64,000 bases of DNA, taken from NCBI GenBank assembly GCA_018267545.1, contig JAFDYG010000475.1, positions 1 through 64,000 on the forward strand, in the 5' to 3' direction. Positions 1 through 64,000 of this stretch are shown one piece after another (the first letter of the stretch is position 1; the number at the start of each line of letters is the position of its first letter). Position numbers and translations under genes: made by a program. This stretch comes from Bacteroidota bacterium (lineage in GTDB: Bacteria; Bacteroidota; Bacteroidia; Chitinophagales; Chitinophagaceae). The notes beneath the pieces are model-generated. The model made no database searches and was not told the DNA's origin. It saw only the letters and a program-made list of their open reading frames with translations.

Positions 1-216
1 GTTCCGGCGTATCTGAGGGAGGCGTCGGGGGTGATGAGCGGGCGGCGGGTGGATGCGGGAGTGGTGGCGGAAGTGGTAGACCGCGCCAGGGAGGAGGTGA
101 CGCCGATCAGTGATGGGAGGGTGACGGCGGAGTACAAGCGGTTGTTGCTGGGGCAGCTGATCAAGGCGCATTTTTTAACGTTGTTTCCGGAACTGGAGGA
201 GGGGGATGTTTTATGA
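1..216 (+). CDS. xdhA: Xanthine dehydrogenase small (FeS/FAD) subunit, 3' end only
   Basis: The window opens inside this gene; 71 codons remain in frame 1 up to the stop at 214-216. The residues match the C-terminal lobe of the CO-dehydrogenase flavoprotein domain, with the family ending TPISDGR..AEYKRLL..QL. This subunit passes electrons from the molybdenum subunit through FeS clusters to FAD and NAD+. The next gene starts in the stop codon (ATGA overlap), as expected for coupled translation of XdhA and XdhB. The 2Fe-2S and FAD domains lie outside the window. Confidence 0.85.
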   Translation, partial: VPAYLREASGVMSGRRVDAGVVAEVVDRAREEVTPISDGRVTAEYKRLLLGQLIKAHFLTLFPELEEGDVL

Positions 217-2480
217 AACATATCGATGCAGCGGCACATACGAGGGGGGAGTCCATCTACCTGGATGATATTCCGTTGATTCGGGGTACGTTATTCGGTG
301 CGGTATATGGGTCACCGGTGGCGCATGGGATAGTGCGGCGGCTGGATACGGCTGAGGCTGAGCAGTGTCCGGGGGTGGTGCGGGTGTTTACGTTCAGGGA
401 TGTGACGGGGGAGAATCAGATTGGGGGTATCATGCCGGACGAACCTTTGTTTGCTGCGGAGCATGTGCATTTTTGCGGTATGCCGATGGCCTTTGTAGTG
501 GCTGTGTCGGAAGAGGCGGCGAAGCATGCAGCTGGGAAGATAAAAGTGGAGATCGACCCGTTGCCGGTGATTACTGATCCGAGGGTGGCGAAGGAAAGGG
601 GGGAGCTGATTGTGCCGCCGCGGACTTTCCGGCTGGGGGAGATCGATGAGGCCTGGCCGTTATGCGAATATATTTTCGAAGGGCGGGCGGATACGAATGG
701 ACAGGAACATTTGTATATCGAGACGCAGGGGGCTTATGCCGTTCCGATGGAAAATCAAACCATTCGTATTTATTCTTCTACGCAGGCGCCGACTGCGGTA
801 CAGCGGGCGGTTTCCAAGGTAACGGGTTTGGCGATGCATGCGTTGGACATCGAAGTGGGCAGGCTGGGAGGAGGGTTTGGGGGGAAGGAGGATCAGGCTA
901 ATGGGTGGGCGGCGTTGTGTGCGCTGGCATGTCTGCACCTGAGGAAGCCGGTCAAGTATTCGATGCCCAGAGCGGATGATATGGTGATGACCGGGAAGCG
1001 GCATCCTTATTCTTCGGATTTTAAGATTGGTCTGGATAAAGATTTTAAGATACTGGCTTATGCCGTGACTTTCTATCAGAATGCGGGTGCGGCGGCGGAC
1101 CTGTCTCCGGCTGTGATGGAGCGGACGTTGTTTCACTGTACCAATTCCTATTTTATCCCCAATGTGCGCGCGACGGCTTATAGCTGCCGAACGAATCTGC
1201 CGCCGAATACGGCTTTTCGGGGGTTTGGCGGTCCGCAGGGGATGTTCGTCATCGAAGCTGCCATTGCGAAGTCGGCGGAGAGCCTGGGTGTTCCGGCGAG
1301 CCTGATCCAGGAGCGGAATTTACAGCAGACGGGAGATGAGTTTCCTTATGGGCAGAAGGCGGTAAGCGAGGCGAGGGCGTGCTGGCGGAAGGCGGAGGAG
1401 TTATATGATCTGGGTGAGCTGAGGGCGTCGGTGGAGGAGTATAACCGGACCAACAGGCTTTTTAAGAAGGGGTTGGCGATGATGCCTGTATGTTTCGGGA
1501 TTTCGTTTACGAAGACGCTGATGAACCAGGCGAGGGCGCAGGTGCACGTGTATACGGATGGAAGTGTCAGTGTGAGTACGGGTGCGGTAGAGATGGGGCA
1601 GGGGGTGAATACGAAGATGATACAGGTGGCTGCGGCGGTATTTTCCATCGATATAGACATGGTGAAGGTGCAGGCGACCAGCACCTGGAAAATTGCGAAT
1701 ACTTCGCCTTCGGCGGCGAGTGCGACGGCCGACTTGAATGGGAAGGCGGTGTTGATGGCTTGTACGGCGATTTTGGAGCGCTTGAAGGAAGTGGCGGCAA
1801 TCGAGCTGGGTGGAAAGGCAGATATAGTGCTGAAGGATGGGAGGGTATGGGCAGGGGGAGAGGAGACGGGGATGAGCTGGAAGCAGCTGGTGATGGCCGC
1901 TTTTGTGAGGCGGGTGAGTCTTTCGGAACATGCGCACTATGCGACGCCGGGGATCCATTTCGATGCGAGCCGGGAGAAGGGGCATCCTTTTGCCTATCAC
2001 GTATATGGTACGGCTATCGTGATGGCTACGCTGGATTGTTTGCGGGGACGGTACAGCTTCGATGCGGTGAAGGTGGTACACGACTTTGGAGTCAGTATGA
2101 ACCCGGTGATCGACCGGGGGCAGATCGAAGGAGGAATCGTCCAGGGAATTGGCTGGATGACGATGGAAGAGATAGTATACGACGAGGAGGGCAGGCTGCG
2201 TTCGAATACTTTGTCTGCGTATAAAGTGCCGGATATTTATTCTGTGCCTTCGCAGATCGACATCGATTTTTTGAATACGGAGCAGGATAATCTGGCGATC
2301 TTCCGCAGCAAGGCGGTGGGCGAGCCGCCATTGATGTACGGTATCGGGGCTTATTTTGCATTGCGGAATGCGATACGGGCGTTCAATCCGTCGGTAGAAT
2401 TGCCGTTCAATGCCCCGTTGACTCCTGAAAAGGCGCTGATGGGTTTGTATGAAAACCAATTGAAGTATGCTGGCGGCTAA
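213..2480 (+). CDS. xdhB: Xanthine dehydrogenase molybdopterin-binding subunit
   Basis: 755 residues, normal for the XdhB half of two-subunit bacterial xanthine dehydrogenases. It oxidises hypoxanthine and xanthine to urate at a molybdenum cofactor. Visible marks are the glycine-rich GRLGGGFGGKE loop near residue 210, the substrate-pocket TAFRGFGGPQG segment near residue 335, and the C-terminal VGEPPLMYG motif. By family knowledge the Glu of that last motif (E704 here) is the general base that activates the Mo-OH group. The start overlaps the xdhA stop by 4 bp and the 3' end overlaps xdhC by 14 bp. A CO-dehydrogenase-like oxidase is the alternative, but the purine context makes XDH far more likely. 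Confidence 0.95.
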   Translation: MKHIDAAAHTRGESIYLDDIPLIRGTLFGAVYGSPVAHGIVRRLDTAEAEQCPGVVRVFTFRDVTGENQIGGIMPDEPLFAAEHVHFCGMPMAFVVAVSEEAAKHAAGKIKVEIDPLPVITDPRVAKERGELIVPPRTFRLGEIDEAWPLCEYIFEGRADTNGQEHLYIETQGAYAVPMENQTIRIYSSTQAPTAVQRAVSKVTGLAMHALDIEVGRLGGGFGGKEDQANGWAALCALACLHLRKPVKYSMPRADDMVMTGKRHPYSSDFKIGLDKDFKILAYAVTFYQNAGAAADLSPAVMERTLFHCTNSYFIPNVRATAYSCRTNLPPNTAFRGFGGPQGMFVIEAAIAKSAESLGVPASLIQERNLQQTGDEFPYGQKAVSEARACWRKAEELYDLGELRASVEEYNRTNRLFKKGLAMMPVCFGISFTKTLMNQARAQVHVYTDGSVSVSTGAVEMGQGVNTKMIQVAAAVFSIDIDMVKVQATSTWKIANTSPSAASATADLNGKAVLMACTAILERLKEVAAIELGGKADIVLKDGRVWAGGEETGMSWKQLVMAAFVRRVSLSEHAHYATPGIHFDASREKGHPFAYHVYGTAIVMATLDCLRGRYSFDAVKVVHDFGVSMNPVIDRGQIEGGIVQGIGWMTMEEIVYDEEGRLRSNTLSAYKVPDIYSVPSQIDIDFLNTEQDNLAIFRSKAVGEPPLMYGIGAYFALRNAIRAFNPSVELPFNAPLTPEKALMGLYENQLKYAGG

Positions 2481-3453
2481 GCGACTGTCTTTATGGCGAC
2501 GGGCTCTTTCGAGTCTGCGACGAAATATTCCCGTCCTGTTGTTATATGTGGTAGAGAGTAAGGGAAGCAGTCCGGGGAGACAGGGTTTTTTTATGCTGGT
2601 GAATGGGGCAGGAGAAATGGAGGGGTCGATCGGCGGAGGCATTATGGAGTTCAAGTTTACGGAACTGGCCAGGGAGTATCTGTCGGAAGGGGTGCGGGTT
2701 TCACAACTTCGCAGGCAGGTGCATGATAAGGCGGAGGGAAAGGACCGGAGCGGGATGATCTGTTCGGGCGAGCAGACGATTTTACTTTATTCTTTACGGG
2801 CGGATGATCTGCCGGCGGTAATCCGGCTGGTCGATTCATTGGAGGATTACCGGAATGGCTGCTTACGGCTATCGCCGGAGGGGATGAGCTTCCGGGACGA
2901 GCCGCCGGCGGTGGACTTTCATTTTGAGGTGCGGGGTGAGGGGGATTGGTCGTATGAAGAGAAGACCGGTTACATCGACCGTTTATTTATCATAGGGGGT
3001 GGCCATTGTGCGCTTGCTTTTTCGCGGGTCATGCAGACCATGGATTTTTATATCGTGTTGTTCGATGACCGGAAGGGGCTGGATTCGATTCGGCGGAACG
3101 AGTATGTGAATGAGCAGGTATTGGTCAGCGACTACGATGATTTGCGGGATCTGGTGGAAGGGGAAGGACGGTATCATTACGTAATGGTGATGACGCAGGG
3201 GTACAGGACGGATGACCGGGCGGTGCGTGCTTTGCTGGACAAGGACTTTCGATATTTCGGGTTATTGGGCAGCAAGGCCAAGATCGGAAAGATGTTCGAG
3301 ACTTACAGGGCGGAGGGGATGGACGAGAAGCGGCTGGGTAGGCTGCGGGCGCCGGCGGGACTGGCTATTCATAGTCAGACGCCGGAGGAGATTGCGGTGA
3401 GCATTGCGGCGGAGATCATACAGGTGAAACATGCGGCGATCATTCCCGGGTAA
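2467..3453 (+). CDS. xdhC: XdhC/CoxI family molybdenum-cofactor maturation protein
   Basis: 328 residues. The N-terminal half carries the XdhC/CoxI domain (VESKGSSPGRQGFFMLV and GSIGGGIMEF, residues ~28-66). The C-terminal half is a Rossmann-like XdhC_C domain beginning at IIGGGHCALAF near residue 178 and continuing to GLLGSKAKIGKMFE. XdhC binds Moco, stabilises it during sulfuration and inserts it into XdhB; it is not part of the final enzyme. The ATG lies inside the 3' end of xdhB, so the two are translationally coupled. Its 3' end overlaps that of the convergent uricase gene by 14 bp. Confidence 0.92.
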   Translation: MLAAKRLSLWRRALSSLRRNIPVLLLYVVESKGSSPGRQGFFMLVNGAGEMEGSIGGGIMEFKFTELAREYLSEGVRVSQLRRQVHDKAEGKDRSGMICSGEQTILLYSLRADDLPAVIRLVDSLEDYRNGCLRLSPEGMSFRDEPPAVDFHFEVRGEGDWSYEEKTGYIDRLFIIGGGHCALAFSRVMQTMDFYIVLFDDRKGLDSIRRNEYVNEQVLVSDYDDLRDLVEGEGRYHYVMVMTQGYRTDDRAVRALLDKDFRYFGLLGSKAKIGKMFETYRAEGMDEKRLGRLRAPAGLAIHSQTPEEIAVSIAAEIIQVKHAAIIPG

Positions 3454-4285
3454 GGGTGCCCGTGATATATCCATAGGGCTCGTCGGTAGCAATGAAGATT
3501 TCGTTTTCGTTGTCGATACCAAATTGCTGAAGATTGAACGGTATATGGTGTTTGTTGGGCATTTTCAGAGTGATTTCCCGGATGGAGGGGAAGTCGGAAA
3601 GGGCGTTTTCTCCCATGGCATAAAGGGTATGCTGTACGGAGAGGCTTTTGTGCGTGGCGAAGGTGTGGAGGAGGTTGTTCCGGATCTCGTTATAGAGCTG
3701 TCCCGGGTTGGGGGGAAGCCCATCGTAGGTCCAGGATACTTCGCATTGCGTGGAGAAGATACGGTCTGCGGTTTCTTTGAGGGTAGTGTATTGGTCCTTT
3801 ATATAGTTTTCGAAACCGGAGTCGGTGGTTTTGAGGATGAGCAGGTCTTTTATACCGGCTGAAAGGGTGGTTTGCTGCCGGTTCTTTTTTATATGGGCCT
3901 CGTGTTTTTCGGAGCCTCCGTCGATGAAGGAGTGGGGGTGGGGGGCTCCGTCGATGGTCATTCTTTTCCAGCTGAATTCGGTGATTTCGATATCGACTTC
4001 CGATACCTGCGGGTTATTGGATAGAAAATGATCGGCCAGATGGAGGCCAAATTCTTCGATGGAAGCGGTGAATTTATCTTTAGCCAGCGCATAGACGGTG
4101 TTCTTCATCGTATCGGTGGGCAATACTTTTGTATTGTCTCCGATGGTATGAACGGTGTCGAAATCTCCTTTCAGGGAGACATTCACGGAGATGTGCCTTA
4201 TCTCGTGATGGTCTGGTCGCCGGATGATTTTAGACAACCGGATGGCCTGCTTTCCATATGCGTTCCTGTCGAGGTGAAATGCCAT
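3440..4285 (-). CDS. pucL: Urate oxidase (uricase)
   Basis: 281 residues, typical of cofactor-free uricases. It converts urate, O2 and water to 5-hydroxyisourate and H2O2. The N-terminal T-fold contains DNTKVLPTDTMKNTVYALAK (residues ~50-70), which carries the active-site Thr; later conserved stretches include EFGLHLADHFL and the GAPHPHSFIDGG loop. It is the only gene of the purine block on the minus strand: it faces xdhC tail to tail and diverges from allB across 50 bp. Its codons end in C far more often than those of its + strand neighbours, which reflects strand composition rather than transfer. A fused UraD domain, as in Bacillus PucL, is absent; uraD is a separate gene here. Confidence 0.95.
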   Translation of the reverse strand: MAFHLDRNAYGKQAIRLSKIIRRPDHHEIRHISVNVSLKGDFDTVHTIGDNTKVLPTDTMKNTVYALAKDKFTASIEEFGLHLADHFLSNNPQVSEVDIEITEFSWKRMTIDGAPHPHSFIDGGSEKHEAHIKKNRQQTTLSAGIKDLLILKTTDSGFENYIKDQYTTLKETADRIFSTQCEVSWTYDGLPPNPGQLYNEIRNNLLHTFATHKSLSVQHTLYAMGENALSDFPSIREITLKMPNKHHIPFNLQQFGIDNENEIFIATDEPYGYITGTLTRE

Positions 4286-4335
4286 ACTTCAATATAAATA
4301 AATTTCTTAAATTGTACGAAGCCAAGTGATGAAAA
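4286..4335. promoter_or_regulatory. Divergent uricase/allB intergenic promoter region
   Basis: These 50 AT-rich bases separate the starts of the uricase gene (leftward) and allB (rightward), so both promoters must lie here or extend into the genes. TAAATTTC at 4299-4306 matches the Bacteroidota -7 consensus TAnnTTTG at 7 of 8 positions and would give a leader of about 20 nt for allB. No clear -33 TTTG and no obvious dyad for a purine-responsive repressor were found. Confidence 0.35.
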
Positions 4336-5637
4336 ATGTCGAAGGCAATTGCTCTATATAGCCAGCAGGTGCTCCTTCCGGAGGGGGTGAAGGAGGCGAC
4401 TCTTTTTATGGATGGGGGTGTGATTACGGAGATCCTACCCGGGATGAGCATGGAAGAGGGAGTCGAGCTGGTCAATGTGGGCAGTAAGGTAGTGATGCCG
4501 GGGGTAATCGATCCGCATGTGCATATCAATGAACCCGGGAGGACAGATTGGGAGGGGTTTGAAACGGCTGGTCTTGCTGCGGTGGCGGGTGGGATAACGA
4601 TGCTCGTGGATATGCCGCTCAATTCCTCACCGGTTACGACGACGGTGGAGGCTTTTGACCAGAAGAGGGCTGCTGCTGCGGGTAAGGTGCGTTGTGATTG
4701 TGGATTTTGGGGTGGGGTGGTGCCTGGTAATGCGGGGGAGATCGGACCGTTGATCGAGCGTGGGGTGCTGGGTTTTAAGGCTTTTCTCACGCATTCGGGG
4801 ATCGATGAATTTCCAAATGTCAAAGAGGATGATTTGCGGAAGGTGATGCCGGTGATAGCGGGTGCGGGCTTGCCATTGCTGGTGCATTGCGAGCTGGAAG
4901 ATGGGGGGGCTTTTGCGTTTGAGGGGAACCCGAGGTCATACCGGAGGTACCTTATGTCGAGACCGGCGAGCTGGGAGGACGAGGCGATTGCGCTAATGAT
5001 TAAGCTGTGTGAGGAATATAAGTGCCGGGTGCATATCGTGCATTTGTCTTCGGCTTCTTCGATTCCGCAGATACGGCGTGCGAAGGAGCGTGGACTGCCG
5101 CTGACGGTTGAGACGGCGCCGCATTATTTATATTTTTCGGCGGAAGGGATTGCGGATGGGGCGACTTATTTCAAGTGTGCGCCACCTATCCGGGAGAAGG
5201 TAAATAACGATTTGTTGTGGGAGGCCTTACGGGAAGGGGTGATCGATTTTGTGGCTACGGATCATAGTCCTGCGCCTCCTATCCTGAAGATGGCCGAGAG
5301 CGGGGATTTTACCAGGGCCTGGGGAGGGATTTCGTCTTTACAGCTGTTGCTGCCGGTTGTATGGACGGCAGCGAGCCAGCGGGGATTTGGTTTGGAAGAT
5401 ATGGTGAAATGGCTGTGCAGGAAGCCGGCTGAGCTGGCAGGGGTGTCGGAAGAGCGAGGGAGTATAGTACGAGGATATAGAGCAGACTTAGTGGTATGGG
5501 ATGAGGGGCGCAGGTTTCGGGTAGAGGAGTCGGGGCTGTATCACCGGCATAAGGGGACGCCTTACCTGGGTGAGGAGCTATTGGGAGTGGTGGAGCAGAC
5601 CTGGTTGGGTGGGGAGCGTGTATTTGGAAATTCGTGA
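4336..5637 (+). CDS. allB: Allantoinase
   Basis: 433 residues, cyclic amidohydrolase (dihydroorotase-like) superfamily. It hydrolyses the hydantoin ring of allantoin to allantoate. Metal-site motifs are in the right order: VIDPHVHINEPGRTDWEG (HxH, residues ~56-75), the probable carbamylated Lys in GVLGFKAFLTHSG (~150), LLVHCE, HIVHLSSASS, and the distal Asp in FVATDHSP (~310). It is the first gene of the long rightward operon and is followed by allC after a single base. Dihydropyrimidinase is the main alternative; the allC/allE context argues for allantoinase. Confidence 0.93.
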   Translation: MSKAIALYSQQVLLPEGVKEATLFMDGGVITEILPGMSMEEGVELVNVGSKVVMPGVIDPHVHINEPGRTDWEGFETAGLAAVAGGITMLVDMPLNSSPVTTTVEAFDQKRAAAAGKVRCDCGFWGGVVPGNAGEIGPLIERGVLGFKAFLTHSGIDEFPNVKEDDLRKVMPVIAGAGLPLLVHCELEDGGAFAFEGNPRSYRRYLMSRPASWEDEAIALMIKLCEEYKCRVHIVHLSSASSIPQIRRAKERGLPLTVETAPHYLYFSAEGIADGATYFKCAPPIREKVNNDLLWEALREGVIDFVATDHSPAPPILKMAESGDFTRAWGGISSLQLLLPVVWTAASQRGFGLEDMVKWLCRKPAELAGVSEERGSIVRGYRADLVVWDEGRRFRVEESGLYHRHKGTPYLGEELLGVVEQTWLGGERVFGNS

Positions 5638-5638
5638 C

Positions 5639-6877
5639 ATGAGCGGATATATTCAGCGTGCGGAACATATTATCGGACGGATTGACGAGCTGGCTGCAAT
5701 CAGCGAGCAGGATTCGGGTATTACGCGCCGTTATGGTACGGGGGCTGCTGTGTCGGCGGGTGATAAGGTATTGGCCTGGATGCGTGAGGCGGGATTGACG
5801 GGCAGGAAGGATGCTATCGGTAATATCCGGGGAAGGCTGGACTGCGGCAACCCGGCTGCCCGGACGATGGTCATCGCTTCTCATATCGATACGGTGGTGA
5901 ATGCGGGCAAGTGGGATGGGCCGTTGGGGGTATTGGTGGGTTTAGATCTGCTGGAGCAGGTTATTCGTAAGGGAAAGATTTTTCCTTTTCATATAGAGCT
6001 GATTGCGTTTTGTGACGAAGAGGGGGTACGTTTTCATACGACGTACCTGGGGAGTAAGGTAGTGGCGGGGAGTTTCGAGCCGGAGCTATTGGAGCGTAGG
6101 GATGAGGAGGGGATAAGTCTTCGGGAAGCGGTGGAGGCTATCGGCGGCAGGCCTGACGAATTGGATAGCGAGGCGATCGGGGACGGGAGGTGGCTGGGTT
6201 ATTTCGAGCTGCATATCGAGCAGGGGCCTGTGTTATATGAGCGGAAGGTTCCGGTGGCCCTGGTGAAGGGGATTGCGGGCCAGGTGCGTGCGGAAGTAGT
6301 CTTTACGGGCATGGCGGGGCATGCGGGAACGGTGCCGATGATTATGCGGCAGGATGCGTTGTGCGGGGCTTCGGAGTTTGTTTTGGGAGCGGAGGAGCTG
6401 GCTGGTGGGGAAGGAAGCGGGTTGGTGGCTACTGTGGGGAAGCTGGAGGTCAGGGGCGGAGCGAGCAATGTGATTCCGGGGGAGGTGGTTTGCAGCGTCG
6501 ATATACGGAGTGCGGATGCGGGTGTGCTGGAGCGGGGGCATGAGCGGCTGCGTTTGTTGGCTGAGGAGATCGGGAGCAGGCGTGGTCTTGGGGTGCAGTG
6601 GAAGGTCGTACAGGCGACTGCGCCTGTCGATGGAGACGAGCGGATGAATAAGCTGTTGGGAGAAAGTATCGAAGCGGCGGGATATCCGGTGCTTGAGCTG
6701 GTGAGCGGTGCGGGGCACGATGCTGTGCCGGTTTCGGCTGTGTCGCCCGTTTCTATGCTGTTCGTCCGGTGTTATAAGGGAATTAGCCATCATCCATTGG
6801 AAGATGTGGAGAAGGGGGATCTGGCGGCGGCGATTGCTGTCGCGGAAATTTTTGTCGATCGACTAACTGAAATTTAG
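5639..6877 (+). CDS. allC: Allantoate amidohydrolase
   Basis: 412 residues, M20 metallopeptidase-like amidohydrolase of the AllC/hydantoinase-carbamoylase group. It hydrolyses allantoate to ureidoglycine, CO2 and ammonia. Metal and substrate motifs: SHIDTVVNAGKWDGPLG (residues ~81-97), FCDEEGVRFHTTYLGS (~124-139) and the dimerisation/active-site ELHIEQGPVLYE (~191-202). An upstream in-frame start at 5570 would place the N-terminus inside allB; ATG 5639, one base after the allB stop, gives the normal N-terminus. An N-carbamoyl amino acid hydrolase would look similar, but the next gene encodes the enzyme that uses its product. Confidence 0.92.
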   Translation: MSGYIQRAEHIIGRIDELAAISEQDSGITRRYGTGAAVSAGDKVLAWMREAGLTGRKDAIGNIRGRLDCGNPAARTMVIASHIDTVVNAGKWDGPLGVLVGLDLLEQVIRKGKIFPFHIELIAFCDEEGVRFHTTYLGSKVVAGSFEPELLERRDEEGISLREAVEAIGGRPDELDSEAIGDGRWLGYFELHIEQGPVLYERKVPVALVKGIAGQVRAEVVFTGMAGHAGTVPMIMRQDALCGASEFVLGAEELAGGEGSGLVATVGKLEVRGGASNVIPGEVVCSVDIRSADAGVLERGHERLRLLAEEIGSRRGLGVQWKVVQATAPVDGDERMNKLLGESIEAAGYPVLELVSGAGHDAVPVSAVSPVSMLFVRCYKGISHHPLEDVEKGDLAAAIAVAEIFVDRLTEI

Positions 6878-6881
6878 CTGT

Positions 6882-7628
6882 ATGGAAATATCTGCGTTAA
6901 CGAGATCGGTAGTAAAAAAGAGTCATGCCTTAATCAGTCCGGACGGGTATATCAATAGTGTGGTTCCGGGCTGGAAGGATTGCACGGTGAATGTCATCAT
7001 CAACGAGCAGATGGGGGCGCGTTTTTGTCAGACCATCGTGACGTGCGGGACCGGGACGGTGCTGACGGGAAAGACGTTGCAGTCTCAATTGTTTTTTTAT
7101 GTGGTCAGCGGCGGGTGCAAGGCCGGTGTGGGTGATGGTTCTGTGAAGCTGTCGAAGGGGGGATATGGATATATACCTGTGGGAAAGACCTATCGGCTGG
7201 ATGGCTTCGAGGAGGGGACACAGCTGTTGACCTTTCACAAGGTTTATGAGCCGCTGGAAGGTTTTTCGGTTCCGGCTGTCTTGTTCGGGTCTGCGGCGGA
7301 TGTGGCGGGGAATGAGTACCTGGGCGATCCGGCTTTGCGGCTGCAGGTTTTGTTACCGGATGAGCCGGCTTTCGATATGGCAGTAAATATATTTACCTAT
7401 GATCCTGGCGGCCATCTGCCCCTTGTGGAGACGCATATCATGGAGCATGGTTTATTGTACCTGGCTGGTCAGGGTGTATACCGGCTGGACCAGGATTGGT
7501 ACCCGGTGAGGAAGGGGGACTGTATTTGGATGGCTCCTTATTGTCAGCAGTGGTTTACGGCGATGGGGAAGGAGCCGGCTGTTTATATCTATTATAAGAA
7601 TGTAAATCGATTCCCGACGACTATATGA
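6882..7628 (+). CDS. allE: (S)-ureidoglycine aminohydrolase, double cupin
   Basis: 248 residues. The bicupin fold is visible as two beta-rich halves. The second has the metal-type cupin motif GHLPLVETHIMEHGLLYLAG near residues 171-190, giving His and Glu ligands for Mn2+. The enzyme releases ammonia from unstable (S)-ureidoglycine to form (S)-ureidoglycolate. It lies 4 bp after allC, and its stop overlaps the uraD start by 4 bp. The CEQMGARF-like substrate strand appears as NEQMGARFCQT at ~42-52. Confidence 0.9.
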   Translation: MEISALTRSVVKKSHALISPDGYINSVVPGWKDCTVNVIINEQMGARFCQTIVTCGTGTVLTGKTLQSQLFFYVVSGGCKAGVGDGSVKLSKGGYGYIPVGKTYRLDGFEEGTQLLTFHKVYEPLEGFSVPAVLFGSAADVAGNEYLGDPALRLQVLLPDEPAFDMAVNIFTYDPGGHLPLVETHIMEHGLLYLAGQGVYRLDQDWYPVRKGDCIWMAPYCQQWFTAMGKEPAVYIYYKNVNRFPTTI

Positions 7629-8128
7629 CGCTGGAAGCATTGAACGGGCTGGACGAGGCTTCGCTAGGCGATGCTTTGCGCAATTGCTGCGGGAGTACGC
7701 GCTGGGTGGAAAAGATGCGGGCTATTTTTCCGGTGGCGGACCGGGAGTTTTTGTATGCAGAGGCGGTATCGGCATGGAGGGCTTGCAGCGAAGAGGATTG
7801 GCGGGAGGCCTTTGGGCATCATCCGCGGATTGGGGATTTGGAGGGATTGAAGAAGAAGTTTGCGGCTACGGCGGACTGGGCTTCCCAGGAGCAGGCGGGA
7901 ACGGGCGGGGCTTCGATGGAAGTGTTGGAGGCGTTGGCGGAGGGGAACGAGGCGTATGAGCGGAGGTACGGGTATATTTTTATCGTTTGTGCCACGGGGA
8001 AGACGGCGGAGGAGATGCTGGGGCTGCTGAGGGGACGAATAGGGAATGTGCCGGAGGCGGAGCTGTTGGTGGCGATGGGAGAGCAGGAAAAAATTACGCG
8101 GATACGATTGGAAAAATTATTGTCATGA
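7625..8128 (+). CDS. uraD: OHCU decarboxylase
   Basis: 167 residues, all-helical OHCU decarboxylase family. It converts 2-oxo-4-hydroxy-4-carboxy-5-ureidoimidazoline to (S)-allantoin, the last of the three steps from urate. The diagnostic HPRIGD motif, whose His is catalytic in the family, is at residues ~61-66, followed by the conserved SQEQAG segment and the C-terminal GNVPEAELLVAMGEQEKITRIRLEKL helices. It overlaps allE and uraH by 4 bp each. Confidence 0.93.
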   Translation: MTLEALNGLDEASLGDALRNCCGSTRWVEKMRAIFPVADREFLYAEAVSAWRACSEEDWREAFGHHPRIGDLEGLKKKFAATADWASQEQAGTGGASMEVLEALAEGNEAYERRYGYIFIVCATGKTAEEMLGLLRGRIGNVPEAELLVAMGEQEKITRIRLEKLLS

Positions 8129-8442
8129 GCAGGATAACGACGCATGTATTGGATCAATCGCTGGGCCGGCCGGCGGGCGGGGTGGAGATCGTTTTGTTTG
8201 CGGGAGAAGAGGAGGTGGCGAGGGGGCGGACGAATGCCGACGGCCGGATTGGCGACTGGGCGGACGTTCCAGGGATTAGGATAGGGAAGCTGCGGTTCGA
8301 GACGGGGGAATATTTCAAGCGGCTGGAAGTGGCGACTTTCTATCCTTTTGTGGAGGTCTATTTCGAGATCACGGCGGAGGGGCATTATCATATACCCTTG
8401 TTATTGAGTCCATGGGGATATTCTACGTATCGGGGTTCCTGA
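8125..8442 (+). CDS. uraH: 5-hydroxyisourate hydrolase (transthyretin-like)
   Basis: 105 residues from ATG 8125, which sits in the uraD stop (ATGA). It opens the ring of 5-hydroxyisourate to give OHCU. All three family signatures are present: TTHVLDQSLGRPA at the N-terminus, the central GRIGDW region, and the C-terminal HIPLLLSPWGYSTYRGS with the invariant YRGS tail that separates these enzymes from transthyretin. An in-frame start at 7987 lies far inside uraD and is not needed. There is no signal peptide, so it acts in the cytoplasm. Confidence 0.95.
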   Translation: MSRITTHVLDQSLGRPAGGVEIVLFAGEEEVARGRTNADGRIGDWADVPGIRIGKLRFETGEYFKRLEVATFYPFVEVYFEITAEGHYHIPLLLSPWGYSTYRGS

Positions 8443-8455
8443 TTAAATCATCTAT

Positions 8456-9886
8456 ATGTTATCGATCAAAGACAAAGAAAGAGAGGGATTGCTGGAGTCG
8501 CTGGGTAGTGCGAACCGTGCTTTTCAGGCCAGCTATCCGGGAGACCGTCCTGACCGTCAGCCGGTGCATACGGTATATGGGGGCGCCAATCTTTTTAAAA
8601 GCGACACCTGTGTGAAGATGGGTGAGATTGCTTTGAAGAGCCTTCGCATGTATGCGCCGAATTTTGCGGAGCTGTCCCGGGTGCTTTTGCTGGAGGGGCA
8701 TGATTATCTGCCTCAGCTGGAAAGAGAGGTGGGAGAGCTGGATCATCGGCTGAGGGAGATGGGAGAAGAGGAACGGAGGAAAGATCGGGCCTGGCTGTCC
8801 TGGTCGGTCTATCAGAAAATCATCCGTAAGCTGGAAACGGAGGCGGTAGAGGATTTTAGAATCGATTTCGAGGATGGCTATGGCAACCGGCCGGACGAGG
8901 AGGAAGATGCCGTTGCGGTTCAGGCGGCGAGGGAGCTGGCGGAAGGGATGAAGAATGGGACGATATCGCCGTTTATCGGTATTCGGATCAAGCCGTTGAC
9001 GGAGGATTTGAAATACCGGAGCGTGCGAACTCTGGATCTTTTTGTTACGGAGCTGTTGAAGCAGACGGGCGGTATGCTGCCGCCCAATTTTGTGGTGATG
9101 CTGCCGAAGGTGACGATACCGGAGCAGGTGAGAACGATGGTGCGGCTTTTCGAGCTGATGGAGCGGGAGAATGGGCTTCCTGCGGGGTCGTTAAAGATGG
9201 AGACGATGGTGGAGGCGACGCAGATCATCATGGATGAGGAGGGGCGCAATCCCTTGTACCGGATTATCCGGGCTTCGGAGGGGCGGTGTATTGCGGCGCA
9301 TTTCGGGACTTATGATTATACGGCTTCTTGCGGGATAACGGCGCGGTACCAGACGATGTCGCATCCGGTTTGTGACTTTGCGCATCATATGACCAGGGTC
9401 GCGTTGGGGGGGACGGGGATTTTCCTATCGGATGGAGCTACCAATGTGATGCCGATCGGTCCGCACCGGGGAGAGCAGCTGACGCTGAGTCAGCAGCTGG
9501 AGAATAGAGATTCGGTACACCGTGCGTGGAGGGTGGGTTTCGGGCATACGATGCATTCGCTGGTAAATGGATTCTACCAGGGGTGGGATTTGAATCCAGC
9601 GCAATTGCCGATGCGATATGCGGCTACGTATGCCTTCTTCCTGGGCAGCCTGGAAGACGCTATCCATCGGTTGAGAATATTTGTAGAACGGAGTGCCGTT
9701 TCTACGCTGACGGGGGACATATTCGACGATGCAGCTACGGGGCAGGGGCTTCTGAATTTCTTTTTAAAGGCGATGAATTGCGGGGCGATCGGCGAGACGG
9801 AGGTGCTGGCGACGGGCCTGACGTTGGAGGAAGTCCGCAGCCGCAGCTTTCATCAAATATTGCAGGGGAGAAGGCGCAGGACTTAG
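8456..9886 (+). CDS. DUF6986 / HpcH-HpaI (CitE-like) aldolase-superfamily protein
   Basis: 476 residues. The fold resembles the CitE, malyl-CoA lyase and malate synthase TIM barrels. [18 protein letters not shown] (residues ~139-156) matches their D-x-E-D strand. [12 protein letters not shown] (~216-227), the metal-type Glu in LKMETMVEA (~246-254) and [15 protein letters not shown] (~281-295) follow in the usual order. I recall related sequences grouped as DUF6986 and sometimes named phosphoenolpyruvate kinase; no activity can be read from the sequence. It starts 14 bp after uraH and is followed closely by ureA, so it is part of the purine-urease operon. The pathway here produces ureidoglycolate but shows no ureidoglycolate lyase, so a role in cleaving it, or in condensing the glyoxylate released, is a reasonable inference. 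Confidence 0.7.
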
Positions 9887-9909
9887 TTTTTTTCGGTATA
9901 TTACTATAT

Positions 9910-10212
9910 ATGCATTTGTCACCAAAAGAAACGGAAAAGCTACTGTTGTTCCTGGCGGGAGAGCTGGCCGAGAAGCGGAAAGCGAGGGGGTTGAAGCTCA
10001 ATTATCCGGAGGCCATCGCCCTGATCAGCAGCCGGCTGCAGGAGGCGGCGAGGGATGGCAGGTCTGTAGCGGAGCTGATGTTGTATGGGGCGACGATCTT
10101 ATCGCGGGAGGATGTGATGGAAGGAATACCCGAGATGATCGAGGAGATACAGATCGAGGCTACGTTTCCGGATGGGACGAAGCTGGTGACGGTGCATGGT
10201 CCGATTCGATGA
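9910..10212 (+). CDS. ureA: Urease gamma subunit
   Basis: 100 residues from ATG 9910, exactly the family length. It begins [20 protein letters not shown] and contains [14 protein letters not shown] and the C-terminal [16 protein letters not shown] signature. A longer in-frame extension to 9526 lies inside the preceding aldolase gene and is discarded. The subunit packs with UreB and UreC in the urease core. It overlaps ureB by 4 bp. Confidence 0.97.
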
Positions 10213-10517
10213 TTCCAGGCGAATATATATTGGCTGACGGCGACATTGTTTGTAATGAAGGCAGGCGTGTGGTTCGTCTAAGCGTAGTGAACAGGGGTGA
10301 CCGACCCGTACAGATCGGTTCGCATTTTCATTTTTTCGAAATCAATAAGGAGGTTGTATTCGAGCGGCGCCTTGCGTTGGGCATGCGGCTGAATATTCCG
10401 TCGGGTACGGCTGTGCGGCTGGAACCGGGGGAGGAGAAGGAGGTGGAGCTGGTAGAGCTGGGAGGACTGAAGCGGGCGGTAGGTTTTAATAACCTGGTAA
10501 ATGGGCCTACGATATGA
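10209..10517 (+). CDS. ureB: Urease beta subunit
   Basis: 102 residues, typical of a separate beta subunit ([13 protein letters not shown] start, [19 protein letters not shown], and C-terminal [10 protein letters not shown]). The three genes ureA, ureB and ureC are separate, unlike the fused alpha of Helicobacter. It overlaps ureA and ureC by 4 bp each, so the structural subunits are translationally coupled. Confidence 0.97.
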
Positions 10518-12229
10518 GTCTTTCCATCAATCGAATCAAGTATGCCAATTTGTATGGTCCTACGGTGGGGGATAAGATCCGGCTTGCCGATACGGAGCTG
10601 TTTATCGAAATAGAAAGGGATTATACCGTGTATGGGGACGAAGTGAAATTTGGCGGGGGAAAGACAATCCGGGATGGGATGGGCCAGTCTGCAACGGCTA
10701 TGCGGGGAGAGGGAGTATTGGATCTTGTCATTACGGGCGTGATTATTATCGACCACGGGGGGATTATAAAAGCGGATATTGGTATCCGTGATGGTAAGAT
10801 CGTAGGTGTCGGCAAAGCGGGGAACCCGGATACGATGGATGGAGTGGGGGCTGATATGATTATCGGCGCTGCAACCGAGGTTCATGGGGGAGCGGGGCTG
10901 ATCGCTACGGCCGGGGGGATCGATACACACATTCATTTCATTTGTCCGCAGCAGATCGACCATGCGTTGTACAGCGGAGTTACGACGATGATCGGCGGGG
11001 GAACGGGGCCGGCGGATGGGACGAATGCTACGACGGTGACGCCGGGGGCCTGGAATATTCAAAAGATGCTGGAGGCGGCGGATGCGTTTCCGATGAACCT
11101 GGGTTTTTTGGGGAAGGGGAATTGTGCGACGGTGGGTCCGTTGGAGGAGCAGATTATGGCGGGGGCTATAGGGTTAAAGATACATGAAGATTGGGGGGCG
11201 ACGCCGGCGGTGATCGATGCGTCTTTGCGGACTGCGGATAAATATGATGTACAGGTAGCTATTCATACCGATACGTTGAATGAGGCGGGGTTCCTGGAGC
11301 GGACGATGGAAGCGATCGGGGGCAGGGTGATTCATACCTATCATACGGAGGGTGCGGGTGGGGGGCATGCGCCGGATATTATCCGGGCGGCCATGTATCC
11401 GAATATCCTGCCTTCCTCTACCAATCCGACGAGACCTTATACGGTCAATACCATCGATGAGCATCTTGATATGCTAATGGTTTGTCATCATTTGAGCAAG
11501 ACGATACCGGAGGATGTATCGTTTGCCGACAGCCGGATCCGGCCGGAGACGATTGCGGCCGAAGATATCCTGCACGATATGGGTGTGATCAGTATGATGA
11601 GCTCGGATTCGCAGGCGATGGGCAGGGTGAGCGAGGTGATTTTGCGAACCTGGCAGACGGCCGATAAGATGAAGAAGCAGCGGGGGCCGTTGCCGGAGGA
11701 TGAAGGGAAAGGAAACGACAATTTCAGGGTGCGGCGATATGTCGCCAAGTATACCATCAATCCAGCGATTACGCATGGGGTTTCGGATTATGTAGGGAGC
11801 CTGGAAAAGGGGAAGATGGCGGACCTGGTATTGTGGAAGCCTGCGTTATTCGGGGTAAAGCCGGAGCTCATTATCAAGGGTGGGATGATCATTGCGGGGC
11901 GGATGGGGGATCCGGGTGCGAGCATCCCGACGCCGCAGCCGGTGATGTACCGGCCGATGTTCGGCGCTTATGGGAGGGCGGTAGAGCGGATTTGTGCGAG
12001 CTTTGTTTCGCAGGAGTCGATAGGTCTGGTGAGGGCGTATGGCTTGCGGAAGGAAGTGTTGGCGGTCCGGGGCTGCCGGAGTCTTTCCAAGGCGAATATG
12101 GTATTGAACGACCGGACGCCGCTGATCGAGGTAAACCCGGAGAATTATGAGGTGAGGGTGGATGGGAAGGTAGTGGGGTGTGAGCCGGTACGGGAGGTGG
12201 CGATGGCGCAGCGTTACTTTTTATTTTAA
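10514..12229 (+). CDS. ureC: Urease alpha (catalytic) subunit
   Basis: 571 residues. It carries the dinuclear nickel site that splits urea into ammonia and carbamate. Conserved features: metal ligands H139 and H141 in GGIDTHIHF, carbamylated lysine K222 with H224 in GLKIHEDWG, the mobile flap C324-H325 in MVCHHLS, and the Asp ligand in [10 protein letters not shown]. These sit about five residues later than in the Klebsiella enzyme. All catalytic residues are intact, so the enzyme should be active once matured. In this operon it would consume urea released from ureidoglycolate. Confidence 0.98.
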
Positions 12230-12234
12230 ATCAT

Positions 12235-12768
12235 ATGTTGATACAGGAGAAGCTAGGGAGCATTGGCTCGTTTTTGTTGGGAGGCAGGGAGATCGATCTG
12301 CTTTCGGTGGAGTGGTATGAGACGGGGAAGCGGATAATGCGGAAGGTGACGAGGGGTGGAAGGGAGGTTGCTTTGCGGTTTTTGAAGGAAGGCCCATCGT
12401 TGTCGGAGGGTGATGTGCTGTATGCGGATGAGGGGGTGGTGATTGTGGTGGAGGTGCTGCCTTGTGAGGTGATGGTGATTCGGATGGAATCGCTTGCTTC
12501 GGTGGCGTCGGTTTGTTATGAGATCGGGAACAGGCATTTGCCGTTGTTTGTGGGAGAAGGGGGAAGCGCCAGGGTGGGGAAAACGGCGGGGGTGTTGCTG
12601 GCGCCTTTCGAGGAGCCGTTGTATAGGTGGCTGGTGGCGGCGGGATATGAGGTGAGCCGGGAGGAGCGGAAGCTTTTGTATCCGTTACGGTCGACGGTGG
12701 CGGGGCATGTGCATGACGGGTCGGGGAGCTTATTTTCGAAGATATTACAAATGATGGGTTCCAGATGA
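12235..12768 (+). CDS. ureE: Urease accessory protein UreE (nickel metallochaperone)
   Basis: 177 residues with the two-domain UreE layout: an N-terminal peptide-binding-like domain and a C-terminal metal-binding domain containing IGNRHLPLFV near residue 98. UreE delivers nickel to the UreD-UreF-UreG complex. The C-terminus has only a GHVHDGS stretch instead of the long His-rich tail of Klebsiella UreE, so nickel storage capacity is probably low. It lies 5 bp after ureC and overlaps ureF by 4 bp. Confidence 0.88.
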   Translation: MLIQEKLGSIGSFLLGGREIDLLSVEWYETGKRIMRKVTRGGREVALRFLKEGPSLSEGDVLYADEGVVIVVEVLPCEVMVIRMESLASVASVCYEIGNRHLPLFVGEGGSARVGKTAGVLLAPFEEPLYRWLVAAGYEVSREERKLLYPLRSTVAGHVHDGSGSLFSKILQMMGSR

Positions 12769-13391
12769 ATGCGGCATTATTAAGATTATTACAGCTGAGC
12801 GATCCGGCCTTGCCGATCGGGGCGTATGCGCATTCGGGAGGGTTAGAGACGTATGTACAGGAGGGGATGATTCGGGATGCGGGAGGTGCGGGGATGTATG
12901 TGAGGGATATGTTGCGCACGAATGTATTTTATACGGATGCGGCTTTGGTGACGTTGGCGCATAAGGGGTATCGGGATAGGGTAGAGGAATTGGATAGGCT
13001 TTGCGAGGCGGTGAAGGCGCCACGAGAGATAAGGGAGGCCAGCCGAAAGCTTGGGGGAAGGTTGTTGAAGATCTTCGGAAAGGAAGGGGAGGCAAGGCAT
13101 TATTGTGTTGCGTTCGGGTATTGCGCTGCGGTCATGGGAATAGGGCTGCGGGAGGCGTTGACGGGTTTCTATTATAATACAGCGGCGGGGATGGTGACGA
13201 ATTGCGTGAAGCTGGTGCCGATTGGGCAGCAGGATGGGCAGGAGCTGTTGTTGTCGTTGCAGCCGTTAATCCTGGAGCTGGTCGAGCGGGGAATGGAGCC
13301 GGACGAGGACCTGGTCGGTTTATGCTGTGTGGGGCTGGATATTCGCTGCATGCAGCATGAGCGTTTGTATTCGAGGTTGTATATGTCGTGA
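12765..13391 (+). CDS. ureF: Urease accessory protein UreF
   Basis: 208 residues. It has the family start [20 protein letters not shown] followed by [10 protein letters not shown], then an all-helical body and the conserved [14 protein letters not shown] segment near residues 146-159. UreF bridges UreD and UreG in the nickel-insertion complex. It is translationally coupled to ureE (ATGA) and followed by ureG after 1 bp. Confidence 0.93.
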
Positions 13392-13392
13392 A

Positions 13393-14031
13393 ATGAAGGA
13401 GAGAAACTATATAAAAATCGGGATTGCGGGACCGGTGGGTTCCGGTAAGACGGCATTGATCGAGCGGCTTACGCGCCGGCTGGCGGCGGAATACAGTATT
13501 GCCGTTATCACCAATGATATTTATACCAAGGAGGATGCTGAGTTTCTGACTCAGCATAGTCTGCTTGCGCCGGAGCGGATCATCGGGGTGGAGACGGGTG
13601 GTTGTCCGCATACGGCTATCCGGGAGGATGCCAGTATGAACCTGGATGCGGTCGAGGAGATGGCGCAGCGATTCGATGATCTCCGGATAATTTTTATCGA
13701 AAGCGGCGGGGATAATTTGTCCGCCACATTTAGCCCTGAGCTGGCGGATGTGAGCATTTTCGTGATCGATGTTGCAGAGGGGGATAAGATACCGAGGAAG
13801 GGTGGTCCGGGGATTATGCGAAGTGATCTGCTGGTGATCAATAAGACCGATTTGGCGCCGCATGTGGGGGCAAGCCTTGAAGTGATGGAGCGGGATGCGC
13901 GGAAGATGAGAAGGGGTGAACCGTTTGTGTTTACGAATTTGATGAGTCTCGAAGGATTGGATAGCGTTGCGGGTTGGATAAAAAGATATGCGTTGCTGGA
14001 AGAGGTGGAGGAGCCGGTGCTGTGGCGATGA
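13393..14031 (+). CDS. ureG: Urease accessory GTPase UreG
   Basis: 212 residues from ATG 13393 (an upstream extension to 13327 lies inside ureF). SIMIBI-class GTPase: P-loop [10 protein letters not shown] at ~11-20, [15 protein letters not shown] with the CPH nickel motif near residues 65-79, [14 protein letters not shown] and the specificity loop VINKTD. GTP hydrolysis by UreG drives nickel delivery to urease. It overlaps ureD by 4 bp. Confidence 0.97.
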
Positions 14032-14807
14032 GGACGGTGGGTATGATATCGGAGGTGACGCTGCGGGTAGCGGTGCGTGAGGGAAAGAGCTATCTCGCGT
14101 CCGGTTATTATACGCCTCCTTTCAAGGTGGTCGATATTACCGAAGACAAGCGTGGCGGGTGGCTGCAGCTGATGCTGATGTGTTCGTCGCCGGGGATATT
14201 GGATGGGGATGAGCAGGCGCTGTGTGTAAAAGTAGGTGAGGGGGGCAGGCTGCGGCTGCATACCCAGTCTTATCAGCGGCTGTTCCAGATGGAGAAGGGG
14301 GCGGTGCAGCGGATGGAGGTGAGGCTGGGCGCGGGGGCTTATTTTTGCTGGCTGCCGCATCCTTGTGTGCCGCATGCGCGTTCGATTTTCAAAGGAATGA
14401 ACAGAGTGTATCTGTCGGAGGGTTCCCGATTGATTTGGGGGGAAGTATTGACTTGCGGACGGAAGCTGAATGGGGAGGTATTTGCTTGGTCTTCGTATCA
14501 TGTGCGGACGGAAGTGTTTATCGGGGATGAATTGGTCTTATTAGAGAATATATATTTGAAGCCTTCGGATGGAATGATTGGAGGGATGGGGCAGTGGGAG
14601 GGGTATACGCATATGGCTAGCTTGCTGGTGATCCAGGAGGGGGGATTGGGAGGGCTGCGGGAACGTGTGGAAGCGGGGTTGGCGGCTGCGAGCGTCGTTT
14701 ATGGTGTGAGCGAGGGACCGGCGGGAAGCCTGGTTATACGAATGTTGGGAAATAGTGCGGAGCTGCTTTATAATTGCCTAAAGGAGGTGGCTGGATATGC
14801 AAGCTGA
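14028..14807 (+). CDS. ureD: Urease accessory protein UreD
   Basis: 259 residues from ATG 14028 (ATGA overlap with ureG). UreD-family features are the [10 protein letters not shown] segment, [13 protein letters not shown] near residues 49-61, [12 protein letters not shown] and [13 protein letters not shown]. UreD is the scaffold that binds apo-urease and receives nickel from UreE/UreG. Sequence conservation in this family is low, so the position at the end of the urease operon supports the call. The 3' end contains the strong ribosome-binding site for the next gene. Confidence 0.88.
14780..14788 (+). promoter_or_regulatory. Unusually strong Shine-Dalgarno site for the membrane-protein gene
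   Basis: AAAGGAGGT lies inside the last codons of ureD, 8 nt before the ATG at 14797. It is a near-complete complement of the 16S anti-SD. Most other starts in the window have A/T-rich or no recognisable SD, as is normal for Bacteroidota, so this one stands out. It could be partly forced by the ureD codons. Confidence 0.6.
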
Positions 14808-15498
14808 GCTGGGAGTATTATTGACGGCGGCTGTTACCGTTGCCTGTTTGCATACGGTGGCGGGACCGGATCATTATGTGCCGTTTATCGCGCTGTCGAA
14901 GTCAAGGGGTTGGTCTTTTGCGAGGACGATTGGGTGGACGATCGTGTGCGGGTGTGGGCACGTGTGGAGTTCGGTCTTGTTGGGACTGGGTGGAGCTGCG
15001 ATCGGGTGGTCGTTGTCGAAGGTGAAGGGCCTGGAGCAGGTGAGGGGCGGGATTGCGGGTTGGGCCATGCTGGGATTTGGGTTGGTCTATTGTGTTTGGG
15101 GATTGGTGAGGGCGCGGCAGAACCGGCGGCATAAACATTTCGATGTGTATGATGACGGGAGCGTATATGTATACGATCACCGGCATGGAGAGGCGGTGCG
15201 TCCGAAGGATCGGCATGCGGTGACACCCTGGGTGTTGTTTATCGTATTTTTTCTTGGGCCTTGTGAGCCGATGATTCCTTTGTTATATTTTCCCGCGGCG
15301 AAAGCATCCTGGGCGGGGATGTTGTTATTAATCCTGGTTTATACGCTTGTTACGTTGGCTACCATGGTAGGGATGGTGGGGGCTGGATATTATGGATTTG
15401 GGTTTTTGAAGGCGGGTAGGCTGGAGCGTTATGTGCATGCGCTGGGCGGGGCTACGTTGTTTTTGTGTGGGGTGGGGATGGTTTTTATGGGGTGGTGA
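14797..15498 (+). CDS. UreH/NicO-like membrane protein, probable nickel transport
   Basis: 233 residues with about six hydrophobic segments. TM1 carries CLHTVAGPDHYVPF (residues ~17-30); a His..Asp-His motif in the first helix is typical of NiCoT, NicO and UreH nickel transporters. A His-rich cytoplasmic loop (RRHKHFDVYDDG...YDHRHGEAV, residues ~110-135) follows TM3, as in metal exporters and importers of this group. It overlaps ureD by 11 bp and is the last gene of the urease operon, so a role in nickel supply to urease is likely. Direction and substrate cannot be proved from sequence; a sulfite-exporter-like role is the alternative. Confidence 0.7.
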   Translation: MQAELGVLLTAAVTVACLHTVAGPDHYVPFIALSKSRGWSFARTIGWTIVCGCGHVWSSVLLGLGGAAIGWSLSKVKGLEQVRGGIAGWAMLGFGLVYCVWGLVRARQNRRHKHFDVYDDGSVYVYDHRHGEAVRPKDRHAVTPWVLFIVFFLGPCEPMIPLLYFPAAKASWAGMLLLILVYTLVTLATMVGMVGAGYYGFGFLKAGRLERYVHALGGATLFLCGVGMVFMGW

Positions 15499-15502
15499 TG
15501 TT

Positions 15503-16510
15503 TTATGGATTGGTGATGCTCACGGCGATTTTTCCGTTATTCTTTGCTGTTTCGATGGCCTGGTAGGCGTCGGCGATACTTTCCATAGTATATGGGGTAG
15601 GGTCGACGAAGGGTTTTATTTTTCCTGCTTCGATGAGGGTGGTGGCCTGGCGGAGGATGTCGCCGTGGTGTGCGCGGTGTTCGCCGGAGATTAGGGGATA
15701 GAGGGTGAAGACGCCGGAGTAGGTGGCTCCGCGGAAGGAGAGGGGGGCGATGCTGTGGGTGCCCCAGCCGAGGATGCTGACGGCGTGGCCGGTGTAGCGT
15801 TTGACGGATTTGAAGGTGTCGTTGAGCGTTTCGCCGCCGAGAGTGTCGAGGACCACGTCGAAACCCGAGCCGTTGGTGTAGCGTTGGGTATATGCGTCGA
15901 CGCTCAAGTCAGTGTAGTCGATGGGGATGGCGCCGAGACTTTCGACGAGGTGTTGTTTGGAGGGGGAGACGGTAGAATATACTTCGGCGCCGAGGGCTTT
16001 GGCGATTTGGATGGCGATGTTGCCGACGCCGCCGGAGCCGCCGTGGATGAGGACGGTTTGTTTCGGTTGGATTTGAGCCCGGTCGACTAGTCCTTCCCAG
16101 GCGGTGATGAAGACGAGGGGGAGGGTGGCGGTATCGTGGAGGTCGAGGTTTTTTGGGGCGAGGGCGAGGAGGTCGGGGTCGACGGCTGCGTATTCTGCGA
16201 GGGAGCCCTGGACGCTGCCGACTCCGCCGGTGAGGCCGTAGACGCGGTCGCCGGGTTTGAAGGAGGGGGCGCCCGGGCGGGTTTCGGAGGGACTGGGGGA
16301 TTCTATGACTGTGCCGGCCATGTCGAGGCCGAGGATGGCGGGGAGTTTGGTTTGGGCGTGGCCGGCGGCGCCGTGGAAGATTTTGATATCCAACGGGTTA
16401 ATGCCGCTGGCGTGGATTTTGACCAGGACATGGCCTTTTTGGGGAATGGGGGTGGGGACTTCTTTTAGCTGGAAGGGGGTATTGTAGCTTTCTAAGACGA
16501 GTGCTTTCAT
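15503..16510 (-). CDS. Zinc-independent MDR family NAD(P)H quinone/enone oxidoreductase
   Basis: 335 residues from the ATG at 16510; an in-frame ATG at 16531 would add seven residues. The shorter start begins MKALVLESYN, as in relatives, and has an A-rich leader. GroES-like N-terminal domain with GINPLDIKIFHG, then a Rossmann fold with the NADP loop VLIHGGSGGVGNIAIQIAKALGA cut here to its core HGGSGGVG near residue 155. Catalytic zinc ligands are missing, which points to a quinone or enone reductase rather than an alcohol dehydrogenase. It is divergent from an AraC regulator across 84 bp that hold repeated dyads, so that regulator probably controls it. Confidence 0.85.
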   Translation of the reverse strand: MKALVLESYNTPFQLKEVPTPIPQKGHVLVKIHASGINPLDIKIFHGAAGHAQTKLPAILGLDMAGTVIESPSPSETRPGAPSFKPGDRVYGLTGGVGSVQGSLAEYAAVDPDLLALAPKNLDLHDTATLPLVFITAWEGLVDRAQIQPKQTVLIHGGSGGVGNIAIQIAKALGAEVYSTVSPSKQHLVESLGAIPIDYTDLSVDAYTQRYTNGSGFDVVLDTLGGETLNDTFKSVKRYTGHAVSILGWGTHSIAPLSFRGATYSGVFTLYPLISGEHRAHHGDILRQATTLIEAGKIKPFVDPTPYTMESIADAYQAIETAKNNGKIAVSITNP

Positions 16511-16557
16511 TTTGATTTTTTGATGGGACAAAGGTCGGATGGGGAGGGCCTATTGAA

Positions 16558-16594
16558 GGTGTATTTTTACACCTTTTTGGTGTAATTTTGTACC
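16558..16594. promoter_or_regulatory. Two repeated dyad operators between MDR and araC genes
   Basis: A perfect palindrome GGTGTATTTTTACACC occupies 16558-16573. A related, imperfect copy GGTGTAATTTTGTACC occupies 16579-16594 and ends at the base before the AraC ATG; the copies start 21 bp apart, two helical turns. The second copy contains TAATTTTG (16583-16590), a full match to the Bacteroidota -7 element TAnnTTTG. If that element is used, the araC mRNA would begin at or almost at its start codon. The arrangement suggests autoregulation and control of the divergent oxidoreductase gene. Confidence 0.6.
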
Positions 16595-17434
16595 ATGGTG
16601 AAAGATCATTTGCGGGAGCCGTTTGAGCTGGTGCTGCGGGAATACATGGATGTATGTCCGAGGGGGCAGCACACGCATAGCTTTTTCGAGCTAATCTATA
16701 TCGTCGATGGGAGTGGGAAGCAGTGTATCAATGAGGTGGAAGTGGATTATGAGAAGGGTGATCTGTTTTTGGTGGCGCCGAACGATTCGCATTTGTTCAG
16801 GATCAAAGAGCGGTCGCGGTTTTTCTTTATCCGTTTCAACAAAGTATTCTTACAGGCGGCGAAGAAGGATGTGGAATTGGTGAAGCGGTTGGAGCTGATT
16901 TTGGAGAGTGCGAGGCATGAGCCGGGGAGTATTTTGAGGAGTGATGAAGACCGGAAGGCGGTGGGGCATTTGATGGAGCTGTTAATCCGGGAGCATTTGA
17001 GTCATGATTTGTATCACCGGGAGCTGATCGGGCAGCTGGTGAATACGTTATTGGTTATTTTGGCGCGGAATATTGCGCAGGTGTATCCATCGGTTATCGA
17101 TGAGAAGAGTGAGGAGCGGGCGGTGGATCTGTTGCAGTATATACAGTCGAATATTTATTATCCGGAGAAGCTGAGGGCGGAGGCGATCAGTGCGCATTTT
17201 GGGATTTCGAAGACGTATCTGGGGCGGTATTTCAAGAAGCATGCGGGGGAGACGCTGCAGGATTATGTATTGAAGTATAAGCTGAAGCTGGTGGAGAACA
17301 GGTTGCTGCATAGTCATATGCGGGTGTCGGAGATTGCGGATGAGTTTGGGTTTACGGATAAGAGTCATCTGAATCGGATTTTTAAGAAGTATCGGGGGAT
17401 GAGTCCGACGGAATATAGGGAGGGTGGGAAATAG
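16595..17434 (+). CDS. AraC-family transcriptional regulator with N-terminal cupin
   Basis: 279 residues. The N-terminal AraC-binding-like cupin has HTHSFFELIYIVDGSG (~26-41) and GDLFLVAPNDSHLF (~55-68). The two helix-turn-helix motifs occupy ~175-275, ending in SHLNRIFKKYRGMSPTEYRE, the classical AraC signature. It senses a small ligand through the cupin. The divergent oxidoreductase and the dyad repeats between them suggest a two-gene detoxification or catabolic switch. No GH or transporter gene adjoins it. Its 3' end faces the next lipoprotein gene with an 18-bp gap and no visible terminator. Confidence 0.92.
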   Translation: MVKDHLREPFELVLREYMDVCPRGQHTHSFFELIYIVDGSGKQCINEVEVDYEKGDLFLVAPNDSHLFRIKERSRFFFIRFNKVFLQAAKKDVELVKRLELILESARHEPGSILRSDEDRKAVGHLMELLIREHLSHDLYHRELIGQLVNTLLVILARNIAQVYPSVIDEKSEERAVDLLQYIQSNIYYPEKLRAEAISAHFGISKTYLGRYFKKHAGETLQDYVLKYKLKLVENRLLHSHMRVSEIADEFGFTDKSHLNRIFKKYRGMSPTEYREGGK

Positions 17435-17452
17435 CTATTGCTGTTCTTATTG

Positions 17453-18058
17453 TTATTTGAGGAAGCCTTCTTTTTGCATTTTATTTACTACGACTTTACT
17501 GACTTCGGAGAATAACTCCTTACGGCCGCTGGGGTTGACGGTGCTGGTGTTAGCTGTCCAGATAAGCTTGTTGCGTTTTAGGGAGTAGACGGTGACTTCG
17601 ACGTCATAGGTCTTGTCGGTGGTGTAATAGCCGGGGTCGTAGAAGCCGGTCCAGGAGTAGCGCCAGTAGCTGCGCCAGCCGATGTAGTAGGGGGATGGGG
17701 AGCCGGGGACGTAGTGGGTGGTATTGTTGACGTCGACGAGGCGCATCATGACGATGCCGTCGTAGCCTTCGCGTTTAAGGCGTTTATTATAAACGTCGTC
17801 TTCGTCTTTTAGCTCGGCGTCGCCGAATACTTTATAAGATTGTACGGATTTGCCGGGAAATCGGGCGGCCATGTCGTCTTCTATTTGGTGGCGGGTGGCG
17901 GAGTTTCTCATGAGGGCGGCTACGACGAATTTGTGGATGTTGTTGGTGTCGATGGTTACGTTGGGATCGCGCCAGCTTTCGGTGATTTGGGTGCTGGGGC
18001 CGCAGGCGGTGAAGGAGAGCGCCAGCGCTATGATGTATAGGGGGGCATACTTTTTCAT
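17453..18058 (-). CDS. Lipoprotein, DUF4136-like
   Basis: 201 residues. Signal peptide with lipobox LALSFTAC, lipidated Cys at residue 19. The mature part starts STQITESWRDPN and has alternating strands followed by a Tyr/Trp-rich loop (YYIGWRSYWRYSW, ~124-136) and the terminal strand YSLKRNKLIWTANTSTVNP, the pattern seen in DUF4136-type periplasmic lipoproteins. Function unknown. It is the last of four leftward genes but is separated from the others by 69 bp, so it may have its own promoter. Confidence 0.65.
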   Translation of the reverse strand: MKKYAPLYIIALALSFTACGPSTQITESWRDPNVTIDTNNIHKFVVAALMRNSATRHQIEDDMAARFPGKSVQSYKVFGDAELKDEDDVYNKRLKREGYDGIVMMRLVDVNNTTHYVPGSPSPYYIGWRSYWRYSWTGFYDPGYYTTDKTYDVEVTVYSLKRNKLIWTANTSTVNPSGRKELFSEVSKVVVNKMQKEGFLK

Positions 18059-18127
18059 GTGACTAAGCTTTGGGGTATTGCTTCAAAAGGAATGCCACGG
18101 GTAAGGTCCGCGGATGTTGTGGCGGTG

Positions 18128-18778
18128 TTAATAGCCGATTTCGATGGTGCTCTTGTAGGTCGACTCGTTGGAGACGTTGTTTAAAATGAAGTGTGCGGTG
18201 TCGGCTCTGGAGATTTTTAGGGCGTTTGTTAGGAAGCTGTTAATGGCAAAGCGGTAGTGGCCGGTTACGGGGGAGTCGGTGAGCCTTGGGGGACGGATGA
18301 TGGTCCAGTCGAGGGGACTTGCTTTTATATTTTGTTCCATTTTTCTGAGGTCGGCGTACATGTGTTTTAGTAGTTTTTGGACGATGTATTTGGCGGCGAG
18401 GCGGGCGTACCAGGGGAGGACGGGGCTGATGTCGAGGGCTGAGGCGGAGATGAAGAAAACACGAGAGGATGTGGTTGGTTCCATTGCGGCCAGGAGGGCG
18501 GCGTTGCCTTCGGAGTAGAGAGTGGTGGGTTTGTCGTTGAAGAAGGTTGCGCCGCTGGTTCCGATGGCGGAGATGACGAGGTCGGTGTTGGGGAGGTGGT
18601 CTTTGTAGGTATGGGGTTGGAGAATGTCGCCCTGGATGATTTTTAAGTTGGGGTGAGCGAGGGGGAGCTTGTTGGGGTGGCGTAGGAGGGCGGTGACGTG
18701 ATGGCCTTGCTGGAGGGCGAGGTCGACGGCTTGGCGACCGATGCCGCCGGCGGCGCCGATGATTAAGATGTGGAGCAT
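18128..18778 (-). CDS. NAD(P)-binding epimerase/NmrA-like protein (atypical SDR)
   Basis: 216 residues. The Rossmann motif IIGAAGGIGRQAVDLALQQGH is visible at residues ~5-25 (GxxGxxG), followed by VTALLRHPNKL and VISAIGTSGA, with WTIIRPPRLTDSP near 154-166. This is the NAD(P)H-binding family related to NmrA, biliverdin reductase B and YwnB; substrate unknown. It sits 10 bp after the membrane protein and in line with an ECF41 sigma factor. Epimerases and oxidoreductases of this kind are common ECF41 targets by family knowledge, which fits this layout. Confidence 0.8.
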   Translation of the reverse strand: MLHILIIGAAGGIGRQAVDLALQQGHHVTALLRHPNKLPLAHPNLKIIQGDILQPHTYKDHLPNTDLVISAIGTSGATFFNDKPTTLYSEGNAALLAAMEPTTSSRVFFISASALDISPVLPWYARLAAKYIVQKLLKHMYADLRKMEQNIKASPLDWTIIRPPRLTDSPVTGHYRFAINSFLTNALKISRADTAHFILNNVSNESTYKSTIEIGY

Positions 18779-18788
18779 ATGTTGGGTA

Positions 18789-19262
18789 TTAGAATCTGAG
18801 GATGCTTAGGATGAAGACGGTTAGGAAGAATAGGAGCTCGAAGGCGAGGGCGATGTTGATACGGCTTTTTAGAGTAAGGATGTCTGCGTCGTTGGCGGGG
18901 TTGTTGGATTGGAGGAGTTTGCGGAGCTGGTTGCTGCCGCGGCGGAGGACGAGGGTGCCGTTGAGCAGGATGAGAAGGACGAGCACCATCTTGATTTTGA
19001 ACCACGTCATTTGGGCGACGGTGCCTTTGAAGATAACGACCATGGCGATGCCGGTGGTGATGAGGAGGGCGGCACCGATACCGATGAGGCGGGGGAAGGC
19101 GGAGGTGATGTCGAGGGTGGAGAGGGCGCGGGGCTTGTCGGTGATCAGGTAGCGGTTTAGTTTTTGGTTGATTGCGAAGTCGGCGAGGATGGTGCCGGCC
19201 ATCATGGTGAAGCCGGTGATGTGGAGGATTAGATCAAAATTAAGGAAGGATTGAGTGGACAT
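18789..19262 (-). CDS. Four-helix membrane protein of unknown function (DUF2269-like)
   Basis: 157 residues with four hydrophobic segments at ~10-30, ~55-78, ~85-103 and ~132-155. The first contains HITGFTMMAGTILADF, whose His is the kind of residue seen in small haem or copper-related membrane families such as DUF2269 and CopD. I do not recognise a specific function. It lies 12 bp after the ECF41 sigma factor gene and 10 bp before the epimerase-like gene, so all three probably form one transcript controlled by the sigma factor. Confidence 0.6.
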   Translation of the reverse strand: MSTQSFLNFDLILHITGFTMMAGTILADFAINQKLNRYLITDKPRALSTLDITSAFPRLIGIGAALLITTGIAMVVIFKGTVAQMTWFKIKMVLVLLILLNGTLVLRRGSNQLRKLLQSNNPANDADILTLKSRINIALAFELLFFLTVFILSILRF

Positions 19263-19274
19263 AGATTTGGCATT

Positions 19275-20177
19275 TTACTTCTTAAAATATTTCAATTTAT
19301 CTGGGTTCGTCTGTACGTAGATGTTACGAATCTGTTCTCCGTCGGTTTCGAAGGCTACGAGGCTGATGGGGATCTTGCCGGAGTAGGTGATGATGCTGGG
19401 CATGCCGTTGGCGATGGTGAGGTCTTCGGAGAAGTCGGGGACCTGCTGGCGGAATTTGGGGATGATGTTGAGCAGGAGGCGGGTAACGTTGTCGCGGCCC
19501 ATGATGGGTTTGGGAAAGGCGCCTCCGAAGCGGCGGTCTTGTATGGTGATGGTTTGGCCACCGCCGTCTGCGTAGAGGTGGATGTCTTGTTTTAGCAGGT
19601 CGATGAGGTCGGTCATGTTGCCTTCGGCGATGGCTTGGAGGAAGTTTTGCAGTACTTTTTCGTGCACTTTCAGGTCGACTTCGAATCGGCGGGTATCCTG
19701 GCCGAGGTGGTCTTTCGCCCGTTTTAGGATCTGGCGGCAGCTGTCGGTTGTTTTGTTGAACAGGTCGGCGAGCTCGTAGTAGTCGTAGGCGAAGATTTCC
19801 TTTAGTAGGAAGATGGCGCGTTCCTGTGGAGTGAGCTTTTCCATGAGGACGAGCATGCCGATGGAAAGGGCGTGATAGGATTCGAAGCGGGTTTGGGTAT
19901 GGTCGGGGGCGTAGTTTTGCAGGGGTTCGGGGAGCCAGATGCCGATGTATTTTTCCCGTTTTACGCGGGTGCTGGTGAGGTGGTTGATACAGGCGTTGGT
20001 GGTCATTTTTACGAGGAAGGCCTTTTCTTGTTTGACCGTGGCGATTTCGACGTCCATCCATTTGAGAAAGGTGTCCTGGACGATTTCTTCGGCTTCGTCT
20101 ATTTTGCCTAACATGTTGTAGGCAATTGAGAATAAGAGTGTTTTGTATTCGAGGAAGATGTCGGCTTTGTTTTCCAT
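19275..20177 (-). CDS. sigJ: ECF41-type RNA polymerase sigma factor with SnoaL-like C-terminal domain
   Basis: 300 residues from the ATG at 20177; the in-frame extension to 20336 is proline/arginine-rich and crosses a terminator, so it is rejected. Sigma-70 region 2 lies at ~5-75 and region 4 at ~110-165. ECF41 marks are present: WLPEPL in the linker (~82-87), DGGGQ (DGGGK-type motif, ~201-205) and NPDKL close to the C-terminus. The NTF2/SnoaL-like C-terminal domain replaces a separate anti-sigma factor in this group. No anti-sigma gene adjoins it. An ECF41-like promoter lies directly upstream. Confidence 0.9.
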   Translation of the reverse strand: MENKADIFLEYKTLLFSIAYNMLGKIDEAEEIVQDTFLKWMDVEIATVKQEKAFLVKMTTNACINHLTSTRVKREKYIGIWLPEPLQNYAPDHTQTRFESYHALSIGMLVLMEKLTPQERAIFLLKEIFAYDYYELADLFNKTTDSCRQILKRAKDHLGQDTRRFEVDLKVHEKVLQNFLQAIAEGNMTDLIDLLKQDIHLYADGGGQTITIQDRRFGGAFPKPIMGRDNVTRLLLNIIPKFRQQVPDFSEDLTIANGMPSIITYSGKIPISLVAFETDGEQIRNIYVQTNPDKLKYFKK

Positions 20178-20186
20178 ATTACAGTA

Positions 20187-20213
20187 GACAAAGAAGCCCC
20201 CCTGTTTGTGACA
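20187..20213 (-). promoter_or_regulatory. Candidate ECF41 autoregulatory promoter
   Basis: On the minus strand, TGTCACA (20213-20207) is followed after exactly 16 nt by TGTC (20190-20187), and the sigma-factor ATG begins 9 nt later. The published ECF41 target consensus, as I recall it, is TGTCACA-N16-CGTC, so only one base differs. Transcription would begin within a few bases of the start codon. The -35 motif lies in the stem-loop that also ends the upstream gene. Confidence 0.6.
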
Positions 20214-20231
20214 GGGGGGCTGGTTTTTTTT
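20195..20231. terminator. Strong hairpin terminator between orphan gene and sigma-factor gene
   Basis: An 11-bp perfect stem (AGCCCCCCTGT, 20195-20205, with ACAGGGGGGCT, 20211-20221) closes a five-base loop. On the + strand GG and eight Ts follow; on the minus strand the hairpin is followed by TTCTTTG. It lies 83 nt beyond the stop of the leftward orphan gene and is placed to end that transcript before the sigma-factor gene. Confidence 0.8.
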
Positions 20232-20313
20232 GAGAGGGCCCCTTGGGTGGGGCAGGGCCGGCTTGCCGTGTGAGGGGCAGGGTGGTCGGCGGTTGCTGGG
20301 CCGGGGCCGGCGG

Positions 20314-21141
20314 TTAAAGCGGGATTTCGGCGACAAATTCTGCTGCTTTGCCGCTGAGTTTTTGCTGGATGAGCTGGCGGACGGAGCTGTAGACTTTGGG
20401 GTCGAGGGTCAGCTTGCTGGATGCGTATTGGAGGGCGGTGTCGTCTTTTGAGAACTTGATGAACAGGATCTGTTTGATTTGATTGGTCGTGGTGACCAGG
20501 AAAGTTCCCAGGTTGATGGAGACGGCGCCTGCCTCTTGTTTGGCAACGGCGATCTGGAAGCTGCCCGAGTTTTCGGTATGGGTGTTTTGTTCAAAAGCGT
20601 CGATACGTCCATTTGCGCCGGCGATGTTTTTGATGGCGTCGAGGGCTTTTGTGGCCGCTGCCATGAAAGAGGCGTCGAAGGCGCCGGTGAGGATATTGAC
20701 GATGACGTTTTGAAATTCTACGGCGTTTGCGCTGGTGGAGATGTTGCGGATCTCGCCGCCTTCGACGGACCATCCTATCCTGGACAGGATGTCGATGTAG
20801 GCGTTGAACCAGCCGGTGGTATCGGTCTCGTCCTTCACCTTGCTCTTGGCGCCGAGCTGGGCCAGGAGGGTGGACTCGAGGATGTCGGCGCGGCTGTGGG
20901 CGCTGACTTCGGGTGCGAAGGAAATGAGACTTTTGTCGGCAATGAGGGCTTGTTCCCTTCCTTCGATCAGCAGTGGTGTCTGAAGGATGGGTGCGCCTTG
21001 TGCTTTGGGATACAGGAGCGCCCTGGTGGCGGTTCCGCTTAGCTGGGCCCGTCTTGTCGAGTAGGCGGCAGCGGGGAAGGTGAGCTGTAGGTTGTTCAAG
21101 TAATTGGTTACGTCAAGAGCCTTAGCCATGGTTGATTGCAT
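20314..21141 (-). CDS. Orphan soluble protein of unknown function
   Basis: 275 residues from ATG 21141; a second ATG four codons in (MAKALDVTNYLNN) is equally possible. I do not recognise the family. No signal peptide, membrane helix or known motif is visible. Visible features are an N-terminal TFPAAAYSTRRAQLSG stretch, a central GWFNAYIDILSRIGWSVEGG segment (~109-128), an Ala-rich helix (FDASFMAAATKALDAIKNI), a predicted strand pair QILFIKFSKDDTALQYAS and a basic C-terminal helix VRQLIQQKLSG. The gene is a single transcription unit: palindromes precede it and a strong terminator follows it. Codon use resembles the neighbours, so it is a real gene rather than an antisense shadow. Confidence 0.7.
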   Translation of the reverse strand: MQSTMAKALDVTNYLNNLQLTFPAAAYSTRRAQLSGTATRALLYPKAQGAPILQTPLLIEGREQALIADKSLISFAPEVSAHSRADILESTLLAQLGAKSKVKDETDTTGWFNAYIDILSRIGWSVEGGEIRNISTSANAVEFQNVIVNILTGAFDASFMAAATKALDAIKNIAGANGRIDAFEQNTHTENSGSFQIAVAKQEAGAVSINLGTFLVTTTNQIKQILFIKFSKDDTALQYASSKLTLDPKVYSSVRQLIQQKLSGKAAEFVAEIPL

Positions 21142-21169
21142 TAGATTATGGTTTTGATTTTCGTTTCCT

Positions 21170-21218
21170 AAGTTGGTCGGAGTCCAACTTGTACTCGAGG
21201 CCTTAGGCCGAGAGTACA
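21170..21218. promoter_or_regulatory. Two adjacent inverted repeats upstream of the orphan gene
   Basis: AAGTTGG/CCAACTT (21170-21176 and 21184-21190, 7-base spacer) sits directly beside TGTACTC/GAGTACA (21190-21196 and 21212-21218). The second encloses a nested GGCC-TTA-GGCC. They lie between the stop of the leftward receptor gene and the start of the leftward orphan gene. They may be a factor-independent stop without a U-run for the receptor, an operator for the orphan gene, or both. Confidence 0.45.
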
Positions 21219-21242
21219 GATGTTATGGTATGGCATAAAAAA

Positions 21243-24095
21243 TTATTTTTTGTGTAATTTTTTACTGCCATACAGCTCGCCAAATTCGATCGTCAGCCTT
21301 GTAAACAGGAAGCGGCCGTTATAGCCGAACTGATTGGGGCCGAAGAGGAGTCTTCCACGGTTAGATTGGTCGCGGGCGGCGCCGTAGCCACCGGGGGCTT
21401 TGTTTGCGCCTGCGACGGGGTTATTGTGTACGGCTTGAAGGTCGTTGCGGGGGTCGACGAAGATGCGGTCGGGGTATACGTCGAAGATGTTGTTTGCGCC
21501 GGCGGTGATGCTGATGCCGGAGTAGGGTTTGTAAGAGACGACGAGGTCGGTCGTGATCTTGGCGGAGAAGGTTTGGTCGGCGCCGAGGGCGACGTCATTG
21601 AAATAGGCGCCGGTGGTTTTGTTGACGAGAGTCGGGTCGATATTATTCAAGAGCTGTACCTGGCCAAAGCGAACGGAGCGGACCAGGAAGTTCCAGCGGG
21701 GGAGGGCATAGTTCAGTGTCAGGTTGATCTTGTTCCTGGGGTTGGCGGTCTCGATGCGGCCGCGTTGCTGGCGGTCGAAGAGGGTGAGGGCGAGGTCATT
21801 TGCTGGATTGGCGGAAGGATTATTCAGGCTGGGGTTCAGCTTTGGGTCGTCGATGATGGAATTGGTATGCAGGTTCCCTACGACGGAGTTCTTATTGAAA
21901 TTGGCCGCCAGCGAAATAGTAGCGGTGCCTTTTCCGAGTATAAAGCGGTCGGTAGCGACGATGTCGATGCCTTTGGTTTCGGTGTTGACGGCATTGGTCC
22001 AGAACTGCAGGGCCGAGGTTAGAGGGTCGACGTTGTTCTTCTTCAGGATAGAGTCTACGAGCGGGTTGGTGCGGTTGAAGGCGGTAGATAAGACTATACG
22101 ATCCTTGATGGAGATGAAGTAGGCATCGACGGTGACGCTGAGTCCTTCGGTCAGCTTGCCTACGAAGCCGAGGGTATAGCTGGTTGACTTTTCGGGTTTC
22201 AGCTCCTTGATGCCGAATGCGTCTCTGACGATGGGATTGAGATTATTCGCCGTCAGTGAGCTGAGGGGCTGACCGCCGATGAATTGTGTAGAAGTATTCT
22301 GGAAGTAGCGCTGGTGGAGGGAGGGTGCGCGGAAGCCGTTGCTGATGGAGCCGCGGACCGCGAACTGGCTGGTGATGTCATAGCGGGCGCTGAGCTTGCC
22401 GCTGAGGTTGTCGTAGCTGAAGCCTTTCTCTGCGTAGTCTTCATAGCGAGCGGCTACGTCGAGGAGCAGCTTGCCGAGGCTAAACTCGAGGTCGGTATAG
22501 GCGGCATAAATGTTCCGGGTGGCGTGGATGGCGTCGACGTCTTTGAAGCCCGGGAAGACCTGCGCGCCGGATGCGGTGGCTACGGGTGCAAAGGTGGTGT
22601 AGCGGGTGGTGCCGGGATAGGGGGCGATAGAGTCGATGCTGGCGAGTCTTTGCTTATTATTATAGGAGTTGGGTTCGCCTGCGGTTATTCTGAAATCTTC
22701 GTAGCGGTGTTCGCCGCCAAAGGCCAGGTTCAGAGATTGGTTTCCCGAGAGGTGGAACTTGCGGCTGAAGTCGAGGTTGATCGTGTTTTGGAGGAAGGCC
22801 AGCTTTCCTGCGTCGAAGTGCGTTTGGACGTCATCGGAGGCAGGGAAAGAAGCGTTGCCGGAGTTGTTGACGGCGTAGTTCAAGGCGTTGCGGCCGAGCA
22901 TATTACTAAGATCTATGTTCCACTGACCGGCTTTGATGGTGATGCCTGCCAGGGCGGTGTAGTCGGTGATAGTCGGAGAGATATGGGGCAGAAATCCATC
23001 GGGATAAAAGCGCGAGCCATTTGCGACTACGGGTTGCTGGTTGACGGAGTTGGGGTTACGGGAATTGCCTGTAGCGTCGCCGTCGCGATGGGAGGCTCCT
23101 GCGGTGAGGTAGAAGTCGATGTTACGGGAGAGGGGGGCGCCTGCGTTGACGAAGCCGGTGTAGCCGAGAGAATAGGAGTTTCCTTCGATGACGTTGTGCC
23201 GGTTGTAGCCGCGGGACTTTACGATTTCGGCGTCTTTGTCCATGACGTAGCGGCGGTAGTCGGCGTCGGAGATGCCTTGGGCGGTGTAGGGGTTGGCTGG
23301 AAAAGCGCCGGCGTTGCCGAGGTAGATCAGGGGGATGTTGTCATCTCCGCTGCGGTTGGTGCCGAAACGGCGGAGGAATTGGCCGGTGACGTTGAGGTAG
23401 GCGCCGTTGGCTTTGGCGAAGCCGCCGTTGAAGTCGATTTGCTGGTTGACCCCGTCTTCGATGTGCACGCCGTTTTTGCCGGTGGCTGAGGTGGGCGAGT
23501 AGGGCATGTTGGTGAAGTTTTGGCCGACCATGCTGGAGATATTGAAACCGTTGTAGTTCTTTTTGAGCACGATATTGATCACACCGGCGATGGCGTCGGA
23601 ACCGTACTGGGCGGAGGCACCGTCGCGGAGCACCTCGATGCGTTCGATGGCGGCTGCGGGGATGGTATTGAGGTCGGTGCCGACGGAGCCGCGTCCGACG
23701 GTACCATTAATATTGACCAGGGCGGTGGTGTGGAGGCGTTTGCCGTTGAGCAGGACGAGGGTCTGGTCGGGGCCGAGGCCACGGAGTCCGGCGGGGTCGA
23801 CGTGGTCGGTGCCGTCGGAGATGGTCTGCCGGGCGGACTGGAAGGAGGGGACGGTATACGTTAACATCTGAGACACATCGGCTTGTGCGAAGGGTTTGAT
23901 GTCTTTTGTGCGAACGACGTCGACCGGGACGGGGGTGGAGAGGCGGCTTCGGGCGTCTTTGGAGCGGGAGCCTACGACCACTACTTCTTTTAGGTCGGAC
24001 TTGAGGGAATCGCGCAAGCGCTGGGATTTATCGGTTTGGGCGGAGAGCCAATTTATAGAGCATAGGAAGCACAGGAAGGCAATGGTCTTCTTCAT
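21243..24095 (-). CDS. TonB-dependent outer-membrane receptor (not SusC type)
   Basis: 950 residues with a signal peptide ending in LSAQ. There is no CarboxypepD_reg-like N-terminal domain. The TonB-box-like VVVVGSRS is near residue 37, and the plug (~50-170) contains GLRGLGPDQTLVLLNGKR and ERIEVLRDGASAQYGSDAIAGVINI. A long beta-barrel region follows, ending FTRLTIEFGELYG. No susD follows, so it is more like a siderophore, cobalamin or other small-ligand receptor than a glycan SusC. A propeller-type sensor kinase gene diverges from it 283 bp away, which could be its regulator. The ligand cannot be told from the sequence. Confidence 0.9.
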   Translation of the reverse strand: MKKTIAFLCFLCSINWLSAQTDKSQRLRDSLKSDLKEVVVVGSRSKDARSRLSTPVPVDVVRTKDIKPFAQADVSQMLTYTVPSFQSARQTISDGTDHVDPAGLRGLGPDQTLVLLNGKRLHTTALVNINGTVGRGSVGTDLNTIPAAAIERIEVLRDGASAQYGSDAIAGVINIVLKKNYNGFNISSMVGQNFTNMPYSPTSATGKNGVHIEDGVNQQIDFNGGFAKANGAYLNVTGQFLRRFGTNRSGDDNIPLIYLGNAGAFPANPYTAQGISDADYRRYVMDKDAEIVKSRGYNRHNVIEGNSYSLGYTGFVNAGAPLSRNIDFYLTAGASHRDGDATGNSRNPNSVNQQPVVANGSRFYPDGFLPHISPTITDYTALAGITIKAGQWNIDLSNMLGRNALNYAVNNSGNASFPASDDVQTHFDAGKLAFLQNTINLDFSRKFHLSGNQSLNLAFGGEHRYEDFRITAGEPNSYNNKQRLASIDSIAPYPGTTRYTTFAPVATASGAQVFPGFKDVDAIHATRNIYAAYTDLEFSLGKLLLDVAARYEDYAEKGFSYDNLSGKLSARYDITSQFAVRGSISNGFRAPSLHQRYFQNTSTQFIGGQPLSSLTANNLNPIVRDAFGIKELKPEKSTSYTLGFVGKLTEGLSVTVDAYFISIKDRIVLSTAFNRTNPLVDSILKKNNVDPLTSALQFWTNAVNTETKGIDIVATDRFILGKGTATISLAANFNKNSVVGNLHTNSIIDDPKLNPSLNNPSANPANDLALTLFDRQQRGRIETANPRNKINLTLNYALPRWNFLVRSVRFGQVQLLNNIDPTLVNKTTGAYFNDVALGADQTFSAKITTDLVVSYKPYSGISITAGANNIFDVYPDRIFVDPRNDLQAVHNNPVAGANKAPGGYGAARDQSNRGRLLFGPNQFGYNGRFLFTRLTIEFGELYGSKKLHKK

Positions 24096-24378
24096 AAATA
24101 AAGCGGGTTGTTACGTTTAAAAAAGGGCATAAAAGTAAAAACATGAGGCAGTTATGAAGACGAGCCTTTCCGATCGGTCTCTGGATTCTCCCAATCGGTG
24201 AGGGGGTTTTTAGGGGATAAAAGAATATTTGGTCCAGTTGTTTTTACCATCGGCGTGTGGGGATGTACGAACGCCAAAACCCGGTTTCCCAAAGGGACCT
24301 ACGGCTGGCCGAACCCACTGCCGGCGGAAATTTATATGGCCAAGTGTGTATCTTTAAACCCAAAACCATCTGAGCTAA

Positions 24379-27300
24379 ATGAACCCAACCCAACCGCGAC
24401 TATTATTGTTGCTGACCGTTCTTTTTCAATTATCGACCGGTCGGGTGGGAGCGCAGTGTCTTGACCAGCGTAGCTACGTCCGGTATACGAGGTTGGAGGG
24501 GTTGTCCAATAATTATATTGCGGGGATTGTCGAAGACTCGTCGGGGTATATCTGGATCGCCACGCACAAGGGTCTCAACCGATTCGACGGAAAGTCTTTT
24601 ACTTCTGTATACCAGGGCAACTCACACTCGCCGATCCCGGATAATTTTATCGTCTCGATGCGGTCGGAGGGACCGCAGGAAATCGTCGGCACTACGCGTG
24701 CGGGGGGCTTTAGCTTCAATCCTTCCTGTGGGAACTACCGCCAATTCGTGGTCCCCTGCGACTCGTCTATCTTCTTCTGGACCAATCATATGCTGGACAT
24801 AGTCCGGGACAGGAAGAACGATTATGTCATCTCCACCAAGACGGGGCTGTATGTATTCAATAAGGACGCTCAGCTGATCCGCCGGTACGATCATCATGTG
24901 CCATCGGATGTGGGCAGCCAGGAACTGATCTTTGGCGGCTGGGTGAGCGAGATGGATAATGGGATGGTCTTGCAGCAGAATGGGCTGTTGGGGAGCGCCT
25001 ATGATCCGGCTACGAATACCATCGACACGATGTATGTGGCCAAGCAGAAGTACCTCAAGGATCAGATCACCGATGCGCTTGGGAATATGCGGCCGGCCTG
25101 GTATGGGAAGAATGGTGAGATGATCATCCTGGACCGGGAGAAGAATTCGATCGAGGTGCTGGATACCAAGTCGAGGATGTCGGGCTCCAGTCTGATGCCC
25201 TTCGTGGTCAAGACCGATCTGGGGTGGACCAGCAGGGTGACCTATCTCAACGACACTTCGCTTATCATTACCTGCCGCAATAGCGGGTTTTACTATTTGC
25301 ATCTGAACCGAAAGACGATGACCCTGTATTGCAATGGGGAGAAGTATTTCAAGGGGAGTGTCTGTACGACCATCTACCAGGACCGGGAGAGCCGGCTGTG
25401 GGTGGGTACGGCGGATGGGCTTTACAAGGAGAATATTCAGAATTCGTTCTTTTCGGTAACCAATCTTTCGAATCAGTATCCTTATTTGCAGGATCATGAG
25501 ATCCGGAGCATATACACCGACGACTCGTTGTTGTATGCGGGACTGCAGAATAGCGGCGGGGTGCTGGTCATGAACAAGCATACGGGGAATATCCGCAGCA
25601 AGATCGAGTTTGGGCCGCAGTTCGACTATAGCAATACGGTGACGAACATTTTCCCTTTTTCGAAGGACACGTTGTGGGTGGGGACGAATACGGGAATCGT
25701 CTGGCTGAATAAACGGAACTATCATTATGGGAAGCTGTCGGTGCCGTCGCAGCTGGCGTGGATGCAGGAACTCAATTCGACCTGTTTCTTTCAGGATTCG
25801 AGGGGGGATGTCTGGATATCTTTTGGTCGTTTGAATAGTTTGGTCCGGTATAATCGTGCGACGAGAACTTTTACCGATTTGTCACCGCCTGTGAACCCCT
25901 GGCTGCGGGTCACCTATATCTTTAGCATGGCGGAGGACTTGCAGGGGAATGTCTGGCTGGCGGGGGATGGGTTGTGTCGTTGGAATCTGAAGAAGCAGAT
26001 GGTGGATACGCTGATCCCCTATCCGAATGTGAGCCGGCTGCTGCGGAATTATATGTATATCCTGGACAGGGATGATAAGAACAATCTTTGGCTGTCCTCC
26101 TTCGACAACGAGATTATCCAGTACGACTGCTCTACCGGGAAGATGTATCTGAGGCAGGAAGAGAATCACCTGATCGATGGGAATACGATAACGAGCTCGC
26201 CGATTATCGACAACTATATCTGGATGGGGACGGATAATGGGATTTCGGCTTTCAACGTCAAGAACTATTCCGTCCAGCAATTTACCTACGCAGATGGGCT
26301 GCCTTCGGTGGCGATTACGTCGCTGCGGAGCGGGAGCTTTTATGACCGGGCGGAAGACCGGTTTTATATTGCGGCGAGGGACCGGCTCATCTCCTTCGAC
26401 CCGGATGTAACGGAGTCGAAGAAGCTGGCTCCTACCTTGTTTTTGGAGAAGATATTGGTAAAGGACTCGATCATCATCCCGCATGGAACGGAGATCAGGC
26501 TCGCCTATTATCAGAACAATGTGACGATCCAGTTCAATACGATCAACTTTACGGACCCGGAGGAAAACCGTTTTGCGTGGAGGATGATGCATGGGAGCGA
26601 TACGGCCTGGGAGGAGCTGAATATGCAGACGGGGCTTACGCTGACGAACCTGATTGGGGGCGTGCATCCGATACAGATCAAGCTATTCTCCGCGAACAAC
26701 CATTGGCCGGAGCAGGTGAGATCCATCAATATTTACGTCAAGCCTCCGTTCTGGAAGACGCCCTGGTTTATCGCGCTGCTGGCGCTGGCCGCTGCGGGGA
26801 TTGTCGTCTTTATCTACAAGCGCCGGGTGAATGCGGTTCGTAAGAAGGAGCGGGAGAATGCGCAGGTGCAGCAGCTGATCGCGGAAGAGTATAAGAACCG
26901 GCTGGAGCTGGAGCAGATCATCAACTATTTCTCCTCGTCGCTGACGGACAAGGTGGAAGTCGAGGACGTATTATGGGATGTGATGCAGAACCTGATTGGC
27001 CGGCTGGGGTATCACGATTGTGTCATCTATCTGTGGAATGACGAGAAGACAAAGATGGTGCAGAAGGCGGCGTATGGTCCAAAGGGTTCGCCGGCGGTAA
27101 TTGCGGAGGATGGGTTCGAGGTGTATCCCGGGCAGGGGGTAGTTGGGTATGTGATGCAGACGAACGAGGCGGTATTGGTGCCGGATACCAGGAAGGACAA
27201 GCGTTACCGGATCGACGACCAGCCTCGGTTGAGCGAGATCAGCGTTCCGATCCTGCACAACGAAGAACTGATCGGAATCATCGATTCGGAGCATCCTTCG

Positions 27301-28092
27301 CAGGATTATTTCAAGGAGCGTGATTTGAAGATACTGACGACGATTGCGACGCTGGTCGGTAATAAGATAAAGCAGATCGAGTCGGAGCAGAGCCTGGAAA
27401 TCCATCAGAAGGAAATCGCTTCGATCAACCAGCAGCTGGCGGAGGCGCAGCTGTCGGCGTTGCAGACGCAGATGAACCCGCACTTTATCTTCAACTGTTT
27501 GAATAGCATCAAGGGGATGATCCTCAATGACGAGCGGCAGAAGGCGTCGCGGTATTTGAGTAAGTTCGCCAATATGATCCGGACGACGTTGAACCAGTCG
27601 AAGGAAGTATTTACCACCTTATACGAGAACATCGAGCACCTGGAGAACTACCTGGTGATGGAGAAGCTGCGGTTCGACGATAGCTTCTCCTTCGAGGTGC
27701 TGGTGGATGAGGACATCGATAAAGAAGAAACCTTGATCCCGACGCTTATGATACAGCCCCTGGCGGAGAATGCGATCTGGCATGGGCTGATGTATAAGAC
27801 GGGGGAGAAGAACCTGACGATCCGGTTTTCGAGGAGGGCGGGTGCGATCTATTGCACCATCGAAGACAATGGGATTGGGATCCACCGGTCGGAGCAGCTG
27901 CGGAAGCTGAGCAAGTCTTCGCACCGGCCTGTGGGGCTGACGAACCTGCGGAACCGGATCAAGATCATGAACGAGAAGTACGATACCGGCTGTACGCTGG
28001 AGATCGGCGACCTGCAGGAATTGGATCGCGGCCGGTCGGGGACGCGTGTTGTATTGCGCTTTAAATGTATCACGAATAAAATCTATTTATGA
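24379..28092 (+). CDS. Propeller-sensor histidine kinase with GAF and LytS-like kinase domains
   Basis: 1237 residues. Signal peptide, then a periplasmic two-component-regulator propeller of repeated units such as SNNYIAGIVEDSSGYIWIAT and RESRLWVGTADGL up to ~residue 680. A Y_Y_Y domain follows (~690-790), then one membrane helix (~795-814), a coiled linker, a GAF domain (~860-1000) and a His_kinase/HATPase module with phospho-acceptor H1035 in QMNPHFIFNCLNS and the N-box AENAIWHG. This is an SusR-like sensing half joined to a LytS-type output half rather than HisKA. Its stop overlaps the start of the LytTR regulator gene by 4 bp, so the two are partners. Confidence 0.9.
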   Translation: MNPTQPRLLLLLTVLFQLSTGRVGAQCLDQRSYVRYTRLEGLSNNYIAGIVEDSSGYIWIATHKGLNRFDGKSFTSVYQGNSHSPIPDNFIVSMRSEGPQEIVGTTRAGGFSFNPSCGNYRQFVVPCDSSIFFWTNHMLDIVRDRKNDYVISTKTGLYVFNKDAQLIRRYDHHVPSDVGSQELIFGGWVSEMDNGMVLQQNGLLGSAYDPATNTIDTMYVAKQKYLKDQITDALGNMRPAWYGKNGEMIILDREKNSIEVLDTKSRMSGSSLMPFVVKTDLGWTSRVTYLNDTSLIITCRNSGFYYLHLNRKTMTLYCNGEKYFKGSVCTTIYQDRESRLWVGTADGLYKENIQNSFFSVTNLSNQYPYLQDHEIRSIYTDDSLLYAGLQNSGGVLVMNKHTGNIRSKIEFGPQFDYSNTVTNIFPFSKDTLWVGTNTGIVWLNKRNYHYGKLSVPSQLAWMQELNSTCFFQDSRGDVWISFGRLNSLVRYNRATRTFTDLSPPVNPWLRVTYIFSMAEDLQGNVWLAGDGLCRWNLKKQMVDTLIPYPNVSRLLRNYMYILDRDDKNNLWLSSFDNEIIQYDCSTGKMYLRQEENHLIDGNTITSSPIIDNYIWMGTDNGISAFNVKNYSVQQFTYADGLPSVAITSLRSGSFYDRAEDRFYIAARDRLISFDPDVTESKKLAPTLFLEKILVKDSIIIPHGTEIRLAYYQNNVTIQFNTINFTDPEENRFAWRMMHGSDTAWEELNMQTGLTLTNLIGGVHPIQIKLFSANNHWPEQVRSINIYVKPPFWKTPWFIALLALAAAGIVVFIYKRRVNAVRKKERENAQVQQLIAEEYKNRLELEQIINYFSSSLTDKVEVEDVLWDVMQNLIGRLGYHDCVIYLWNDEKTKMVQKAAYGPKGSPAVIAEDGFEVYPGQGVVGYVMQTNEAVLVPDTRKDKRYRIDDQPRLSEISVPILHNEELIGIIDSEHPSQDYFKERDLKILTTIATLVGNKIKQIESEQSLEIHQKEIASINQQLAEAQLSALQTQMNPHFIFNCLNSIKGMILNDERQKASRYLSKFANMIRTTLNQSKEVFTTLYENIEHLENYLVMEKLRFDDSFSFEVLVDEDIDKEETLIPTLMIQPLAENAIWHGLMYKTGEKNLTIRFSRRAGAIYCTIEDNGIGIHRSEQLRKLSKSSHRPVGLTNLRNRIKIMNEKYDTGCTLEIGDLQELDRGRSGTRVVLRFKCITNKIYL

Positions 28093-28847
28093 AGGCAATC
28101 CTTGTAGATGACGAACCAGATGGAATACGGACTTTAAAGAAATTATTGGAGCTACACTGCCCGGAGGTAGAGATTGTGGCGACTTGTTCGAGCGCTGCCG
28201 CCGCCGAGGAAAAGATCGAGGAGCTGCATCCCGACCTGGTATTTCTGGATGTTCAGATGCCCGGTAAGAGCGGGCTGGAGCTACTGGCCGGGATGGGCGA
28301 GCTGAACTTCAAGGTCATTTTTGTGACAGCGCACAATGAATATGTGCTGCAGGCGCTGCAGTTCAGCGCGGTGGACTATTTGATGAAGCCGGTGGATGAG
28401 GACAGGCTGATCGAGGCCGTGCAGCGGGCGAAGGAGCGGGTGAAGCAGGAGAAGGAAGGCGGGCCGACGGAGACGCTGATACACAATATCAATAAGGCGG
28501 GTTCGCCGATGGAGATGCGGCTTTGTCTGCCGACGTTGAAGGGATTCTCGGTGGTGAAGCTGGAGGAGATTGTGTATTGTGAGGCGCAGCGGAGCTATAC
28601 GATTTTCAGGCTGCAGGATAATAAGACGATTATGATTTCGAAGCCGTTGTTCGATTATGACCGGCTGCTGGCGGATACGATATTTTTCAGGATACACAAG
28701 TCGTTTTTGATTAATCTACTACACGTGAAGGAGTATATACGCGGTGAGGGTGGGACGGTGGTGATGAGCAATGGGATGGAGATCGAGGTGAGCAGGCGGA
28801 AAAAGGAAATGTTCCTTGCGAAGGTCAAGGAACATTTCAAGTACTAG
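28089..28847 (+). CDS. LytTR-family response regulator
   Basis: 252 residues. Receiver domain with acidic DDEPD at residues 7-11, phospho-acceptor D54 in LVFLDVQMPG, the Thr of VTAHNEY and Lys of LMKPVD. The LytTR DNA-binding domain occupies ~145-250 and contains EEIVYCEAQRSYT and FFRIHKSFLINL. It overlaps the kinase gene (ATGA) and is followed by a terminator, so kinase and regulator form a two-gene operon. Confidence 0.95.
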   Translation: MKAILVDDEPDGIRTLKKLLELHCPEVEIVATCSSAAAAEEKIEELHPDLVFLDVQMPGKSGLELLAGMGELNFKVIFVTAHNEYVLQALQFSAVDYLMKPVDEDRLIEAVQRAKERVKQEKEGGPTETLIHNINKAGSPMEMRLCLPTLKGFSVVKLEEIVYCEAQRSYTIFRLQDNKTIMISKPLFDYDRLLADTIFFRIHKSFLINLLHVKEYIRGEGGTVVMSNGMEIEVSRRKKEMFLAKVKEHFKY

Positions 28848-28851
28848 TGTG

Positions 28852-28877
28852 AACCCCGCCTTCGGCGGGGTTTTTTT
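28852..28877 (+). terminator. Intrinsic terminator of the LytTR operon
   Basis: AACCCCGCC-TTC-GGCGGGGTT, a 9-bp perfect stem beginning 4 nt after the regulator stop, runs into a seven-T tract. The T tract overlaps the stop codon of the convergent NHL-repeat gene. Confidence 0.9.
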
Positions 28878-29862
28878 ATTCGAAAGCTAGCTTGCGGATG
28901 CGGTTGTTGGCGATGTCTGCGATATAGACGTTGTCGTTTGCGTCGATGGCGAGACCGCCGGGGAGGCCGAAGCGGGCCATGGGGCCGGTTCCGTCGGCGA
29001 AGCCCAGGACGTCGCTGCCGGCGATGGTGGTGACGCTGCCTTGGGGGGTGACCTTGCGGATGGCGAAGAGGTGCCCGATGATGATATTTCCTTTACTATC
29101 GATGACCATGCCGTTCATGTCAGGGCTGAACTGGGCGCTGGAGGCGTCTCCGTCGGAGGAGCCATTGGTTCCGCTGCCGGAGAAGTTGGAGACGACGCCG
29201 GCGGGGGTGATTTTTTTGATGCGATTGTTGAGGCGGTCGGCTACGAAGAGATTGCCGTCTTTATCGAGGACGATGGAGCCGGGGTAGGAAAAGCCTGAGG
29301 CGAAGGTTGTGCTATCGCCATTGGGAGTGATTTTTTGGATGCGGTTGTTGTAGGGCTCCGAGACATAGAGATTTCCTTGCGGGTCGCTGGTGAGGTAGCT
29401 TCCGTTGTTGGGCAGGGTGATAAAAGTGCTTACCTGGCCGGCCGGGGTGATCTTGCGGATGCGGTTGTCGTTGTCGTCGGAAGTATAGATCGTGCCGTTG
29501 GGGGTTATGGTGATGGAGAAGGGGCTTTTGAACTGGGCGGTGGCTGCGTCGCCGTCGACGATGCCGAAGTTGTCGTTGCCTGCGAAGGTGGAGACGATGC
29601 CGGAATTGATTTTTCTAATGCGGTGACTGCCGACGTCGGTGATGTAGAAAGTGCCGGAAGGTGTGAGGGCTACGGATTCGGGGAAGAAGAAGGAAGCGGT
29701 CATGGCGGAGCCGTTGACGACGGCTTTGTCGCCGTTGCCGGCGAAGGTGCTGACCACCCATTTTTTGTCCGGCGGCGTGGCGGGCGGCGGCATTGGGTGG
29801 TAATCCTTTTTGCAGCTGAATAGTAATAGGGTGAGAGAGAGGAAGGTAATGGTGGCTTTCAT
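28876..29862 (-). CDS. NHL-repeat lipoprotein
   Basis: 328 residues from ATG 29862; the 70-residue upstream extension is unlike a signal peptide and overlaps the divergent promoter region. Lipobox LTLLLFSC gives a lipidated Cys at 17, then a Pro-rich linker (PPPATPPDKK). The rest is a beta-propeller of about six NHL-type units with the recurring NRIRKITPAG/VSTFAG pattern. Such propellers bind ligands or proteins at the cell surface; some are lyases, but I see no catalytic signature. Confidence 0.88.
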   Translation of the reverse strand: MKATITFLSLTLLLFSCKKDYHPMPPPATPPDKKWVVSTFAGNGDKAVVNGSAMTASFFFPESVALTPSGTFYITDVGSHRIRKINSGIVSTFAGNDNFGIVDGDAATAQFKSPFSITITPNGTIYTSDDNDNRIRKITPAGQVSTFITLPNNGSYLTSDPQGNLYVSEPYNNRIQKITPNGDSTTFASGFSYPGSIVLDKDGNLFVADRLNNRIKKITPAGVVSNFSGSGTNGSSDGDASSAQFSPDMNGMVIDSKGNIIIGHLFAIRKVTPQGSVTTIAGSDVLGFADGTGPMARFGLPGGLAIDANDNVYIADIANNRIRKLAFE

Positions 29863-29944
29863 ATGTTTTTTTCTGCAATTAATACTATGTATTTGGAGTG
29901 AAATTGTTAGAGTCACCTTGCGGTGAGTTTGCGTTTCCGTTGGG

Positions 29945-31189
29945 ATGATTAGAAACGCCGTATGGCTATTAGTGGCTCGGACCGCGTTTCGGCTGATTAC
30001 TTTTACGATTGTGGAAAATAAAGAACGTATACAATCAGTAGATCTTTTACGCGGTGTAGTAATGATCATCATGGCATTGGACCATGTCCGCGATTACTTT
30101 CACAGGGATGCTTTCTTCTATAGTCCGACCGATTTGAGTCAGACCGATGTTCCCATTTTTTTCACGCGTTGGATTACGCATTTTTGCGCGCCGGTCTTCG
30201 TCTTTCTGTCGGGGATTTCGGCTTCTTTGTACGGTGAGAAGAAGGGAAATAAGGCGCTGGCGAAGTTTCTGCTGACGCGCGGATTTTGGTTGGTCGTGGT
30301 AGAAGTCGTGTTCATCAATCTATTTAGGACGTTCAACCCGAGCTATCCTTTTGTCAACTTGCAAGTGTTGTGGGCGATCGGGATCAGTATGATCGTGCTG
30401 GCGGGGTTGATTTTTCTTGACCGGAAGCTGATCGTCGTCATAGGCGTGCTGCTGGTGGCAGGGCATAATCTGCTGGACGGCGTGCATGTATCGGGGTCGG
30501 GGCCGGGGGCATTTCTATGGGCGCTGCTGCATGACTCGAAGGGATTTCAGTGGGGGCCTACGATGGTGTATGTGCGGTATCCGCTGCTGCCCTGGATTGG
30601 GATTATGGCGCTCGGGTATATCGTGGGCAGCTATTATCAGTCCTGGTATGATGCGGAGGAGCGGAAGCCGAAGCTGTTGCTGATGGGATTTAGCTGTGTC
30701 GGGCTTTTTATCCTTTTGCGGGCGGGGAATTTTTATGGGGATGCGGATCACTGGTCTTCTCAGCGGACGGTGGCGTTGAGCGTCCTGTCGTTTTTCAATG
30801 TGACGAAGTATCCGCCTTCCCTTCTTTACACCCTAATGACCATTGGCCCGGCGTTGATCTTTCTGGCGCTGACGGAGCAGCCGCTGAACAAGTGGACGGC
30901 AACGGGAGTGATGTTTGGCCGGACGGCGATGTTTTATTACCTGGCGCATATTCTGTTGATTCATGTGCTTGCGCTGGCGGGAGTGCTGGTGTGCGGTTAT
31001 TCGCTGGGTACCATGGTGATATCGAGCGGCGTCAACAATATGCCGGATTTGAAGGGTTATGGGTTTCCTCTTATTATCGTATATTTAGTGTGGCTTGGGC
31101 TGCTGCTTCTTTTGTATCCGCTTTGCAAGCGGTATGATGAGTATAAACGGACTCATCAGGCGTCGAAGTGGTGGCTGAGCTATCTTTAG
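29945..31189 (+). CDS. DUF1624/heparan-alpha-glucosaminide N-acetyltransferase-like membrane protein
   Basis: 414 residues with roughly ten hydrophobic segments. The family signature DLLRGVVMIIMALDHVRD is near residues 33-50 and is followed by a periplasmic HRDAFFYSPTDLSQ loop and FFTRWITHFCAPVFVFLSG. A GTG at 30011, just before the conserved part, is an alternative start. Members are related to membrane acyltransferases and to DUF418/OpgC-like proteins; substrate unknown. It diverges from the NHL lipoprotein gene across 82 bp. No neighbouring gene suggests a pathway. Confidence 0.75.
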   Translation: MIRNAVWLLVARTAFRLITFTIVENKERIQSVDLLRGVVMIIMALDHVRDYFHRDAFFYSPTDLSQTDVPIFFTRWITHFCAPVFVFLSGISASLYGEKKGNKALAKFLLTRGFWLVVVEVVFINLFRTFNPSYPFVNLQVLWAIGISMIVLAGLIFLDRKLIVVIGVLLVAGHNLLDGVHVSGSGPGAFLWALLHDSKGFQWGPTMVYVRYPLLPWIGIMALGYIVGSYYQSWYDAEERKPKLLLMGFSCVGLFILLRAGNFYGDADHWSSQRTVALSVLSFFNVTKYPPSLLYTLMTIGPALIFLALTEQPLNKWTATGVMFGRTAMFYYLAHILLIHVLALAGVLVCGYSLGTMVISSGVNNMPDLKGYGFPLIIVYLVWLGLLLLLYPLCKRYDEYKRTHQASKWWLSYL

Positions 31190-31249
31190 GCGCGGGCTGG
31201 GCGGTGATCTGTCGGGCTCTGAGCCTGAAAAACTAAATGTCGCCGCCAT

Positions 31250-34200
31250 ATGGGTAAATGGGGAAACCTGACTAGCTGCTTGACTATTCTTCTTTTTCTT
31301 TCGCTTTCTGTTTTGGGGAGTGGTGGTGGGCCCGTGAATGGGGGTGCGGGAAGTGGTGGGCCCGTGAGTGCGCGTGGGGGGGATACTCCAACGGTTAGAT
31401 ATCTGGGCATCGAGCAGGGGCTTTCCAATAATGCGGTCACTAGTATTTACCAGGACCGGCGTGGGTTCATGTGGTTTGGAACCTATGACGGGCTGAATCG
31501 GTATGACGGGTATGGATTCACCGTATACCGGAATGTGATCGGCGATTCCAATTCCATCGCTTTTAATAATCTGACTTCAATTGTGGGTGATGACCGTCAC
31601 AATCTTTGGATTGGCGGGCAGAAGGGGGTGAGTATTTTCGACCCGGTGACGGCGGTATTTTCGACGCCGGTGTATTCGACTTTCGATGGACGGCGGGTGA
31701 AAGCGAGTCAGAATGTGCATATCGTGAAGATGGCCGGCTCCCGGTACGTGTTGGCAGGGACGCATGCGGATGGGTTATTGGTTTTCGATTCCTGGGAGCG
31801 GGGGGGATACCAGGTAGCGTTGGGTGGTGGGGCCAGTTATGATATTCCGACGATCGAGTACGATAGTTTGCGGCAGGTGATCTGGGTCTTTGTCCGGACG
31901 AAGGGATTATATACCTATGATCTGACGGCGCGGCAGCTGCGGCTGGTGGATAATAGTGTACGGCAGGCGAACTGTCTGCGGGTGGACAGGGAGGGGAGAC
32001 TTTGGGTAGGGACGGATAATGGCTTGTTTTTATTCGATAAGGGATATTCCGGGAATTGGATGCCGCAGAAAGTGAAGGTAGTGGAGCTTTGTGGGGGGAG
32101 TAAGAACGAGCTATGGATTGCTTCGGATGGGATGGGTGTTTGGAAGCTGCCGGATGGAGTGGATAAAGCGACGCCGTTGTCGTCGCCGATCAGCAGCAAT
32201 GTGGTGTATCCGATCTATGAGGATGTGGATGGCCGCAAGTGGGTGGGAACGCTGCGGGGTGGGATCAATGTGATCGAGCCTAAGTCGACGTTATTCGAGA
32301 CGGTGACGTATGGTACGGCGGGTGGGAATAGCCGGGTGAGCAATTTCATCCTGTCGTTTTGCGAGGATGGGGCTCGTAATGTGTGGGTCGGGACGGATGG
32401 GGCTGGTTTGCGGTATTGGGATCGGAAGAATAATAAGACTACCGAGTATTTGAATAAGCCGGGGGATGAGCGTTCGATCAGCAGTAATTTTATCACCTGT
32501 ATGGTCCGCACCCGGAAGAATGTGTTTTGGGCGGCAACCTGGTTTGGAGGAGTGAATCGTTGGAACCCGGTGACGAAGTCCTTTGAGCGATACGCCTGTA
32601 TAAATGCTTCGGGTGTAGAGGAAAGGAATATCTGGCAGCTTTGCGAGGATAGTCAGCAGCGGCTTTGGGCGAGCGCGACGAATGATGGGAGCTTGTATTT
32701 ATTCAATGAGGCCACGAATCGGTTCGAGCTTTTCGACGAAAGCATTATCAGCTTGCAGTCGTTGGTGGAAGACCGGCGGGGAGAGCTATGGGGCGGGAGC
32801 TATTCTTCCTTGATACGTATCGATAGGGTGCATAAGAAGCACCGGGTATTTCCGATCGGGTATCCGGTGCGTTGTATCCATGAGGACAAGAAGGGGGCAT
32901 TTTGGGTCGGGACGCAGGAAGGGGGGCTGCTGCTTTTCGACCGGGCTACCGGACATTACCAGCGCTATACTACGGTAGAGGGGCTGCCGAGCAATACGGT
33001 GCTCAGGATCCTGGAGGACAAGGAGGGGAATTTGTGGATGAGCACCTATAATGGACTATGCCGGTTGAAGCAGGCGGATAAGACGTTCAGGAGTTTCACC
33101 CCTTCGGATGGGCTGCAGAGTACTCAGTTTAGCTTCAATGCGGCTGCGGCGCTCAGTTCCGGGGAGTTTTTATTTGGGGGCATCAAGGGTTTTAATATTT
33201 TCTTTCCCGATAGTATTTATGAGGCTCGTGAGAATCCGAACGTCTATCTGGCGCGGGTCAGGGTGCAGAATGAGCCGATCGAGGCGGGCTCGAAGCTCGT
33301 TACCGGGAGGACGGAGGAGCGGATAGAGGCTTTGACGGTTCCTTTCAACCATGCGATGTTATCGATGGACTTTGCGGCTTTGCGGTATGGGGGAACGGAC
33401 AAGCTCAACTATGCTTATTCGCTGACCGGCTGGGACAAGGGTTGGAACTATTCGAATGGAAGCCGGACGGCGAACTATTCGAGCCTGCGGGAGGGGACGT
33501 ATGTCTTTAAGGTCAAGGTGGGTCAGACGGACGGCAGCTGGGGGAAGGAGACGGAGCTATTGAAAGTGATTGTGCTGCCGCCCTGGTATCGGACCTGGTG
33601 GGCCTATCTTATTTATGGGCTTTGTGTGGCGGGGCTCATCCTGGTTTATCTGCGATATACGCGGAGCAAGGAGCGGCTGCGGTATGAGGTAAAGCTGGCG
33701 CACCTGGAGACGGAGAAGGAGAAAGAGTTGATCGAGCGGAAGCTTTCCTTTTTTACGCATATCACGCATGAGTTCAGGACGCCGTTGACGTTGATCCTGG
33801 GTCCGGTGAAGGAGCTGCTGGGGAGGGGGGAGACGAAGAATGGGCTGCCGTTTGTGTATCGGAATGCGCAGCGGCTGCTGAGCCTCGTCGATCAGCTGTT
33901 GCTGTTCCGGAAGGTGGAGAGTGGGGCGGACGAGCTGAAGCCGGTTCTTGTAGACCTGGTGGAATTGTCGAAAGAGGTGTATTTGTGTTTTGTGGAGGGG
34001 GCTCGTTTGAAGAAGATCGAATATCGGTTTGTTTCGGATTCGGAGCGGATACCATTATATATAGATAAGGAGAAGGTGGAAATCGCGCTTTATAATTTGC
34101 TTTCGAATGCGCTGAAGTATACACCGGAGGGTGGGGAGGTGGTGTTTGCGATCGAGGAGCGGCAGGCGGATGTGAAGGTCAGCGTCCGGGATAATGGGCT

Positions 34201-35305
34201 GGGGATACCGGCGGAGATCGGGGAACAGCTGTTTGACAAGTTTTATCAGATACGCAGGAAGGAGGCGACTTCGATTTCGGGGTTTGGGATTGGGCTGTAC
34301 CTGGTGAAGCAGTTTGTGATTGCGCATAAGGGGGCTATTAGCTATGAGAGTAAGCCGGGAGCGGGGACCTGTTTCAGGCTGAGCTTTTTGAAGGGAAAGG
34401 AGCATTTGCAGGGGATGGTGATTTCGGACTCGCCCGTGGGGGTGTCGCCTTTATTTCAAGAAATAGTGGAGGAAAAGGTGATAGAGCCGATTGGGGGCGG
34501 TTTGGTGGTGAGCGAACGGAACAGCCTTCTGGTCGTAGATGATGACCCTCAGCTGCGGGCTTATATCTGCCAGATTTTCGAGGGGCAGTTTGTCCTGTAT
34601 CAAGCGGGCTCGGGGGAGGAGGGGTTGGCATTGGCGAAGGAGCACCGGCCGGACCTGATTATTTCGGACGTCCATATGGAGGGGATTTCGGGCATCGAGC
34701 TTTGTGAGACGGTGAAGAACGACCTTTTATTGAGTCATACGCCGGTGATTTTGCTGACGGCGGCTGCCTCGGCCAATAGTAAATTGGAAGGAGTACGGCA
34801 TGGGGCCGACGATTATATCACGAAACCTTTCGATAAGGAGCTGCTGGTGGCCAGGGTCAGCGCCTTGTTGCAGAGCAGGAGCCGGCTGCAGCGATATTTT
34901 TATGATGCTATTACCCTGAATGGGGGTACGGAGCGGATAACCGAGGAAGACAAGCAGTTCCTGGACCGGTGTATTGCGGTGGTAGAGCGAAATTTTGGGG
35001 AGGACGAGTTTCCGGTCAAGAAGCTGGCGCAGGAAATGGGGATGAGTCATTCGAATCTTTATCAGCGGGTGAAGGAGATCTCGGGTCAATCGGTCAATGG
35101 ATTCGTCCGGTATATCCGGTTGAGGAAGGCGGCCGAGCTATTTATAACGACCGACTGCAATGTGAATGAGGCGGCGTTGCAGGTTGGAATCAATGATGTG
35201 AAGTATTTTCGGGAGCAATTTCATAAGTTGTTTGGAATCAATCCTTCTGAATTTATAAAGAAGTACCGGAAGGTTTTTTCGGGAAAGTATATCGTCAAGT
35301 TTTAG
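31250..35305 (+). CDS. Hybrid two-component sensor/AraC regulator (HTCS) of PUL 1
   Basis: 1351 residues in one chain. Signal sequence, a Gly-rich spacer, then a periplasmic two-component-regulator propeller (e.g. IEQGLSNNAVTSIYQDRRGF and GNLWMSTYNGLCRL) and a Y_Y_Y domain to ~775. One membrane helix (~783-803), HisKA with H840 in HITHEFRTPL, HATPase, a receiver domain with D1140 in LIISDVHME, and a C-terminal AraC HTH (~1240-1350) follow. HTCS proteins sense an oligosaccharide in the periplasm and activate the adjacent susCD operon. The susC1 start lies 132 bp downstream, past a direct-repeat/dyad element. Confidence 0.95.
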   Translation: MGKWGNLTSCLTILLFLSLSVLGSGGGPVNGGAGSGGPVSARGGDTPTVRYLGIEQGLSNNAVTSIYQDRRGFMWFGTYDGLNRYDGYGFTVYRNVIGDSNSIAFNNLTSIVGDDRHNLWIGGQKGVSIFDPVTAVFSTPVYSTFDGRRVKASQNVHIVKMAGSRYVLAGTHADGLLVFDSWERGGYQVALGGGASYDIPTIEYDSLRQVIWVFVRTKGLYTYDLTARQLRLVDNSVRQANCLRVDREGRLWVGTDNGLFLFDKGYSGNWMPQKVKVVELCGGSKNELWIASDGMGVWKLPDGVDKATPLSSPISSNVVYPIYEDVDGRKWVGTLRGGINVIEPKSTLFETVTYGTAGGNSRVSNFILSFCEDGARNVWVGTDGAGLRYWDRKNNKTTEYLNKPGDERSISSNFITCMVRTRKNVFWAATWFGGVNRWNPVTKSFERYACINASGVEERNIWQLCEDSQQRLWASATNDGSLYLFNEATNRFELFDESIISLQSLVEDRRGELWGGSYSSLIRIDRVHKKHRVFPIGYPVRCIHEDKKGAFWVGTQEGGLLLFDRATGHYQRYTTVEGLPSNTVLRILEDKEGNLWMSTYNGLCRLKQADKTFRSFTPSDGLQSTQFSFNAAAALSSGEFLFGGIKGFNIFFPDSIYEARENPNVYLARVRVQNEPIEAGSKLVTGRTEERIEALTVPFNHAMLSMDFAALRYGGTDKLNYAYSLTGWDKGWNYSNGSRTANYSSLREGTYVFKVKVGQTDGSWGKETELLKVIVLPPWYRTWWAYLIYGLCVAGLILVYLRYTRSKERLRYEVKLAHLETEKEKELIERKLSFFTHITHEFRTPLTLILGPVKELLGRGETKNGLPFVYRNAQRLLSLVDQLLLFRKVESGADELKPVLVDLVELSKEVYLCFVEGARLKKIEYRFVSDSERIPLYIDKEKVEIALYNLLSNALKYTPEGGEVVFAIEERQADVKVSVRDNGLGIPAEIGEQLFDKFYQIRRKEATSISGFGIGLYLVKQFVIAHKGAISYESKPGAGTCFRLSFLKGKEHLQGMVISDSPVGVSPLFQEIVEEKVIEPIGGGLVVSERNSLLVVDDDPQLRAYICQIFEGQFVLYQAGSGEEGLALAKEHRPDLIISDVHMEGISGIELCETVKNDLLLSHTPVILLTAAASANSKLEGVRHGADDYITKPFDKELLVARVSALLQSRSRLQRYFYDAITLNGGTERITEEDKQFLDRCIAVVERNFGEDEFPVKKLAQEMGMSHSNLYQRVKEISGQSVNGFVRYIRLRKAAELFITTDCNVNEAALQVGINDVKYFREQFHKLFGINPSEFIKKYRKVFSGKYIVKF
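31323..31367 (+). repeat. In-frame direct repeat coding a Gly-rich spacer
   Basis: GTGGTGGGCCCGTGA occurs at 31323-31337 and again at 31353-31367, exactly 30 bp apart and in frame. It encodes repeated GGGPV/SGGPV units between the signal peptide and the first propeller blade of the HTCS. It looks like a small tandem duplication and is a possible slippage site. Confidence 0.7.
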
Positions 35306-35341
35306 CGTGTAGTTGAGAGCGGGGGAGGGAATTTGTGAGTT

Positions 35342-35378
35342 TACCCCCCATATTCTGAGAATACCCCCCTTAGGGTAT
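35342..35378. promoter_or_regulatory. Candidate HTCS operator upstream of susC1
   Basis: TACCCCCC occurs at 35342-35349 and again at 35362-35369, 20 bp apart (two helical turns). The second copy forms a dyad ATACCC-N6-GGGTAT (35361-35366, 35373-35378). Two near-matches to the -7 element (TAGTTTG at 35385, TATTTTG at 35393) follow about 40-50 nt before the susC1 ATG. Position and symmetry suit binding by the AraC domain of the HTCS encoded next door; this is inference. Confidence 0.5.
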
Positions 35379-35437
35379 CCCGCGTAGTTTGCTATTTTGC
35401 CCCCGCTTGTTTCATTTTCTACACTAAAACTACTGTT

Positions 35438-38416
35438 ATGGAAAGACGATTGCTATGCTTCTTCCTTTTTCTATTTATTTCGTGCGTCGCCATGGCCCAG
35501 GGGGGACCTGTCAAGGGACGGGTTCTGTCGGGGGATTCTGCGTTGGTGAATGTCTCGGTCCAGGTCAAGGGGACGAGCCGGATGACGCAGACTGACCCAA
35601 GCGGACAGTTTACGATCGAGGCCGGGTCGGGGGATGTGCTGGTTTTTACGAGTGTGGGATTCGCTACACAGGAAGTTGCTTTGAAAGGCCGGAAGACTCT
35701 GGAAGTCCGGCTGCTGGTTTCCAATAAGGAGATGAACGAGGTTATCGTGGTGGGGTATGGGTCTCAGAAGCGGTCGGATGTGACGGGGGCGGTAGTGTCG
35801 GTGCCGAAGGCCCGGCTGTCGCAGCTGCCTGTTACGAATGTCTTTGCGTCTATCGAGGGTACGGTGGCGGGTATGAATGTGACGACGGCCTCGTCTGTGC
35901 CGGGTGCTACGCCGTCGGTTTCGATTCGCGGGCAAAACTCTTTGACGGCCAACACGGAACCTTTTATAGTAGTAGACGGCATCCCTTTGAGCAAGACGGG
36001 GGGCAGCATCAACGACATCAACCCGAACGATATCGCCTCGGTAGAAATTCTAAAAGATGCCTCGGCGGTGGCTATTTATGGGGTCAATGGTTCCAATGGC
36101 GTCATACTGATCACTACCAAGCGGGGTACTACCGGGAAGCCGGTGATCCGCTATAATGCGTATGTGGGGACGGAGAACCTGGCGCATATCCTCAAGCCGA
36201 GGGACGGAGCTTCGTTCGTTCAAAAATGGGCGGACTATAATAAGCAATCGGGGCTTACGCCGCAGTATCCCGTTCCGAATGCCGCCGAGCTACCCTATTA
36301 TAATGCGGGGAAGACGACCAATTGGATGGATGTCATGACCCGGCAGGGGATTATCCAGGATCATAACCTGAGCATCTCCGGAGGAACCAAGGACGTGCGT
36401 TACTTTATTTCCGGGGATTATCTGAACGAAAAAGGCCCGTTGTATGGGTTCAACTACAAACGGGTGAGCCTTCGTTCGAATCTCGACGTGACGCTGACCA
36501 GCTTCCTGACGGTCGGGACTTCGCTGTTTTTTGCTAATAATAACTTTGATGGCGGGCGTATCAATATGTTGTTTGGGACGGCCATGAGTCCATACGCCCA
36601 GCCAGTAGATTCTACCGGCAACTATATCATCTATCCCATGTATCCCGAACTGCTGTACACCAATCCGATGCTGAGCTTGTATACCGATCAGCTCAACCGG
36701 AGGGTGAATGCCAATGGCAATGGGTATGCCGAGATCAAGTTTCCGGGAATACTATCTGGTCTGAAATACAGGCTGAATGCTTCCTATTCTTTCCTGCCGA
36801 CCCGGCTGGGTAGCTATGTGGGGAGAAAGGCCAACGACCTCAATGGTACGGCGAGCGTCAATACTACGGAGACCAAGAGCTATATTCTCGAGAATATCGT
36901 TTCCTATACCAAGGACTTCGACAAGCATCATATCGATGTTACGGGTGTGTATAGCGCTCAGCAGCGTACCTATGACTCGACCGCTGCGGGCGCCGTTGGA
37001 TTTATCAACGACCAGCTGTCCTTCAATAACCTTGGGGCGGGTGCGACGCAGACTTCCAATTCATACGGAGACATGTACCGGATTAATTCGCAGATGGGTC
37101 GTGTGAATTATAGTTATGACAGCCGTTATCTATTTACCGCGACGGTACGCAGGGATGGTTCTTCGGTGATGGGTTCGAGTACGGACAAATATGGCGTTTT
37201 TCCTTCCGTTGCGGCGGGGTGGACCATCAGCAATGAGTCGTTTATGAAGGGAGTTAAGGGCATTGATTTTTTGAAGCTGAGGGGTTCATACGGTAAAACG
37301 GGGAATGAAGCCATCGGTGTATACTCTACGATCACCACGGATGTGACGGCCAGGTATCCTTTCAACGGACTGGTCGCGACGGGGGTGTCGGCGAGTAACC
37401 TCGGCAATAACAATTTACATTGGGAAAATACGAAGGGATTGAATGTGGGTATCGACTTCACGCTGTTGAACAATCGGGTCAGCGGTTCTATCGACGCTTA
37501 TCATACGAAGACATCGGATATACTTTTGAGGCGTAATATTCCCGTTACCACTGGATTTACCACGGTGTACGACAACCTTGGAAAGGTAGACAACAAGGGT
37601 CTTGAAATCACCGTGAATACGAGGAATGTTGTCGGTCCGGATTTCAAGTGGGAAAGCATCATCAACTTCTCGACCAACTCGAATAAGATCGTCGATATCT
37701 ATGGGGATAAGAAGAGCGATGTGGGTAATAAGTGGTTCATCGGTCAGCCGATCGGCGTCAACTACGACTATCTCATGACGGGCATCTGGCAGGAAGGGGA
37801 AGACGCTTCCAAGCAGGACCCTGGCGCCAAGCCCGGGTTTATAAAATTCGCGGACGTCAATCATGACGGAAAGATCACCGCCGACAGCGACCGGGTGGTA
37901 CAGGGACGGCTGGCACCCAAATGGATGGGTGGGCTGACCAATACCTTCCATTATAAAAACTTTCACCTGAGCGTGTTTATTCAGACGGTGCAGGGTGTGA
38001 CCAAGAATGATAACGACCTGAACTATGTGGACGAATCGGGCAGGCGCAATACGCCGGCGGAAGTGGGCTACTGGACGGCGGAGAACAAGAGCCAGTCATT
38101 CCCGGCTCTTACGACGGCGGCCAATACGGCCCGGAGGGGATATGGATATCCGCGGGACGCGAGCTATACCCGGCTCAAGGATATCACGCTGAGCTATACG
38201 GTGCCGCAGAAGGTGGTGGATGCGATGAAGCTGGGAAGCCTTACGATCTATGCGAGCGGAAGGAATCTGCATACGTGGACGAAGTGGATTGGGTGGGACC
38301 CGGAGAGTCTGCAGGTGCAGAGAGGGAATGGTACTCCGAACACGTTGGGTTCGTATACCAATAACTATCCTAATATCCGCTCGATTGTATTGGGTTTAAA
38401 TGTTTCATTACGATAA
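35438..38416 (+). CDS. SusC/RagA-type TonB-linked outer-membrane transporter, PUL 1
   Basis: 992 residues. Signal peptide ending AMAQ, CarboxypepD_reg-like domain (~24-95), TonB-box-like EVIVVGYGSQKRSDVTGAV, then plug with SIEGTVAGMNV, SVSIRGQNSL, FIVVDGIPL and VEILKDASAVAIYGVNGSNG, and a 22-strand-type barrel ending in an aromatic-poor VLGLNVSLR strand. It imports oligosaccharides bound by its SusD partner, encoded 29 bp downstream. It belongs to the operon with two bifunctional glycosidases. Confidence 0.95.
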   Translation: MERRLLCFFLFLFISCVAMAQGGPVKGRVLSGDSALVNVSVQVKGTSRMTQTDPSGQFTIEAGSGDVLVFTSVGFATQEVALKGRKTLEVRLLVSNKEMNEVIVVGYGSQKRSDVTGAVVSVPKARLSQLPVTNVFASIEGTVAGMNVTTASSVPGATPSVSIRGQNSLTANTEPFIVVDGIPLSKTGGSINDINPNDIASVEILKDASAVAIYGVNGSNGVILITTKRGTTGKPVIRYNAYVGTENLAHILKPRDGASFVQKWADYNKQSGLTPQYPVPNAAELPYYNAGKTTNWMDVMTRQGIIQDHNLSISGGTKDVRYFISGDYLNEKGPLYGFNYKRVSLRSNLDVTLTSFLTVGTSLFFANNNFDGGRINMLFGTAMSPYAQPVDSTGNYIIYPMYPELLYTNPMLSLYTDQLNRRVNANGNGYAEIKFPGILSGLKYRLNASYSFLPTRLGSYVGRKANDLNGTASVNTTETKSYILENIVSYTKDFDKHHIDVTGVYSAQQRTYDSTAAGAVGFINDQLSFNNLGAGATQTSNSYGDMYRINSQMGRVNYSYDSRYLFTATVRRDGSSVMGSSTDKYGVFPSVAAGWTISNESFMKGVKGIDFLKLRGSYGKTGNEAIGVYSTITTDVTARYPFNGLVATGVSASNLGNNNLHWENTKGLNVGIDFTLLNNRVSGSIDAYHTKTSDILLRRNIPVTTGFTTVYDNLGKVDNKGLEITVNTRNVVGPDFKWESIINFSTNSNKIVDIYGDKKSDVGNKWFIGQPIGVNYDYLMTGIWQEGEDASKQDPGAKPGFIKFADVNHDGKITADSDRVVQGRLAPKWMGGLTNTFHYKNFHLSVFIQTVQGVTKNDNDLNYVDESGRRNTPAEVGYWTAENKSQSFPALTTAANTARRGYGYPRDASYTRLKDITLSYTVPQKVVDAMKLGSLTIYASGRNLHTWTKWIGWDPESLQVQRGNGTPNTLGSYTNNYPNIRSIVLGLNVSLR

Positions 38417-38445
38417 ACTTATTCTGCTTGTCAAAAATATTTTAT

Positions 38446-40065
38446 ATGAAGAAGATTTTATTTTTAGTAATCCTGTTTGGTGGGCTGTTGCTTGGTTCGT
38501 CGTGCAGCAAGAGCTGGTTGAATGAAAAGCCCAAGTCATCCTATAGTCCATCCACACTCAACGATTCGTTGGGTTTCGAGGCTTCTATCGTGGGTTTGTA
38601 CAATAACCTGGCAGCGTATATCTGCTGGTCCAGTAACCAGGGGTGGCTATGCGTCTGGCAGGTCGGGACCGATATCGCGTATAGCGGTCAGCCCGAAGGG
38701 ATCGAGACGCCTTATTACAACTACAACCTGTTGAATTCTGCGGATGGGGCGTCCAACAGGGTATGGACCTGGAGCTATCAGACGATCAACAATTGTAATA
38801 CCATCATTGCGGGTATCGAAGACCCTAATCTGAAGGGAATGTCCGACGCGAATAAGAAGGCTACGGATGCGGAGGCCCGCTTCTTCCGTGCTTATTGTTA
38901 TAATCAGCTGGTAACTTGCTTTGGAAAGGTGCCGCTGGTGACCAAGCCTATTACTTCGCCCAAGACGGACTTTGTGCGGTCCCCTTTGGATTCGGTCAAT
39001 GCGCAGATCGTGGAAGACCTTAACTTTGGTGCGACGTATCTGCCGGATATCGAGGCTGTGAAAAGTAACTCGAAAGGTAAAATGTATGAGCGCGCCAACA
39101 AGTATCAGGCGATGCAGCTGCTGGCCGAGACGTATTTGCGGATGGGTAAGAACGACCTGGCCGAGCAGCAGGCGCAGGCGGTCATCAGCAGTGGGAAGTT
39201 CAGCCTGATCAAGAATCGGTATGGTATCAAGACTGGACTGCCGGGCGACTATTATTCGGATATGTTCCAGTATGGGAATGAGCGCCGGGTACAGGGTAAT
39301 ACGGAAGGGATCTGGGTGCTGGAGGAGGAGAATCCTTCTGCGGTAGCGGGTGGTAATGTCGACAATGCGCAGCATCGCCGTGTTTGGGTATCGGCTTATT
39401 ATGCGATCAGCGGGATGACGATTTGCGATTCGCTGGGGGGAAGGGGATTGGCACGTCTGCGATTGAACGATTGGGTGCTGTATCGACTGTATCAGCCGGG
39501 AGATGTGCGTAATTCGCAGTTTAATATCAAGCGGCAGCTGTATTATAACAAGGTCGGGGATCCGAATTATGGGAAGCCGGTGCCGTATACGGGAGCGGAT
39601 ACTATTTTTAGAATTTGTCCGTACTCGACGAAGTGGGGCTGCTATGATCCTAAAGATGATTTTGGGTATGCGACGATCAAGGATTTCATTATGATGCGGT
39701 TAGGGGAAACGTATCTATTGCTGGCGGAGGCGCAGATCAAGCAGGGTAAGACGGCTTTGGCGGCTGATGCGATCAATGCGCTTCGGACGAGGGCTCAGGC
39801 TCCGCTGGTGACTGCCGGGGATATGACGATGGATTTCCTGCTGGATGAGCGGGTGAGGGAATTGGTGGGTGAGGAGAACAGGCGGATGACGTTGATGAGG
39901 ACGGGGACGCTGGTCGACAGGGCTTTGAAATATAATTCGGTGGCGAATCCGACGACGTATTCGATCAGTGGGCTGGCGGCGAAGAATTTGTTGATGCCGA
40001 TTCCGCAGAGTCAGATCGATTTGAATAAGGATGCAAAGCTGGAGCAGAATCCGGGGTATAATTAG
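38446..40065 (+). CDS. SusD/RagB-type surface glycan-binding lipoprotein, PUL 1
   Basis: 539 residues from ATG 38446; a TTG six codons upstream is less likely. Lipobox LLLGSSC with lipidated Cys20. SusD-type TPR helices include TDAEARFFRAYCYNQLV (~140-156) and the C-terminal RVRELVGEENRRMTLMRTG and QNPGYN ending. It lids the SusC barrel and binds glycan at the cell surface. The spacing to susC1 is short and has no hairpin, unlike susC3/susD3. Confidence 0.95.
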   Translation: MKKILFLVILFGGLLLGSSCSKSWLNEKPKSSYSPSTLNDSLGFEASIVGLYNNLAAYICWSSNQGWLCVWQVGTDIAYSGQPEGIETPYYNYNLLNSADGASNRVWTWSYQTINNCNTIIAGIEDPNLKGMSDANKKATDAEARFFRAYCYNQLVTCFGKVPLVTKPITSPKTDFVRSPLDSVNAQIVEDLNFGATYLPDIEAVKSNSKGKMYERANKYQAMQLLAETYLRMGKNDLAEQQAQAVISSGKFSLIKNRYGIKTGLPGDYYSDMFQYGNERRVQGNTEGIWVLEEENPSAVAGGNVDNAQHRRVWVSAYYAISGMTICDSLGGRGLARLRLNDWVLYRLYQPGDVRNSQFNIKRQLYYNKVGDPNYGKPVPYTGADTIFRICPYSTKWGCYDPKDDFGYATIKDFIMMRLGETYLLLAEAQIKQGKTALAADAINALRTRAQAPLVTAGDMTMDFLLDERVRELVGEENRRMTLMRTGTLVDRALKYNSVANPTTYSISGLAAKNLLMPIPQSQIDLNKDAKLEQNPGYN

Positions 40066-40094
40066 CGGCTGCGCCGTGGTTTAATTTATATTAT

Positions 40095-42785
40095 ATGAAA
40101 GTTTTCATTTTATCTTTTCTTTTGGGGGCCGTGCTAGGCGGTCCCCAAAAGTATAAGAGTTTTAGTCCGGGGATGTTATGGTATGACGAGGGGGATAGTT
40201 TGATCAATGCGCATGGGGGAGGAATGTTATACGAGAAGGGGAAGTACTATTGGTTTGGGGAAAGGAGGGGGCAGCACCGGTCGGAGGGGGTGGGGGTGTA
40301 TTCGTCGAAGGACTTGTACAATTGGAAGTATGAGGGGTTGGGGCTGGCGCCTGCGACGGATACTACGAGTGATATTGCGAATGGGTGTGTGATGGAGCGG
40401 CCGAAGGTCCTTTATAATAAGGCGACGAAGAAGTATGTCATGTGGTTTCATTTGGAACTGCGGGGGCAGGGGTATCGGGCGGCGCGTGCGGGGGTGGCGG
40501 TGAGTGATAAGGTGACGGGGCCTTTTAAGTTTGTGGGAAGTTTCAGGCCGAATGGAAATATGTTTAGGGATATGACGCTGTATGAGGATGGGGATGGTGC
40601 GGCGTATGCGATCTATGCGTCGAGGGATAATTACGATCTGCGGATGGTAAGGCTCTCGTCGGACTATCTGTCGGCGACTGCGCAGGATAGTCTATTGTTT
40701 AGTAAGCATAGGGAAGCGCCGGCGATTTTCAAGTCGGGGGGGCAATATTATTTGTATACGAGTGCGTGTACGGGGTGGAGGCCGAATAAAGCGAGCTTGC
40801 ATGTGGCGGGCTCGATTTGGGGGCCGTGGAAGGAGGTTGATGGAGATGTGATGGGGGGAGCGGGGGCGGATAGTACGTTTGGCGGGCAGCCGGCGTTTGT
40901 GCTGCCGGTAGGGGATAAGTTTGTTTTTGTTGCTGATCGGTGGAATCCTCGGGATTTGAGGGATAGCCGGTATTTATTTTTACCTGTGGAGATGAGGGGT
41001 GGGATGCCGTTTGTTGGCTGGAAGGATGAATGGAGATTGGGGGATAGGGAGGTTGCGGCTTCGGGCGTTTCGGGGGCGCGGCCGGTGCATAGTTTTGCGT
41101 TGGGGGATAGTGTGTTTTTGCTGGATGGGAAGCCGTTGCAGATGATTTCGGGGGAGATGCATTATACGCGGGTGCCGAGGGAGGCGTGGAGGCAGCGGAT
41201 GCAGATGGCGAAGGCGATGGGGCTGAATACGATCGGGACGTATGTGTTTTGGAATATGCATGAGCCGGAGAAGGGTAAATTCGACTTTTCGGGGAATAAC
41301 GATATTGCTGCGTTTGTGAAGACGGCGCAGGAGGAAGGGCTTTGGGTGGTGCTGCGGCCTTCGCCGTATGTGTGTGCGGAGTGGGAATTCGGCGGGTATC
41401 CGTATTGGCTGCAGAATGAGAAGGGGCTGGAAGTGAGGAGTAAGGAGAATCAGTATTTGGAGGAGTATAGAAAATACATTTTGGCCGTAGGGAAGCAGCT
41501 GGCGCCGCTGCAAGTGAATCATGGGGGGAATATTTTGATGGTGCAGATCGAAAATGAGTATGGTTCGTATGGGAGTGATAAGGAGTATTTGGAGATCAAT
41601 CGCCGGCTTTTTGTGGAGGCGGGGTTCGATGGATTGTTGTATACGTGCGACCCGGCGCCGGATGTGGCGAAGGGATACTTGCCGGGTTTGTTGCCGGCGG
41701 TGAATGGCGTGGATAAGCCTTCCAAGGTACAGGAGCTGGTGCGTGAGCATCATGGGGGGAAGGGGCCTTTTTATATTGCGGAGTGGTATCCGGCTTGGTT
41801 CGACTGGTGGGGAACGAAGCATCATACGGTGCCGGCGGAGGAGTATGTGCATCGATTGGATTCGGTGCTGGGGGCGGGGATTTCGATCAATATGTATATG
41901 TTCCATGGGGGGACGACGAGGGGGTTTATGAATGGGGCGAATTATAACGATAAGAACCCGTATGAACCGCAGATCAGCAGCTATGACTATGATGCGCCGC
42001 TGGATGAGGCGGGGAATGCAACGGAGAAGTTTATGCGGTTTCGGGAGGTGATCGGGCGGCATTTGCCGGCCGGGGCTTCTTTGCCGGTGGTGCCGGCTGC
42101 GAAGGTTTCTGTGGGGTTCTCGGGGGTGAAGTGGACTAGTTTTACTTCGGTGTTCGATGCGCTGCCTGCGGCAGTGAAGAGTGATACGCCGTTGAGCTTT
42201 GAGGATTTGAATCAGGCTTATGGGTTCGTGTTGTATAGATCTAATGTGCAGGGGAGTGGGGTGTTGAAGATAGAGGGATTGAGGGATTTTGCTGTGGTGT
42301 TTGTGGATGGTCGTAAGGTGGGGGTGTTGGATCGGAGGTTGAGGCAGGATAGTTTGGTGACCTCGGGGGGTGGGAGGTTGGATATATTGGTAGAGAATTT
42401 GGGGCGGATCAATTTTGGCCCTTATTTGTTGAAGAATAAGAAGGGGATTGTGGGTGAGGTGAGGCTGGGGGGAAAGGTGGTGAAGGGGTGGGAGATGTAT
42501 GGGTTGCCGATGAAGGAGGCGCCTGATGTGGGGAGGAAGGGGACTTTTAATTTGGAGAAACTGGGGGATACCTATTTAGATATGCGGGGTTGGGGGAAGG
42601 GTTCGGTGTGGGTGAATGGGCATCATTTGGGGAGGTATTGGGAGGTGGGGCCGCAGCAGACGGTGTATGTGCCGGTGGAATGGTTGAAGAAGGGGAAGAA
42701 TGAGATCGTTATCTTTGAATTGCTCAAGCCGGAGCAGACGGTGTTGAATGGGGTGGAGAAGCCGGTGCTGAGTGAGTTAAAATGA
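40095..42785 (+). CDS. GH43 (subfamily 24-like) - GH35 double-catalytic fusion
   Basis: 896 residues with two complete-looking catalytic domains. Residues ~20-320 are a GH43 five-blade propeller starting LINAHGGGMLYEKGKYYWFG. E101 (MERPKV), E207 (REAPAIF) and Q265 (GGQPAF) match in order and spacing the Glu, Glu and Gln reported for exo-beta-1,3-galactanases of GH43_24, which lack the usual Asp base. Residues ~335-660 are a GH35 TIM barrel with acid/base E488 (QIENEYG) and nucleophile E563 (YIAEWYPAWFDWWG), then beta-sandwich domains with VWVNGHHLGRYW. It probably releases galactose from a beta-1,3-galactan and then from its side chains. A signal peptide is present but short. It lies 29 bp after susD1 and 4 bp before the next enzyme. 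Confidence 0.88.
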   Translation: MKVFILSFLLGAVLGGPQKYKSFSPGMLWYDEGDSLINAHGGGMLYEKGKYYWFGERRGQHRSEGVGVYSSKDLYNWKYEGLGLAPATDTTSDIANGCVMERPKVLYNKATKKYVMWFHLELRGQGYRAARAGVAVSDKVTGPFKFVGSFRPNGNMFRDMTLYEDGDGAAYAIYASRDNYDLRMVRLSSDYLSATAQDSLLFSKHREAPAIFKSGGQYYLYTSACTGWRPNKASLHVAGSIWGPWKEVDGDVMGGAGADSTFGGQPAFVLPVGDKFVFVADRWNPRDLRDSRYLFLPVEMRGGMPFVGWKDEWRLGDREVAASGVSGARPVHSFALGDSVFLLDGKPLQMISGEMHYTRVPREAWRQRMQMAKAMGLNTIGTYVFWNMHEPEKGKFDFSGNNDIAAFVKTAQEEGLWVVLRPSPYVCAEWEFGGYPYWLQNEKGLEVRSKENQYLEEYRKYILAVGKQLAPLQVNHGGNILMVQIENEYGSYGSDKEYLEINRRLFVEAGFDGLLYTCDPAPDVAKGYLPGLLPAVNGVDKPSKVQELVREHHGGKGPFYIAEWYPAWFDWWGTKHHTVPAEEYVHRLDSVLGAGISINMYMFHGGTTRGFMNGANYNDKNPYEPQISSYDYDAPLDEAGNATEKFMRFREVIGRHLPAGASLPVVPAAKVSVGFSGVKWTSFTSVFDALPAAVKSDTPLSFEDLNQAYGFVLYRSNVQGSGVLKIEGLRDFAVVFVDGRKVGVLDRRLRQDSLVTSGGGRLDILVENLGRINFGPYLLKNKKGIVGEVRLGGKVVKGWEMYGLPMKEAPDVGRKGTFNLEKLGDTYLDMRGWGKGSVWVNGHHLGRYWEVGPQQTVYVPVEWLKKGKNEIVIFELLKPEQTVLNGVEKPVLSELK

Positions 42786-42789
42786 TGTT

Positions 42790-44736
42790 ATGAAGAAATT
42801 ATTCTTGTTTATGCTGGCGATGGGGTGGCTTGCGGGGTTTGGGCAAGAGGAACGGAAGCTGTGGCTGGGTTATTTGGATAAGGTGGCGAGGCCGGTGATG
42901 TCGGCGCTGGCCGAGGATCGGTTGAAGGAGCTGATGCCGGTGGTGTTGTCGAGGCGGATTGATAATGCGGAGAGCCGGTCAAAGGTGACGTATTTGGAGG
43001 CGTGGGGGAGGTTGTTAAGCGGGATTGGTCCGTGGTTGAATGGGGAGGGGGGAACGAAGGAGGAGGTGGCGCTTAGGGAGCAGTACCGGCAGTGGGCGGT
43101 GAAGGCGGTGAAGAATTCGGTGGATCCGGCTGCGAAGGATTATATGGTTTGGTCGGGGGGGCAACCGTTGGTGGATGCTTCCTTTTTTGCTTTGGGGCTG
43201 GTCCGGTGTCCGTGGTTGTGGGAGCATTTGGATGCGAAGGTGAGGGGGCAGGTGGTGGATGCGTTGAAAGTGACGAGGGGGACGGTGCCGGTGTATTCGA
43301 ATTGGATATTGTTCTCGGCGATGGTCGAGACTTTTTTTTGCAAGTATGGGATGGAGTATGATGCGGTTCGTGTCGAATATGCTATGCGGGAGTTTTTTGA
43401 GCATTGGTATTTGGGGGACGGGACGTTTTCGGATGGAATGGCTTACCATGACGATTATTATAACAGCTATGTTATACAACCTTATTTGATGGAGATATTG
43501 AGGGTGATGGGGATGGTGCGCGGCGGTGGTGTCGCTGGGCGATATGAACGTTATGCGGAGCGGATGGAAAGGATTGCGAGGAGGTATGCGGAGATACAGG
43601 AGCGGGCGGTGAATGCGGATGGGAGCTTTTCGGTGACGGGGCGTTCGATTGCGTATCGGTGCGGGGCGTTTCATCAACTGGCGGAGGCGTCGTTGATGGG
43701 ACAGCTGCCTTCGGCGGTATCGGTGGGACAGGTGCGGGGGGCGCTCGCGGCGGTGATGCAGAAGACGCTGGGTGCGGCGGGGACGTTTACGGATAAGGGT
43801 TGGCTGGCGATTGGGTTGTATGGGCATCAGGAGAACCTGGCGGATTCGTATATAACGGGGGGGAGTCTTTATCTGTGTTCGGAGGTATTTCTACCGTTGG
43901 GTCTGGGGGAGTCGGATAGGTTTTGGTCGGCGCCTGCGTCGCCGTGGACGGCGGTGAAGGTATGGGGTGGGATGGATAGTGTGCGGGCGGATCATGCGTT
44001 GGATGTGGTGGATGTTCGGCCGTACCGGTTGGTTTGGGCGGATGAGTTCAATAAAGATGGGCGGCCGGATTCGACGAATTGGAGATATGAGCATGGGTTT
44101 GTGAGGAATCATGAGGCGCAGTTTTATCAGCAGGAGAATGCGTGGGTTGAAGGGGGAAGGTTGATTATCGAGGGGAGGAAGGATGCGAAGGGGTATACGT
44201 CGTCGAGCTTGTTGACGAAGGGGCTGCGGAGCTGGAAGTATGGGAGGTTTGAGATGCGGGCGAAGATTGACGTTTCCAGCGGGATATGGCCGGCGTTTTG
44301 GACGTTGGGGGAGAAGGGGGAGTGGCCGTCGAATGGGGAGATCGATATTATGGAGTATTATAGGGGAATGCTGCTGGCCAATATTGCAACGGGGACGGAT
44401 AAGCGGTATAAGGCGTTTTGGTTTAGTAAACGGTTTTCGGTGGATTCGTTGGGTGGAGGGCCCGGTCGCGGAGTGGATTGGGCGGCGCAATGGCATGTGT
44501 GGAGGATGGATTGGGATGAGGAGAGGATACGGTTGTCGGTGGATGATAAAGTGTTGCAGGAGGTTTCGATGAGTGAGCTGGAGAATAGGGATGGGAAGGG
44601 AGTGAATCCGTTTAAGCAGCCGCACTATATTATTTTGAATTTGGCCCTGGGTGGGGATAATGGAGGCGATCTGACGAAGACGGTGTTTCCGCGGCGATAT
44701 GAGGTGGATTATGTACGGGTGTATCAAAGGGAGTAA
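42790..44736 (+). CDS. DUF2264 - GH16 fusion enzyme
   Basis: 648 residues with a signal peptide (FLFMLAMGWLAGFGQ). Residues ~22-400 match the (alpha/alpha)-barrel DUF2264 domain (YLEAWGRLLSGIGPWL, DGTFSDGMAYHDDYYNSYV, AYRCGAFHQLAEASL). I recall DUF2264 as overlapping the beta-glucuronidase family GH154, which needs checking. Residues ~412-648 are a GH16 jelly roll with GIWPAFWTLG and the catalytic EIDIME motif, nucleophile E517, assisting D519 and acid/base E522. GH16 members cleave internal beta-1,3-glucan or beta-1,3-galactan bonds. With the preceding exo-galactanase the second substrate is more likely here. Last gene of the PUL 1 operon. Confidence 0.85.
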   Translation: MKKLFLFMLAMGWLAGFGQEERKLWLGYLDKVARPVMSALAEDRLKELMPVVLSRRIDNAESRSKVTYLEAWGRLLSGIGPWLNGEGGTKEEVALREQYRQWAVKAVKNSVDPAAKDYMVWSGGQPLVDASFFALGLVRCPWLWEHLDAKVRGQVVDALKVTRGTVPVYSNWILFSAMVETFFCKYGMEYDAVRVEYAMREFFEHWYLGDGTFSDGMAYHDDYYNSYVIQPYLMEILRVMGMVRGGGVAGRYERYAERMERIARRYAEIQERAVNADGSFSVTGRSIAYRCGAFHQLAEASLMGQLPSAVSVGQVRGALAAVMQKTLGAAGTFTDKGWLAIGLYGHQENLADSYITGGSLYLCSEVFLPLGLGESDRFWSAPASPWTAVKVWGGMDSVRADHALDVVDVRPYRLVWADEFNKDGRPDSTNWRYEHGFVRNHEAQFYQQENAWVEGGRLIIEGRKDAKGYTSSSLLTKGLRSWKYGRFEMRAKIDVSSGIWPAFWTLGEKGEWPSNGEIDIMEYYRGMLLANIATGTDKRYKAFWFSKRFSVDSLGGGPGRGVDWAAQWHVWRMDWDEERIRLSVDDKVLQEVSMSELENRDGKGVNPFKQPHYIILNLALGGDNGGDLTKTVFPRRYEVDYVRVYQRE

Positions 44737-44838
44737 TCCATTGTATCGAAAGCGGACAGACTTTTTGTTTTTGCTTATAATAATATATTGATTAATAGGG
44801 TTTAGGGTGGCTGGCATTTTTCTAGTGGGTAAAATGTC

Positions 44839-47235
44839 ATGCTAAAAAACTATTTAAAAACTGCCTGGCGCAGTCTTCTGAAAAACAAGCTTTCAGCCTT
44901 TATCAATGTTGGGGGACTTTCTATCGGTATGGCGGTTGCTATGCTGATTGCCTGCTGGATTTACGACGAGTGGTCGTATGACAGGCAGTTTGGTAATTTT
45001 CATAGTATTGGACAGGTTTGGGAGACATGGCCCAATAATGCCATTCAGCGGCAGTTGCCTGCTGCGGTCGCGGATGAGCTTCGCGCAAAATTCGGGAGTA
45101 ACTTCAAGCGGGTGGTATTGTCTTCCATGACGGGGGACCATATCCTGACGTTTGGGGAGAAGAAGGTTATCAAGGCCGGGAATTTTATAGAAAATGAGGG
45201 GCTGGGGATGTTTACGGTGCCGATGCTGGAAGGGGGGCGGGAGGGACTTCGTGATCCGCATTCGATACTTTTGTCGGAGTCGCTGGCGAAGACCATTTTT
45301 GGAAGTGCAGATGCTGTTGGCCGGGTGTTGAAGATGGATGATACCGTGGTTTTGAAGGTTACCGGTATTTATAAAGACTTTCCTTACAATAGCAGTTTCC
45401 GGGACGTGACATTTTTGGCTCCCTGGGAGCTCTATGAGGTAAATGATCCGGAGACGAGACACAACCGGCATAGCTGGGGAGATAATAACTGGCAGACCTT
45501 TGTTCAAATGGCGGATAATACGAACATGGCGGCCGTTTCTGCAAAGATTAAAGAGGTAAAAGCGATCAACGATCCGTATTACGATTCAACAGGTCGCAAT
45601 CAAAATACCGTCGAACTGTTTCTTCATCCTATGAGCCGGTGGCATCTATACGCGGATCATAAGGATGGCAATGTCATCACGGGCCGGATTATGTATGTCC
45701 GGCTATTTGGTATTATCGGTGTTTTTGTGCTGCTGCTGGCCTGTATCAATTTTATGAACCTGAGTACGGCGAGGTCGGAGAAGAGGGCAAAGGAGGTGGG
45801 GATCCGAAAGACGCTTGGGTCTATGCGTGGGCAGCTGGTGGGGCAGTTTTTTTGTGAGTCTTTGCTGGTGGCTTTTCTCGCGCTGGTTATAGCGCTGGGG
45901 CTGGTTCAGCTGTCGATGCCTTTCTTCAATCAGCTGGCAGAATCGAAGATTTCGATTCCCTGGTTGCATCCGCTATGGTGGGCGTCGTGTATCGGGTTTA
46001 GCGTATTCACCGGCGTGATTGCCGGGAGCTATCCCGCTTTGTATCTTTCATCGTTCAGGCCTGTAAAGGTATTGAAGGGTGTTTTTCGGGTTGGTCGTAT
46101 GGCGTCGTTGCCGAGGAAGGTTTTGGTCGTAACGCAGTTTACCGTTTCGATCGTGATGATTATCGGGACGATTATCATTTTTCGCCAGGTGCAATATAGT
46201 AAGAACAGACCGGTGGGGTATAGCCAGGAGGGGCTTTTTATGATGCAGATGCATACCGGGGATGTCCATGGTCATTTTGTCGCATTTCGGGATGAGCTGT
46301 TGCGAACGGGTGTCGTTTCAGAAGTGGCGGAATCGGTTGCGCCTGTGACGGCTTCCTGGCCTTTTAATGGTGGTCTTACCTGGAGCGGGCATCTTCGTTC
46401 GGAGGCGGGGGACCGGGACTTTTCGATGAAGGGTATCAGTTTGGGTTATTCGAAGACTGTGGGATTGAAATTTTTGGCGGGGAGGGATTTCCGGACGGAG
46501 GCTTCGGGATTCGATTCGAAGACGATGATTATAAACGAGACGGCGGCCAGGCTGATGGGATTCAAGGACCCGATCGGCAAGACGGTTACCTGGATGAAAA
46601 CCAATTTTACCGTTATTGGAATGGTGAAGGACGTAGTGATGGAGTCTCCTTATGAGTCGCCGGTCCCTGCTTTGTATTACCTGGCGCCGTATACAATGAC
46701 TTCGGTTACCTGCCGGATCAATCCTTTGGTGAATGGCCAGGAGGCTATGAGCAGGATCGCACCGGTGTTTGCAAAGTATGCGCCGGCGGAGCCTTTCGAT
46801 TTCAAATGGGTCGACTCTGAATATGGTGAGAAGTTCCGGAATGAGATGCGTATTGGGGAGCTGGCGGGTTTCTTTACGGCTTTTGCCATTTTGATTTCTT
46901 GTTTGGGGTTATTCGGATTGGCGTCGTTTGTGGCGGAGCAGCGGACGAAGGAGATTGGGGTAAGGAAGGTGCTGGGGGCTTCGTTGTTCAATTTGTGGGG
47001 GTTGTTGTCGAAGGATTTTGTCCTTTTGATTGCGCTTTCCTGTTTGATTGCGATACCGGTTGCTTCGTGGGCGTTGCATCGGTGGCTGGAAGGATTTGCA
47101 TATCGGACGGAGCTTTCGTGGTGGATATTTGCGGTGGCAGGGGCTGGAGCGATCGTGATTACGCTTCTAACGGTTAGCTACCAGAGTATTAAGTCGGCGT
47201 TGATGAATCCGACGAAGAGTTTGAGGACGGAATAA
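44839..47235 (+). CDS. FtsX/MacB-type ABC transporter permease
   Basis: 798 residues in the double-unit layout common in Bacteroidota: TM1 at ~20-40, a large MacB_PCD periplasmic domain, three TM helices at ~285-400, then a second periplasmic domain and three C-terminal helices at ~680-785. Conserved ARSEKRAKEVGIRKTLGS and QRTKEIGVRKVLGAS cytoplasmic motifs are visible. No ATPase gene is adjacent, so the partner is elsewhere. Role unknown: peptide, lipoprotein or antimicrobial export is typical. It separates PUL 1 from the second susCD and ends at a terminator, so it seems a stand-alone insertion. Confidence 0.88.
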   Translation: MLKNYLKTAWRSLLKNKLSAFINVGGLSIGMAVAMLIACWIYDEWSYDRQFGNFHSIGQVWETWPNNAIQRQLPAAVADELRAKFGSNFKRVVLSSMTGDHILTFGEKKVIKAGNFIENEGLGMFTVPMLEGGREGLRDPHSILLSESLAKTIFGSADAVGRVLKMDDTVVLKVTGIYKDFPYNSSFRDVTFLAPWELYEVNDPETRHNRHSWGDNNWQTFVQMADNTNMAAVSAKIKEVKAINDPYYDSTGRNQNTVELFLHPMSRWHLYADHKDGNVITGRIMYVRLFGIIGVFVLLLACINFMNLSTARSEKRAKEVGIRKTLGSMRGQLVGQFFCESLLVAFLALVIALGLVQLSMPFFNQLAESKISIPWLHPLWWASCIGFSVFTGVIAGSYPALYLSSFRPVKVLKGVFRVGRMASLPRKVLVVTQFTVSIVMIIGTIIIFRQVQYSKNRPVGYSQEGLFMMQMHTGDVHGHFVAFRDELLRTGVVSEVAESVAPVTASWPFNGGLTWSGHLRSEAGDRDFSMKGISLGYSKTVGLKFLAGRDFRTEASGFDSKTMIINETAARLMGFKDPIGKTVTWMKTNFTVIGMVKDVVMESPYESPVPALYYLAPYTMTSVTCRINPLVNGQEAMSRIAPVFAKYAPAEPFDFKWVDSEYGEKFRNEMRIGELAGFFTAFAILISCLGLFGLASFVAEQRTKEIGVRKVLGASLFNLWGLLSKDFVLLIALSCLIAIPVASWALHRWLEGFAYRTELSWWIFAVAGAGAIVITLLTVSYQSIKSALMNPTKSLRTE

Positions 47236-47276
47236 ATAAATTGGGATAAGCTGGGGAAAAAAATCCTCGGTAGTGG

Positions 47277-47305
47277 AGAGCCCCAGCTATGGGGCTCTTT
47301 TTTTT
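47277..47305 (+). terminator. Intrinsic terminator of the ABC permease gene
   Basis: AGAGCCCC (47277-47284) and GGGGCTCT (47291-47298) form a perfect 8-bp stem with a six-base loop, followed by an eight-T run. It lies about 42 nt after the permease stop. Confidence 0.9.
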
Positions 47306-47433
47306 GTCGTGGCAAGGTATTTGTAAACAGATTGTTATCTCCCTCCTAAAAATTGAATCGATATTATCGAGGTGTCCGAGAAAATTTCCCCCTTTTGCCT
47401 GAACGTTGTAAGCCGTAATCCTTATGAGCTTAA

Positions 47434-47457
47434 CCAATTTTTAATTTAATCAATTGG
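47434..47457. promoter_or_regulatory. Inverted repeat just upstream of susC2
   Basis: CCAATT (47434-47439) and AATTGG (47452-47457) flank a 12-base AT-rich spacer and end 6 nt before the susC2 ATG at 47464. It could be an operator or could fold to limit access to the start. No HTCS or anti-sigma gene adjoins this susCD pair, so its regulator is elsewhere. Confidence 0.35.
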
Positions 47458-47463
47458 CTGTTT

Positions 47464-50400
47464 ATGACCATTTCTACGTCAGCCCGTAGCGTCATGCCTA
47501 TAGGACGCTATAGCACCTTATTGCTTTTTTGTTTTACTGTTTTATTTCATTCTTTTTCGATGGCGCAGGTGACGGCAAAGAGACCTGTGCATGATACTAT
47601 TCCGGCGAAGCCTGTAAAAGATACGACAAAGCTGAAGGCGTCGGATTTGGGGGATAGCGCTGCGATAAAGAAGGATACGGTCCCTGGTAAAAAGGATTCT
47701 GCCGTTGCGTTAAAGGATACATCCCGGAGGGATTCGTCCGACAGGAGGATATCGATTACCGGGACGATACTTTTGGCGGGCGCCACGGGGGATCTGTCGG
47801 GGTCGAGCATTTCGATCAAGGGGACCTCGAGGGTGGCGCAGACCGATAGTACGGGGCATTTTACCATTCTTGTGGAACCTTTGCAGACTTTGGTCTTTAG
47901 TCATGTCGGCTTCCAGACGACGGAAGTCAATGTGGATAGCAAGCTGCCGATCAATCTCACGTTGACGAAGGAGGCGAATACGCTGGAGCAGGTTACGGTG
48001 AGCTATGGTAAGCAGACCAAGCGGGATATCACCGGTTCTGTTGCGAAGGTAGATGCCAGTGATGTGCAGGATATTACGGCTACCGAGTTTGGGCAGAAGA
48101 TGCAGGGGAAGGTTGCCGGGATCCAGATACAACAAACCAGCGGCTTGCCGGGACAGTCGATAACGTTCCGGATTAGGGGCGCTGCTTCGTTGAGCAGCGG
48201 CAACCAGCCCCTGGTCGTTGTGGATGGGCAGCCCTTGAACAGCGATGCTGCCGGGGGGACGGGGGATATCAACCTGATCAACCCGGACGAGATAGAATCT
48301 TATAGTGTATTAAAAGATGCGGCGGCTACTTCACTTTATGGGAGCCGGGGCTCGAATGGGGTAATCCTTATCACAACGAAGACTGCGAAGGTCGGCAAGA
48401 GCAGCCTGAGCCTGAATGCCTATTATGGACTGCAGGCGGTGCCGGACCGGGGGCATCCCGACCTGATGAATGCAAAGGAGTTCGCTACCTATATGAAAGG
48501 CTTTTATGAGGATAAAATCAAGTACGAGAATTGGGTGAATCCGGCGGCGGGGAATACGCCTACCGTTCCCGCGGACTATGCGAATCCCGACCAATATGGA
48601 AAAGGGGAGGACTGGTATAAGGCGCTTATTCGTGTGGCGCCGGTAGAAAATTATACGATCAATTATTCGGTGGGAACGGAGAAGCTGCTGTCGAGCACGA
48701 CGATGAACTACTTCAACCAGGATGGGGTTTTGTATAATACGGGTACGAAGAGGTTTGCCTTTCGGACGAATACGGAGTACCGGCCGATCGAGCAGCTGAA
48801 GATAGGATTGAACCTGGCACCTACTTACCAGATCGATCACAATACGCGTGGAGGACAGCTGGCGCTCAATGGGAATCGTCAGGTTGTGGCGGGTGCCGAA
48901 TTGAGCTCGCCGCTGATACCGCCCTTTGAAGCAAACGGGAAATATATTCTTTCTACTAGCTCTTACGGGATGTATGCGCTGCCCAACTATCTGCAGCAGG
49001 CGCAAATCATGGACAATGATCAGACGAACTTCCACTTCCTGGGCAACTTGTATGTAGACTGGGAAATCTTGCGCGGGCTGCATGCGAAGTCGACGATCAA
49101 TGGCAATATTCTGACGCAGGATTACAATGCGTATTATGGGACGCAGTTCGGACTATTCGGGCAGGTGCCACCGCGGTCGCCTTCGCAATCCACGGCGATG
49201 AACAATTCCAATAACTCCTATTCATGGCTGAATGAAAATACGATCTCCTATAGCACAAAATTCGGCAATCACTCGCTGGAAGTGCTGGGTGGGTATACGA
49301 CGCAAAAGTATTATCAGAGCCTTCGTTCGATAACGGGGACGGGATTTGCGACGGATGCGACGCCTTTTATCAGCGCAGCGACGACGACGACGGGTACGTC
49401 CAATAGTACGGAATGGACGATCGCTTCAGCGCTGGCGAGATTGAACTACGACTATAAGAAGAAATATTATATCTCGGGTACGATCAGAAATGACGGCAGC
49501 TCCCGGTTTGGCGCGGCAAAGAAATACGGGACCTTTCCTTCGGTCTCGGCGGCGTGGGTAGCCAGCGAAGAAAAGTTCTTCCCCAAGAACGATGTTTTGA
49601 GCTTCTTCAAAGTGAGGGGCAGCTATGGTCTGACGGGTAATAACAATATAGGTAACTACACCTGGGTGTCGCTGCTTAGTCCGACCAACTATGTCTTTAA
49701 TGGCGGGACTACGACCCTTGGCGAATCGATCACGACGTTGGGGAACCCGGACCTTACCTGGGAGACCTCCAAGCAATTCGATATCGGTGCGGAAGTCACC
49801 TTATTTAGAGGGCGGATCAATATCAGCTATGATTACTATCACAAGCGGACGGAGGGAATGCTGACCCCGTTGTCGCTGCCCTATGCTTCGGGGTACGAGT
49901 CGATATGGTATAATGAAGGAGTTTTCAATATCTGGGGGCATGATATACAGGTTAGCTCCGATAATATCAAGAGCAAAAACTTCAGCTGGACGACGGACTT
50001 CAATATTTCCTTCAACGACAATAAGGTGGCGGAGCTGCTGAATGGGACGCCGATCGGGGGCTTCAACCAGTACAGCGATTATAACCGGACGGCAGTCGGG
50101 CACCGGATCGGCGAGCTGTATGGGTATGTCTTCGAGGGCTTGTACCGGAATCAGGCGGATTATGATGCATCGCCGAAGGAGGGTACCTCGGCTATCGGAA
50201 CGGCGAAAATGAAGGACGTGAACGGGGATGATACGATCAATATCAGTGACCGGACCTTTATCGGCCGTACGAATCCAAAGTTTATTTACGGGATGACCAA
50301 CAGCTTCACCTTCAAGAGCTGGGATTTGGGGGTGTTGATTGCGGGTCAGGTCGGAAACAAGATCGCCAATACGAACCTTCAGAACATACAGAACCTTGAC

Positions 50401-50775
50401 GGTGTATTCAATGTGACAAAAGATATGCAGAACCGCTGGCGTAGCGAGGCCGACCCTGGTAATGGGAAGGTGCCGCGGACGCTGGCCAATACGACGGAGC
50501 TGTACCGGACGGTGAATACGAATTGGGTCTTTAGCGGGGATTTCCTGGCGGTCAAGAATATCACCCTTGGATATACTTTCGACAAGAAGGCGTTGAAATA
50601 TATGAAGGGCGTTCGGGTATATGGCAGCGTGCAGAATGCCTTTATGTTCACGAAGTATCCCGGGCAGAACCCGGAGGTGAACGATACCAAGGATAACCAG
50701 ACGCAGGCGGGGCTCGATGGGGGTTCTTACCCGGTGCCCCGTGTGTTTATGGTGGGAGCAAATGTTACCTTCTAA
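47464..50775 (+). CDS. SusC/RagA-type transporter with extended charged N-terminal linker
   Basis: 1103 residues, about 100 longer than susC1. A signal-peptide-like segment ends near SMAQ (residue ~35); an internal ATG at 47494 may be the true start. Residues ~38-97 form a Lys/Asp/Thr/Ser linker with recurring KDT and KDS units. The CarboxypepD_reg-like domain (~98-170), TonB-box-like LEQVTVSYGKQTKRDITGSV, plug motifs MQGKVAGIQIQQ and VLKDAAATSLYGSRGSNG, and the barrel follow. The linker is not part of the usual SusC plan. It is paired with susD2, 23 bp downstream. Confidence 0.93.
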   Translation: MTISTSARSVMPIGRYSTLLLFCFTVLFHSFSMAQVTAKRPVHDTIPAKPVKDTTKLKASDLGDSAAIKKDTVPGKKDSAVALKDTSRRDSSDRRISITGTILLAGATGDLSGSSISIKGTSRVAQTDSTGHFTILVEPLQTLVFSHVGFQTTEVNVDSKLPINLTLTKEANTLEQVTVSYGKQTKRDITGSVAKVDASDVQDITATEFGQKMQGKVAGIQIQQTSGLPGQSITFRIRGAASLSSGNQPLVVVDGQPLNSDAAGGTGDINLINPDEIESYSVLKDAAATSLYGSRGSNGVILITTKTAKVGKSSLSLNAYYGLQAVPDRGHPDLMNAKEFATYMKGFYEDKIKYENWVNPAAGNTPTVPADYANPDQYGKGEDWYKALIRVAPVENYTINYSVGTEKLLSSTTMNYFNQDGVLYNTGTKRFAFRTNTEYRPIEQLKIGLNLAPTYQIDHNTRGGQLALNGNRQVVAGAELSSPLIPPFEANGKYILSTSSYGMYALPNYLQQAQIMDNDQTNFHFLGNLYVDWEILRGLHAKSTINGNILTQDYNAYYGTQFGLFGQVPPRSPSQSTAMNNSNNSYSWLNENTISYSTKFGNHSLEVLGGYTTQKYYQSLRSITGTGFATDATPFISAATTTTGTSNSTEWTIASALARLNYDYKKKYYISGTIRNDGSSRFGAAKKYGTFPSVSAAWVASEEKFFPKNDVLSFFKVRGSYGLTGNNNIGNYTWVSLLSPTNYVFNGGTTTLGESITTLGNPDLTWETSKQFDIGAEVTLFRGRINISYDYYHKRTEGMLTPLSLPYASGYESIWYNEGVFNIWGHDIQVSSDNIKSKNFSWTTDFNISFNDNKVAELLNGTPIGGFNQYSDYNRTAVGHRIGELYGYVFEGLYRNQADYDASPKEGTSAIGTAKMKDVNGDDTINISDRTFIGRTNPKFIYGMTNSFTFKSWDLGVLIAGQVGNKIANTNLQNIQNLDGVFNVTKDMQNRWRSEADPGNGKVPRTLANTTELYRTVNTNWVFSGDFLAVKNITLGYTFDKKALKYMKGVRVYGSVQNAFMFTKYPGQNPEVNDTKDNQTQAGLDGGSYPVPRVFMVGANVTF

Positions 50776-50798
50776 CCTAACCTTATAAAGAAAATATT

Positions 50799-52346
50799 AT
50801 GACACGTACTACTTATACATTGATCCTTGCGGGTGTTGTGCTGGCTGGTTCGGCCTGTAAAAAGTCTTTTGTCACCCGGTATCCGGAAGGGCAGGTGAAT
50901 GAAGGTAATTTTTTCAAAACGACGGCGGACTTTGAGGAAGCGTTGACGGGTGTTTATGGCCCGCTTCGGGATGCGGCCAATGTGGCATTCTATATGGAGG
51001 AGATGCGCAGCGACAATACGCACTATGATTACAATGCAAAGGATAGGGGAGGCGCTACGAGCGAGCAGCTGGCGGATTTCCTGGACAATAGCGCCAATCC
51101 TACGATCGAGAATTTGTGGAAGGCGGATTATATGGGGATTCAGCGTGCGGATGTGTTGTTGGACAAGATGGAGGCGCCCCCCAGCGATATGGCCGATTCG
51201 GTAAAGAATAGGATTACGGGGGAAGCCAAGGCGTTGCGGGCGCATTATTATTTCGAGCTGGTGCGGTTGTATGGGCAGGTGCCTTTGTACCTGCATGCGG
51301 TGACGGGGCCGGCGGATGCGCTGGTCAACCGGTCGCCGGTGGATGCGGTCTATGCGCAGATACAGGCGGATTTGAACGATGCGGTGGGGAAATTGCCGCC
51401 GCCTTCCTTTCCGCAAGCGGGCGGGGTTACGAAGGGGATGGCTGCTACGGAGCTGGGGTTGGTCTACCTGACGCTTCATCAATATGACAAGGCCATTCCG
51501 CTTTTTCAGTCGGTTACGCAGATGGGGTATAGTCTACTGCCCAATTATGCCGACGTTTTCGATCCGGGTAAAAAGATAACGAACGAATCGATCTTTGAAG
51601 TACAATATAAATCGGGTACGGATAATCAGCAGAGTCAGTTTATCTATGACTTTATACCGGTGACGCCCAATACGACGAACATTTTGGGACAGAACTTCAA
51701 TAATACGGCCGGGGGATGGAACACGCCTACGGATGACATCATCAGCGTCTATGAGAAGGGGGACAAGCGACTGGATATCAGTGTGGGTGTGGTAAAGGGG
51801 AAGCTGGATAACAACTCGGATTTTCAGCCGGACGGGGTGATCAGCATATTGAGCGCGGATTCGGTGAGTGATGGTATCGAGCTGTACAAGCGGTTTGTGA
51901 AGAAGCAGTTTCATCTGCCGTTGAAGTCGGCGGTCGCTTTCAATACGGATGACGACTGGCCGGTATATCGATATTCGGATCTGTTGTTGATGCTGGCGGA
52001 GGCGTTGAATGAAAATGGGCAGACGGGTGCGGCGCTGCCTTATCTGAACCAGGTGCGGTTGAGGGCGGGTTTGGCCGCCTCTGCTGCGGCCGATCAGGGG
52101 ACGATGAGGGATGCGATTGCGCATGAGCGGAGGGTGGAGCTGGCATTCGAGAACAAGCGGTGGTTCGATCTGCTGCGGACGGGGAAAGCGATCGAGGTGA
52201 TGACGGCGTATGGGGTCAAGCAGAAGCAGCGATTTTCGTACTTGTTGCCGCAGTCGTATAATGTGACGGAGAATAAACTGATCTATGCGATTCCTTCGAG
52301 GGAGGTTCAATTGAATCCGGCGTTAGGGCAGAATCCAGGATATTGA
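50799..52346 (+). CDS. SusD/RagB-type lipoprotein (second pair)
   Basis: 515 residues. Lipobox VVLAGSAC with lipidated Cys20, followed by KKSFVTRYPEGQ. Contains AKALRAHYYFELVRLYGQVPLY (core ALRAHYYFELVRLYG, ~146-160), TYLTLHQ-like TPR helices and the C-terminal HERRVELAFENKRWFDLLRTG and LGQNPGY ending, all typical of SusD. It forms a two-gene unit with susC2, ended by a bidirectional hairpin. No enzyme gene follows on the same strand; GH27 faces it. Confidence 0.95.
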   Translation: MTRTTYTLILAGVVLAGSACKKSFVTRYPEGQVNEGNFFKTTADFEEALTGVYGPLRDAANVAFYMEEMRSDNTHYDYNAKDRGGATSEQLADFLDNSANPTIENLWKADYMGIQRADVLLDKMEAPPSDMADSVKNRITGEAKALRAHYYFELVRLYGQVPLYLHAVTGPADALVNRSPVDAVYAQIQADLNDAVGKLPPPSFPQAGGVTKGMAATELGLVYLTLHQYDKAIPLFQSVTQMGYSLLPNYADVFDPGKKITNESIFEVQYKSGTDNQQSQFIYDFIPVTPNTTNILGQNFNNTAGGWNTPTDDIISVYEKGDKRLDISVGVVKGKLDNNSDFQPDGVISILSADSVSDGIELYKRFVKKQFHLPLKSAVAFNTDDDWPVYRYSDLLLMLAEALNENGQTGAALPYLNQVRLRAGLAASAAADQGTMRDAIAHERRVELAFENKRWFDLLRTGKAIEVMTAYGVKQKQRFSYLLPQSYNVTENKLIYAIPSREVQLNPALGQNPGY

Positions 52347-52356
52347 GGGGAATGGA

Positions 52357-52380
52357 AAAGGGGGGCCAACGCCCCCCTTT
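52357..52380. terminator. Bidirectional terminator between susD2 and GH27
   Basis: AAAGGGGGGC-CAAC-GCCCCCCTTT, a perfect 10-bp stem (52357-52366 with 52371-52380), lies between the convergent stops at 52346 and 52394. T-rich sequence follows on the + strand, and the A-rich 5' arm gives T-rich sequence on the minus strand, so it can serve both genes. Confidence 0.85.
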
Positions 52381-52393
52381 AATTTTATTGGGT

Positions 52394-54652
52394 TTATTGG
52401 GTGAAGCCGGTGATTTTGATCAGGCTGACACCGTGGGGGGCTACCGTTACCGTGTAGCCTTTTTCCTTTGTACCTAAGTCTTTTTGCTGCCAGACGTCAC
52501 GGACTTTGATGGTTCCTTTCAGGTTGAGGGCGTCCCAGTCGGCGGTGAGGGACTGGAAGCTGTTTTGGAGGTTGAAGAGGGCGATGACTTTGGAGCCGTC
52601 TTCGAGCTCTTTTACCCAGACCTGGGAGGAGTCTTGTTTGATGACCTGGCGGGCCTGTTTGCCGAGGGGGTCCTGGTCGATGGCGATGACTTCGTCGTTG
52701 GTCAGGAGGTTGAGCGTGAAGGGGTCGAGGCGGCTCAAGTCGCAGCCCAGCAGGAGAGGTGCGGAGAGCATGCTCCATAGGCTCATGTGGGTGTATTGCT
52801 CATAAGGAGTGAGGCGGGTGGGGTGGAGGTTTTCGCCCCAGCCTACCTGGCCTACGATGAGCATGTCGGGGTCGTTCCAGCGGCCGGGCTTGGCGTATTC
52901 GGAGAGGCGGGCCTGGTTGAAGCCGATACGGTAGAGGCTGTTCCAGGAGTCTTCGATGTCGCCGGTGGTGCGCCAGAGGTTGCCGTTCATTTCGGGTCCC
53001 CATTTCCATACGTCCTGCCAGCCGTATTGACAGAGGCTATAGACAATGTCGCGGGATTGCTTTTTGAGCAGATCGCGCATGAGGATATAGGGGCGTTGGT
53101 TTTCTTCGAGAGAGCTGTTTCTTCTGGGCATGAGCTCGGTATAGCTACAGAGGTCATACTTCAAATAGTCGATTCCCCAGGAGGCGTAGGTAGCGGCGTC
53201 TTTGTCCTCGTTCTGCCAGGAGCCGAGGTAACCGCCGCAGGTGCGGGGACCAGGCGAGGAATAGATGCCGAAGCGGAGGCCGTTGGAGTGGAGGAAGTCG
53301 CCGAGGCCTTTCATATCGGGGAACTTCTCGTTGGGGACGATGGAGCTGTCGTTTGCGCGTTGGGCGGCTTCCCAGCCGTCGTCGATATTCATATACATCC
53401 AGCCGTGTCCGGTCAGCCCTTTGTCGATGAGGGCCTGGGCGGAGCTGCGCACTTTTGCGTCGCTGACGCTGATGCCCCAGCAGTTCCAGCTGTTCCAGCC
53501 CATCGGGGGTGTGAGGGCGAGGAGGTCGCCGACCTTGATTGTTAAGGCGCGGCTGGCTGAGCCGAGGGAGTTGGTGACGGTCAGTGTGATCTTGTAATCT
53601 CCGGCTTTTGCGACGGAGCCGGTGATGACGCCGGTGGTGCGGTTGAGCGACAGGCCGGCGGGGAGTCCTTTTGCGGAGTAGGCAAGGGTGCCTTTGCCGG
53701 TGGCGGCTACCTTAAATATAAAGGGCGAGCCAGGGCGGACGCCGGCGACTTTGGCGCCGTTGATCTGGGGCTTGTCGGAGATGGCGGGAGTTAGGATATA
53801 AGGGAGGATTTGTTTGATGGAACGTTTGTCGCCGGAACCTTTTTCGGTAAAGGACATGTTATATTCAATCCCTATGCGATGGGGCATGGTGACGGCGAAA
53901 TCTTTACCGGAGAAGGGCGTAAGAGTGAGGGGGACGCTTTTTTCCTCGAGCGTCTTGCCGGTGGCGGCGTCGATAGTCGTATAGGAGAAAGTGCCTTCGA
54001 TGGGGATATTGAAGTGGTTGCTGATATGGAGGGATTTCTCGGCTTTGTTGCCGGGGAGGTAGCGGATGCTTTCGCCGGTGTTGTCGAAGGAGATGCCGTC
54101 GATCTTTTCGAGCATATCGATATAGGGCGTTCCCATGAAGATGCCGCCGGAGCCGCCGCCGTCATAGCAGCGGACGGCGATGACGTTTTCCTGGTCCCAT
54201 TTGATGGCGGGGTTGTTGATGGAGAGGCGGTATTCGCGGACGGCTGGCCATTTGCTGACGTATCCGCCGGAGTCTTCGGGGAAGGAGCCGATCTTGCCGA
54301 TCTGGACGCCGTTGAGGAAGGTTTGGTCGACGTCGTTGACGTGGGCGAGGTAGATTCTTAGGGAATCTTTCCAGGCGGAGTTGGTTTTGAGGGAAGAAGG
54401 TATGGTAATGTGTATGCGGTACCAGGCGAAGCCGTGGTAGTTTTGGAAGCCCTGGCGTTGCCAGGGGTCGCCGAGCTTCTGGTCTTTCCAGGCGGTGTCG
54501 ATGAAGGAGGGTTGGCTCCAGGCGGGGACGTCGCCGGTGGTGAATTTACCGGTTTTGAGGGTGATGCTGCCTTTGTTTTGGCTGTGGGCTTTTGGCAATA
54601 AGGCGGCGAAAAGGAGGAATAAGAGCAGGTATTTCCTGATAAGGATTGGCAT
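52394..54652 (-). CDS. GH27 glycosidase (alpha-galactosidase or beta-L-arabinopyranosidase)
   Basis: 752 residues from ATG 54652, signal peptide ending AHSQ. An N-terminal galactose-binding-like region (~25-190) precedes a putative Ig-like domain (~295-375, GLPAGLSLNRTTGVITG), followed by GH27. LTPPMGWNSWNCWG starts the barrel near residue 377, with nucleophile D500 in YLKYDLCS and acid/base D568 in GDIEDSW. The C-terminal beta-sandwich ends LIKITG. GH27 enzymes remove alpha-galactose or beta-L-arabinopyranose. The second fits an arabinogalactan set but cannot be told from sequence alone. It is read leftward, from its own promoter. Confidence 0.93.
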   Translation of the reverse strand: MPILIRKYLLLFLLFAALLPKAHSQNKGSITLKTGKFTTGDVPAWSQPSFIDTAWKDQKLGDPWQRQGFQNYHGFAWYRIHITIPSSLKTNSAWKDSLRIYLAHVNDVDQTFLNGVQIGKIGSFPEDSGGYVSKWPAVREYRLSINNPAIKWDQENVIAVRCYDGGGSGGIFMGTPYIDMLEKIDGISFDNTGESIRYLPGNKAEKSLHISNHFNIPIEGTFSYTTIDAATGKTLEEKSVPLTLTPFSGKDFAVTMPHRIGIEYNMSFTEKGSGDKRSIKQILPYILTPAISDKPQINGAKVAGVRPGSPFIFKVAATGKGTLAYSAKGLPAGLSLNRTTGVITGSVAKAGDYKITLTVTNSLGSASRALTIKVGDLLALTPPMGWNSWNCWGISVSDAKVRSSAQALIDKGLTGHGWMYMNIDDGWEAAQRANDSSIVPNEKFPDMKGLGDFLHSNGLRFGIYSSPGPRTCGGYLGSWQNEDKDAATYASWGIDYLKYDLCSYTELMPRRNSSLEENQRPYILMRDLLKKQSRDIVYSLCQYGWQDVWKWGPEMNGNLWRTTGDIEDSWNSLYRIGFNQARLSEYAKPGRWNDPDMLIVGQVGWGENLHPTRLTPYEQYTHMSLWSMLSAPLLLGCDLSRLDPFTLNLLTNDEVIAIDQDPLGKQARQVIKQDSSQVWVKELEDGSKVIALFNLQNSFQSLTADWDALNLKGTIKVRDVWQQKDLGTKEKGYTVTVAPHGVSLIKITGFTQ

Positions 54653-54746
54653 AGGTTTTCGTTGATTTGAGCGGAAAAGGTAGAGCATTTTCGAGAGTGG
54701 GTCTGGTCGTTTATTAACTGGGATTGTTCATTATTTAACATGATTG

Positions 54747-54776
54747 TAAATAAAGCACTTATAAAGTGTCTATTTA
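54747..54776. promoter_or_regulatory. Nested dyad upstream of GH27
   Basis: TAAATA (54747-54752) and TATTTA (54771-54776) flank CACTT-ATA-AAGTG (54756-54768). The dyad is 95 bp upstream of the GH27 start codon, in the divergent space shared with susC3. Possible operator; no matching copy was found elsewhere by eye. Confidence 0.35.
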
Positions 54777-54813
54777 ACGGTTAATAATTGCCTTGTTCAG
54801 TAGACTTTTATAA

Positions 54814-55032
54814 TTTATAGGAATTGTTTACTCTCAACTGCTGCCGCGCAAAATCAACGAAGATGTCGTCATATTCTATGGAATAATCCGGGATAGCTCG
54901 AAGACCATTATTGTCGATGTAAATAATAATAGGAATTTAGCGGATGACCCGGTCCTGCGGATGCCGGAGCATTCGGCTACGGAATATCCGAGGAGCGGGC
55001 TGCCGGTGTCGCCATGGGGCTTCCCGAGATGA
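54814..55032 (+). pseudogene. 5'-truncated gene remnant
   Basis: An open frame of 72 codons runs from the TAA at 54811 to TGA 55030-55032 without a plausible start codon. The peptide has protein-like composition, with INEDVVIFYGIIRDSSKTII followed by VDVNNNRNLADDP, a pattern typical of Bacteroidota periplasmic proteins with a D-x-N-N-N-x-D loop. Upstream sequence is AT-rich with stops in all frames. It looks like the surviving 3' end of a lost gene. A family name cannot be given. Confidence 0.5.
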
Positions 55033-55222
55033 AGGGGCTTCTTCAGAAATTATTTAGAAACGTCCAGCCGTCGAATTAGCTTTCGTTGGCCCAGACTGGG
55101 TTACGGCTTGCAATCGATTAATTATCAATCGGACATTTATTTGCTGGCATTGGGTAAAAATTGGTGAGCAGATGTTAAAATCCGTAAATGTTGTGTTGGG
55201 GGAGAAAGATAATTTTATCTCT

Positions 55223-55253
55223 GTTAATAAATGTAAAATTAACATTTATTAAC
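55223..55253. promoter_or_regulatory. Perfect 12-bp inverted repeat upstream of susC3
   Basis: GTTAATAAATGT (55223-55234) and ACATTTATTAAC (55242-55253) are exact reverse complements with a 7-base AT spacer. It lies 260 bp upstream of the susC3 ATG, in the AT-rich gap. Size and symmetry suit a dimeric repressor or activator site; the weak A/T stem and lack of a T-run argue against a terminator. Confidence 0.5.
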
Positions 55254-55512
55254 GCCGGAAGTCGAAAGACCGAAGGGAAGGAACAAAACAAACGATTCAA
55301 ACCAAAATCTGCCAGTATGAATATCAGCCCAACCTACTGTCCTCATTAGATAATCAACAAGTTATATCGGGGTGAGCCCGGGGAGAAACCGGTTTCATCG
55401 ATGGTCACAGGTCTGCCAAGTGCGGGCCATGGGTGATTTTTTTGCCTGCCGGACTAAGGTTCAGCAGGGCAACAGGGTATCTATTCGCTAAATCTATACA
55501 ATCATCTAAAGC

Positions 55513-58500
55513 ATGAAAGCCTTCTTTTTCAAACCAAAACAACTGCGGTTGGTGCTTTCGGTCTTGTGCCTTCTTTTATCCTGTGCTGTGATGGCGCAGC
55601 GGAAGGTCAGCGGGAAAGTCACCGACAAAAAATCAAATTCTCCAATGGCCGGTGTATCGGTGATGGAGAAGGGTACCACGAATGGTACACGGACGGGGGA
55701 GGATGGAACGTTTACATTGACGACCAAGACGCCGAGGGCGGTGCTGGTCGTCAGCTACGTCGGGTTCCAGCAGCAAGAAATTTCGCTGGGCAGCGGCGCT
55801 TCATATGCCATTCAGCTCGAGGAAAGTTCGGGCGGGATGAATGACATGGTCGTGATTGGTTATCAGAATGTAACCCGCCGGAAGACGACGGCTGCTATTT
55901 CATCGGTCAGGGGTAAGGACATCGAGAATACGCCTTATCCGACGTTCGATGCGATGCTGCAGGGTCGTGTTGCGGGTTTGAACGTGCTCTCGGTATCGGG
56001 TGAGCCCGGTGCTACGGGTATCGTCAATATCCGTGGTAATACCAGTGTTGCGAACTCCAGCGGTACGGGTACGGCTACGGGGATTTCTTCGCCGTTGTAT
56101 GTAATCGACGGGGTTGTATTCGACGTAAATGACCTGCGGACGGCTTATGGCAATAGTAACCCGCTGGCTGCGATCAACCCGAACGATATCGAATCGATAG
56201 ACGTTTTGAAAGATGCGTCTGCTGCGGCGATCTATGGAGCGCGTGCGGCCAATGGCGTAATTATCGTCAATACCAAGCGTCCCAAGGGCGGCAGGCCGCA
56301 GTTCCGGCTTTCCGGTTATACCGGCGTTTCCGTTCTTCCTTCGCTCAAGAATGTTTTGGTGGGCGCCGAAGAGCGTCGGCTGAAGATGGGGATCCTGGCG
56401 AACCAGGGTACCTATCCGCAACAGCAGGCTAGTTCCCAATTCCTGACGGACAGTCTGAATCCGGCGTTCAACAATGCTACGGACTGGCAGGGGCTACTGT
56501 ACAGGGATGTCGCCTGGACCCGGAACTATGATTTCAACGTGGCGGGGGCTACGGAAGGAGTTTCGTACCGGATGGCTTTGAACAGATATACAGAAGATGG
56601 TATTCAGGCGGGTTATTCGATCAAGAGGACTACGCCGCGTCTGTTTCTGAGCATCAAGCCGGCCAAGACGCTGGAGTTTACCAATGACCTGTATTTTGGC
56701 TTTATCAAGGAACAGCGTGGGGATGGGACCGGTAACACGTCTCCTTTCGCTATCCAGAACTTCCCTACTTCCTTCTGGCAGATCGACCCTGCTACAAAGG
56801 CCAATTATGAGGGTAAGAATGATAAGATCTTCGATGATAACCGGACGACGAGTCTGAACGGTAACACACGTATGATCTGGAAAGTGGCTCCTTCGATCAG
56901 CTTTACGAGCTCGCTGTCTTACAACTTTCTCTTTGCCCGCCGGGATTATCTCAGGGACAAGAGTATCTCCAGCCAGAACGGCCGGTCGGACGCTATTTTG
57001 TTCGAGAGTAATTCGCGCCGTTGGGAAATCGAAAACTATGCTACCTGGACGAAGACACTGGGTGAGCATAATATAACGGTGCTGGCGGGACAGGGCGCCG
57101 AGAATCAAGTAATCAATACTACGAATGCTTCTGCGCTGGGCATACCTTTCGATGCTATCCGGGTTATTTCCGGTGTACCGAATGGTCCCAACCTGACCGT
57201 CTCCACGAACTATGAAGAGCGTTCCAGGGCTTCTTATTTTGCCAGGGCCAGCTATGAGTTTATGGGCCGGTATGGCCTGGACCTGAGCTACCGGAGGGAT
57301 GCTTCTTCACGGTATGCTCCTTCGGCTCGCTGGGGATCTTTCCCAGCCATTTCGGGAAGATGGAACATTTCGGATGAAGACTTTTTCCAGAAGTATAAGA
57401 GCATCGTTTCTTTCCTGAAGCTGCGTGCGAGCTATGGTATCACGGGTCGTGACCCGGGGAGCTACTATGCGCAGTACCGGCAGCTGACGACGAATATCAA
57501 CTATCCCGGTTCGCAGATCAACTCCTCCGGACAGACGCTGGGGAACGTCATCTCCTACAATGGCGTTACGGCTGTCGCGCCGAACTATGCCGCTGCTGCT
57601 CCGGCCACGAATATCACCTGGGAGAAAGCTCCGCAGACCAATATTGGTTTCGACGTGAACTTTTTCAGGGACAACAGGATCCAGCTGACGGTCGATTTCT
57701 ATAATAAGGCCAGCAAGGACCTGATCTTTACGGTTCCTGTAGAAGTAACCACCGGTTATACGTCCGCTCAGAACAACTATGTGGACCTGGTGAACAGGGG
57801 TGTGGAAATGACGCTGACCACCAATAATCTCTCCAACAAGAGCAAGCTGAAGTGGTCGACGACGTTCAATGTCGCCTATAACAAGAACTATGTAACCAAG
57901 CTGCCGGGCGGCAACAAGGACTTTACGTATGGACCGGTTTATTTTTCAAGGACATTGACCATCGGTCAGCCGCTGTATCAGTTCAAGGTATTCCAGACGA
58001 ACGGAGTATATGCGAGCGACAAGGATGTGCCGGTCGACCCGTTGACGGGTAAGCGGTTGAGCTTTGGCAACGTGGCCTATAAGGCGGGTGACCCGATCAG
58101 AAAGGACCTCAATGGCGATTATGTGATCGACGACAACGACATGGTCAATGCGGGCGATCCTAATACGAAGATTTACGGGGGTATCACCAACTCCTTTACC
58201 TATGGGAACTGGAACCTGCAGGTACTTACGACTTTTATTACCGGAAGAAAATTATGGAATGGTTACCTGTCGGACATGTTTGCGGGTGCTACTAACATAA
58301 ACGGTTATGGCACGAACATCGGTCCTGCGGCCGACCTCTACAGCTACAATTTCTGGCGGCAGGTGGGTGATCAGGCGGTATGGCCGAGCCTGGCTGCTAC
58401 CAATGACCCGACGACTATCCGGTCTTCGACATTTGTAGAAAACGCCAGCTTCTTCCGTATCAAGAACGTCTATCTGAGCTATAGTCTTCCGGTCAACAAC

Positions 58501-58677
58501 CTGATGACGAAGGCCAAGATCAAGGCTATCCGGTTCTACAGCGTAGCGGATAACCTGGCGGTCTTCTACCCTGCGCACGTGCCGGACCCAGAGAATATCT
58601 CCGTGGATGGCGTAGCGAGCGGTACGGGTTACCCGATACCCAAGAAGATTACGTTTGGTATCGATGTTCAGTTCTAA
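55513..58677 (+). CDS. SusC/RagA-type transporter (third pair)
   Basis: 1054 residues. Signal peptide ending AVMAQ, CarboxypepD_reg-like domain (~30-100), NDMVVIGYQNVTRRKTTAAI as TonB-box region, plug motifs MLQGRVAGLNV, VNIRGNTSV, YVIDGVVF and VLKDASAAAIYGARAANGVI, then a barrel ending KKITFGIDVQF. Codon composition is balanced in G and C, unlike the G-heavy enzyme genes nearby, as might be expected for a strongly expressed transporter. It heads a co-directional operon of five genes. Confidence 0.95.
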   Translation: MKAFFFKPKQLRLVLSVLCLLLSCAVMAQRKVSGKVTDKKSNSPMAGVSVMEKGTTNGTRTGEDGTFTLTTKTPRAVLVVSYVGFQQQEISLGSGASYAIQLEESSGGMNDMVVIGYQNVTRRKTTAAISSVRGKDIENTPYPTFDAMLQGRVAGLNVLSVSGEPGATGIVNIRGNTSVANSSGTGTATGISSPLYVIDGVVFDVNDLRTAYGNSNPLAAINPNDIESIDVLKDASAAAIYGARAANGVIIVNTKRPKGGRPQFRLSGYTGVSVLPSLKNVLVGAEERRLKMGILANQGTYPQQQASSQFLTDSLNPAFNNATDWQGLLYRDVAWTRNYDFNVAGATEGVSYRMALNRYTEDGIQAGYSIKRTTPRLFLSIKPAKTLEFTNDLYFGFIKEQRGDGTGNTSPFAIQNFPTSFWQIDPATKANYEGKNDKIFDDNRTTSLNGNTRMIWKVAPSISFTSSLSYNFLFARRDYLRDKSISSQNGRSDAILFESNSRRWEIENYATWTKTLGEHNITVLAGQGAENQVINTTNASALGIPFDAIRVISGVPNGPNLTVSTNYEERSRASYFARASYEFMGRYGLDLSYRRDASSRYAPSARWGSFPAISGRWNISDEDFFQKYKSIVSFLKLRASYGITGRDPGSYYAQYRQLTTNINYPGSQINSSGQTLGNVISYNGVTAVAPNYAAAAPATNITWEKAPQTNIGFDVNFFRDNRIQLTVDFYNKASKDLIFTVPVEVTTGYTSAQNNYVDLVNRGVEMTLTTNNLSNKSKLKWSTTFNVAYNKNYVTKLPGGNKDFTYGPVYFSRTLTIGQPLYQFKVFQTNGVYASDKDVPVDPLTGKRLSFGNVAYKAGDPIRKDLNGDYVIDDNDMVNAGDPNTKIYGGITNSFTYGNWNLQVLTTFITGRKLWNGYLSDMFAGATNINGYGTNIGPAADLYSYNFWRQVGDQAVWPSLAATNDPTTIRSSTFVENASFFRIKNVYLSYSLPVNNLMTKAKIKAIRFYSVADNLAVFYPAHVPDPENISVDGVASGTGYPIPKKITFGIDVQF

Positions 58678-58682
58678 TTTGG

Positions 58683-58768
58683 GAGGCCCTGGAAGGGCCT
58701 CGTCCGAAGGACAGATATTAGCGCTTTGCAGGAGATGCGCTAATTTTTGGAAAAGCGCATCTCCTGCA
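58683..58768 (+). promoter_or_regulatory. Tandem hairpins between susC3 and susD3
   Basis: The 111-nt gap contains GAGGCCCT-GGA-AGGGCCTC (58683-58701), starting 6 nt after the susC3 stop. A second, stronger hairpin has a 15-bp perfect stem: TGCAGGAGATGCGCT (58727-58741) with AGCGCATCTCCTGCA (58754-58768) and a 12-nt loop. The second hairpin ends 20 nt before the susD3 ATG and lacks a T-run. It may stabilise the susC 3' end, be a processing site, or attenuate downstream expression. The other two susC-susD gaps in the window are 23-29 nt and have no hairpin. Confidence 0.7.
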
Positions 58769-58788
58769 CATTTCTTCAAATTCTGTAT

Positions 58789-60333
58789 ATGAATAAAAAT
58801 ATTTTCCGAATACTGTGTGGTTGCCTGCTGACTTGTTTTGTGTCATGCAGCAAATCATTTGTCGAAAAAAAGCCGATCAATTCGCCTACGGATGCGAATT
58901 TCTGGAACAATGAAGCCGATGCCACGGGCGCTCTGGCGGGAGCCTATGGGTTGCTGCGCGCCTCGCTGAATGAGATGGGGATGGCCTATTACTATTATGG
59001 AGACATGAATACGGATGAGTTTATCGTTCGTCCCAATGGGGAGGATTATCCTTCGCTGACGGGTATTCAGTTCAACACATTTGTCGCGCCCTCGCAGACT
59101 TTCCGGGGGCTGATCAAGATGCGCCGCTGGGACAATTTCTATCGCGCTATCGATGAAGAGAACCGTTGTATCAAGTATATCCCGAACATTAGCCTGAACA
59201 ACTTCACTTCTACGGACAAGCAAGGCGCCAAGAACTCGCTGATCGGGGAAGCCTATTTCCTTCGTGCGTTTACGTATTTCTATATCGCCCGTGTTTGGGG
59301 AGATGTGCCCCTGGTGATCGAGACGGCGCAGGATGCGGCAGTCGTTCCTCCTGCTACGCGTGCGCCGCAGGCGACAGTGCTGGACCAGTGTATCAAGGAT
59401 ATCCAGGAGGCGGCAAAGCTGCTGAACTGGGTACCTACCTATGTGGCAAACCGGCCGATCAAGGCAAACAAGGGAGCCTGCTATGCTTTGTTAGCTCATA
59501 TCTATGCCTGGAAGGGAGATTACGACAAGGTGATCCCGGCTACGGATTCGGTGATCAACAATGGCGGATATACCTATGTAGACAAGAGCAGCAAGACGGC
59601 TTATATCAGCATGTACAAGGGGAATTCTACCGAGAGCATTTTTGAAATATCGCAGAATACGACGACCGAGGGCCAGTACATCACGGCCGGTTATGGCGAT
59701 ATCATCAACTGTATCGCTGCAAGGACTCTGAAACCACCTTATATTCCGATCACGAGCACGGGTACCTCGCTTTTCGGACTGGACGTCGTAACGCTTGGGA
59801 CCCTGTTCCCGAACGGACCGGACAGCGTCGACTATCGCCGGAAGAATGCTTTCGACTTCTGGGGCACGACCGACCCGATCTGTATCAAGTATTCCAATAT
59901 CGTCTATACGGGCGCTAATAACACGCTGCCGGTGAGCACGAACAACATCGTCATCTTCCGGCTGGCGGATATCAAGCTGCTGAAGGCCGAGGCGCTGGCG
60001 GCAACGGGTAAGCCCGGAGATGCCAGGACGATCGTCAATGAAATCCGGACGCGTGCCGGTATCGGGCCGACGGCTGTAGCGGATGGGGATATGTTTGCGG
60101 GTGTGATCGACGAGCGGGCGAGAGAGCTGTTTATGGAAGGGCATCGTTATTATGACCTTATCAGGTTGGGTAAGAAGACGGGTGTCCTTAAGTTCAATGG
60201 TTCGAGCACGACGGTGCTGAGAATGGACGGTGCAGGATTTGCCGCTGGAAAATACTACTGGCCGGTGGAACCTATTTTGATTTCTTTGAACCCGCTGCTG
60301 ACGCAGACGCCTTATTGGGCGGATAAGATGTAA
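58789..60333 (+). CDS. SusD/RagB-type lipoprotein (third pair)
   Basis: 514 residues from ATG 58789; the upstream in-frame start at 58747 lies inside the hairpin. Lipobox LTCFVSC gives lipidated Cys20, followed by SKSFVEKKPINSPTD. TPR-type helices include GEAYFLRAFTYFYIARVWGD (~151-170) and KLLKAEALAATGKPGDARTI (~398-417). The family ending IDERARELFMEGHRYYDLIR..GKK is present. It partners susC3 and precedes two small lipoproteins of the same operon. Confidence 0.95.
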   Translation: MNKNIFRILCGCLLTCFVSCSKSFVEKKPINSPTDANFWNNEADATGALAGAYGLLRASLNEMGMAYYYYGDMNTDEFIVRPNGEDYPSLTGIQFNTFVAPSQTFRGLIKMRRWDNFYRAIDEENRCIKYIPNISLNNFTSTDKQGAKNSLIGEAYFLRAFTYFYIARVWGDVPLVIETAQDAAVVPPATRAPQATVLDQCIKDIQEAAKLLNWVPTYVANRPIKANKGACYALLAHIYAWKGDYDKVIPATDSVINNGGYTYVDKSSKTAYISMYKGNSTESIFEISQNTTTEGQYITAGYGDIINCIAARTLKPPYIPITSTGTSLFGLDVVTLGTLFPNGPDSVDYRRKNAFDFWGTTDPICIKYSNIVYTGANNTLPVSTNNIVIFRLADIKLLKAEALAATGKPGDARTIVNEIRTRAGIGPTAVADGDMFAGVIDERARELFMEGHRYYDLIRLGKKTGVLKFNGSSTTVLRMDGAGFAAGKYYWPVEPILISLNPLLTQTPYWADKM

Positions 60334-60356
60334 TCTTTCATTTTAAATTTTTTGTG

Positions 60357-61001
60357 ATGAAAAATAAGTTATTTATAGTGCTGGGTCTCGCGATAGCTTT
60401 TATGAGCGTAAGCTGTAAGAAGGACTATCTTTCGGGCGGCACCCTGAGCGTAGCGAATACGCCGCTGAACAATATGGATTATCTGGCGGCGAATCAGTAC
60501 AAGCAGTTCGATACGCTGGTCCAGGTCATCAACAAGCTGGGAATGGCGAATGAAGTGAACAGCGCCAAGACGTTTTTTGCTCCTACCGATTTTTCGATAA
60601 AACTGTACATGGATGCAAAGGCGTTGGCCAAATACAATGTCAATCCTTATGCGGTCTATACGATCGACAGCCTGGCGAAGGATATTACTGCGGATTCGCT
60701 CCGGATGTATATGTTCGATCAGACGATCGAGCTGAATACGGCTACGGTTTATACGGCCCCGATGGTGTTGCCGACGATCAACAGTAAGGGGGGTGTCCCG
60801 ATGATTGTTTATAGCATCTTGCAGATTGCGGCTCCTTACACGACGATGACGAAGGCACCGACCTATCTGATGTATATGGGTAAGCCTCCGACCGGACCGG
60901 CCCCTACGGGGGTGTTGTGTCAGACGACGGGGATAAAGACGTCGAATGGGGCTACTACGCTTCATGTGCTGGCCAATACGCATACGTTCATCCGATTCTA
61001 A
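60357..61001 (+). CDS. FAS1 (fasciclin-like) surface lipoprotein
   Basis: 214 residues; a GTG one codon upstream is an alternative start. Lipobox AFMSVSC, lipidated Cys20, followed by KKD. A single FAS1-type domain spans ~38-210: FDTLVQVINKLGMANEV, then TFFAPTDFSIK (H1-like box) and a C-terminal LHVLANTHTFIRF strand. FAS1 lipoproteins occur in PULs of Chitinophaga and Pedobacter relatives, where they are thought to bind glycan or protein at the surface. It is 23 bp after susD3. Confidence 0.8.
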   Translation: MKNKLFIVLGLAIAFMSVSCKKDYLSGGTLSVANTPLNNMDYLAANQYKQFDTLVQVINKLGMANEVNSAKTFFAPTDFSIKLYMDAKALAKYNVNPYAVYTIDSLAKDITADSLRMYMFDQTIELNTATVYTAPMVLPTINSKGGVPMIVYSILQIAAPYTTMTKAPTYLMYMGKPPTGPAPTGVLCQTTGIKTSNGATTLHVLANTHTFIRF

Positions 61002-61019
61002 CACTTATTAACTCTTGTT

Positions 61020-62018
61020 ATGAAAATTATATTCAAATCGATTCTTGGCGCTTTGTGCGGGGGGATAGTGCTCTTTGCGGCCTGTTCCAAAAAGCCGGCG
61101 GAAGGATATCTCGGTGTTAAATTCTTTTATTTGTCCAATCCTTTTGTGAGCCCAAAGGGTAGATTGACGACCTCTGCGCCGCTGCAGGTGGATAACTCTA
61201 CCTTGCCGATTACGGTGACCTTGACGGGTATCCGAGGCTCTTCGGTAGCGGGCAAGCCTACGGATAAGCTGACGCAGGAGTACGATATCCCGGTGTTCCT
61301 GGGAGAAGTGTTTCCGACTGACACCACGCTGGCGATGGTGCAGGCTAAGCTGGGTACCGCCAAGTACAAGCCCTTCAATGTAAATGCGAATGGGGGTAGG
61401 CTGGAGCTGACTCCGGCTACGACTTTTGTCGATACGGGCACCTATGACTTCGATATCGAGGTTAAGAATATGAAGGCGTCCAAGCAGCTCAAGAGCATTG
61501 CCAAGATCCAGATCACCCCTGCCGTTCCTTTCCAGGTCGTACGTCAGTTCGCGAGCACTTCTGCCGTAGGGAATGAGACCACGCTGACGACGCAGGGTAC
61601 TTTCTCGGTGAGCGTGGTTCGGGTAGATGGGCCGAACAAGATTGTTATCAGATGGGTGGATAAGAATGGTGCTACCTTCAATCCCAAGACGGGGCAAGTG
61701 GTTCCAAGATTGGGGATACCGCCTACGAACGTAGTTGCGAATCAGCGCTACGAGTTCAAGTTATTTGACCCGTATTATCCGGAAGAGAGGACGGATACCG
61801 CATTGGTGTATCAATACCCGGCGGGTGTTCCTACCTTTCCTTTGTTTACGATGAATAACGGGTATATCTGTTCTTACCGGATTCCGGCGGCTTCAAACGA
61901 CCTGAATGTGAATATCAACCCCGAGTTTTCGGTACGGCTGTTTCCGATCAATGGCGTGGCGACGGTGACGGGGACCTGGATTATTACGAACGTAGTGCCC
62001 TTTGCGGCTAAAAAATAA
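61020..62018 (+). CDS. Surface lipoprotein of PUL 3, candidate glycan-binding protein
   Basis: 332 residues. Signal peptide with LFAAC lipobox (Cys22) followed by SKKPAEGYLGVKFFYLSNPF. The mature region is beta-rich and looks like two Ig-like domains, residues ~30-155 with a PLQVDNSTLPITVTLTG strand pair and ~160-330 with KIVIRWVDKNGATFNP. I do not recognise a named family with confidence; DUF5007-like is possible. The position after susCD and FAS1, and before GH51, is where surface glycan-binding proteins usually lie. No catalytic motif is visible. Confidence 0.65.
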   Translation: MKIIFKSILGALCGGIVLFAACSKKPAEGYLGVKFFYLSNPFVSPKGRLTTSAPLQVDNSTLPITVTLTGIRGSSVAGKPTDKLTQEYDIPVFLGEVFPTDTTLAMVQAKLGTAKYKPFNVNANGGRLELTPATTFVDTGTYDFDIEVKNMKASKQLKSIAKIQITPAVPFQVVRQFASTSAVGNETTLTTQGTFSVSVVRVDGPNKIVIRWVDKNGATFNPKTGQVVPRLGIPPTNVVANQRYEFKLFDPYYPEERTDTALVYQYPAGVPTFPLFTMNNGYICSYRIPAASNDLNVNINPEFSVRLFPINGVATVTGTWIITNVVPFAAKK

Positions 62019-62021
62019 GCT

Positions 62022-64000
62022 ATGAACAAGATTTGGTTGATGATAATCTGTACCTGTTTGTGTTTTAGGAGCAAAATGGTGGCCCAATCCCGGGCCACCA
62101 TTACTGTTGATGCCGGTAAGCCGGGGGCCGTGGTGTCTCCGACCTTGCACGGGATTTTTTTCGAGGAGATTAGTCATGGGGGAGAGGGGGGATTGTATGG
62201 GGAGTTGATCCAGAACCGGGGTTTCGAGGAATCGAGGCTGCCGCCGGCTACGACGCTGGTCGATGGGTTTATCGTTCCGACGCGTAGTCCGCATTTTTCG
62301 TTGCCGAATGGCAGGGCGAGTGATTGGAAGATGCGGTGGACGGTGAATAGTCAGTGGCCTTCATGGTCTTCGGGTTCTTCCGATGTTGGATTAGAGTTGG
62401 TGGATGTTTTGCCGTTGAATGCGGCTACGCCGCATTCGTTGAAAGTGAAGGTGGGTGGTGCCGGGAATTTGATAAATGAGGGATTTTGGGGGATTAATGT
62501 GGTGGAGGGGGATAATTATAATTTGACTTTTTATGCTCGTAATGAGAGTTATAAGGGAGCGTTGACGGCTTCTTTGCAATCGACGGATGGGAAGGTGCTG
62601 GCGACGTACTCCTTCAAGTCGGTGGCTGGGTCTTCGTGGAAAAAGTATACTTGTAAGCTGAAGGCTACGGCTAGTGATATGAAGGGGAAGTTTGTCTTTA
62701 CGTTTGGTGGTACGGGGACGGTGTATTTCGATTTTGTGTCGTTGTTCCCGGAGAAGACGTTCAAGGGGAGGCCGAACGGGATGCGGGCGGATCTGGCGCA
62801 GTATCTGGCGGATCTGCATCCGGCGTTTATCCGTTGGCCGGGGGGATGTTTTGTAGAGGGGATCAATATCGAGAGTGCGCCGAACTGGAAGCGGAGCATT
62901 GGGCCGGTGGAGCAGCGGGTGGGTACGTATAGTCCGTGGGGATATTGGTCGACAGATGGATTTGGGTACCATGAGTACCTGCAGTTTTGCGAGGATATTG
63001 GCGCGGATGCTTTGTACGTTTTCAACGCGGGGGTGTCGTGTGATTTTAGGAGCGGAACGTTTATTCCTGATGAAGGCGTGGATTCGATCATCCATGATAT
63101 CTTAGACGGGCTGGAGTATGCGTTGGGGCCGGCGAGCTCGAAGTGGGGGAAGGTAAGGGCGGCGGCCGGGCATCCGAAGCCGTTTCCGTTGAAGTATGTG
63201 GAGATCGGGAACGAGCAGGCGGGTCCGAGGTATGCGCGGCGGTACAACTGGTTTTACGATGCGATCAAGAAGAAATATCCGGAGCTGAAAATATTGGCGA
63301 GCATGGGTATCGGGGATGTGAACAAGCGGACGCTGGACAGCATGAAGTCGGTCGATCTGGCCGATGAGCATGCGTATAAGGCGGCGGGCTGGGCGGAGCG
63401 GAACTATAACCATTTCGACGGGTACAAGCGGGGGGATTGGGAGATGTATGTGGGCGAATATGCGACGAATGGGGGGGTGGGGCATGGGAATATGCAGGCG
63501 GCGTTGAGCGATGCGGTGTATATCATGGCGATGGAGCGGAATGGGGATTTGGTGAAGATGTCGAGCTATGCGCCGTTGTTCGTGAATGTGAACGATGTAG
63601 ACTGGCCCGTCAATCTGATCAACTTCGACGATGCGCGGAGCTTTGGTCGGATATCGTATTATGCCATTAAAATGTTCAACGATAATCGTTCCGATCGGAA
63701 TCTTTCTGTGGAGACGGTGGTAGCGCCGGTGGAGAAGAAGACGCCGTTGTATGCGGGCAGTATTGGACTGGCGACCTGGGATACGGATGCGGAGTTCAAG
63801 GATGTGGAAGTTTCTTCGGGTGGTCAGGTAGTGTATAAGAGCGACTTTGCCGGGCGGGGTTCTGAATGGAAGAGTGTTCGCGGGAACTGGAAAGTTACGG
63901 CGGATAGTGCGATGGGACAAAAGGGGCTGGGCGCTCAGCGGTTTATGTGGCTGCCGGGGAAGCGGTTCGAGACGTATACGGTGCGGCTCAAGGCGCGTCG
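62022..64000 (+). CDS. GH51 alpha-L-arabinofuranosidase, 3' end cut by the window
   Basis: 659 codons from ATG 62022 with no stop before the window end. Signal peptide (MIICTCLCF...MVAQ), then LHGIFFEEISHGGEGGLYGE, the GH51 N-terminal signature. A CBM4/9-like insert follows (~130-235), then the catalytic barrel with acid/base E398 in EIGNEQ and nucleophile E479 in MYVGEYA, plus HPAFIRWPGGCFVEG. The C-terminal part after ~570 is a beta-rich domain that continues past the window. It releases terminal arabinofuranose from arabinogalactan or arabinan. Four bp after the preceding lipoprotein stop, so it is in the susC3 operon. Confidence 0.93.
   Translation, partial: MNKIWLMIICTCLCFRSKMVAQSRATITVDAGKPGAVVSPTLHGIFFEEISHGGEGGLYGELIQNRGFEESRLPPATTLVDGFIVPTRSPHFSLPNGRASDWKMRWTVNSQWPSWSSGSSDVGLELVDVLPLNAATPHSLKVKVGGAGNLINEGFWGINVVEGDNYNLTFYARNESYKGALTASLQSTDGKVLATYSFKSVAGSSWKKYTCKLKATASDMKGKFVFTFGGTGTVYFDFVSLFPEKTFKGRPNGMRADLAQYLADLHPAFIRWPGGCFVEGINIESAPNWKRSIGPVEQRVGTYSPWGYWSTDGFGYHEYLQFCEDIGADALYVFNAGVSCDFRSGTFIPDEGVDSIIHDILDGLEYALGPASSKWGKVRAAAGHPKPFPLKYVEIGNEQAGPRYARRYNWFYDAIKKKYPELKILASMGIGDVNKRTLDSMKSVDLADEHAYKAAGWAERNYNHFDGYKRGDWEMYVGEYATNGGVGHGNMQAALSDAVYIMAMERNGDLVKMSSYAPLFVNVNDVDWPVNLINFDDARSFGRISYYAIKMFNDNRSDRNLSVETVVAPVEKKTPLYAGSIGLATWDTDAEFKDVEVSSGGQVVYKSDFAGRGSEWKSVRGNWKVTADSAMGQKGLGAQRFMWLPGKRFETYTVRLKAR

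Follow-up and report, generated by a model that had tools for sequence, protein, structure and literature searches.

A DUF6986 protein as a candidate (S)-ureidoglycolate lyase in Bacteroidota purine operons

Ureidoglycolate enzymes and the purine operon

In many species, the recovery of nitrogen from purines ends with the cleavage of ureidoglycolate. The enzymes that act on ureidoglycolate, as set out in part of PMC3793230, are AllD, which oxidizes it, UAH, which performs amidohydrolysis, and AllA/DAL3, which releases urea; a fourth claim, the Burkholderia 'UGL', is questioned there. Part of PMC3534580 describes an Arthrobacter that grows on allantoin without obvious genes for the conversion of allantoate to urea and glyoxylate. 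Our literature search, with subscription papers mostly outside its reach, found no paper naming DUF6986, the protein family considered here.

The stretch of DNA analysed, hereafter the window, is 64 kb of a Bacteroidota genome. It carries the following purine and urease genes:

213..2480, plus strand: xanthine dehydrogenase molybdopterin subunit (MoCoBD_1/2; TIGR02965 768 bits, under the cut-off of 849.5)
2467..3453, plus strand: xdhC-like maturation factor (PF13478 / PF02625)
3440..4285, minus strand: uricase (PF01014, 1e-58)
4336..5637, plus strand: allB, allantoinase (TIGR03178 514 bits, cut-off 357.85)
5639..6877, plus strand: allC-type allantoate amidohydrolase of the M20 family (NF006775 467.9 bits, under 479; TIGR01879 335.9, cut-off 204; ATG at 5639)
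6882..7628, plus strand: ughY, (S)-ureidoglycine aminohydrolase (TIGR03214 290 bits, cut-off 200)
7625..8128, plus strand: uraD, OHCU decarboxylase (PF09349 / TIGR03180)
8125..8442, plus strand: uraH, 5-hydroxyisourate hydrolase (PF00576 / TIGR02962; ATG at 8125)
8456..9886, plus strand: candidate ureidoglycolate lyase, DUF6986 (PF22484), 476 aa (open reading frame, Pfam match and conserved residues R177, K218, E253, D287 and D424)
9910..14807, plus strand: urease genes ureA, ureB, ureC, ureE, ureF, ureG and ureD (PF00547; urease alpha; PF00699, UreE, UreF, UreD; cobW/HypB/UreG)

The encoded route leads from xanthine through urate, allantoin, allantoate and ureidoglycine to (S)-ureidoglycolate, the product of ughY, and after a gap resumes with urease. 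Between xdh and ureD, every gene except DUF6986 has a known function. Because DUF6986 begins 13 bases after the end of uraH and ends 23 bases before the start of ureA, an operon is likely.

It had been proposed from the sequence that this pathway stops at (S)-ureidoglycolate and that no AllA, allantoicase or AllD is visible. The first point is borne out, as ughY is the last recognised step and neither AllA nor allantoicase has a match in the genome. The second stands for these two enzymes, for which profile searches of the 7.3-Mb, 94.7%-complete source assembly returned zero matches to PF04115 (AllA) and none to PF03561 (allantoicase). An AllA encoded elsewhere in the source genome was accordingly rejected. 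Across the 64-kb window, a UAH query matched allC only, at 30% identity.

Several other features of the window are recorded here. The 233-aa protein encoded after ureD (14797-15498) gave no Pfam match and has relatives behind the urease genes in 7 of 80 related loci; it possibly serves nickel transport for urease. At 40095-42785, behind a TonB-receptor/SusD pair, a single open reading frame combines GH43-like and GH35 domains, and the next one fuses DUF2264 to a GH16-like domain. GC skew is above zero in every 4-kb step of the window (0.05 to 0.49), with many large genes on the plus strand.

Family, fold and active site of the DUF6986 protein

The DUF6986 reading frame runs from ATG to TAG over 476 codons with zero internal stops; the minus strand in the same register has four. 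Pfam assigns the protein to PF22484 at 5.4e-188 and 625.3 bits (gathering score 27), with residues 18-467 covering positions 3-407 of the 408-position profile, that is, the full domain, and the genome holds a single copy in its 7.3-Mb, 94.7%-complete assembly. HpcH_HpaI (PF03328) is barely reached (25.5 bits against a cut-off of 25) and is the only other family in the Pfam scan, which gave no match to PF04115 and none to M20, so that the protein is not a UAH/M20 amidohydrolase, and which did not report the malate synthase barrel (MS_TIM-barrel, PF01274) at E<=0.001. The sole NCBIfam match is a weak one to malyl-CoA lyase NF041626 (18.8 bits), below that equivalog's cut-off of 500. Filing the protein as a malate synthase or CitE was rejected because the family cut-offs were missed. 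The original prediction of a protein resembling CitE, malyl-CoA lyase and malate synthase between uraH and ureA is confirmed in family and place by Pfam, NCBIfam and the neighbouring genes.

Structural comparisons lead to the same superfamily. In a PDB profile search, about 80 residues (near 212-295) aligned with malyl-CoA lyase at 2e-5, and malate synthases A/G followed at 0.02-0.08; hhalign against 13 malate synthases gave 60% probability over 154 columns. Two AlphaFold2 models (pLDDT 78.1 and 76.0) share a fold, with residues 285-332 below 50 throughout in the first and mostly so in the second. For both models, Foldseek placed the CitE-like structure 3qqw first and malate synthases next, and malyl-CoA lyases and human CLYBL appeared in the second model's list; TM-scores normalized by query were modest, about 0.3-0.45.

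Three acidic positions are of particular interest:

9212..9214, plus strand: codon of Glu253, predicted first Mg ligand (METMVEAT), which lines up with the glutamate of the (I/V)E motif in malate synthase and malyl-CoA lyase
9314..9316, plus strand: codon of Asp287, predicted second Mg ligand (GTYDY), aligned with the GRWDY / GVADY Asp
9725..9727, plus strand: codon of Asp424, a residue of the motif D-[DE]-[AP]-A-[TS] near the C-terminus, invariant in 22 members

The positions of malyl-CoA lyase and malate synthase that align with E253 and D287 are Mg ligands. Of the family proteins collected, 98 were left once 7 loci with minus-strand matches had been skipped, and 50 after redundancy filtering; 45 of these entered set A1. 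Twenty-two diverse members all keep R135, E139, D140, R177, K179, K218, E253, D287, D326, Q375-D378, P381, R387 and D424, and have D or E at the position of D425. The metal site, described at the outset as intact-looking, therefore does appear so from its alignment with Mg-ligand positions and the invariance of both residues. By eye, the D424 motif resembles the malate synthase segment MEDAATAE, and only a 4.6-bit segment of the 3r4i profile spans D424; the catalytic Asp of malate synthase and malyl-CoA lyase lies in the C-terminal lid. DUF6986 members also keep a W-D-[LM]-[HN]-P motif, a thioester-type feature. A residue signature specific to ureide-linked members was sought and rejected as not clean, R191 and Q256 varying in L161 and L164, both of which lie in ureide clusters.

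The mechanism that we infer, from substrate and metal to leaving group and each single step, is as follows. Mg2+ on Glu253 and Asp287, together with Arg177, would hold the carboxylate and hydroxyl of ureidoglycolate, a mode of binding modelled on the glyoxylate half of the malyl-CoA lyase/malate synthase substrate. The hydroxyl would lose its proton, a carbonyl would form, and urea would depart where the acyl-CoA enolate would otherwise be. An acid of the C-terminal lid, for which Asp424 is a candidate, might protonate the leaving urea, which could then be broken down by the adjacent urease.

Gene neighbourhoods and distribution

We collected 80 DUF6986 relatives from Bacteroidota records, the closest (80% identity) from a Puia MAG, which suggest Chitinophagales as the order of the window, and counted cassette genes by tblastn in their 80 loci of 3.5 to 21 kb, excluding the window itself (L001). 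uraD and uraH were each found in 77 of the 80 and ughY in 55; allB was found in 69, one of these hits having 28% identity, and an allantoicase-like gene (cluster c11) occurred in 18 further loci; a protein 70.7% identical to a c11 member (L153) passes the allantoicase model TIGR02961. Since ughY is present in 55 loci and the allantoicase-like gene in 18 others, DUF6986 tracks ureidoglycolate, whichever enzyme makes it. Neither gene was found in the remaining seven (L011, L024, L046, L055, L076, L077 and L081), several of which are on short contigs. No reading frame in the 80 loci clustered with AllA-like proteins, in a clustering of reading frames that could miss a divergent AllA. In 12 loci, DUF6986 has a saccharopine-dehydrogenase-like gene nearby, which was considered as a partner and rejected, as it accompanies unrelated neighbours in one locus set. 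As a separate observation, uricase, present in 27 loci, alternates with a membrane-like protein of about 470 aa (37 loci) that ends in a CxxCH motif and is presumably PuuD-like; the one member searched gave no NCBIfam match.

Across a sample of 218 genomes of the order, DUF6986 was found in 18 (14 of 114 genera), PF04115 in nine, allantoicase in 14 and UGHY above its family cut-off in six; the UGHY model matched 37 genomes at E<=0.001, of which just these six were counted and the 31 weaker ones left out. The allantoicase and UGHY genomes are disjoint, giving 20 genomes with an enzyme that would make ureidoglycolate, here termed makers. DUF6986 is present in 17 of the 20 makers versus 1 of the 198 other genomes (Fisher p 2.4e-21 on 17/1/3/197, a value that overstates independence because the genomes are related). 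Conversely, 17 of the 18 DUF6986 genomes are makers, the exception being G080 (90% complete, 6% contaminated). In that genome two short contigs, L094 and L101, each carry DUF6986 next to a CoA-transferase subunit; score and layout are identical, and they may be an assembly duplicate. PF04115 was absent from all 20 makers and all 18 DUF6986 genomes of this sample. Its matches in the nine genomes span only about positions 74-139 of the 162-position model, in proteins of about 220 aa (L103-L111), and the five neighbourhoods fetched for them (L119-L123) held no named ureide cluster. In a phylum-wide sample, sharing G000 and G057 with the order sample, DUF6986 occurred in 18 of 392 genomes and UGHY in five, all five of which have DUF6986.

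Three makers lack DUF6986 (DISPLACEMENT: G076, G061 and G121). In G076 the gene order is allB, allC, ughY, uraD, uraH and then, 108 bases on and in the DUF6986 slot, a gene for a second M20 enzyme:

L148:4251-5465, minus strand: plant-type UAH homologue (436 bits to 4pxe), within a purine cluster of Bacteroidota

The best PDB match of this enzyme is 4pxe ('Ureidoglycolate hydrolase'), which we take to be the Arabidopsis ureidoglycolate amidohydrolase, followed by an N-carbamoylase at 236 bits and the E. coli AAH at 185. The first M20 enzyme of G076 shows no such preference for UAH (239 bits to N-carbamoylase, 198 to 4pxe) and passes the allantoate amidohydrolase model NF006775. NCBIfam places the second one in an 'allantoate amidohydrolase' subfamily as well, NF006771 (404 bits, cut-off 399). 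Among the 57 M20 reading frames matched in our neighbourhood sets, it is the single one nearer to UAH, and the other 56, including the AAH of G076, are nearer to AAH. Judged by homology, a UAH-like gene in the DUF6986 slot, in this one genome, which has the only intact cluster lacking DUF6986, points to ureidoglycolate cleavage by DUF6986. Behind the UAH homologue comes a protein of 557 aa whose N-terminus is NucS_C-like. On the contigs of G061 and G121 (14.7 and 9.5 kb) no replacement was seen, unrelated genes following ughY or allantoicase.

Relatives with 32-37% identity are carried by five records of a plasmid collection, all from Actinomycetota, and two of the five have clear ureide neighbours. 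In Tsukamurella, DUF6986 is flanked by guaD/xdh genes and a UGHY-type cupin; in Nocardia the next gene is allantoicase (TIGR02961, 401 bits), and uraD, uraH and uricase lie at a distance of about 5-7 kb. Our ureide query set gave no matches within about 10 kb at the other three loci. Urease genes adjoin DUF6986 in Gordonia, where a thioesterase gene lies just upstream, the Paenarthrobacter neighbours are a polysaccharide-deacetylase-family gene and an NCS1 transporter, and no ureide-type neighbour was identified in Nonomuraea. PF04115 was absent from the four searchable Actinomycetota records, none of which is known to be a whole genome.

In our tree, ureide-linked DUF6986 members occur in both phyla, the label 'ureide' being taken from neighbours or genome (for L076 from an adjacent xdhC only, for L117 from urease and for L116 from one polysaccharide-deacetylase-family gene and one NCS1 gene). 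Four of the 18 DUF6986 genomes of the phylum sample (G364, G445, G503 and G586) have neither allantoicase nor UGHY, and their DUF6986 genes lie among unrelated genes, apart from a guaD-like reading frame (40% identity) about 0.8 kb from DUF6986 in G445. Allantoicase status in this sample comes from a direct search of nine of the 18 genomes; the rest have UGHY (5), allantoicase (G040) or an allantoicase-like reading frame within the gene cluster (G248, G340 and G456). The four proteins (L160, L162, L163 and L165) form a long-branched clade with 97/98 support, which carries a long-branch flag and some altered residues, and this clade may have another function.

Readings of the function and comparison with known systems

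We hold it to be somewhat more probable than not, on comparative genomic grounds, that DUF6986 splits (S)-ureidoglycolate into urea and glyoxylate, as a Mg2+-dependent lyase with no relation to AllA. This lyase reading is favoured because the distribution of the family follows the ureidoglycolate makers without overlapping AllA in the order sample, and because of the uraD-uraH-DUF6986 cassette, the ureide loci in two of five Actinomycetota records and the one UAH-like swap; release of urea in particular is favoured because urease genes adjoin DUF6986. Several points count against it. To our knowledge, no enzyme of this fold makes such a C-N cut, the closest PDB profiles are those of malyl-CoA lyase and malate synthase, D424 and the W-D-[LM]-[HN]-P motif are kept, and G080 as well as four genomes of the phylum sample have DUF6986 but neither allantoicase nor UGHY. 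G061 and G121 show no replacement, the swap is known from G076 alone, where NCBIfam assigns the enzyme to an 'allantoate amidohydrolase' subfamily, and three of the five Actinomycetota loci gave no ureide matches. Allantoicase can also act on (R)-ureidoglycolate, so that genomes with allantoicase may not need a lyase.

The original prediction had left a choice between glyoxylate capture and a new lyase for ureidoglycolate; gene patterns favour the ureidoglycolate step, and thioester-type features and the divergent members keep capture alive. Capture is a possible but clearly less probable reading. The protein would, in the manner of malate synthase or malyl-CoA lyase, join an acyl-CoA such as acetyl-CoA to glyoxylate, giving malate or malyl-CoA, and ureidoglycolate would be cleaved spontaneously or by an unrecognised enzyme. 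Its profile and fold neighbours (malyl-CoA lyase, malate synthase A/G and CLYBL) fit such chemistry, as do invariant Glu253, Asp287 and Asp424, the thioesterase gene upstream in Gordonia, the CoA-transferase subunit adjoining in G080 and the occurrence of divergent members where no known ureidoglycolate maker is encoded. Moreover, two relatives score 26-27 bits with the malate synthase barrel model, around its cut-off of 26.4, and 10 of the 18 DUF6986 genomes of the order have no other malate synthase above the cut-off. However, the other eight, that of the window included, have a malate synthase, compared with 40 of the 200 genomes without DUF6986, and hence there is no avoidance between the two. 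A divergent malate synthase of the source genome lies on another contig, in a 637-aa frame whose score with malate synthase A is 249 bits, against a cut-off of 594.5:

L082:910-2820, plus strand: divergent malate synthase, longer by about 100 residues (G000; a relative occurs in G170, L102)

A need for glyoxylate capture is thus possible in some genomes rather than a common denominator. In addition, G076, which has a classical malate synthase, has the UAH-like enzyme in the slot, and under capture the 17 maker genomes would have no recognised enzyme for the cleavage step, in searches that covered AllA. If the protein cleaves ureidoglycolate, each mandatory step that releases nitrogen is filled; if it acts as a malate synthase, cleavage has, as far as tested, no recognised enzyme.

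Improbable, though it would explain the genomic pattern together with the retained thioester-type lid and motif, is a bifunctional urea-releasing malate synthase, in which urea would be stripped off on Mg2+ and the bound glyoxylate joined to acetyl-CoA to give malate or malyl-CoA. If true, purine carbon would enter the TCA cycle without free glyoxylate, two steps taking place in one barrel. We know of no precedent for such an enzyme, and the separate malate synthase in 8 of the 18 DUF6986 genomes of the order argues against it. Least probable of all is a CoA-independent aldol reaction of the HpcH/HpaI type, joining glyoxylate to a keto acid such as pyruvate, which is suggested by the Pfam match just above its cut-off and by a weak PDB match (0.094) to 6kin, named an HpcH/HpaI aldolase (although the sister entry, 6kkh, carries the title malyl-CoA lyase), but which leaves the ureidoglycolate step unfilled and does not agree with the retained C-terminal motif, since CoA-independent HpaI aldolases are not known to have that lid domain.

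If the lyase reading is true, a Pfam DUF would gain a function, and a barrel known for C-C bonds would have been recruited to C-N cleavage. It would be a further unrelated enzyme cleaving ureidoglycolate, in Bacteroidota and probably in Actinomycetota, and could close a gap noted in at least one genome, that of Arthrobacter sp.

Of the structures nearest to DUF6986, the CitE-like protein 3qqw takes the top Foldseek position for both models, at 16-18% identity and with an entry named only 'putative lyase'; 3r4i is a weak profile match of the same kind, in which a C-terminal segment also aligns. With malate synthase A/G (PF01274) DUF6986 has in common the barrel, the Mg-ligand positions and the C-terminal motif resembling D-A-A-T, but the window protein has no reported match to the MS_TIM-barrel family and hhalign reaches 60% only. 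Malyl-CoA/beta-methylmalyl-CoA lyases supply the best PDB profiles (5ugr 2e-5, 4l9y 2.6e-4) and share the PK, (I/V)E and D(Y/F) motifs. Unlike them, DUF6986 is about 140 aa longer and lies in ureide operons, the significant match spans no more than some 80 residues, and the segment W-x-I-HP-x-Q has a negative bit score in the DUF6986 alignment.

Among the enzymes of the pathway, UAH (EC 3.5.3.19) resembles DUF6986 in that a UAH-like gene takes its position in G076, suggesting the same substrate, but it belongs to the M20 family and, according to part of PMC3793230, yields ammonia and CO2, not urea. AllA/DAL3 (EC 4.3.2.3, PF04115) differs in its cupin fold and nickel dependence, as described in part of PMC3793230, and in the lack of a PF04115 match in DUF6986. 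Its likeness lies in the proposed reaction and the position in the pathway, and in urea as the product, with urease genes adjoining DUF6986.
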